From: a virus
Length of the DNA: 27,167 nucleotides
IMG/VR virus record: IMGVR_UViG_3300025646_000272
Span: 1-27,167 of that record
Direction: 5' to 3' (one strand)
The notes under the pieces are model-generated. The model saw only the letters and a list, made by a program, of their open reading frames with translations. It had not been told where the DNA came from and did no database searches. A program made the translations under genes and the position numbers. How positions within the stretch are numbered: position 1 is the stretch's first letter; every line of letters begins with the position of its first letter. Of the stretch, positions 1 through 27,167 are shown piece after piece.

Positions 1-61
1 CAAATGTCAACCCCCGCGTTATCAAATCCCCACACATGTCTCATAAAATCTCCACACCCCG

Positions 62-69
62 AATAAATA
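62..69 (+). promoter_or_regulatory. T4-late-like promoter motif AATAAATA
   Basis: The octamer AATAAATA matches the NATAAATA late promoter motif described for T4-like cyanophages. It lies 77 bases before the first gene and just upstream of a sigma70-like promoter, so that gene could have both host-type and late transcription. An 8-base match in AT-rich phage DNA can arise by chance. Confidence 0.35.
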
Positions 70-80
70 TCCCCAAGGAC

Positions 81-109
81 TTGACAACAATTCCCAGGCA
101 TCTTACAAT
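81..109 (+). promoter_or_regulatory. Sigma70-type promoter upstream of the 57-residue ORF
   Basis: TTGACA (81-86) and TACAAT (104-109) are separated by exactly 17 bases. This is a full -35 match and a five-of-six -10 match to the bacterial housekeeping consensus. Expected transcription start is near 116, about 23 bases before the ATG at 139. Such promoters in T4-like cyanophages are read by the unmodified host RNA polymerase early in infection, which suggests early expression of this gene. Confidence 0.75.
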
Positions 110-138
110 ACCTACAGTAACACTCACGGAGCACACTT

Positions 139-312
139 ATGTCGGTTGCGTATCAGAAAGCTCAGAAGCAGCGTTATAGGGTCACACTGGAACTTGAGGT
201 CTTTGATGACTTTGACCCGCACCAACTTGACTGGGACAAAGTATTTGAGTTGGAACCAGCTGAGAAGGTAGAAGCATACGTAGAAGACCTAAGTAGACCT
301 GATAGGTGGTAA
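139..312 (+). CDS. Small conserved-looking phage protein, 57 aa
   Basis: This ORF encodes 57 residues starting MSVAYQKAQKQRYRV and ending LSRPDRW. GGAG at 128-131 sits 7 bases before the ATG, and a consensus promoter ends 29 bases upstream, so the start is well supported. The N-terminus is basic (K and R at residues 7-14). The rest is acidic, with the segments LELEVFDDFDPH and VEAYVEDL. There is no signal peptide, membrane segment or cysteine. I recall similar VTLELEVFDDFDPH proteins among cyanophage hypotheticals, but no function is known to me. It is followed by an intrinsic terminator, so it appears to be a single-gene transcription unit. Confidence 0.75.
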   Translation: MSVAYQKAQKQRYRVTLELEVFDDFDPHQLDWDKVFELEPAEKVEAYVEDLSRPDRW

Positions 313-340
313 CTTATAAAACCACATATACACTCCTTGA

Positions 341-364
341 AAGACTCCTAGTGGGGTCTTTTTT
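341..364 (+). terminator. Rho-independent terminator
   Basis: AAGACTCC (341-348) pairs with GGGGTCTT (353-360), with one G-T pair and a 4-base loop TAGT. A run of six T follows (359-364). It lies 29 bases after the stop of the 57-residue gene and immediately before the next promoter, so it separates two transcription units. Confidence 0.85.
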
Positions 365-370
365 AATGCC

Positions 371-399
371 TTGACATACCTTACTGTTTCTGCTACAAT
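371..399 (+). promoter_or_regulatory. Sigma70-type promoter with extended -10
   Basis: TTGACA (371-376) and TACAAT (394-399) have a 17-base spacer, and TG at 391-392 adds an extended -10 (TGCTACAAT). It is one of the strongest consensus promoters in the window. Expected start is near 406. The transcript would cover the 26-codon ORF at 428 and the long untranslated stretch before 847. Confidence 0.8.
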
Positions 400-427
400 T
401 ACCTTTGTGGAGGTTAATCAGGGAGCT

Positions 428-508
428 ATGAGTAAGCTTAAGCCACCAGACACAGTATACACCAGAGTACACCCGAAGGGTATTACGAACGTAGTGAGTA
501 ATGTATAA
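428..508 (+). CDS. Possible 26-residue micro-protein
   Basis: This short ORF begins MSKLKPPDTVYTRVHPKG and ends at TAA 506-508. It lies about 22 bases downstream of the expected start of the strong promoter at 371-399. GGAGG (409-413) is 14 bases before the ATG, longer than ideal. GGGAG (421-425) is only 2 bases away, which is too close. The peptide is basic and proline-containing with no membrane segment. I do not recognise it. The alternative is that the promoter makes an untranslated RNA or the leader of the gene at 847. The call rests on the promoter and position alone. Confidence 0.35.
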   Translation: MSKLKPPDTVYTRVHPKGITNVVSNV

Positions 509-740
509 AGAATTTAGAGACAAAAACCCAGTATAAGTAGACACTAAAAAAACCAGTAATAGGGTGAGTTTTTTATAACTCTCTGGCAACCCTTAAGTCT
601 TCGATTGTCTGCTACTTGTCTCTCCTAAGTGTTAACTACCTTTGTGGGAGTTTGTGATTGACCCTTGATCCATATAGGAGGGTTCAATATAAGAAACTCA
701 CCTGATAGTTATTGACACCATACGGAACAAATAACTGGTT

Positions 741-748
741 TATTTATA
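741..748 (-). promoter_or_regulatory. TATAAATA late-promoter-like motif on the minus strand
   Basis: The + strand reads TATTTATA, so the minus strand carries the exact T4 late consensus TATAAATA. It would direct leftward transcription from about 734 across the 509-740 gene-free stretch and antisense to the 428-508 ORF. I accept no gene on that strand, so it is either chance or the source of an antisense RNA. Confidence 0.25.
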
Positions 749-769
749 AGGAACTTTCGTTGAATTAAA

Positions 770-798
770 GTTACTTAGCTCCAAAGTGGACCTATAGT
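770..798 (+). promoter_or_regulatory. Weak candidate promoter before the four-gene cluster
   Basis: TATAGT (793-798) is a reasonable -10. A GTTACT at 770-775 with a 17-base spacer is only a three-of-six -35. If used, the start would be near 805, giving a leader of about 40 CA-rich bases before the gene at 847. Read-through from the promoter at 371 is an alternative. Confidence 0.3.
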
Positions 799-846
799 AC
801 AGGGACACACAACCACCCCTCACCAACACTCTTCAAACGACACTAA

Positions 847-1050
847 ATGTCTCAAAACGCACTCAACTTCGCTATCGAGCACGCCTTCCAAGCCCTTGCC
901 GCTCAGAGTATGGAACTGTTCGACGCATGGTATGAGTATATGCACAATGTTATCGAAACTCCTGATCTCTTCCACAGTGAAATCATCGAGTCTAAGTGGA
1001 ATGCAACCAACCTGGATTTGATGCTTGCTTGTGCAATGCCTCCTGCCTGA
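847..1050 (+). CDS. Unrecognised small protein, 67 aa
   Basis: The 67-residue product begins MSQNALNFAIEHAFQAL and ends DLMLACAMPPA. It looks largely helical, with an Ala/Leu/Met-rich N-terminal half and acidic residues through the middle (ELFDAWYEYMHNVIETPDL). There is no Shine-Dalgarno sequence; the preceding bases are CA-rich with almost no G, as in the next three genes. Codon use is GC-rich (one sampled line is about 52% GC), unlike the structural genes. An overlapping minus-strand frame at 820-1071 is taken to be a shadow. It is the first of four closely spaced small genes that probably share a transcript. I do not recognise a family. Confidence 0.65.
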   Translation: MSQNALNFAIEHAFQALAAQSMELFDAWYEYMHNVIETPDLFHSEIIESKWNATNLDLMLACAMPPA

Positions 1051-1084
1051 TTTAACCCCGTTCAACAACACTAACTAACCACCA

Positions 1085-1336
1085 ATGACTGTTACTTACC
1101 AACGCAATCTCCTCTCCACTGAGTATAATGGTTGGGAGAATTATGAGACCTGGAATGTTGCTCTGTGGATTAACAATGATGAGGGTTTGTATCACCTCGC
1201 ACAAGAAGTTGGCAACTATGTTGACTTTGTAGAAGTGCTCAATGACTGCGGTTCTGATAGCACTCCTGACGGCGTTAAGTATAACGACCCGAAGGTAAAT
1301 GTGGTCCAACTGAATAGTGAAGTATTCGACCTCTGA
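1085..1336 (+). CDS. Small phage protein with GWENYETWNVALWIN motif, 83 aa
   Basis: The 83-residue product carries the motif GWENYETWNVALWINNDEGL at about residues 17-36, followed by an acidic middle and TPDGVKYNDPKVN near residues 60-72. This aromatic NYETWNVxLWI signature is widespread in small phage proteins; I associate it with the DUF7249 group, from memory only. Function is unknown. The start has no Shine-Dalgarno sequence, and the 26 bases before the ATG contain no G. It lies 34 bases after the previous gene and 36 bases before the next. There is no signal peptide or membrane segment. The family resemblance makes this the best supported of the four small genes. Confidence 0.8.
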   Translation: MTVTYQRNLLSTEYNGWENYETWNVALWINNDEGLYHLAQEVGNYVDFVEVLNDCGSDSTPDGVKYNDPKVNVVQLNSEVFDL

Positions 1337-1372
1337 TTCACACTTAGTACTCACACCGTTACTTACACTCTC

Positions 1373-1537
1373 ATGCGTTACATTCCACAGTCTAAGTATT
1401 CCTTTGACGACATCTGTAAGCAATGCTATGATGCCATCAATCGTCCGCCTAGTGTAACAATCAAACCCATCACAGTTTCATATGATGAGGTCCTACACTT
1501 TATGCGACGTGAGGATGGCGTACTAGTCCAACAGTAA
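1373..1537 (+). CDS. Unrecognised small protein, 54 aa
   Basis: The ORF encodes 54 residues, starting MRYIPQSKYSFDDICKQCYD and ending in VLHFMRREDGVLVQQ. Two cysteines are close together (residues 15 and 18, CKQC), but with no second pair visible a zinc site is unlikely. There is no membrane segment. Like its neighbours it has a G-free pyrimidine/A leader (TTACTTACACTCTC) and no Shine-Dalgarno sequence. Arginine codons are CGT/CGC/CGA rather than the AGA preferred in the structural genes. Two minus-strand frames (1052-1423 and 1426-1626) overlap it and are rejected. The gene is supported by its place in the regularly spaced + strand cluster. Function is unknown. Confidence 0.6.
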   Translation: MRYIPQSKYSFDDICKQCYDAINRPPSVTIKPITVSYDEVLHFMRREDGVLVQQ

Positions 1538-1614
1538 GCATCACATAAGGGAATGAGATGCGCCCTATAAAGACACTCACCAAACACACAGTTTCTTACA
1601 ACAAACAACACAAA

Positions 1615-1755
1615 ATGTCCAAGCAAGTTCTTCTCTCTCTGCTGGCTAAAGGTAACAACGGCAATGAGATTCTTTCGATTCTTGATGCAATCGTTGCTGA
1701 GAATGTTTCGGAGGGTTATGATAACGAACCCACTGCAGATGTGATCGAGTTCTGA
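1615..1755 (+). CDS. Small conserved-looking cyanophage protein, 46 aa
   Basis: From the ATG at 1615 the product is 46 residues: MSKQVLLSLLAKGNNGNEIL, then a helical acidic segment and a C-terminal VIEF. An upstream in-frame ATG at 1558 would add 19 residues (MRPIKTLTKHTVSYNKQHK). I prefer 1615, because the added part is encoded by the same CA-rich, nearly G-free sequence that forms the leaders of the three preceding genes. I recall similar LLxLLAxGNxGNEIL proteins in cyanophages, with no assigned role. It is the last gene of the cluster, ending just before two hairpins. Confidence 0.7.
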   Translation: MSKQVLLSLLAKGNNGNEILSILDAIVAENVSEGYDNEPTADVIEF

Positions 1756-1759
1756 TGTC

Positions 1760-1819
1760 GTAGACAGAGCGTTAGCGATAGTCTACTGTGCGGCACCTGG
1801 TTGACTCTGGGTGCCGCAT
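1760..1819 (+). terminator. Tandem hairpins at the end of the small-gene cluster
   Basis: GTAGAC (1760-1765) pairs with GTCTAC (1781-1786) around a 15-base loop. GCGGCACC (1790-1797) pairs with GGTGCCGC (1810-1817) around a 12-base loop, with flanking T-A and G-T pairs possible. The second stem is strong and GC-rich. It is followed by ATATGTTATT rather than a T-run, so it may act as a weak terminator, an RNA-end protector or an RNA element. Its loop contains the -35 of the next promoter. Confidence 0.5.
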
Positions 1820-1829
1820 ATGTTATTAT
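1801..1829 (+). promoter_or_regulatory. Sigma70-type promoter with extended -10 inside a hairpin region
   Basis: TTGACT (1801-1806) and TATTAT (1824-1829) are spaced by 17 bases. TG at 1821-1822 gives an extended -10 (TGTTATTAT). The expected start is near 1836, about 145 bases before the ATG at 1980. The -35 lies in the loop of the 1790-1817 inverted repeat. Confidence 0.6.
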
Positions 1830-1835
1830 GCGTTA

Positions 1836-1979
1836 GAGTAGTCGTCCGGCAGTTATATGCGGTCGGTTGTTTATAGCGCGGCGCGGCGTTGTCCCGTTAT
1901 AAAAAACCCAAACTACCCTAACCTACACTGTATGTCTTTTTCGAGACATATATCAATCTCATAAAAATTTCCCGGAAGT
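1836..1979 (+). ncRNA. GC-rich structured leader or small non-coding RNA
   Basis: Downstream of the promoter at 1801-1829 there is no ORF until 1980. CCGGC (1846-1850) can pair with GTCGG (1862-1866). TTTATAGCG (1870-1878) can pair with CGTTATAAA (1895-1903), including one G-U pair. TATGTCT (1931-1937) pairs perfectly with AGACATA (1944-1950). The CGCGGCGCGGCG core (1876-1887) is extreme for this AT-rich genome. No tRNA T-loop or cloverleaf is seen. It could be the structured 5' leader of the membrane protein gene or a separate RNA. RNA class is not recognised. Confidence 0.35.
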
Positions 1980-2138
1980 ATGATAACACTTAGAAACCGC
2001 CGCCGAGGACCCTACTGGAATTTTTGGAGAGTCATACTTGCAGGATGGATAATCAGATATCCAAAGAGTATGAGTAGAGTTATACTAATACCTCTTGGAA
2101 TTTTGATATCACTGATATATAATGCATGTAAGAATTAA
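1980..2138 (+). CDS. Small basic membrane protein, 52 aa
   Basis: The 52-residue product begins MITLRNRRRGPYWNFWRVIL. The N-terminus is strongly basic (five R by residue 9, another at 17). It is followed by an aromatic amphipathic segment, and a hydrophobic stretch from about residue 33 to 48 (RVILIPLGILISLIYNA) can span the membrane. By the positive-inside rule the N-terminus would be cytoplasmic. A GGAAG close to the ATG is only a weak ribosome site. It sits between the GC-rich small-gene region and the AT-rich genes. A small phage membrane protein could act at the host inner membrane, but I do not recognise a family and give no role. Confidence 0.65.
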   Translation: MITLRNRRRGPYWNFWRVILAGWIIRYPKSMSRVILIPLGILISLIYNACKN

Positions 2139-2171
2139 GTTTTCTTACAAAAAATTCCGGAATATTTTTTT
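2127..2171 (+). terminator. Inverted repeats followed by a T-run
   Basis: TGTAAGAA (2127-2134) and TTCTTACA (2142-2149) form an 8-bp stem with a 7-base loop that includes the stop codon of the 52-residue gene. A second AT-rich palindrome, ATTCCGGAAT (2154-2163), flanked by an A-run, precedes seven T (2165-2171). Together they resemble a weak intrinsic terminator, just before the ATG at 2174. Confidence 0.4.
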
Positions 2172-2173
2172 AT

Positions 2174-2365
2174 ATGGAAAAGATTTATCACATATATGCA
2201 AAGGATAAGTGCTTATATCATTCTCTCAAAAAGGAAGAGTTTGAGAAGATATGGGATACTTTGAATAATATGGTAGGTTTAATGAAAACAGAATATAGTG
2301 CAGAGGATTTAACATATGAGGAACTTTCATTGAATAAGAAAGTAGTACTAGATTCTTCGCATTGA
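2174..2365 (+). CDS. Small MEK-Y family protein, 63 aa
   Basis: The 63-residue protein begins MEKIYHIYAKDKCLYHSLKK and ends LNKKVVLDSSH. It has alternating acidic and basic residues with no membrane segment. Its first 33 residues align without gaps to those of the 53-residue protein at 3200-3361, with nine identities (M1, E2, K3, Y5, K10, Y15, L18, E21, I26). I recall such MEKIYxxYxKDKCLYHxL proteins from cyanophage genomes, always unassigned. No Shine-Dalgarno sequence is present; a T-run directly precedes the ATG. The overlapping minus-strand frame at 2226-2483 is rejected. Confidence 0.7.
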   Translation: MEKIYHIYAKDKCLYHSLKKEEFEKIWDTLNNMVGLMKTEYSAEDLTYEELSLNKKVVLDSSH

Positions 2366-2379
2366 TTTTAGCGTAAGAA

Positions 2380-2408
2380 TTGACAAGACATATATAGACT
2401 GTTAAAAT
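2380..2408 (+). promoter_or_regulatory. Sigma70-type promoter before the glycosyltransferase gene
   Basis: TTGACA (2380-2385) and TAAAAT (2403-2408) are spaced by exactly 17 bases. The expected start is near 2415, about 18 bases before the ATG at 2433. Genes 2433-3494 run without gaps and probably share this promoter. Confidence 0.65.
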
Positions 2409-2432
2409 TTGAACTGATGGTTTGATTTTCTT

Positions 2433-3200
2433 ATGGCAAAAGGATTTACAGTAAAAGCAATTGCACCAAAACCCAAAGAACAAGAATGGGATTATGATGC
2501 AATTAAAGAACGAATGAGGGGCAAGAGTATTGTTTTCTGTTTACCTGGTAGAGGATGTTCTTTTATTTTTCTAAAGGCATTTGTACAACTTTGTTTTGAT
2601 CTAGTTCAAAATGGAATGAGTATTCAGATTTCACAAGATTACTCATCAATGGTAAACTTTGCACGTTGTAAGTGTCTTGGTGCGAATGTTCTTCGTGGCC
2701 CAAAACAGATTCCATGGGATGGTAAATTAGAATATGATTATCAACTTTGGATTGACTCGGATATTGTCTTTACTTCAGAAAAGTTCTGGCAACTCTGTGA
2801 TCTTGCTCTGAATGAAGAAGGAGAAGATAAGGAAGTTGTTGCTGGTTGGTATGCTACAGAAGATGGTCACACAACCTCAGTAGCACACTGGTTAGAGGAA
2901 GAGGATTTCCGCAAGAACGGTGGAGTGATGAACCACGAAACTGTGGATTCGATCAGTAAGCGTCGTAAGCCATTCACTGTAGACTACACTGGTTTTGGAT
3001 GGGTTCTAATTAAGAAGGGTGTCTTTGAGAATCTTGAATATCCTTGGTTTGCTCCTAAAATGCAAGTCTTTGAGTCTGGTGGAGTTCAGGATATGTGCGG
3101 AGAAGATGTTTCTTTCTGTCTTGATGCAAAAGAAGCTGGTTTTGATATCTGGTGCGATCCTCGTATTAGAGTGGGGCATGAAAAAACTCGCGTAATCTAA
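2433..3200 (+). CDS. GT-A fold glycosyltransferase-like protein
   Basis: The 255-residue protein resembles glycosyltransferases of the GT-A fold. After a short N-terminal extension, IVFCLPGRG (33-41) fits the first beta strand and loop. NFAR (75-78) matches the N.AR motif common in these phage enzymes. LWIDSDIVF (105-113) holds the DxD-type metal and nucleotide-sugar site (D108, D110). GFGWVLIKKGVFE (187-199) is the acceptor-side segment. GEDVSFC (223-229) supplies the likely catalytic acid pair, and VGHEK (247-251) a metal-binding histidine. These enzymes move a sugar from a nucleotide donor; the acceptor (virion protein, host glycan or DNA) cannot be told. The gene has its own promoter and no clear Shine-Dalgarno sequence. 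The stop TAA shares its last A with the next ATG. Confidence 0.8.
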   Translation: MAKGFTVKAIAPKPKEQEWDYDAIKERMRGKSIVFCLPGRGCSFIFLKAFVQLCFDLVQNGMSIQISQDYSSMVNFARCKCLGANVLRGPKQIPWDGKLEYDYQLWIDSDIVFTSEKFWQLCDLALNEEGEDKEVVAGWYATEDGHTTSVAHWLEEEDFRKNGGVMNHETVDSISKRRKPFTVDYTGFGWVLIKKGVFENLEYPWFAPKMQVFESGGVQDMCGEDVSFCLDAKEAGFDIWCDPRIRVGHEKTRVI

Positions 3201-3361
3201 TGGAAAAAACTTACAATCTTTTCTATAAAGGGCGTAAAATTTATCAAAATCTTACTATGGAAGACTGTAGTGAGATTTTTCAAAACTTCTCAGAGCGTTT
3301 TTACTCGGGAGAAGATGTTGATCCTAATGAACTAGAAATGGAGGAAAATTTAAATGGTTAA
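3200..3361 (+). CDS. Small MEK-Y family protein, 53 aa, coupled to glycosyltransferase
   Basis: The ATG uses the last A of the upstream stop (TAATG), a usual sign of translational coupling. The 53-residue product starts MEKTYNLFYKGRKIYQNLTM and ends in an acidic tail (SGEDVDPNELEMEENLNG). Its N-terminal 33 residues align with the 63-residue protein at 2174-2365, so two related small proteins flank the glycosyltransferase. It has one cysteine and no membrane segment. The final codons overlap the start of the next gene by 8 bases, and its coding sequence contains that gene's ribosome-binding site. Role unknown. Confidence 0.7.
   Translation: MEKTYNLFYKGRKIYQNLTMEDCSEIFQNFSERFYSGEDVDPNELEMEENLNG
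3340..3344 (+). promoter_or_regulatory. Shine-Dalgarno sequence GGAGG
   Basis: GGAGG lies 9 bases before the ATG at 3354, inside the end of the previous gene. It fixes the start of the 46-residue basic protein and is one of the few full Shine-Dalgarno sequences in the window. Confidence 0.7.
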
Positions 3362-3494
3362 AGGTGGATCGAATAAAACAGTATTTGAAGCGGGGGCACC
3401 AAAGAAGACTCGTCAGGGACGGTCTCCTCGTACTCTGCTCAGTGCAACCTCTCGCAATGGACGTAAGAAAAAGTATCGTGGACAAGGTAAATAG
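3354..3494 (+). CDS. Small basic conserved-looking cyanophage protein, 46 aa
   Basis: The 46-residue product begins MVKGGSNKTVFEAGAPKKTR and ends GRKKKYRGQGK. Roughly a third of residues are K or R, with many G and S and no hydrophobic core, so it is probably disordered and may bind nucleic acid or an acidic partner. I recall very similar KGGSNKTxF...APKKTRxG...KKYRGQGK proteins in T4-like cyanophage genomes, with no role assigned. It overlaps the previous gene by 8 bases and has a GGAGG 9 bases upstream. GC is higher than in the flanking genes. Confidence 0.8.
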   Translation: MVKGGSNKTVFEAGAPKKTRQGRSPRTLLSATSRNGRKKKYRGQGK

Positions 3495-3516
3495 TTAAAA
3501 GTTCATTAACTTGTCT

Positions 3517-4176
3517 ATGTACCACTTAGAGTGTTTGGATGAGTGGAATTCAATTCATTCAAATGATTTATGGGTTTATAGTAAGTTGTTTTTAAATAAT
3601 CGTCTGGGGCATCTCTGTGGACCTACAGGGGTGCCTGTTCCATATCCAGGGTATTATATCGTCCGACCAAGCATTAATTTACTTGGTATGGGACGATTTT
3701 CTCGTATAGAATGGATTGATAAAGAGACTGATCACTTTCATCCATCTGAATTTTGGTGTGAGATTTTTAAGGGGGAACACATTAGTGTTGATTTTAGAAA
3801 TAAGAAAGCAGAACTTGTAATCCTTGGAGAAAGATATGATAACAATAATCTTTATAAGTGGAAAAGTTGGACAAAAATTGAAAGAAATATTGAGTTTCCT
3901 GAAGTATTAAATAACTTAAATGGAAATTATGAATGGATTAACTGTGAATTTATTAATAATCACCTAATTGAAGTTCATTTCAGAAGAAATCCAGACTTTA
4001 GATATGGGAATACTGTTGCAATTCCTGTCTGGAAAGATCAAGAATTGGAAAATAAAAATAATCTTACCTTTATAGAAGATCCAGATTACCTTAGAAAAGG
4101 ATTTTACATTGACTCACGGGATAGCAACCCCGTAAAAAGTTCTGATTTAACAGATCAGGAGCTAAAAAATGACTAA
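3517..4176 (+). CDS. Conserved-looking cyanophage protein of unknown function, 219 aa
   Basis: From the ATG at 3517 the product is 219 residues, MYHLECLDEWNSIHSNDLW onward. A TTG two codons upstream (3511) is possible but has no better ribosome site. The sequence is rich in W, Y, F and N. Recognisable blocks are GPTGVPVPYPGYYIVRPSIN (about 37-56), MGRFSRIEWIDKE, FHPSEFWCEIFKGEHISVDF, WINCEFINNHLIEVHFRRNP and FRYGNTVAIPVW. There is no signal peptide or membrane segment, so it is probably a soluble globular protein. I recall proteins with these blocks from several cyanomyoviruses, labelled hypothetical. It overlaps the next gene by 8 bases, pointing to co-expression. Confidence 0.8.
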   Translation: MYHLECLDEWNSIHSNDLWVYSKLFLNNRLGHLCGPTGVPVPYPGYYIVRPSINLLGMGRFSRIEWIDKETDHFHPSEFWCEIFKGEHISVDFRNKKAELVILGERYDNNNLYKWKSWTKIERNIEFPEVLNNLNGNYEWINCEFINNHLIEVHFRRNPDFRYGNTVAIPVWKDQELENKNNLTFIEDPDYLRKGFYIDSRDSNPVKSSDLTDQELKND

Positions 4177-4426
4177 AAAAGTCGATAAAGACCAAAATTT
4201 CATGAAAAATGAGTGGGGAACTCGATATTTGTCCTCCGAATATGGTTGGGAAAGTCAAATCGAGAGCAAAAAAATGCTTCGTGAGATTGCAAATGACGAT
4301 TTGACTCCCAAAAAACATGATTTCTTCCATCAAAATGAAATTCATGAAAAAATTCGCAATGATGATGACTATGATGATTGGGAATATGGTACTGAACCAC
4401 TATATGAATTGAAAAAACGCGAATAA
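4169..4426 (+). CDS. Acidic small protein, 85 aa
   Basis: The ATG lies inside the end of the previous gene (8-base overlap). AGGAG at 4157-4161 gives a good ribosome site 7 bases upstream. The 85-residue product starts MTKKVDKDQNFMKNEWG, contains YLSSEYGWESQIESKK, and has the acidic run NDDDYDDWEYGTEPLYE near the C-terminus. It is highly charged, without cysteine or membrane segment. Its stop codon lies inside the ATAAATA motif before gp25. I recall cyanophage proteins with WGxRYLSSEYGWE, function unknown. The minus-strand frames at 4091-4345 and 4200-4400 are shadows. Confidence 0.75.
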   Translation: MTKKVDKDQNFMKNEWGTRYLSSEYGWESQIESKKMLREIANDDLTPKKHDFFHQNEIHEKIRNDDDYDDWEYGTEPLYELKKRE

Positions 4427-4429
4427 ATA
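4422..4429 (+). promoter_or_regulatory. T4-late-like promoter before the baseplate operon
   Basis: AATAAATA fits the cyanophage late motif NATAAATA. Transcription would start near 4436, about 14 bases before the gp25 ATG. Its place directly before a structural operon supports a real late promoter. Confidence 0.6.
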
Positions 4430-4450
4430 ATACAGTTTTTATACACTTTA

Positions 4451-4852
4451 ATGCCTTTAGAGCGAGTTAGCAGGGGTTTTAAGGACATAAGTATGTCTTT
4501 TCAGGTTAATCCATTAAATTACGACCTAATTGCACTTAATAATGAAAGTGCAATTGCTCGCTCCATTCGCAATTTGGTACTTACATATCCCGGTGAAAGA
4601 TTTTTTGATGAAAATTTGGGTTCTAGAGTGAGTCAATCTCTTTTTGAAAATATTGATGATATAACAGCATCAATAATTAAAGATGAAATTGAAAATACTA
4701 TTCGTAATTATGAACCAAGAGTAAATCTTATTGATGTGAAAGTCTCTCCTGATTATGGAAACAACGAATTTAATGTAACGGTGGAATATTCAATAGTGGG
4801 AATTGATGTTCTTCCTCAGCAGTTATCATTTGCACTTCAGCCAACACGATAA
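4451..4852 (+). CDS. 25: Baseplate wedge subunit gp25-like
   Basis: The 133-residue protein matches T4 gp25 in length (132) and layout. IARSIRNLVLTYPGERFFD (36-53) and LGSRVSQSLFEN (56-67) correspond to the conserved gp25 core, and NYEPRV (86-91) is the hallmark EPR motif of the gp25/LysM-like baseplate family. In T4, gp25 forms the inner baseplate with gp6 and gp53 and contacts the sheath initiation site. There is no Shine-Dalgarno sequence; a late-promoter motif lies 22 bases upstream. An internal Met at residue 15 is an alternative start, but the first 14 residues agree with my memory of cyanophage homologues (MPLERVS.). The stop directly abuts the gp6 ATG. Confidence 0.92.
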   Translation: MPLERVSRGFKDISMSFQVNPLNYDLIALNNESAIARSIRNLVLTYPGERFFDENLGSRVSQSLFENIDDITASIIKDEIENTIRNYEPRVNLIDVKVSPDYGNNEFNVTVEYSIVGIDVLPQQLSFALQPTR

Positions 4853-6760
4853 ATGGCACTAGTTAATTTTACAAACTTAGACTTCGATCAAATAAAAAGT
4901 TCGCTTCGTGAGTACCTAAGAGCGAACTCAAATTTTACTGACTATGATTTTGATGGTTCTAACCTTTCATCTTTGATTGATGTTTTAGCATACAATACTT
5001 ATATTTCCTCATATAATGCTAATATGATTAGCAATGAGGTTTTTATTGATAGCGCCACATTGAGAGAAAATGTTGTTTCTCTTGCAAGAAATATAGGATA
5101 TGTTCCATATTCTCGCGCAGCTGCCAGAGCAAATATATCCTTTTTTGTAGATACGAACGGTTTTTCCACAAATCCAATTACGTTAACTCTCAAAAGTGGA
5201 ATAGTATGTACCACAAATACAACTTTTGGTAATCAGAGCTTTACTTTTATTATTCCACAAGATATAACAGTTCCTGTTATAAATGGAATTGCTTTATTTG
5301 ATAACATAGACATATATGAAGGTTTTTTTGCAACTAGCAATTTTACAGTAGACGCAAATAATAAAAATCAAAAATTTATCTTAAACAATGCAAATATTGA
5401 TATAGACTCAATTAGCGTTTCTGTTAGAAATACACAATCGAGTACAATAAGAAATGTATATAAATTATCAAAAAATTTATTTGAAATTAATTCGGAATCT
5501 AGAGTCTTCTTCATACAAGAAATAGAGGATCAAAGATATGAATTGATTTTTGGTGATGGTGTTTTTGGTAAGAAATTAGAAAATTTAAATTATATCGAAG
5601 TCAATTATAATATCACAAATGGTGAAAATGGAAATGGAGTTTCTTCTTTTAATTTTAGTGGTCGAATAGTAGATAATTTAAACAGAGTTGTAACCTCTGG
5701 AATATCCTTAATTACTACAAATTCTCCATCACAAAATGGAAGAGAAATTGAATCGGTAGAATCTATTAAAAAATATGCTCCTAGAAAATATTCTTCACAA
5801 AATCGTGCGGTGACTGCAACTGATTATGAAACAATTGTACCAACAATCTATCCAGAAGCTGAATCAGTATCTGTTTTTGGGGGAGAGAATTTAAATCCAC
5901 CAAGATATGGAAAAGTTTTTATATGTATAAAACCAATTAATGGACCTTTTGTTTCAAACCAAGTTAAAGATAATATTGAGAGAGATTTGAGGCGGTATTC
6001 TGTTGCGGGAATAGTGCCCGAGATTATAGATCTAAAATATCTTTATCTGGAAACTGATACTACTGCATATTATAATTCCAATACAACATTAGATCCAAAT
6101 TATCTTAAGCAAAAAATAATTAGCAATATTGATAGTTATTCAAATTCAAAAGAGCTTAATCGATATGGAGCAAGATTTAAGTACAGTAAGTATTTAAAAA
6201 TTATTGATGACTCAGATATTGCAATTATGTCGAATATTACCAAAATTGCAATGAGACGTGATCTGAGACTTGTTTTAAATGCTTTTGGTGATTATGAGAT
6301 TTGTTTTGGAAATCAATTTCACATAAAAAATCAAAATGGATATAATATTAAATCATCTGGATTTAATATTTCGGGAATAAATGATACCTTATATATTGGA
6401 GATATCCCAAATTCGGATAATATTACTGGAAGTATCTTTTTCTTTAAGTTACAATCTTCCCAACCAGTAATTGTAAAAAGAAATGTTGGAAAAATTGATT
6501 ATTTAAAGGGAGAAATAATACTATACCCAGTAAACATAAATTCCACACAAAAAACTTCATTTGATCAACCTATAATAGAAATTTCTGCTATTCCAAAGTC
6601 AAATGACGTAATTGGATTGCAGGATTTATATTTGCAACTAGATATTAATAGTGTTACATTAAACATGCTTTCTGACGAAATTTCTTCAGGTTCAGATATA
6701 TCTGGATCCTCTTATAAATTTACATCAAGTTACACCAACGGAGACCTCGTAAGATTATAA
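4853..6760 (+). CDS. 6: Baseplate wedge subunit gp6-like
   Basis: The 635-residue protein is close to T4 gp6 (660). The N-terminal region MALVNFTNLDFDQIKSSLRE, with LIDVLAYNTYISSYNANMIS (41-60) and ATLRENVVSLARNIGYVPYS (68-87), is typical of the gp6/baseplate J group. LIFGDGVFGKK (about 230-241) and the following VNYNITNGENGNG are the baseplate J-like core signature. RAVTATDYETIVPTIYPEA (about 317-335) is another conserved block. In T4, gp6 dimers make the inner iris that joins neighbouring wedges. It begins immediately after gp25, and the next gene starts 4 bases after its stop, so translation is probably coupled. The C-terminal third is the least familiar part. Confidence 0.92.
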   Translation: MALVNFTNLDFDQIKSSLREYLRANSNFTDYDFDGSNLSSLIDVLAYNTYISSYNANMISNEVFIDSATLRENVVSLARNIGYVPYSRAAARANISFFVDTNGFSTNPITLTLKSGIVCTTNTTFGNQSFTFIIPQDITVPVINGIALFDNIDIYEGFFATSNFTVDANNKNQKFILNNANIDIDSISVSVRNTQSSTIRNVYKLSKNLFEINSESRVFFIQEIEDQRYELIFGDGVFGKKLENLNYIEVNYNITNGENGNGVSSFNFSGRIVDNLNRVVTSGISLITTNSPSQNGREIESVESIKKYAPRKYSSQNRAVTATDYETIVPTIYPEAESVSVFGGENLNPPRYGKVFICIKPINGPFVSNQVKDNIERDLRRYSVAGIVPEIIDLKYLYLETDTTAYYNSNTTLDPNYLKQKIISNIDSYSNSKELNRYGARFKYSKYLKIIDDSDIAIMSNITKIAMRRDLRLVLNAFGDYEICFGNQFHIKNQNGYNIKSSGFNISGINDTLYIGDIPNSDNITGSIFFFKLQSSQPVIVKRNVGKIDYLKGEIILYPVNINSTQKTSFDQPIIEISAIPKSNDVIGLQDLYLQLDINSVTLNMLSDEISSGSDISGSSYKFTSSYTNGDLVRL

Positions 6761-6764
6761 TAAA

Positions 6765-9700
6765 ATGAAAGAAACCAGAATTAAAATCAGTTCAATCATC
6801 GACAATCAACTTCCACAATTTGTTAGAGAAGAATTTCCATTAGTATCGGAATTTTTATCTCAGTATTATATTTCTTTAGAAAATCAAGGTGGAACTAATG
6901 ATTTACTTCAAAATATTGAGCAGTACGTTAAAGTTGACAATTTAGCAAACTTAATTGAATCTACAAATTTAAGTTCTGATGTTACTTTTTTTGATTCTAC
7001 AATTAATGTATCTTCGACAGCAGGTTTTCCAGATTCTTATGGGTTACTATTAATTGATTCTGAAATTGTCACATACACTTCAAAGACTCCAACAACTTTT
7101 GATGGGTGTGTAAGAGGATTTAGTGGAATTAGTTCTTATGAAAGTAATGGCGATTTGGTTTTTTCAGAAACTTCAGTGGAAGAACACATTTCACCAACAA
7201 CCGTAACAAATTTAAGTGTTCTTTTTCTAAAAGAGTTTTTTGCAAAAGTAAAGAAGCAAATCACTCCTGGATTTGAAGGTAGAGAGTTATATTCAGATTT
7301 AAATGAAAGATTATTTACAAAGCAAGCTGTAGATTTTTATTCTTCAAAGGGAACAGATAACTCTTTTAAAATTTTATTTGGAGCATTATATGGAGAAAAT
7401 GTTGATATAATTAGACCAAGAGATTATCTGATAATACCATCAAGTGCCCAGTATAGAATTACTTCCGATCTAGTCGTAGAAAATATTGAAGGTAACCCAG
7501 AAGAGTTTATTAATGGTACGCTTTATCAGTATCAAAATTCGGATGAAATTTTAAAAATATCTCAGGGGACTGTTACTAAGGTCGAAAATATTATAAGAGG
7601 ATCAAAAACTTATTACGTAATAAGTTTAGATTCTGATTATGATAAAGATATTGAGCCAAAGGGATCGATATATGGAAAATTTAAAATACACCCACAAACA
7701 AAAATTACAACAGAAATTATTGCCAATTCGACAACAATTGAAGTTGATTCTACTGTAGGATTTCCAGTATCTGATGGTTTATTGAGTATAGATCTTCCCA
7801 ATGGATCTTCTTTAACTGTCCAGTATACTTCAAAGACATTGAATCAATTTTTGGGATGTACCGGTGTAGAACAAAACATACCAATATCAACAAAGGTAAA
7901 ATATGATTATTTTTCATATGGATATTCAAATTTAACTGGTGAAAAGATAAAGGTTAGAATTCTTGGTGTTTTATCTGACTTAGAAATACCAGAAAATACT
8001 ACATTATACTCAAATAACGATATTATTAAAATAAAGACCTTAGGAAAAGAATCTAAAGAACATAGAGACAATAATTGGTTTTTTAATATTCCGGTAAAAT
8101 ATGATGCAAGTTCCATAAGACTTTTGGATAGTTCAGACAAATCATATATTATCAATGTAGAAGAAGACCATATTTTTAGAGTGGGTAATTTAGTATCTTT
8201 AACCTCTTCATCTGGTTTGGAACAGATTGGAAATGTTATTTCAGTTGAAGATAAAAAATCTTTTAGTGTTCAATTTGGAGCAGAAAATTCTTTATTGGAC
8301 ATTTTACAGAAATATACAGTAAGAAAAATCGTAAATAAAGCGGAATTTGAAAATTACTCAATATCCAATCAATATACTTCTAATGTACAAAATGTTTATT
8401 TGGATAATGAGGAGTCATTATATGTTGCATCTCCTTCAATTCCATCATATTTGAATACACCTTTGGATATAAATGATCGTTCAGTCCAATTTAGTGGAAC
8501 TTTTACTGGAAATACTTTAAAAATAGGAAATCATGGATTTTATACTGGAGATTCTGTAGTATATAAACCCACAACTGAAAATTCTTTAGGTATTTCTTCG
8601 GGAATTTATTTTATAAAAAAAGTTAGCGATACAGAAGTAAAATTAGCTAAAAGTAGAAGTAATATTTTTTCTGAAAACTTTGTATCTGTAAATGGAACTG
8701 TTAATAATGCTAAATTTGAACTTAAAAATTTTGTATTTAATGATTTAAGTACACAAAAATTAGAATCTCAGAAATTAATCAGAAAAATAAAAAGACCAGA
8801 AGTTGATGGAAATTTATATCAAACTAAAGCAGGATTGATTGGAATTTTTGTTAATGGTGTCGAGATTCTTAACTACAAATCTAGAGATAATATTTATTAT
8901 GGTTCAATTGAAAGAATCGTAGCAACCTCTGGAGGATCTGGATATGATGTAATAAATCCACCAATTTTATCTATTTCAGACAAAAATGGTTCTGGAGCTA
9001 ATGGATATTGCTCAGTTATTGGTGGGCTTGAAAGAATTGATATTTTAGATCCGGGATTTGATTACCTTGAGGAACCAAAAATTGAAATTATTGGTGGAAA
9101 TGGGTCTGGAGCATCCGCAAAAGTAAATCTTGTGAGTTTTGACCATCAAGTTACCTTTAATTCAATTAGTTCTGCGGGATTAGTAAAATTAAATCCATTA
9201 AATCAAGTTGGATTTTCAAGTTATCATAAGTTTAGAGATGCGGAAGAAGTTGTTTATATAACAGACTCCCAAACTTCTGTTGGTGGGTTGTCCACAAATT
9301 CTACTTATTTTGTTTCTGTTAAAAATGAATTTAATGTAACTCTTCATAAGTCATTTGAAGATGCAGTTAGCGGCATTAATACTATTCAATTAACTTCATA
9401 TGGCGAAGGAAATCATTCTTTCAAATCAAAAAATAAAAAAAGAAAAATTGGTTCAATTCAAATTGAGTCTAATGGACAAAATTATCAAAATAAACTAGTC
9501 ATTGGTAGTGTGAGTGGAATAAATACTGCTTCCAATATTATCTCGATAAAAGACCATGGATATAATAATGGAGAAGTTATTGTATATAATGCAACAGAAG
9601 AACCTATAGGTGGATTATCATCTTCTACTTCATATTATGTAACTAAAATTGATAATGACCAATTTAAATTATCTCAACTTGGAATAGGAACTCTGGGAAT

Positions 9701-12700
9701 TCCTACATCTTTTTATTTTGATAATAAAAAATATGTAGATTTAACTTCCAAAGGTGTGGGAGATCATAAATTTAACTACCCAGAAATTAAAGTAAGTGTA
9801 ACAGGAAGAGTGGGAGTTTCTACACTATCTGGAAATAATTTTAATGCAATAATTCAACCAATTTTTAGAGGAGAAATTCAATCAGTATTTGTAGATAATG
9901 GTGGTTCAAACTATGGTTCAAATGAAATTATTAATTATAATGCACAACCACAATTTGATTTAAATTCTGGATCTGGAGCACAGTTAACTCCGATTATTTT
10001 AAATGGTCAAATTGTGGATGTTTTAATTCAAAGTCAAGGAAGTGGATATAATTCTCCACCAAATCTTATAATCAATGGTGATGGAAAAGGAGCACTACTA
10101 TCACCAGTATTATCTAATGGTACTTTGGTAGAAGTTATTATAATTTATGGTGGATCTGGGTACTTTCAAGCAAGCACATCTATTGTAGTAAATTCATCAG
10201 GTTCTGGAGCAAAATTAGAAGCGGGAATAAAATCTTGGAATATTAACCTAGTAGAAAGATTGATTAAGTCTCAACAAATAACAAAAGATGATGGAATTAT
10301 ATCCAATGGTATAAAGGATACTTATGGACTTCAATATACCCATGCATATGCGCCAAGAAATTTAAGATTTTCTACACAGGCAACTAAGTTTGAGGATGGG
10401 GAAATAAAATATATTCCGGATTTAATTATTTTAGATGGGAAAGAACTATCCCCCAATGAACTGGGCGGATCAAATGCTCACTCTCCTATTATTGGTTGGG
10501 CTTATGATGGAAATCCGATTTATGGGCCTAATGGATTTTCTTCAAAAACTGGAGGGTCTATTAGAACTCTAAAGTCTGGATATTCTCTAAGAAGTGATTT
10601 GGATGTTCTAGTTTCTTCAAGACAAAGACCCAATTATCCAAATGGATTTTTTGTTGAGGATTATATTTATCTTGAAGATGGGGATTTAGATGAGTCTAAT
10701 GGAAGATTTTGTATTACACCAGAATACCCAAATGGCGTGTATGCATATTTTGCAACTAATGAGAGTGAAAATGTGGAAGAATCCGGACCATTTCGGAATT
10801 ATAGGGCACCAAAATTCCCATATTTAATAGGAAATACGTATAAATCAAAACCAATCGAATTTAATTTCAAAGTAGATTCCAATCAAGATGATATTGATAT
10901 CAATAAAACCAATTGGAAGAGAAATACTACTCCATATGATATTTTTTCATATGAGTATTTGTTAAGTCCGAATCAAATAAAACAGCAAAACTCTAAAATA
11001 AAGAGTGTTTCAACTGGATCTATTGAATCTGTAAAAGTTGAGAATGGTGGAGAAAATTATAAAATAGGAGATGAAATTGTTTTTACTAGTCCAAATGGAT
11101 TTGGAGCAAAGGCCAAAGTTTCATCATTAAAAGGAAAGGAAATTTTCGATGTTGAAGTTTCTACGTCAACACTAAACAATTTTACATTTTATCCATATAA
11201 TAATAAATTTATTGGATTTTCAACTGTTCCTCACAATTATCTTGATAATGATTTGGTAACATTTGTAGGAATATTTGACTATAAAAAATCAGGAAATATA
11301 ACGGTACAAAATAACAAATTAGTTTTATATGTTGGTGTTGGATCTGCCCAACATACTGGAATTGTTACATATTTCAACGTATCTGGTAATTTACAATATC
11401 CAATAATTAGAGAGAATGATATATATCAAATTGGAGATGAGCAAGTTAAAATTTTAAATATTGATCGCCAGGCATCAAGAATTAGAGTTATTCGCAATCA
11501 AAATGGAACTATTGGATTAACTTCTTATTCAGCGGGATTTGCTCTTACTGAAAGGTCTAATAAGTTGCAATTTAATTTTGGCATTTCAACGTCATATAAC
11601 TTTGATATTGATAGAGAGATTTATTTTGATCCCAAAGAATCTATTGGTTTGGGAACAGTTTCTGGGGTTGGAATTGTCAGTACACTTTATTTTTCAAATA
11701 TAGGCGTTGGAATTACTCAATTAACAATTCCAACTCAATCAATTTACATTAAAAACCACAATTTAATCACTGGAGATTCTTTAACATACTCCGCAAATGG
11801 AGGGACTCAGGTTTCGGTTTCTACTGACGGAAAATCTAGTTTTTCGCTCTCTGAAAATTCAATAGTTTATGTCGCAAAAATTTCCAATGATCTTATTGGA
11901 ATATCAACTGTTAGAGTTGGATTGGGATCGAATGGAACTTTTGTTTCTGTAGGTTCAACGATAGAAAGTCAAATTTTATATTTTACTTCGGTTGGTACTG
12001 GGAACACTCATAGTTTTGTAACAAATTTAGAAAATAATCTTCGTGGGGATATAACGAAAAGCGTAGTAACAGTCACAACTACAGAATCTCATGGACTATC
12101 TTTGCAGGATAACATTAGTATTGGTGTAAAATCGGGAGTTTCTACTACTTTTGTAGTGAAATATAATGATTTTAATAGAAGATTGATAATAAACCCAAGA
12201 AATTTTGCTAGTGTAGATACTTCAAATGGAACTATTATAATTAATAACCATGGATATAAAACTGGGCAAAAGGTAGTATACAATGCAGCAACCCCTTCAG
12301 TTGGATTATCCAACAATCAGATTTATTATGTTGTAGTTGTAGACCCTAACAAAATTAGACTTTCTACCAGTTATTATCAGGCAATAAAGTCAACCCCAGA
12401 AACTATCATTATTGGGTCATCTCAACCAGGTATTTTATCGCAAATTAATCCTTTATTAAACTTTGTAAGAAATCAATCTATATTATTCGATCTTTCGGAT
12501 TCTTCATTATCTTTTTCAAACAACGGCATAGTATACTCAGCATTTGACCTAAGATTTTATAGTGATTCGGAGTTTATTAACGAATTTGATTCTACAAAAT
12601 CATCAAAGATATTTGAAATAGTAAGGGAGGGAAAGGTTGGAATAGATTCCACAGCAAATATTAAAGTAAACTTAAACGATAATTTTCCAAATGAACTGTA

Positions 12701-15700
12701 TTATAAATTAGTTCCTATCAATTTACAGATAAACTCAAATATTAAAAAAGATATCATAATTGATGATGAAGTACCCGGATTTAATAAAATTTCTTTAGTT
12801 AAAAGTGAATATAGTGGCAATTATTCTATTGTTGGAATTTCATCAACTACTTTCGCATTTAACATTTTAGATATATCTGAAAGAATATCTCCCGCCCAAG
12901 ATTTTGAGTATTATGTTCAAAAATCATCAACATCAAATGGATCCATTAATGAAATTACTGTTCTGAATGGAGGCAGAAATTATACTTCATTACCATTAGT
13001 TGCAGCAAAATCAGATCAAGGGTCAAACTCAATATTAAAGGCACAAACAAATGACATTGGGAAAATTAATTCAGTAGAAATAATTGATATTGGTTTTGAT
13101 TACTCCATAGACCATAGCGTTAGGCCCACTGCAAATTTTCCAAGCATTTTGTTTTTAGAACCACTATCTTCTTTAGATTATATTGGCATAACTTCTGTAG
13201 GGAAAAACTATACTTCCGCACCATCTCTGGTGGTAATAGATGGAATAACAAATAATGTAATTAATGATATAGAATTATCATATAATCTTGGGGATTCACG
13301 AGTTGCAATAAACAAAAATAGTAGTTATATTAACAGTGTTACTCCAAAAATTATTCCAATTAATAACTCAAATGGAATTAAAATTAATAACATCACCTTT
13401 GATGATCTGACTAAAGATGTTACAGTAACATTGGGGGCAAGCTTTAGTGATCCTCAAGATTATCCATTTGAAGTAGGAAGTAAAGTATTAATTGAAGGAG
13501 TTAGTGTAGGAATTGCTTCAACTGCAAAGGGATACAACTCTTCAAATTATAACTATAACTTATTCACTCTCACCGATATTGATCCAAACATTGGTGGTGC
13601 AATTGGAGTTGTTACTTTTAATTTATCTTCTTATTTGCTTGATGGGGAGAGTCCGGGGTCTTTTGATAGTAGATTTTCTGCTGGTAGAATAATACCAGAA
13701 TCGTATTTTCCTTCATTTAATCCAGTTTTAAAGAAGAATAATTTTTATAAGGGAGAAAATGTAAATTCAATTTCTTCAAATGGACTTGTTTTGGATTGGA
13801 ATAAAGAAAATCAATATTTAAAAGTATCCAATATTAATGACTTTTCTACAAATGAACTTATAATAGGGGAAACTTCTGGGTCTGTTGGTATTATAAAGGA
13901 AATTTTTAGTTTAGAAGGTAACTATGAGGTGAATGCATACTCAGAAGTGAGAAAAGGATGGAATACCGAAACTGGATTTTTAAACAATGATTTTCAAAGA
14001 GTCCATGATAGTGACTATTATCAATATTTTTCATATGCTCTTAAGTCAAAGCAAGACTTTAATAATTGGAATAATCCAGTAAGTGCTCTAAATCACACTG
14101 CAGGATTTAAAAAGTTTGGAAATTTAATTTTAGAATCTGTAGCAGGAAATGCTGGAATTTCTACGAATCAGAATAATGGAGATTTTTCTGGAACTACAGA
14201 TCTATCAAGATTTGTAGATTTAAATTGCGTTTTTGATTTTGATCTTGCTAGTGAAAATGGAATTATTTTAGATGGAAAGCTTATTTCAAATGAGATTATA
14301 TTCAATTCTAGAATTATCCAGGATTACATAGAATCTGTTGGTAATCGTGTCTTGATGCTTGATGATATTTCACAAGAATTTAATAGCAACCCGAGACCAA
14401 CAAAATTCAGTACTGTGGAATCTTTTGTTCTAAATGAACATAGAACAAAAAAATATTTTATTGTAGTACAAGATAAAATATTTGATACAGAAAAGCAATT
14501 AAGTTTGGTAGTTCTTCTGCAAGATGGTAATAATGGTTATTTGAATCAGTACGGATTAAGCACCAAAAATGATTTGGGATCTTTTGATTTTAATATCACC
14601 GGAAATTTAGGAAACTTGTTGTTCTATCCACAAAAAACGCAGTTTAATGATTACAATATACAGACACTCTCTTTTTCTCTAAACGATATTATAAGTGGGG
14701 TTGGAACTATAAATCTAGGAGATTGTGTTAGTATTGATACAAGTACTACAACAATTCCACAAGGAACATCGGTTTCAACTCCAATTGTTGGTATTGCTTC
14801 TACTTATAGATCATCAAAAATTCTAGTTCAAATTGGAGCAACTGATGCATCATACTACGAAACTGATGAAATTATTCTTATCAATGATGGAAATGATGCA
14901 TATCTTTTAGATTATGGGCAAATAACAACGAATATTATATCATCACAATCATACTCTGGTATAGGAACATATAATGCATACTTGGATGGTTCTGAAGTCA
15001 AAATAGATATAACTCCAAATGCCCCAACATCAGTTGATTATGTAATCAATACCTTTAACATTTCTATAGGAAATACCTCTACATCTGGAATAGGAACTCA
15101 AATTGTAAGTGGAAGTTCTTTATCTTCTTCCTCAGTGGGAATTGCATCAAGCAGTTCTCCAACGGAAAATATTTTAGCAGTATATTCTAATACTTTATAT
15201 AATGGCTCATATTTTATTGCGAGTATTGAGGACAAAACTAATTCAGAATATCAAGTTTCTGAATTTTTAGTACTAACAAATTCCAATGAAAATGAATGCT
15301 ATATGGTAGAATTTGGAACTCTTAATACACAAAATAATTTGGGTATAGTTACTGCCGGAGTTTCTGGTAATAATACTGAAATTTATTTTACACCAAATCA
15401 AGATATAGAAGTTGATGTTAAATTATTCTCAATTAACATCGGACTAAATCCACAATCCGATAGAATTTCTTTAGAAAATGGATATATTGAATATGATCAA
15501 AATGACTACCTCGGAACTGATAACGACATTAGGAAGGAATTTATCCTAAGTCATAAAAATAACCCAGTATTTGAAAGATATTTTGATGGAAGTGACTCCA
15601 AATATGTAAATTTGGAGAATAATACAATTACAATTCCAAATAATTTTTACGTAACTGGTGAGGAAGTAGTTTATTCATATCCGGGAGTAGGAACAACGCA

Positions 15701-18700
15701 AGCAATAGGTATTGCATCAACATCAATTGCAGGAATAGGAATAACAGATAAACTTCCACAATCACTATACATTATAAAATTAAATAATTTAAACGTAAGA
15801 GTTGCAGCTTCTGCTTCTGAGGCTCTTAGTCCGATTCCCAAATTCTTAGATTTAACTGGTGTTGGTATTGGTAGTTCTCACTTGTTTACTTCAAAAAATC
15901 AAAATAAAAAGGTTATTATTGGAATTGATAATTTAATTCAATCTCCTATATCACTAAGCGAAATTTCTACAACATTATCGCAAGATATTTCTATATTTGA
16001 CTCCATAATTTATATATCAAGCATAGATTTTATATATGGTGGGGATTTGATAAAGATTGATGATGAGATTATGAGAGTCAATTCTGTTGGGGTTGCAAGT
16101 ACAAATTCCATCAGGGTATCTAGAAAATGGTTGGGAACTGGGTTATCTACTCATACATCCTCCAGTCAGGTCACTAAAATATTTGGAAATTACAATATTA
16201 TCGGCAATAAAATTTATTTTTCTGAAGCTCCATATGGGAAAGTTCCTTTTACAAACCCATCAACAAGACCTGACGAGCAAGATTATATTGGAATTACTAC
16301 AGGATCAACATTTAGTGGAAGGGTATTTTTAAGATCGGGAATAACTGGATCTGATGAAGATCCATATTCAAAAAATTATATTTTTGATAATATTTCAAAT
16401 AATTTTGATGGATTGGATAAAACTTTTGAATTAAAGTCTGGTGGAAATAGTGTAACGGGAATATCTTCTGATAACGCAATTGTTCTTATTAATGATATTT
16501 TCCAAGGACCTGTAGCACCTTTAGTTGAGGGTGATTATTCTTTATCCGAAGAAGTTGGAGTTACGTCAATAACATTTGTAGGATCTGCTTCATCTTCAAC
16601 ATACGATGTTAACACCGCAAGTATTCCTAGAGGGGGTGTTATTATTTCTGTTGCATCTACTCCAGGATTTGGATATCAACCATTGGTGGCGGCTGGAGGA
16701 ACTGCTATTGTTTCTAGTGCAGGAACTATCCAATCAATCAGTATAGGAAACAGTGGATCTGGATATAGATCTGGTATTCAAGAAATAGTGCATGTTGGTG
16801 TCGCAACTTCAAGTCTAGGCGTTCCTAATATAGAATTTATTGGGACTGCATCCGTAAGTAATGGAAATGTCGTAAGTGTAGCAATAACAAATCCGGGAAT
16901 TGGTTATACATCAACAAATCCACCAATAGTAATATTTGATTCACCATTATCATATTCCAATATTCCACTAGTTTATAGTCAAGAATCTTCCGCAGGTAAC
17001 GGAATTGGTGCGGTTGTGGATATTGTTGTTGGTCAGGGATCTAGTATAATTTCATTTGAAATGAAAAATTTTGGATATGGGTATAAGAGAGGAGAAATAT
17101 TGACTGTCTCTGTTGGTGGAACTACTGGAATTGCTACAGACACTTCACTTTATTTTTCTGAATTTCAAATTTCAATAGATGATACTTTTGATGATAAGTT
17201 TGCATCTTGGACTGTTGGTTCTCTCCAAGTTATCGATCCCATAGATTCTCTATTTGACGGAGAGAGAAAAGTATTCCCAATTCTTATACAGGGAAACCAA
17301 ACTACAATTAGATCAAGACCTGGTTCAAATATCGATGTCCAGTCAACATTACTGATTTTTATCAATGATGTTTTGCAAATTCCTGGACAATCTTACACAT
17401 TTAAAGGTGGGAGTACGATAACATTTGTAGAGGCTCCAAAGGAAGGAGATACTTCTAAGGTGTTGTTCTACAAAGGAACAGAAAATGTTGATACTTCAAA
17501 TTCTGATATTTTAGAAAATGTTAAAATTGGAGATAAAGTTACATTAACTGATAATAATATTAAATTTACTGAAAATAGTAGGTTGATTGTGGAAATAATT
17601 TCTTCTGATAGCGCAGGAACTGATAGTTATTCTGGTCCGGGAAATACTGATGATGAAACACTACTGAGACCGGTGGTATGGTGTAGACAAACTGAAGATC
17701 TCTTTATAAATGGACAAGTAGTTGGAAAAGATAGAATCATCTACGAATCTTATATTCAACCAAGCACAAACATAATAAAAAATATTGATATTAATTCAGA
17801 AGAAATATTCGTTGAAAGTGTTAAGACATTCTTCGACAGTGAAAAAGAATATATTCATGATGGACTTAATGAACTTCCACAAAATAAAATTATAATTGTT
17901 TCTCAGGATTCGGTGGTATCCGCTTCAGCAACGGCGATTGTTTCCGCCTCAGGAACAATATCTTCAGTTATTATCACTAGTGGTGGTGTTGGATATTCTA
18001 CCACACCAACAATTTCAATATCGGGACCAGTTGGATTTGGAACAACAACAGCACAAAATACTGCAAGTGCAATAGCAATTATTTCTGGTGGGGAGGTAAC
18101 TGGAATTTCAGTAACATTTGGTGGATCTGGTTACTTGCAATCACAACCACCTATAGTTTTAATAGAATCTCCGAAGATAACTTACGAGTCTATTGATTCA
18201 GTAACATATGAAGGAGATTTTGGAATTATTACTGGAGTTCAAACAACTTCTGTTGGTGTTGCATCAACGGGGATTATATTTGATTTCTTTATTCCAAAAG
18301 ATTCTGTATTGAGAGATCCTAGTATTGTAAAAGTTGGGATTGCTACTACGGGTATAAGTGGAATTCAAACTGGATACTACTTTACTATTAATAATTCTAA
18401 TATTGGATATGGGATTACATCGCTAGATTCTTTCAATAATATTGTTGGAGTTGGCACATCATTTATCAATAATGTTTATCAAGTTGCTGCAGTTTCAATT
18501 GCACAAACTGCTGTTCCTGGAATTGGAATTACTAATGTTGCTAAAGTGACCGTAAGTGTTGCCGATTATGATGGATTGAGTGGTTTTGGGTTTAGTGCTT
18601 TTTATGGAGAATATAGTTGGGGAAGAATAGAAACACCATTTAGATTAAATCCACAAGAGTTTAATACATATGCAAATATTGGGGGAATCGCCACTTCACC

Positions 18701-18752
18701 ATCAGTTCAAAGATTCAATAGATTAAAATATAATGGTTATTCAACTACATAA
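6765..18752 (+). CDS. Giant modular baseplate/tail protein in the gene 7 position, 3,995 aa
   Basis: One uninterrupted frame encodes about 430 kDa, 44% of the window. It lies between gp6 and gp8, where T4 has gp7 (1,032 aa), so it is probably the wedge scaffold or a tail-fibre-like extension. The N-terminus (MKETRIKISSIIDNQLPQFV) resembles cyanophage structural proteins. Visible modules: GFP...EIVTYTSKT repeats (about aa 77-121 and 315-368); NHG(Y/F)..G..V.Y repeats from about aa 583; paired GSGY/GSGA repeats; a YHYH-type domain (about 1215-1360) with GWAYDGNPIYGP and NGRFCITPEYPNG; three tandem repeats of about 120 codons starting at 2560, 2682 and 2801; two FDG...FINDVLQ.PG tail-fibre-like segments (about 3211-3270 and 3491-3575). 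No protease or enzyme signature is clear. A VrlC-type cyanophage structural protein label is possible, but I cannot check it. Confidence 0.85.
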   Translation: MKETRIKISSIIDNQLPQFVREEFPLVSEFLSQYYISLENQGGTNDLLQNIEQYVKVDNLANLIESTNLSSDVTFFDSTINVSSTAGFPDSYGLLLIDSEIVTYTSKTPTTFDGCVRGFSGISSYESNGDLVFSETSVEEHISPTTVTNLSVLFLKEFFAKVKKQITPGFEGRELYSDLNERLFTKQAVDFYSSKGTDNSFKILFGALYGENVDIIRPRDYLIIPSSAQYRITSDLVVENIEGNPEEFINGTLYQYQNSDEILKISQGTVTKVENIIRGSKTYYVISLDSDYDKDIEPKGSIYGKFKIHPQTKITTEIIANSTTIEVDSTVGFPVSDGLLSIDLPNGSSLTVQYTSKTLNQFLGCTGVEQNIPISTKVKYDYFSYGYSNLTGEKIKVRILGVLSDLEIPENTTLYSNNDIIKIKTLGKESKEHRDNNWFFNIPVKYDASSIRLLDSSDKSYIINVEEDHIFRVGNLVSLTSSSGLEQIGNVISVEDKKSFSVQFGAENSLLDILQKYTVRKIVNKAEFENYSISNQYTSNVQNVYLDNEESLYVASPSIPSYLNTPLDINDRSVQFSGTFTGNTLKIGNHGFYTGDSVVYKPTTENSLGISSGIYFIKKVSDTEVKLAKSRSNIFSENFVSVNGTVNNAKFELKNFVFNDLSTQKLESQKLIRKIKRPEVDGNLYQTKAGLIGIFVNGVEILNYKSRDNIYYGSIERIVATSGGSGYDVINPPILSISDKNGSGANGYCSVIGGLERIDILDPGFDYLEEPKIEIIGGNGSGASAKVNLVSFDHQVTFNSISSAGLVKLNPLNQVGFSSYHKFRDAEEVVYITDSQTSVGGLSTNSTYFVSVKNEFNVTLHKSFEDAVSGINTIQLTSYGEGNHSFKSKNKKRKIGSIQIESNGQNYQNKLVIGSVSGINTASNIISIKDHGYNNGEVIVYNATEEPIGGLSSSTSYYVTKIDNDQFKLSQLGIGTLGIPTSFYFDNKKYVDLTSKGVGDHKFNYPEIKVSVTGRVGVSTLSGNNFNAIIQPIFRGEIQSVFVDNGGSNYGSNEIINYNAQPQFDLNSGSGAQLTPIILNGQIVDVLIQSQGSGYNSPPNLIINGDGKGALLSPVLSNGTLVEVIIIYGGSGYFQASTSIVVNSSGSGAKLEAGIKSWNINLVERLIKSQQITKDDGIISNGIKDTYGLQYTHAYAPRNLRFSTQATKFEDGEIKYIPDLIILDGKELSPNELGGSNAHSPIIGWAYDGNPIYGPNGFSSKTGGSIRTLKSGYSLRSDLDVLVSSRQRPNYPNGFFVEDYIYLEDGDLDESNGRFCITPEYPNGVYAYFATNESENVEESGPFRNYRAPKFPYLIGNTYKSKPIEFNFKVDSNQDDIDINKTNWKRNTTPYDIFSYEYLLSPNQIKQQNSKIKSVSTGSIESVKVENGGENYKIGDEIVFTSPNGFGAKAKVSSLKGKEIFDVEVSTSTLNNFTFYPYNNKFIGFSTVPHNYLDNDLVTFVGIFDYKKSGNITVQNNKLVLYVGVGSAQHTGIVTYFNVSGNLQYPIIRENDIYQIGDEQVKILNIDRQASRIRVIRNQNGTIGLTSYSAGFALTERSNKLQFNFGISTSYNFDIDREIYFDPKESIGLGTVSGVGIVSTLYFSNIGVGITQLTIPTQSIYIKNHNLITGDSLTYSANGGTQVSVSTDGKSSFSLSENSIVYVAKISNDLIGISTVRVGLGSNGTFVSVGSTIESQILYFTSVGTGNTHSFVTNLENNLRGDITKSVVTVTTTESHGLSLQDNISIGVKSGVSTTFVVKYNDFNRRLIINPRNFASVDTSNGTIIINNHGYKTGQKVVYNAATPSVGLSNNQIYYVVVVDPNKIRLSTSYYQAIKSTPETIIIGSSQPGILSQINPLLNFVRNQSILFDLSDSSLSFSNNGIVYSAFDLRFYSDSEFINEFDSTKSSKIFEIVREGKVGIDSTANIKVNLNDNFPNELYYKLVPINLQINSNIKKDIIIDDEVPGFNKISLVKSEYSGNYSIVGISSTTFAFNILDISERISPAQDFEYYVQKSSTSNGSINEITVLNGGRNYTSLPLVAAKSDQGSNSILKAQTNDIGKINSVEIIDIGFDYSIDHSVRPTANFPSILFLEPLSSLDYIGITSVGKNYTSAPSLVVIDGITNNVINDIELSYNLGDSRVAINKNSSYINSVTPKIIPINNSNGIKINNITFDDLTKDVTVTLGASFSDPQDYPFEVGSKVLIEGVSVGIASTAKGYNSSNYNYNLFTLTDIDPNIGGAIGVVTFNLSSYLLDGESPGSFDSRFSAGRIIPESYFPSFNPVLKKNNFYKGENVNSISSNGLVLDWNKENQYLKVSNINDFSTNELIIGETSGSVGIIKEIFSLEGNYEVNAYSEVRKGWNTETGFLNNDFQRVHDSDYYQYFSYALKSKQDFNNWNNPVSALNHTAGFKKFGNLILESVAGNAGISTNQNNGDFSGTTDLSRFVDLNCVFDFDLASENGIILDGKLISNEIIFNSRIIQDYIESVGNRVLMLDDISQEFNSNPRPTKFSTVESFVLNEHRTKKYFIVVQDKIFDTEKQLSLVVLLQDGNNGYLNQYGLSTKNDLGSFDFNITGNLGNLLFYPQKTQFNDYNIQTLSFSLNDIISGVGTINLGDCVSIDTSTTTIPQGTSVSTPIVGIASTYRSSKILVQIGATDASYYETDEIILINDGNDAYLLDYGQITTNIISSQSYSGIGTYNAYLDGSEVKIDITPNAPTSVDYVINTFNISIGNTSTSGIGTQIVSGSSLSSSSVGIASSSSPTENILAVYSNTLYNGSYFIASIEDKTNSEYQVSEFLVLTNSNENECYMVEFGTLNTQNNLGIVTAGVSGNNTEIYFTPNQDIEVDVKLFSINIGLNPQSDRISLENGYIEYDQNDYLGTDNDIRKEFILSHKNNPVFERYFDGSDSKYVNLENNTITIPNNFYVTGEEVVYSYPGVGTTQAIGIASTSIAGIGITDKLPQSLYIIKLNNLNVRVAASASEALSPIPKFLDLTGVGIGSSHLFTSKNQNKKVIIGIDNLIQSPISLSEISTTLSQDISIFDSIIYISSIDFIYGGDLIKIDDEIMRVNSVGVASTNSIRVSRKWLGTGLSTHTSSSQVTKIFGNYNIIGNKIYFSEAPYGKVPFTNPSTRPDEQDYIGITTGSTFSGRVFLRSGITGSDEDPYSKNYIFDNISNNFDGLDKTFELKSGGNSVTGISSDNAIVLINDIFQGPVAPLVEGDYSLSEEVGVTSITFVGSASSSTYDVNTASIPRGGVIISVASTPGFGYQPLVAAGGTAIVSSAGTIQSISIGNSGSGYRSGIQEIVHVGVATSSLGVPNIEFIGTASVSNGNVVSVAITNPGIGYTSTNPPIVIFDSPLSYSNIPLVYSQESSAGNGIGAVVDIVVGQGSSIISFEMKNFGYGYKRGEILTVSVGGTTGIATDTSLYFSEFQISIDDTFDDKFASWTVGSLQVIDPIDSLFDGERKVFPILIQGNQTTIRSRPGSNIDVQSTLLIFINDVLQIPGQSYTFKGGSTITFVEAPKEGDTSKVLFYKGTENVDTSNSDILENVKIGDKVTLTDNNIKFTENSRLIVEIISSDSAGTDSYSGPGNTDDETLLRPVVWCRQTEDLFINGQVVGKDRIIYESYIQPSTNIIKNIDINSEEIFVESVKTFFDSEKEYIHDGLNELPQNKIIIVSQDSVVSASATAIVSASGTISSVIITSGGVGYSTTPTISISGPVGFGTTTAQNTASAIAIISGGEVTGISVTFGGSGYLQSQPPIVLIESPKITYESIDSVTYEGDFGIITGVQTTSVGVASTGIIFDFFIPKDSVLRDPSIVKVGIATTGISGIQTGYYFTINNSNIGYGITSLDSFNNIVGVGTSFINNVYQVAAVSIAQTAVPGIGITNVAKVTVSVADYDGLSGFGFSAFYGEYSWGRIETPFRLNPQEFNTYANIGGIATSPSVQRFNRLKYNGYSTT
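8511..8730 (+). repeat. NHGF-type module 1 in giant protein
   Basis: Encodes LKIGNHGFYTGDSVVYKP, then GISSGIYFIKKVSDTEVKLA, from about residue 583. The pattern is NHG(F/Y).(T/N)G(D/E/Q).V.Y, a short linker, G(L/I)S...Y(F/Y), then a V.L.(K/S)S segment. At least four other copies lie further on in the same protein. Confidence 0.6.
8898..9135 (+). repeat. GSGY/GSGA module pair 1 in giant protein
   Basis: Encodes two units, ATSGGSGYDVINPPILSI followed by KNGSGANG, and ILDPGFDYLEEPKIEIIGG followed by GNGSGASAKV. The unit reads (I/V)..GG.GY...P.(I/V).I, a short turn, then GSGA.A.(V/I).(G/N)G.(I/V). It occurs at least five more times as single or paired units. Confidence 0.6.
9150..9430 (+). repeat. 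NHGF-type module 2 in giant protein (divergent)
   Basis: Encodes SSYHKFRDAEEVVYITDSQ, then GGLSTNSTYFVSVKNEFNV and GEGNHSF. H821 lines up with the histidine of the NHG motif, but the following glycine is replaced. The spacing of the later parts agrees with module 3. Confidence 0.5.
9528..9775 (+). repeat. NHGY-type module 3 in giant protein
   Basis: Encodes ISIKDHGYNNGEVIVYNATE, GGLSSSTSYYVTKIDNDQFK and GVGDHKFNYP. It directly follows module 2, giving a tandem pair with matching GxGxHxF ends. Confidence 0.6.
9868..10230 (+). repeat. GSGY/GSGA modules 2-4 in giant protein
   Basis: Three consecutive units: VDNGGSNYGSNEIINYNA ending SGSGAQL; IQSQGSGYNSPPNLIINGDG ending KGALL; and IIYGGSGYFQASTSIVVNSS ending GSGAKL. 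The DNA at 10149-10169 matches 18120-18140 at 19 of 21 positions, which points to module duplication. Confidence 0.6.
10419..10840 (+). other. YHYH-type domain in giant protein
   Basis: Residues 1219 to about 1358 contain DLIILDGKE, HSPIIGWAYDGNPIYGP (1239-1255), a loop, LEDGDLDESNGRFCITPEYP and NGVYAYFATN, then PKFPYLIGN. These are the landmarks of the YHYH domain family (Pfam PF14240) seen in cyanophage structural proteins. The eponymous YHYH residues are not present; the equivalent stretch reads GVYAYF. Function is unknown, with some resemblance to secreted cell-surface domains. Confidence 0.65.
11720..12450 (+). repeat. NHG-type modules 4 and 5 in giant protein
   Basis: Module 4 encodes IYIKNHNLITGDSLTYSANG and later SENSIVYVAKISNDLIGIS and GTGNTHSF. 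Module 5 encodes TIIINNHGYKTGQKVVYNAA and GLSNNQIYYVVVVDPNKIRL. They are separated by about 180 bases and follow the same order of blocks as modules 1-3. Confidence 0.55.
12937..13245 (+). repeat. GSGY-type module group in giant protein (divergent)
   Basis: Encodes ITVLNGGRNYTSLPLVAAKS, IIDIGFDYSIDHSVRPTANF and ITSVGKNYTSAPSLVVIDG. The glycine-aromatic turn and following P or A-P segment are kept, but the GSGA turn is largely lost. These are probably older copies. Confidence 0.45.
14442..15455 (+). repeat. Three tandem repeats of about 120 codons in giant protein
   Basis: The units start near residues 2560, 2682 and 2801, spaced 122 and 119 codons. Each has a beta-rich opening (KKYFIVVQD, SKILVQIGA, NILAVYSNT). 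Then comes E..(L/I)...(D/N)..(N/D).(C/A)Y...(F/Y)G, as in LLQDGNNGYLNQYGLST, LINDGNDAYLLDYGQITT and TNSNENECYMVEFGTLNT. A G....L.F.P or (I/Y).ITP block and a closing F.(L/I).IG segment follow. The type is not one I can name. Confidence 0.6.
15601..15912 (+). repeat. NHG-type module 6 in giant protein
   Basis: Encodes TITIPNNFYVTGEEVVYSYP, later PQSLYIIKLNNLNVRVAASA, ending GVGIGSSHLF. The HG pair is replaced by NF, but the TG..VVY core and the G.GSSHxF end are kept. Confidence 0.5.
16627..17123 (+). repeat. GSGY-type module cluster in giant protein
   Basis: Four units in a row: VASTPGFGYQPLVAAGGTA, ISIGNSGSGYRSGIQEIV, VAITNPGIGYTSTNPPIVIF and FEMKNFGYGYKRGEILTVSV. They sit between two FDG/FIND tail-fibre-like segments (16396-16590 and 17236-17490). 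Confidence 0.55.
17911..18245 (+). repeat. C-terminal GSGY module pair in giant protein
   Basis: Encodes ATAIVSASGTISSVIITSGG with GVGYSTTPTISISGP, and AIISGGEVTGISVTFGGSGY with LQSQPPIVLIESP. The GGTGGATCTGG-containing segment at 18120-18140 is nearly the same as at 10149-10169. Confidence 0.6.
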
Positions 18753-18755
18753 ATA
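18748..18755 (+). promoter_or_regulatory. T4-late-like promoter before gp8
   Basis: CATAAATA overlaps the stop codon of the giant gene (TAA 18750-18752) and lies 16 bases before the gp8 ATG. A start near 18762 would give a very short leader. It could supply gp8 and the following gene independently of the 12-kb gene. Confidence 0.5.
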
Positions 18756-18771
18756 GATAAAAAACTGCAAA

Positions 18772-20316
18772 ATGTCAGCAATTATAACTGATCAATTAAG
18801 AATATTAAACGCGAAGAATTTTGTTGCGGCGGCCACTTCTTCTTCAAATTCATATTATTCTTTTGTTGGGTTAACTAACGCATCAGACTATTCATCCTCT
18901 TGGGAATTGAATCCACCATCACCAAAAGATAGTTTTGAGCAAGAAAATGATTATTGGGATACTATGATTGCTTTGAAAAAAATCAAAGCAAGTGATGTTA
19001 ATCTCGTTATTAAAAAAAATACCTGGTCATCGGGCACAGTATATGATATGTACCGACATGATATCAGTAGGACAAATACATCTCCTTCTGGTGCTACAAG
19101 TCTTTATTCATCAAATTATTACATAATTAATAGTGACTTTAGGGTTTATATTTGTTTGCAGAATGGAACAGACCCAGAGAATCCTAGTGGTAGACCATCT
19201 TTGGATGAACCAACTTTCGTCGATTTGGAACCAAAGGCAGCTGGAGATAGTGGGGATGGGTATATTTGGAAATATCTTTACACAATAAAACCAAGTGAGA
19301 TAATAAAATTTGATACTATTAATTTTATTCCGGTACCAAACGATTGGGAAAATTATTCGGAAAGTGCAATAAGAGAAAATACAAATACACCAAATAATCA
19401 ACTTAAAATTATAACTATTACAAATCGTGGTGTTGGTTTGGGGACTGCAAATAGAATATACACAAATGTACCTATTAAAGGTGATGGCACTGGAGCTAAA
19501 GCAACTATTGTTATTAACAACGATTCAAAAGTAGATTCTATTACAGTCTCAGTTGGTGGTTCTGGATATACTTATGGAACTGTAGATTTGGTTGGGGGAA
19601 ATGTGCCGACTGGAAGTATTCCACCAACTTTTGATGTTATTATTCCACCAAAAGGTGGTCATGGTGCAGATATCTACAGAGAACTTGGAGCTTATAATGT
19701 TTTAATTTTTTCAAGAATTGAAAATGATACAGAAAATCCAGATTTTATTACTGGTAATAAAATTGCTAGAGTTGGTATTGTAGAAAATCCTGAGGCATAT
19801 AATTCTACATCATTGCTAGATATAGATAAAGCAAGTGCAGTTTATGCACTTAGATTAGTTGGTGAAGATTATGACACTACAACATTTATACCAAATTCTA
19901 GGTTTACTCAAACTATAGGTACAGGAGTTACTGCTGTAGGTAGGGTAGTTTCTTATGATCAGAATACTGGAGTTTTAAAATATTGGCAGGATAAATCCCT
20001 CGTTGGTTTTAATACAGATGGTTCTCAAAATTCATCACCAACTTATGGCATACAATTAAATAGATTTACAAATTCTGTGGGAACCGGAGGAACAACTCTT
20101 ATAAACGGAACAAACCTTTATATTGACAGTTCCTTTACTGGTATTACTACGACACTAAATAGTAGAACATATAATCTTGGACAACCTTTTATTGGCGGAA
20201 TATCAAATCCAGAAGTTAAAAAATACTCGGGAAACATTATTTACGTCGATAATAGACCTTCGATTACTAGATCTCAAAATCAAAAAGAAGATATCAAAGT
20301 TATTTTGCAATTCTAA
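18772..20316 (+). CDS. 8: Baseplate wedge subunit gp8-like with inserted GSGY module
   Basis: The 514-residue protein is longer than T4 gp8 (334 aa) but shares its landmarks. SSSWELNPPSPKDSFEQEND (41-60) aligns with the PWSSNENE..APPYPTDSV region. GDGYIWKYLYTI (161-172) matches GDGYVWEYLFEI. NKIARVGIVENP (329-340) matches the ISIITNP block. The C-terminal NRPSITRSQNQKEDIKVILQF stretch matches T4's NRPPIIMAMDQTEEINILFTF. In T4, gp8 is a dimeric wedge protein bound to gp7 and gp10. Residues about 212-295 have no T4 counterpart that I can see and contain DGTGAKATIVINN and SVGGSGYTYGTVDL, the same module as in the giant protein upstream. The next gene begins 6 bases after the stop. Confidence 0.85.
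   Translation: MSAIITDQLRILNAKNFVAAATSSSNSYYSFVGLTNASDYSSSWELNPPSPKDSFEQENDYWDTMIALKKIKASDVNLVIKKNTWSSGTVYDMYRHDISRTNTSPSGATSLYSSNYYIINSDFRVYICLQNGTDPENPSGRPSLDEPTFVDLEPKAAGDSGDGYIWKYLYTIKPSEIIKFDTINFIPVPNDWENYSESAIRENTNTPNNQLKIITITNRGVGLGTANRIYTNVPIKGDGTGAKATIVINNDSKVDSITVSVGGSGYTYGTVDLVGGNVPTGSIPPTFDVIIPPKGGHGADIYRELGAYNVLIFSRIENDTENPDFITGNKIARVGIVENPEAYNSTSLLDIDKASAVYALRLVGEDYDTTTFIPNSRFTQTIGTGVTAVGRVVSYDQNTGVLKYWQDKSLVGFNTDGSQNSSPTYGIQLNRFTNSVGTGGTTLINGTNLYIDSSFTGITTTLNSRTYNLGQPFIGGISNPEVKKYSGNIIYVDNRPSITRSQNQKEDIKVILQF
19405..19656 (+). repeat. GSGY/GSGA module inserted in gp8
   Basis: Residues about 212-295 of gp8 carry IITITNRGVGLGTANRIYTN, GDGTGAKATIVINN, SITVSVGGSGYTYGTVDL and PPTFDVIIPP. 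The block order agrees with the giant protein's modules. It falls between segments that align to T4 gp8. Confidence 0.6.
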
Positions 20317-20322
20317 AGAATT

Positions 20323-23300
20323 ATGCCACAGGAAACTAATCTCAACGTCTCTCCATATTTTGACGATTTTGACCCACAGAAAGACTATTACAAAGTTCTT
20401 TTTAAACCAGGATATCCAATACAAGCAAGAGAATTAAATACTCTTCAATCAATTGCTCAAAATCAGATTGAGAGATTTGGTACTCATATTTTTAAAGAAG
20501 GTTCTGTAGTAATTCCTGGGCAATTAAAATATTATTCTCCTCTTTATGCCATTCAAATCGAGTCTCAGTTTAATGGAGTTCCCATTTCTCTATATTTTGA
20601 TCAACTTCTTGGATCAAAAATTAGAGGTCAGTCTAGTGGAGTAACTGCAGAAATAGTATATCTTTTAACTGATGTAGAGTCCGAAAGAAATATACATACC
20701 ATTTATGTCAAATATCTCCAAAGTGGTGGTGAAGACTTTGATGTAAAGATTTTTAGAGATTCCGAAACTCTTTTATTAGAAAATTCTATATCTTATGGAC
20801 AAGTAACAATACAATCTGGACAGGGATTTGCCAATACAATTTCCCAAAATTCAACTGCAGAAGGGTCTTCAGTTTCTGTAGCTCCAGGAGTTTATTTTGT
20901 TAGAGGAACTTTTGTAAGAGTTGCTGAACAAACGATCTTATTGGATCAATATAGAATTACGCCATCATATAAAGTTGGATTTGAAGTTGTAGAAAGCATT
21001 ATAAATTCGGATCAAGATTCAACATTATTTGATAATGCTCAGGGATTTTCAAACTATGCAGCTCCAGGTGCAGATAGATTTAAGTTGGAGTTGATCTTAT
21101 CAAAAAGGGAAATTGACGATAACCAAATAGATTCTTTTGTTGAAATTTTAAGAGTTCGAGGAGGTATTCCTCAGTTTTTTGATGAAAACCCACAGTATAA
21201 TATTTTAAGAGATCAGTTAGCTAGGAGAACTTATGATGAATCTGGTGACTATTATGTAAAACCATTTACTCTTTTTGTTAGAGATTCTTTAAACGACAGA
21301 ACTCTTTCTGATGGAATGTTTTTTGAAACCCAAAGAACTGCACAAGGAAATACACCATCAGAAGAATTGATGGTCTACGAAATTGGGCCAGGAAAAGCCT
21401 ATGTCCAAGGTTATGATGTAGAAACTATTTCTGCTACTTTATTGGATGTTCCAAAAGCAAGAACAACAAAAGATTCAGAAAATCAATCAATATCTTATAA
21501 TTCAGGATCTTTATGCGTAGTTAATAATGTTTATGGAACAGTAACTCCTGGGTTGGGAACTGATTCTGTTGTTAGCTTAATGGACTCTAGGATTGGATCC
21601 ACACCTCATGTTGCAACTGGAACAACAATTGGATACGCAAGAGTTTATGATTTTGTCCCAGAGACTAGTTATATTGATGATACAAGTAGATTTGAACTAA
21701 GATTATTTGATATTCAAACATACACAACTATAGGATTAACAACTTCATTTACGGATACACTATCTACCCCTGCGTTCGTCGAAGGAAAGAGAAGCAATGC
21801 CTCGGGTTATCTTGTATCAGATACTGCTGCGGGAGTAGACTCTTTAACATTATATCAAGTTAGTGGAAAATTCTTAGAAAATGAACCAATATCGATAAAT
21901 GGAATTGATGATTCCAGATTAATTAATTCGGTAACAGATTATTCAATAAGAGATATTAAGTCGATATATTCTCAAACTGGAATATCTACATTTAATGCAG
22001 ACTTGTTACTAAGTAGAAAATCTTATATTGCAAGTCCAGGAACTACGTTCAATATAACTGCTTCTAGTGGAGGAATTAGTACAGTTTCTGCAGGATTGGA
22101 AAAGAATTTCGTAAAATTAATAAAACCTGGAGACATTATTTCATATTCTTCAATTGGAAGTGACCCAATCTACAATAAAGTAACCAATGTGAGTCTTGGT
22201 GGAACTTATTTTGAAATTCAGGGGATTACTACAGTAACTGGAGTTTGTAATGGTGCTTTATCGGATAATGAACAAAATATAACAAATATTTTTAAAATTG
22301 AATCTAATATTTCTGGAACTAAGTCTTTAATGACTTTACTTGGTGATAAAAATATTGCTACGTTAGATTTTGCGGAGAACGAAGTAATTCAAAGAAGACT
22401 GTTTAGTGATTCTTTTTCCAATAATACCGTTTCAGTTACGATTCCGGCGGAAGACATTGATATTTTCTTTGAATCTTTTGATGAAGATCGATATGTTCTT
22501 TCATACCCAGATGGAACTTACGAATCTTTAAGACGTGACCAATTCTTATTATCCACTACAGGAAAAACAATAACACTTTCAAATCTTTCAAAAAGTTCTG
22601 GAAATTATGAACTTATTGCAACTGTAAAAAATATCGGAGCAAGTTCAAAATCTAAGAAATTTAACAAAACCTCTTCGGTTGTAATTTCCAACTCAAAACT
22701 TACATCATCGGGAATTGGAACTACAACTCTTAATGACGGACTTACTTATAGCAAAATCTATGGAACAAGAGTTCAAGATAAACAAATAAGTCTTGGTGTG
22801 CCGGATGTTGCTAGATTTTTGGCTATTTTTGAATCTGAAGATATTTCCGATCCTGTTCTTCCAACTTTAACACTAAGCGGTTTTAGTGGACCCTCAAACA
22901 GTAACGTAGATTTTGTTGTTGGAGAGCAGATTAAGGGTCAGTCCTCTGGTGCTGTTGCTATAATAGTCAATAAAAAAGATTCAAACAAGTTAGAATACGT
23001 CAATCTAAACACCTTTAAATTCAGCATTGGAGAAGTCATTGTTGGTGATGAATCATCTATTCAAGCCATAGTTTCTTCAAAACTAAGGGGAAGTAAAAAT
23101 GTTTCAAATAACTATTCATTAGATGACGGACAAAGATCAACATATTACGACTATTCCAGAATTGTAAGAAAAAGAAACGTAGCAGAACCAAAAGGTAAAC
23201 TTAGAGTTATATTTCAAAATTACACCATTGATCCTTCGGATACTGGAGAATTTATAACAGTTAACAGTTATAACCAAGAAAACTTTAAGTATGATGTTCC

Positions 23301-26300
23301 TTATTATGCAAATTCTAGATTAACTGATTATGTTGACATAAGACCAAGAGTTGGTCCATTTACTTCGTCAACCAGATCTCCTTTTGAGTTCAATTCAAGA
23401 AACTTTGCTGCTGATGGTCAGTATTCGGAATATATTCTTGCTCCAGGTGAAAATATTACGCTAAATTATACTTACTACGTAGGAAGAATTGATAAGGTTA
23501 TCTTAAAACCTGACGGTTTATTTGAAATTATTCAAGGTGAACCTGACAAAGTTCCAGTTGAACCAAAGAATAAGTCAAATACTTTAGATATTGCAACAAT
23601 TTATGTTCCACCATATACCTATAACATAAAAAATGTTGCAGTGGATATGAGTATTCATAAGAGATATCGAATGTCAGATATCTCTAAACTTGAAGATAGA
23701 ATCCAAAGGCTTGAAAAATATACCACTCTTACGATGTTAGAGACTAAGACTGAGAACTTAGTTATAAAAGATGCTGAAACTGGACTTGATAGATTTAAGT
23801 GTGGATTCTTTGTTGATAACTTTACGACTCAACAATATCAGGATGTATCAAATCTATCATTTAGATCTGCAATTGATACAAGTAAAGCAGCCCTTAGACC
23901 AAGACATTATACTACACTAATAGATTTACAACTTGGTTCTGAAGCAATCTCAGGAATTGGTCAGACATTTAATCCCAATGTAGATCAGAGTTATGTTACT
24001 GATCTTGGGTCTCCTGGAATTAGAAAAACTGGAGATTTAATTACTCTTGATTACAATGAGGTTCTATATTATGAACAACCATATGCAACGAAGACGGAGA
24101 GTGTAACTCCATTTTTGGTTAGATACTGGGAAGGTATTATTCAACTAAATCCACCTATTGATTCTTGGATTGAGGAAGAATTCAGAACCGTCAATAATAT
24201 GGTCGAGAATGAAGTTACTTTAGTTCTTCCCGATGAAAATGTGACAGTAACCGAAGATGTTATTGTAGATGAAAGAGTAAGCCAAGATGAAGCAAATGCT
24301 CAGTTTGGAATTGATGGTAGTATTTGGATTGATACTGTAAGAAATATCCTTTCCGATGTAACAACAATTGGTGGTGTTCCAGTCAATTTAGATAATAATA
24401 ATTTACAACAAAGTGCAAGGACAGTTAATAATAGACAGAAAGAAACTGGATTCTATGCAGGAACTAATAAATTACGTTTAGAGGTTAATTATGGTCAAGT
24501 GACAACTGAAGATAGAGATATTATAAACAGAATACTTCCACCAGATGCTGCAAGATCTTTCTTTAATAGATTAGACAATTCTCCTGCTTTTGTTGGATTT
24601 GTGGTACTTGATATTGATCTTTCTGACCCAAATGGAACTGTTACTGTAGAAGATAATATTGAAGAAACTATAGAAACAACACAATCGACTATTATCATAC
24701 CACCAGAAATACTAACAGAGGAGACAATTTCGGAATCTATTTCTCACTATACTGAACCAGTAAGGTTTATTAGAAGTAGAAATATTGAATTTGATGTGAA
24801 GGGATTAAGACCAGTAACAAGATTCTATCCTTTCTTTGAGGGTATAGACGTAAGTAACTACGTTGTTCCAAAATTACTTGAGATTGAAATGATTTCTGGT
24901 AAATTTGAAATAGGAGAAACTGTAACTAGTGGACCTTTTGATACTGAAACTAAAGTATCATTTAGAGTTTGTAAACCAAATCATAAGACTGGACCATTTG
25001 ATGGGTCAAATCCACCTTCAATAACAAACCCAGTTCCTGTTGCTGACTTTACTACGGGCGAAGTTCTTCCCCAGGATCCAAATCTTACCCCAAAACCAGA
25101 TATTTTTACATTAAATCCATATACTCAGCAGACCATCCCCAACGACTACAGCGAATCATCTACATTCTTAAACGTAGACACTAGAGCTTTACAATTACCA
25201 TCAGAAACTGATTATTTTGGATTAGTAAGACCTGAAATGACTCTTATTGGATCTACTTCTGGTGCAATTGCTAGAGTAACAAGAGTAAGATTGGTTTCGG
25301 ATAGTGCAGGAAGACTTTTGGGATCATTATTTATCCCAAATCCAAAAGTCATCGGGAATCCAAAGTGGACTAATGGACAAAATACATTCACTGTTATTGA
25401 TACTCCAGATCTCAACAATCTTGATCAAATATTTGATGAATTTATTGCCAATTCTAGAGTTAATGAAAGTTCAGCACAAGCAGAATATTCATCGTCTGGA
25501 ATTTTAAATGTTGAAGAACTTACAATTACAACGACTAGGGATATTACAATTATTCCAGAGAGAGTGAGAAATGTAACTACTATTACAAATACAACAACAC
25601 TAACTTCCGATGTTAATTTTGTCCCTGGAAGTGGTGGTCAATGGGAACAGTGGGACCCACTTGCACAATCATTCTATGTTCGTGAAGATTCTGGTATTTT
25701 CATAACGTCTTGCGATATTTTCTTTGAGACAAAAGACGATTCAATTCCAGTAACTTTCCAAATTAGACCAATGATTGCTGGTGTTCCTAGTACACTAGTA
25801 GTTCCTTTTTCAGAAGTTACTTTAGAACCTGACCAAGTAAATGTATCAACAGATGGAACAATTCCAACTAGGATTAGATTCCCATCCCCCGTTTACTTAA
25901 ATGGTCCTAGAGAAATTCAGACAAGACAATCTCCTATTGGATCTCAGCAAGGATCGGAGTATGCTATGGTTCTTCTTTCCGGAAGTCCAAATTATAGGGT
26001 ATTTATATCTGAACTGGGTCAGAATGATATCTATACCGGAATTAAAGTTTCTCAGCAGTATACTTTGGGTAGTTTGTTTAAATCGCAAAATGGTTCAACT
26101 TGGTCTCCAGCCCAACTAGAAGACCTTAGATACAAACTTTATAGAGCAGATTTTGTGGATCAAGGTCTCGTAAGATTCTTCAATCCAAATCTTTCCATAT
26201 CAAACAAAAAAGTAACTGTTACGGGATCCAATCAATTACTACCACTTTCCAAAAAAATTGTTGTTGGGTTGGGATCGACCGGATTTGACTCTATCAATGT

Positions 26301-27167
26301 AGTTCCTGGGGTGACTATAGTTCAAGGAAATGCAACGGGCACTTTAACTGCTATTGGTGGAAGTATTGCAATAGGTTCTGGATCATCTGTTATTAATGTT
26401 GGTACTGGATATAGTACTGGAACATATACTGATGTTGCATTACAATCCGAGACTGGTGTTGGTGTGGGCGCGGAGGCTACTTTAATCGTCGATGGTAATG
26501 AACAAGTCTCCACAATTACAATCACAAATGGAGGTAATAACTACGTTCTAGGAGATATATTATCAATTCCAGATAGTTCAAGTTTTAATAGTGGATTTGG
26601 AGCACAATTCCAAGTAACCTCGATCGGATCAACAAATACTTTTGTTATTGATAATGTTCAAGGAACATTCGCTGCCGGTCTAACAACAGTCTCATATATA
26701 AATTCTTCAGGAATTCAAACTTATGTTGGTTCGGGAGTTACTATTTCCAGTATAAATGCTGATCAATATAATACTGGTTTTCATATGAAGATCTATCAAC
26801 CAAATCATGGAATGCACTCTCCAGAAAATTATGTAGAAATTTCTAAGATGAGACCAACTTTCGATGGTGATTTTGCAGATACAACAACGGAATTAGAACA
26901 AGATGGTTTGGAAGTTACGCTCGATGACGCTACAGGATTTGATACCTTTGAAGGATTACCAGTAGGTTTATTAAACCCAGGATATGCATTGATAGGTTAT
27001 GAAGTATTTGAATATACATCAGTTTCTGGTAATACTCTTACAATTTCGCAAAGAGGAGTTGATGGAACTTTAGTTTCCCAGTTTACTTATCCAATTGGAT
27101 CTCCTGTAGAAAAATACGAATTTAATGGAATTTCATTGAGAAGAATTAATAAGATTCATAATCTTTC
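20323..27167 (+). CDS. DUF4815-type baseplate/tail structural protein, 3' partial (over 2,280 aa)
   Basis: The frame is open from the ATG at 20323 to the right edge (2,281 codons, no stop). The N-terminus, MPQETNLNVSPYFDDFDPQK followed by FKPGYPIQARELNTLQ and FGTHIFKEGSVVIPG, is typical of DUF4815 tail proteins. A probable coiled coil, SDISKLEDRIQRLEKYTTLT (about 1118-1137), and QWDPLAQSFYVREDSGIFIT (about 1775-1794) are further landmarks of these proteins. Near the visible end are SVINVGTGYSTGTYTDV and ITNGGNNYVLGDILSIP (about 2023-2085), the same module as in the giant protein and gp8. After them come NHGMHSPENYVEISKM and an ATGF...EYTSVSG...RGVDGT unit. By synteny it lies where T4 has gp9 and gp10. 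Its true length cannot be seen. Confidence 0.85.
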   Translation, partial: MPQETNLNVSPYFDDFDPQKDYYKVLFKPGYPIQARELNTLQSIAQNQIERFGTHIFKEGSVVIPGQLKYYSPLYAIQIESQFNGVPISLYFDQLLGSKIRGQSSGVTAEIVYLLTDVESERNIHTIYVKYLQSGGEDFDVKIFRDSETLLLENSISYGQVTIQSGQGFANTISQNSTAEGSSVSVAPGVYFVRGTFVRVAEQTILLDQYRITPSYKVGFEVVESIINSDQDSTLFDNAQGFSNYAAPGADRFKLELILSKREIDDNQIDSFVEILRVRGGIPQFFDENPQYNILRDQLARRTYDESGDYYVKPFTLFVRDSLNDRTLSDGMFFETQRTAQGNTPSEELMVYEIGPGKAYVQGYDVETISATLLDVPKARTTKDSENQSISYNSGSLCVVNNVYGTVTPGLGTDSVVSLMDSRIGSTPHVATGTTIGYARVYDFVPETSYIDDTSRFELRLFDIQTYTTIGLTTSFTDTLSTPAFVEGKRSNASGYLVSDTAAGVDSLTLYQVSGKFLENEPISINGIDDSRLINSVTDYSIRDIKSIYSQTGISTFNADLLLSRKSYIASPGTTFNITASSGGISTVSAGLEKNFVKLIKPGDIISYSSIGSDPIYNKVTNVSLGGTYFEIQGITTVTGVCNGALSDNEQNITNIFKIESNISGTKSLMTLLGDKNIATLDFAENEVIQRRLFSDSFSNNTVSVTIPAEDIDIFFESFDEDRYVLSYPDGTYESLRRDQFLLSTTGKTITLSNLSKSSGNYELIATVKNIGASSKSKKFNKTSSVVISNSKLTSSGIGTTTLNDGLTYSKIYGTRVQDKQISLGVPDVARFLAIFESEDISDPVLPTLTLSGFSGPSNSNVDFVVGEQIKGQSSGAVAIIVNKKDSNKLEYVNLNTFKFSIGEVIVGDESSIQAIVSSKLRGSKNVSNNYSLDDGQRSTYYDYSRIVRKRNVAEPKGKLRVIFQNYTIDPSDTGEFITVNSYNQENFKYDVPYYANSRLTDYVDIRPRVGPFTSSTRSPFEFNSRNFAADGQYSEYILAPGENITLNYTYYVGRIDKVILKPDGLFEIIQGEPDKVPVEPKNKSNTLDIATIYVPPYTYNIKNVAVDMSIHKRYRMSDISKLEDRIQRLEKYTTLTMLETKTENLVIKDAETGLDRFKCGFFVDNFTTQQYQDVSNLSFRSAIDTSKAALRPRHYTTLIDLQLGSEAISGIGQTFNPNVDQSYVTDLGSPGIRKTGDLITLDYNEVLYYEQPYATKTESVTPFLVRYWEGIIQLNPPIDSWIEEEFRTVNNMVENEVTLVLPDENVTVTEDVIVDERVSQDEANAQFGIDGSIWIDTVRNILSDVTTIGGVPVNLDNNNLQQSARTVNNRQKETGFYAGTNKLRLEVNYGQVTTEDRDIINRILPPDAARSFFNRLDNSPAFVGFVVLDIDLSDPNGTVTVEDNIEETIETTQSTIIIPPEILTEETISESISHYTEPVRFIRSRNIEFDVKGLRPVTRFYPFFEGIDVSNYVVPKLLEIEMISGKFEIGETVTSGPFDTETKVSFRVCKPNHKTGPFDGSNPPSITNPVPVADFTTGEVLPQDPNLTPKPDIFTLNPYTQQTIPNDYSESSTFLNVDTRALQLPSETDYFGLVRPEMTLIGSTSGAIARVTRVRLVSDSAGRLLGSLFIPNPKVIGNPKWTNGQNTFTVIDTPDLNNLDQIFDEFIANSRVNESSAQAEYSSSGILNVEELTITTTRDITIIPERVRNVTTITNTTTLTSDVNFVPGSGGQWEQWDPLAQSFYVREDSGIFITSCDIFFETKDDSIPVTFQIRPMIAGVPSTLVVPFSEVTLEPDQVNVSTDGTIPTRIRFPSPVYLNGPREIQTRQSPIGSQQGSEYAMVLLSGSPNYRVFISELGQNDIYTGIKVSQQYTLGSLFKSQNGSTWSPAQLEDLRYKLYRADFVDQGLVRFFNPNLSISNKKVTVTGSNQLLPLSKKIVVGLGSTGFDSINVVPGVTIVQGNATGTLTAIGGSIAIGSGSSVINVGTGYSTGTYTDVALQSETGVGVGAEATLIVDGNEQVSTITITNGGNNYVLGDILSIPDSSSFNSGFGAQFQVTSIGSTNTFVIDNVQGTFAAGLTTVSYINSSGIQTYVGSGVTISSINADQYNTGFHMKIYQPNHGMHSPENYVEISKMRPTFDGDFADTTTELEQDGLEVTLDDATGFDTFEGLPVGLLNPGYALIGYEVFEYTSVSGNTLTISQRGVDGTLVSQFTYPIGSPVEKYEFNGISLRRINKIHNL
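26378..26640 (+). repeat. GSGY-type module pair in DUF4815 protein
   Basis: Encodes SSVINVGTGYSTGTYTDVAL, GVGAEATLIVDGNEQVSTIT, ITNGGNNYVLGDILSIPDSS and FGAQFQVTSI. This is the same block order as in the giant protein and the gp8 insertion. Confidence 0.55.
26893..27130 (+). repeat. GF...EYTSxxG...RG module in DUF4815 protein
   Basis: Encodes LEVTLDDATGFDTFEGL, then ALIGYEVFEYTSVSGNT and ISQRGVDGT. It parallels TINVSSTAGFPDSYGLLLID, IVTYTSKTPTTFDGCVRG and TTIEVDSTVGFPVSDGLLSI near the N-terminus of the giant protein, and a divergent copy near 15966-16185. Confidence 0.5.

Follow-up and report, generated by a model that had tools for sequence, protein, structure and literature searches.

The window analysed here is a 27-kb virus record (27,167 nucleotides), and the records similar to it are Synechococcus and Prochlorococcus myoviruses. 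Because of this similarity and because genes for gp25 and gp6 lie downstream, the window is from a T4-like cyanophage. Its positions 1756-1979 separate the final member of a series of small ORFs from a 52-aa ORF. The former (46 aa, MSKQVLL..., 1615-1755, plus strand) closes the upstream small-gene cluster and has tblastn relatives in 10 cyanophage records. The latter (RRGPYWNFW..., 1980-2138, plus strand), the first gene behind the element described below, is encoded in 68 IMG/VR loci; no Pfam or PHROG family was found for either ORF. The gp25 baseplate wedge gene (4493-4852, plus strand; PF04965, phrog_261) serves as the downstream landmark, and the gp6 baseplate gene, assigned by Pfam and PHROG searches, starts at 4853. 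Farther on, one ORF of 3995 codons fills 6765-18752 in the structural region, and a second long ORF of at least 2281 codons (20323-27165) runs off the window end. The first-pass annotation had called the intergenic stretch GC-rich. This holds locally for a variable block at 1846-1895, not assigned to a strand, which reaches 62% G+C and contains at 1877-1888 the CGCGGCGCGGCG core that had also been reported. It does not hold beyond that block, as the whole stretch has 46.4% G+C; the upstream small-gene cluster has 42.7% and the downstream region 32.4%. Both GC skew and G+C shift sharply near 2 kb (1-2000 compared with 2000-27167), gene direction being equal on both sides.

Six perfect inverted repeats (arms of at least 6, spacers of up to 40) are present in 1756-1979. 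The mean of shuffled sequences was 1.27 and none of 300 shuffles reached six, which confirms the five or more repeats noticed earlier. A terminator-like hairpin of 14 pairs on the plus strand (1787-1820) joins the arms 1787-1800 and 1807-1820, with a predicted energy of −24.8 kcal/mol and a z of −5.5. Its entire six-base loop is the −35 box TTGACT (1801-1806, plus strand). That the −35 lies in a hairpin loop had been recognized before, with a stem of 8 bp in place of the actual 14 pairs. The −10 box TATTAT (1824-1829, plus strand) follows after a spacer of 17 and is preceded by TG, and the two boxes together show 10 of 12 consensus matches. TTGACT-17-TATTAT thus has the −35/−10 arrangement of a sigma-70 promoter with a spacing of 16-18, and such a site occurs in the same place in 75 loci. 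As in intrinsic terminators, a GC-rich stem-loop is located shortly past a stop codon, and it covaries among relatives. A small extra hairpin, GTAGAC/GTCTAC (1760-1786, plus strand; z −2.4), is found in only some relatives. That the full stretch folds strongly (z −3.5) is due mainly to the 1787-1820 hairpin. Terminator-like sites in 1-4500 numbered 2, with 2.4 expected.

Conservation of the hairpin was followed in loci encoding the 52-aa protein (68), in loci carrying the core motif described below, among the matches listed, and in six named phages. An anchor with enough flank was available in 184 loci, and removal of 42 that were more than 85% identical left 142. Promoter-like sites were defined as TTGAC[AT]-16..18-TAnnnT, 60-190 bases before the core, sites outside that range being dropped, and a −35 was counted as lying in a stem loop when the stem score was at least 10. 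Among the matches listed, 75 promoter-like sites lie at the element, and 51 of them have the −35 in or at a stem loop; of 220 such sites in other parts of these loci, 6 do. The counts come from loci kin to one another and do not represent independent events. Random positions have such a stem in 3-4.6% of cases; at the element it is absent from 24 of the 75 promoter sites. The stem sequences themselves diverge widely between loci. When each left arm was paired with the right arm of another locus, the stem formed at 10.9 of the 75 sites on average and never at more than 20, in contrast to 51 with their own arms. Thinning to 70% identity left 22 of 42 with their own arms and 4.4 (maximum 10) with swapped arms. 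An alignment of 51 rows gave a covariation score of 0.455 compared with 0.242 after shuffling (reached in 0 of 500) and at most 0.226 after sliding; its rows were chosen for having the stem, so that the score alone is not independent proof. Changes on both sides affected 12 of 14 pairs, a number not raised over the 11.6 of shuffles, and they filled 128 cells compared with 62. The tests free of stem choice are the comparison of the element with positions elsewhere and the swapping of arms. For the −35-loop hairpin, these data bear out the compensatory changes in relatives that had been put forward as a check.

A strong hairpin (score of at least 12) occurs in the element interval of 102 out of 133 loci, compared with 21 of 133 after shuffling and 30 of 105 in an upstream control interval. 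Some loci have a strong hairpin there without a −35 inside, and the promoter part is absent or altered in many. Judged by these comparisons, the hairpin between the two gene blocks is the constant and the overlap with a promoter varies. In seven loci (L016, L018, L028, L058, L078, L084 and L119), the hairpin loop holds a TTATAC-like box, possibly a −10, not a −35. In P-SSM4 (L261, 1850-1950) and five further loci (L178, L137, L115, L097 and L127), a sigma-70-like promoter has a hairpin and T run at its start site, and a transcript from there would be about 30 bases long. The layout with the −35 in a hairpin was also seen at another locus in Bellamy (184227) and S-SM2 (167150; record coordinates), as AGAGGAACCCT(TGAC)AGGGTTCCTTT together with a TATAAT box.

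Instead of ending transcription, such a hairpin might extrude as a DNA cruciform or mark the 3′ end of an mRNA. An effect of cruciform formation on promoter use had been raised by the first-pass annotation. Driven by negative supercoiling, the extruded arms would hide or expose the −35 and thereby gate the promoter. Such a role would fit the exact placement of the −35 in or at the stem loop and the z of −2.7 obtained when the full stretch was folded as DNA. It would also fit the weak T run behind the −35-type hairpins, which has a mean of 4.7 T in 9 and at least 5 T in 30 of 51 cases, long T runs being confined to other loci in the same interval (e.g. P-SSM4). G-U pairs, however, are common in the kept stems, which suits RNA over DNA as they would be mismatches in cruciform arms, and ordinary terminator hairpins with T runs occupy the same interval of related loci. 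We consider the cruciform highly improbable.

The first-pass annotation had further proposed a structured RNA of unknown class for the transcribed part. The sequence 1832-1922 can indeed fold into a branched structure in the window. In contrast, the predicted transcript 1836-1930 folded no better than shuffled sequences (z −0.20), the longer segment 1836-1979 reaching −1.80, and RNAalifold returned 0 consensus pairs across 33 relatives. Rfam contained no matching family for the region, the sole match of this search being a weak one to a microRNA model outside it, and no consistent reading frame runs through the transcribed part. When the conserved block was compared for pairing with the sequence ahead of it, own against swapped, only scattered 5-6-mers in modest excess emerged. 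A riboswitch or small RNA of a new class is thus extremely improbable, and the proposal finds support neither in covariance nor in known families; conservation is linear instead. A short leader ORF behind the core was also considered and rejected, as the start-codon frames differ by spacer type and many stop early.

This linear conservation is confined to blocks at defined distances. An A-tract box, TTATAAAAAA (1897-1906, plus strand), has four A residues, none of which is present in fewer than 136 of the 142 loci. Six variable bases separate the A-tract from the core motif ACTACCCTAACCTACA (1912-1927, plus strand). A spacer block of 22 bases follows (1928-1949, plus strand; CTGTATGTCTTTTTCGA type in the window), for which about five alternative types exist across loci (GAGGTGACA.., AAGTGTTAC.., AAGGTTCCC.., ACGAACC.. 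and CTGTATGTC..), with CG and then ATAT behind them. The types are discrete, as though exchanged as modules. ATAT (1950-1953, plus strand) is kept at a near-fixed distance, its start being offset from the anchor by +34 in 84 loci, +32 in 37 and +30 in 4 among the matches listed. Across the 142 loci, again among the matches listed, G+C peaks at −40 to −20 from the anchor. The 142-locus logo mixes loci found by protein, by DNA similarity and by the core itself, and the invariance of the core in it is partly by construction because some loci were chosen by the core. Among the 68 loci selected by protein alone, 65 have CCYTAACCYACA upstream; of the three exceptions, L004 offers just 69 bases of upstream sequence, and the motif is degenerate in L007 and L069. 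In the compared loci, the linear motif is the most conserved part of the region, and it had gone unmentioned in the earlier annotation. Its kept blocks, variable bases and fixed spacing are the kind of trace expected of a bound protein.

The A-tract box TATAAAAA could be read as a late promoter of the T4 type, the core then being the plain start of a late transcript. The six bases between A-tract and the invariant A of the core resemble the spacing of T4 late promoters, and late genes do lie downstream. The box itself, however, has A for T at the seventh base when compared with TATAAATA of T4 or NATAAATA, the cyanophage late promoter given in the available part of PMC2984593, and this A is present in 141 of 142 loci among the matches listed. 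Nor does a transcript start explain 16 kept bases. Such a late promoter is quite improbable.

The core is a single-copy motif in the records that match it. DNA similarity led to six of eleven records, the protein to three and the motif itself to two, and each of them contained a single match with at most one mismatch (11/11). Among eight further records, Syn9, P-SSM4, S-SRM01 and DSL-LC02 had one match each with up to two mismatches. S-PM2, S-RSM4, S-CREM1 and T4 had no core match at this threshold, and a looser pattern gave nothing convincing in them; in S-PM2, S-RSM4 and S-CREM1 recognizable degenerate forms were seen post hoc at the expected place. In all 13 named cyanomyoviruses (three degenerate), gp25 follows the element on the same strand at a distance of 1.8-6.6 kb. 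The genes right behind it vary among phages and the motif stays; the element is therefore not a property of one gene. A host origin of the motif was considered as well; the genome collection yielded three contigs with the element, L270, L271 and L272, all metagenome-assembled and filed under Chlamydiae, Woesearchaeota and Euryarchaeota MAGs, which are probably misbinned phage contigs.

A single copy at constant place and strand amid changing neighbours would also be expected of the main replication origin. Transcription from the hairpin promoter would then enter the GC-rich and AT-rich block, and its RNA would prime DNA synthesis as at the R-loop origins of T4, with an initiator bound to the core. 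This reading accounts for single copy and independence of neighbours equally well as the control function that we favour. Eight of the 11 single-match records were not picked by the motif, although six came via DNA similarity to this stretch, and the promoter is directed into an AT-rich block. In T4, uvsY adjoins gene 25 and oriF. This neighbourhood is not retained in the cyanophages, where gp25 is near the element but UvsY is 46-70 kb away (6/6), and an assignment by T4 synteny was rejected on this ground. An assignment by GC skew was likewise abandoned: a change of sign inside the window was a promising hint, yet the detrended extremes lie elsewhere in 5 of 5 genomes, with the maximum 3.4-18 kb upstream and the minimum 48-76 kb away. 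Moreover, many loci lack the promoter part or have a different one. One theta origin has been predicted for Syn9, its position not being given in the part of the source available (PMC2984593). Altogether we regard the main origin as an unlikely function of the element.

We tentatively favour, at a little short of an even chance, that the element is a compact hub of transcription control, situated where the small-gene cluster gives way to the late structural genes. A GC hairpin stands shortly past the upstream stop codon and the single-copy linear motif about 90 bases further. Transcripts from upstream would fold the hairpin and then stop or pause, which would insulate the next unit and keep elongating polymerase off the promoter. 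With the −35 in the loop, terminator and promoter would share bases. The weak T run, a number of terminator-like sites in 1-4500 no higher than expected and the 24 of 75 promoter sites lacking the stem count against this reading. A phage protein may read the linear motif as double-stranded DNA. The near-fixed spacing of core and ATAT would fit a second, phage-specific promoter in which ATAT is the −10 and the core a box at about −49 to −34; its start would be about 18 bases ahead of the next ORF. The element would thus combine a terminator-like insulator and a host-type promoter with a protein-read DNA element at the boundary of early and late genes. A bolder version holds that the core and its fixed flanks are a unique cis element of T4-like cyanophages that serves as replication origin or as master switch of the late region, recognized by a phage protein and fed or gated by the promoter hairpin. 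This is possible, and we lean against it.

Hairpin, sigma-70 promoter and protein site are, as far as they can be classified here, known kinds of parts. In the accessible literature on origins, ncRNAs, late promoters and terminators, which covered few subscription journals, no published description of the hairpin-promoter-motif combination or of the single-copy motif was found. As printed text, CCCTAACCTAC appeared in no cyanophage paper by title or start of the abstract, the parts of these papers covered. Viruses of the T4-like cyanophage group occur widely in the ocean. They are without motA and asi, according to a review (PMC2984593), and their replication origin is only predicted. The passage from early to late expression is a question in these phages because motA and asi are lacking. 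A motif that outlasts its neighbour genes offers one short, testable address for this passage and for the origin, and it can be used as a marker of the locus in metagenomic contigs.

Several known systems share single features with the element. Like oriF and ori-uvsY of T4, it has an AT-rich stretch behind a promoter and precedes gene 25 at no great distance. It differs from these R-loop origins by the distant UvsY (46-70 kb), by the missing support from skew and by a kept sequence motif; to our knowledge, no kept motif of such kind is known from T4 origins. With the late promoters of T4 (TATAAATA) and cyanophages (NATAAATA) it shares an A/T box upstream of late genes, whereas here the box reads TATAAAAA and is followed by a 16-base invariant motif in single copy. 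A non-coding transcript in a cyanomyovirus has been proposed before with the CfrI antisense RNA of cyanophage S-PM2, as far as described in the available part of PMC2984593. In contrast to CfrI, which is antisense to psbA, the present locus lies elsewhere and has no conserved RNA structure. The intrinsic-terminator insulator of Tn916, in the portion of its description at hand (PMC11658703), similarly places a GC hairpin between gene blocks right after a stop codon; the present element differs in its weak T run and in a loop that itself forms the −35 of the following promoter. Finally, TTGAC-17-TAnnnT is a good consensus match to the host sigma-70 early promoters of cyanomyoviruses, as outlined in the accessible parts of PMC2984593 and PMC3037559. 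Unlike at most other such sites in these genomes, the −35 is here embedded in the loop of a covarying hairpin.

Follow-up and report, generated by a model that had tools for sequence, protein, structure and literature searches.

Cyanomyoviruses are among the most abundant viruses of the ocean, and their baseplate has the task of sensing the host and firing the tail. In phage T4, the baseplate protein gp7 is a monomer present in six copies per baseplate, which forms a platform for gp6 together with gp8 and provides a link to gp10 (PMC3004832). The gp7 orthologue of phage XM1 (242 aa) contributes one helical hairpin to a core bundle of three chains, and the tail spikes attach to its internal insert and its C-terminal tail (PMC10457771). 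T4 gp7 was reported to be absent from cyano- and pelagimyophages, in which it 'appears to be substituted' by VrlC (PMC7029224). The protein S-PM2d081 of cyanophage S-PM2, which acquired non-synonymous mutations in coevolution chemostats, was described just as an exceptionally large hypothetical protein (PMC9910659). Neither a solved baseplate structure of a cyanomyovirus nor a description of a split-core gp7 architecture was found in the literature searched.

The window, i.e. the whole 27,167-nt stretch of viral DNA analysed here, carries at 6765..18752 on the plus strand a single ORF of 3,995 codons without a stop or frameshift, which starts 4 nt past gp6 and ends 19 nt ahead of gp8; on the other strand of the window, no open stretch exceeds 141 codons. 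The order gp25, gp6, giant ORF and gp8 is backed by Pfam and PHROG matches of the neighbours, all of which lie on the plus strand: gp25 (sheath initiator or wedge subunit, 133 aa, 4451..4852; PF04965, GPW_gp25, E 3.9e-16; phrog_261, E 3.1e-55), the wedge subunit gp6 (635 aa, 4853..6760; PF21379, Gp6-like_1st, E 6.1e-16; phrog_219, E 1.6e-197) and the wedge subunit gp8 (514 aa, 18772..20316; PF09215, Phage-Gp8, E 3.5e-17; phrog_438, E 8.6e-158). A gene for a VrlC/DUF4815 protein of at least 2,281 aa follows on the same strand and is cut by the window end (20323..27165; PF16075, E 5.1e-61; phrog_358); S-SM2 has a 'VrlC protein' at the matching position. This gene occupies the place of T4 gp9-gp12, and both its product and gp8 also contain GGxGY-like stretches. 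In the upstream part of the window, positions 1-2000 have a G+C content of 42-44% (about 27-37% elsewhere), an opposite GC skew and small ORFs only, and parts of them have matches among the hypothetical genes that precede gp25 in S-SM2 and Bellamy. Positions 2433-3200 encode a 255-aa conserved cyanophage protein (phrog_1574) weakly similar to a phage glycosyltransferase family, and their DNA is 81% identical with that of SynMITS9220M01.

A preliminary description of this DNA, made from the sequence alone, had noted an open, unframeshifted giant frame between gp6 and gp8, about four times as long as T4 gp7, and had considered it to be under selection to stay open. All these points were borne out: the length is 3,995 versus 1,032 aa (ratio 3.9), and the giant frame is under purifying selection, with dN/dS of about 0.17-0.18 over the whole length. 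The ratio was even along the chain in comparisons with two environmental relatives jointly covering the protein: dN was 0.14 and dS 0.86 over residues 1-3098 (against an 80%-identical relative, with a similar ratio in each 500-residue bin), and dN was 0.15 and dS 0.82 over residues 1996-3994.

The size of the protein is ordinary for gp7 of Kyanoviridae, is already annotated and is not new as a phenomenon. The novelty that the preliminary description implied for a length four times that of T4 gp7 is not supported, this being the usual state in Kyanoviridae, in which lengths reach 7,312 aa. Residues 2-3353 of the giant align with positions 6-3359 of the PHROG 2885 profile ('baseplate wedge subunit', 4,179 positions) at 3,425 bits. 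Residues 1-600 match 482 phage records, nearly all from Synechococcus or Prochlorococcus phages, in which 'baseplate wedge initiator' and gp7 are the usual names, although such GenBank names may reflect gene position. When environmental viral contigs were scanned with the N-terminus of the giant, at least 558 relatives were confirmed; for the C-terminal scan of the collection a single sequence was used as the query, an alignment of the diverse C-termini being too variable. The proteins in the gp6-gp8 slot range from 1,937 to 7,312 aa: S-CREM2 gp122 (1,937), S-CAM9 (3,884), Bellamy and SynMITS9220M01 (4,067 each), S-SCSM1 (4,120), S-SM2 (4,156), S-T4 (4,749), P-SSM2 (5,195), Syn9 (6,076), S-SM1 (6,180), S-SZBM1 (6,619) and P-SSM4 (7,312). 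Orthologues of near full length (3,884-5,195 aa) carry the annotation gp7 or 'baseplate wedge initiator' throughout Kyanoviridae, and the window protein is an average family member. Its alignment with near relatives is collinear, has few gaps and shows 40-50% identity; with cyanophage gp7s it is collinear from end to end at about 41-46% identity. The gp7 orthologues are spread over at least five 'T4-GC' clusters in GenBank notes (107, 397, 826, 969 and 1204). S-CAM9 gp7 is without the stretch equivalent to window residues ~2560-2920, and its C-terminal 500 residues contain repeats resembling a BNR/sialidase-type propeller.

The relationship to T4 gp7 was examined with the first 480 residues of 15 cyanophage proteins as the query. 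Profile alignment with the gp7s of phages BUCT608, V45v66 and phiM7 gave an E-value of 8.9e-18, these gp7s matched T4 gp7 645-846 with E 7.4e-12, and the cyanophage profile matched T4 gp7 directly with E 2.3e-8, each of the three being the value of a single comparison. In the control, which consisted of 27 overlapping segments of the giant with reversed columns, E never fell below 0.025. T4 gp7 was also the top match in two unbiased PDB-wide profile searches (E 8.9e-6 and 4.8e-5). Weak PDB matches to enterotoxin subunits and nitric oxide synthase were short, had E above 0.02 and were discarded. The sequence match places giant residues 185-220 on T4 gp7 725-760. In the AF2 model of residues 1-480 (mean pLDDT 64), residues 228-442 superpose on T4 gp7 762-853 (5iv5_BJ, Z 8.1, rmsd 2.8, 87 aligned; 9f4a_A0, Z 7.9), a range which coincides with T4 domain V as defined by Pfam (766-861). 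Most other structural matches of the model cover only a beta-barrel module at 308-382, and a Z-score of 8.1, near the level of the unrelated beta-barrel matches, would not be convincing by itself. The structural match is useful because it is collinear with the sequence match and follows directly after it.

Giant residues 1-442 and approximately 2396-2459 are homologous to T4 gp7 643-890. The strength of the similarity differs along the core. The N-terminal helical segment is tied to T4 only through the bridge of the short gp7s that align to T4 645-846, and an HMM of this helix gave no match when compared directly with T4 gp7. The second core piece matches T4 weakly when taken by itself (E 2.3e-4 as a single comparison; HMM E 1e-3 to 3e-2). 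No profile match to the N-terminal 640 residues of T4 gp7 or to its domain VI (920-1012) was found in any 300-residue segment of the giant. These two parts are not family-defining because the short gp7s and S-CREM2 gp122 end 15-65 residues past the second-piece motif. A comparison of the C-terminal end with gp7, which the preliminary description had suggested, gave a negative result: neither similarity to gp7 nor a clear fold was seen in the last 400 residues (AF2 pLDDT 61; best Foldseek E 0.02; best VIA Z 6.1), the missing fold match not being evidence for a new fold. The same description left it undecided whether the giant replaces or extends gp7; the homology to T4 643-890 and the single gp7 of the complete relatives speak for extension and against replacement.

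The core pieces and modules were mapped along the plus strand as follows. Piece 1 begins with the N-terminal helical segment (1a, residues 8-60, 6786..6944), whose HMM matches at the same place in the short gp7s of four other phages with E 1e-4 to 8e-8. A beta module (residues 66-150, 6960..7214), which includes a type C module at 77-130, falls in a gap when the profile is aligned with the BUCT608 group and is missing from the gp7s of 486-503 aa. The DFYSSKG helix (1b, residues 180-232, 7302..7460) carries the T4 725-760 match of the PDB profile searches, and its HMM matches T4 726-758 with E 4.2e-12. The predicted domain V (residues 228-442, 7446..8090), assigned by the AF2 superposition, is broken by the beta-barrel module (residues 308-382, 7686-7910). 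The inter-core insertion (8091..13949), about 1,950 residues of beta modules flanked by the core pieces, contains eight type A and five type B modules as well as a YHYH domain (residues 1233-1335, 10461..10769; PF14240, E 2.7e-22). The YHYH motif GWA-DG-PIYG is also present between the two parts of the core in S-PM2, S-CREM2, S-SZBM1 and P-SSM2; four non-cyanophage gp7s lack it. Piece 2 (residues 2396-2459, 13950..14141) aligns by hhalign with BUCT608 378-438 (E 1.2e-9) and with T4 863-890, and its HMM matches T4, RB49, Miller, nt-1 and Aswh_1 in one register. Its motif is DSDYYQ..SY..KS....W..V..L.H.AGFKK, or in a longer reading ...GFLNxxxQRxxDSDYYQxFSYxxKSxxxxxxWxxxVxxLxHxAGFKKF..., and the BUCT608 gp7 profile (497 positions) matched deep inside each cyanophage giant searched. 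The C-terminal extension (14142..18749) comprises about 1,536 residues, is kept in relatives and closes with a conserved YGEYSWGRI motif; none of its segments showed similarity to T4 gp7.

Three repeat families were found in the giant: a 37-aa GGxGY module in 13 copies, a 66-aa module in six and a 51-aa module in three. The 'repeated beta-type modules' of the preliminary description are borne out in part; by our estimate the three families cover about one quarter of the chain. One GGxGY tandem (window 17976-18158, residues 3738-3798) weakly matches residues 446-506 of the tailspike depolymerase Dpo31 (E 1.1e-3).

The order of the landmarks was compared using three HMMs (N-helix, DFYSSKG and YYQ) built from cyanophages alone. 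In each of the five T4-like gp7s, the DFYSSKG and YYQ models matched in order; the full set of three did so in short gp7s from four further phages and in each cyanophage giant long enough (the partial contig L017 stops before the third). The DFYSSKG-to-YYQ spacing is 99-105 residues in T4, RB49, Miller, nt-1, Aswh_1 and Desulfovibrio phage 7757, 250-253 in BUCT608 and V45v66, 793 in phiM7, 1,629 in S-CREM2, 2,164 in the window giant (2,126-2,223 in its group) and 2,707-2,802 in S-SZBM1, Syn9, S-SM1 and P-SSM4. Since the landmarks are ordered alike but lie 2,164 residues apart, compared with about 100 in T4, the gp7 core is split, its two parts being separated by beta modules of about 2,000 residues in total. 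The BUCT608 spacer already contains a GGxGY-type module, and the giants thus enlarge a site of insertion that was present before. A second insertion site lies inside piece 1, with about 85 residues in the window giant; the N-helix and DFYSSKG are about 630 residues apart in Syn9, P-SSM4, S-SM1 and S-SZBM1. The third site of expansion is the C-terminus (15 residues in S-CREM2, 1,536 in the window giant and 3,716 in P-SSM4). In Pelagibacter phage HTVC008M, a single frame of 1,016 codons (record positions 33450-35900) contains both gp7 core pieces in order.

Orthologues of the giant were detected in virions. T4-GC969 was found in S-SM1 virions (Sullivan et al. 2010, PMC3037559) and is, according to the S-SM1 record, SSM1_102, the giant of the gp7 slot. 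The records of S-SCSM1 and S-CREM2 list S-SCSM1_15 (4,120 aa) and gp122, respectively, among the virion proteins (PMC9602691, PMC10665884). S-CREM2 gp122 was represented by 91 unique peptides (PMC10665884), and 71 peptides of S-SZBM1_208 (6,619 aa, 724 kDa) were obtained from virions (PMC9146016). Giant gp7 orthologues, identified by slot or landmarks, are thus virion proteins in four published proteomes, the evidence coming from phages other than the window virus. The T4 gp7 family phrog_964 matches only the giant ORF in complete cyanophages with any match, and no second gp7 was found elsewhere in the complete relatives, in which the single-gp7 status was assessed, the window genome being known as a 27-kb fragment. 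The preliminary description had named a separate gp7 or absence from virions as arguments against its proposal; the complete relatives and the mass spectrometry of homologues gave neither. The 'gp7' of Anabaena phage A-1(L) was set aside as an unrelated neck protein sharing the number; the wedge of A-1(L) is gp31/gp32.

We consider it very probable that the giant represents gp7 in a T4-like cyanophage of the Synechococcus type, with a split core whose two pieces are reunited in the (gp6)2-gp7 wedge and with the modules forming a peripheral lobe. At the level of sequence, the N-terminal helix, DFYSSKG helix, domain V and DSDYYQ motif make up a wedge core homologous to that of T4; beta modules of about 2,000 residues cut this core in two, and another 1,540 or so residues follow it. 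In the folded protein, the two pieces would come together, and the reunited core would join the gp6 dimer in the wedge bundle, with six copies in each baseplate. The modules of the insertions and of the C-terminus would protrude as a large peripheral lobe, which may replace the work of the N-terminal 640 residues of T4 gp7 and much of that of gp9, gp10 and gp11, dock the fibres and possibly contact the host surface. XM1 is a precedent for inserts serving as docks, and by analogy the inserts of the giant, located in XM1-like kinds of places, may be enlarged docks or ornaments. The takeover of the gp9/gp10 job would not be general because S-SCSM1 and S-SZBM1 have gp9/gp10-like N-domains (PF07880, 40-residue matches only, in separate ORFs). 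The S-SCSM1 interval between gp7 and gp8 (segment positions 20510-21863) contains a 2OG-Fe(II) oxygenase gene and the small gene with this N-domain, and S-SZBM1_206, also between gp7 and gp8 (segment positions 6111-7607), has the same 40-residue domain start.

A contribution to host contact is suggested by the YHYH domain and by the mutations in S-PM2d081. This protein (3,048 aa; segment positions 1531-10677), encoded between gp6 and gp8, shows the three gp7 landmarks and is therefore the gp7 of S-PM2; its non-synonymous mutations appeared both early and late in coevolution with Synechococcus (PMC9910659). The giant could even be mainly a receptor-binding protein or adhesin, with the gp7 core only as an anchor and the extra 3,500 residues as a host-binding array. 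Besides the S-PM2d081 mutations and the presence of PF14240, the weak resemblance of a GGxGY module to a stretch of the Dpo31 tailspike (E 1.1e-3) and the annotation of the Syn9 orthologue as a putative fibre are in agreement with such a role. We nevertheless find it doubtful, since the giant is without a recognised receptor-binding fold, its modules are kept at 40-50% identity across genera with dN/dS of about 0.17 and no hypervariable segment, from which typical receptor-binding tips differ, and the relatives possess separate tail-fibre genes.

It is improbable that the giant is a polyprotein, or that it is cleaved to yield separate wedge and ornament proteins. Phage B23 does encode the protein in two ORFs, of 2,845 and 1,081 aa, which overlap by ATGA (segment positions 28538-28541) at the point equivalent to window residue 2902, but a single ORF is present in all the other relatives examined, and the B23 form could be a sequencing error or the split of one lineage. 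The published reading (PMC7029224), in which gp7 is absent, VrlC substitutes for it and the giant is an unrelated structural protein in the slot, is hardly credible: the direct similarity of the giant to T4 gp7 is indeed short and visible only by profiles, but the gp7 landmarks are present in the giant ORF, VrlC is a separate gene downstream of gp8 which coexists with a 503-aa gp7 in the Stenotrophomonas phage and with gp7 in phiM7, and pelagiphage HTVC008M has both core pieces in its 1,016-codon ORF. The DUF4815 domain was not found in the giant ORF by the Pfam search and was found in the separate downstream ORF. The evidence for a split-core gp7 contradicts the view that cyano- and pelagiphages lack gp7.

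With the giant read as a split-core gp7, the protein is probably universal in T4-like phages, including cyano- and pelagiphages. A core of about 250 residues would be kept and would grow by nested insertion (up to about 2,800 residues between domain V and DSDYYQ, with more in piece 1 and after piece 2), one chain thus serving as both wedge scaffold and peripheral ornament. The new part is the evidence for true gp7 identity and for the split core, not the size. gp7 would thereby return to the shared T4 structural set. The giant would be the largest protein of the cyanomyovirus baseplate, in which the split-core map locates two anchoring pieces and a variable ornament of 3,500 residues. The domain map offers a concrete target for cryo-EM and allows adaptive mutations, such as those in S-PM2d081, to be read.

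The closest counterparts are the gp7s of S-SM2, SynMITS9220M01, Bellamy, S-SCSM1 and P-SSM2, which share the gene order gp25-gp6-gp7-gp8-VrlC with the window, are collinear with the giant over the full length and have their landmarks at nearly identical positions. They differ from it in sequence (31-46% identity) and small indels; P-SSM2 has a longer tail and, unlike in the window, two small genes separate gp7 and gp8 in S-SCSM1. The gp7s of BUCT608 (503 aa, Stenotrophomonas) and V45v66 (486 aa, Variovorax) resemble the giant in the N-terminal core and in the GGxGY modules between the pieces, and both phages share its gene order and a VrlC-like gene, but the spacer is about 250 instead of 2,164 residues, the YHYH domain is missing and almost nothing follows the second piece. 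The gp7s of phiM7 (1,006 aa, Sinorhizobium), HTVC008M and S-CREM2 have split cores with intermediate spacers and, unlike the giant, those of phiM7 and S-CREM2 stop 15-21 residues past the second piece. Vibrio phage XM1 gp17, the gp7 orthologue likened here on the basis of its published description (PMC10457771), is bundled with two gp6-like chains and carries peripheral parts on its insert and C-terminal tail, though its inserts are tiny compared with those of the giant. T4 gp7 (1,032 aa; PDB 5iv5) shares with the giant the DFYSSKG helix, domain V, a YYQ-type motif and the genomic slot. Whereas T4 gp7 has about 640 residues (fn3 and others) before the core, core pieces with nothing inserted between them and domain VI after them, the cyanophage giant starts with the core and has its extra residues within and after it.
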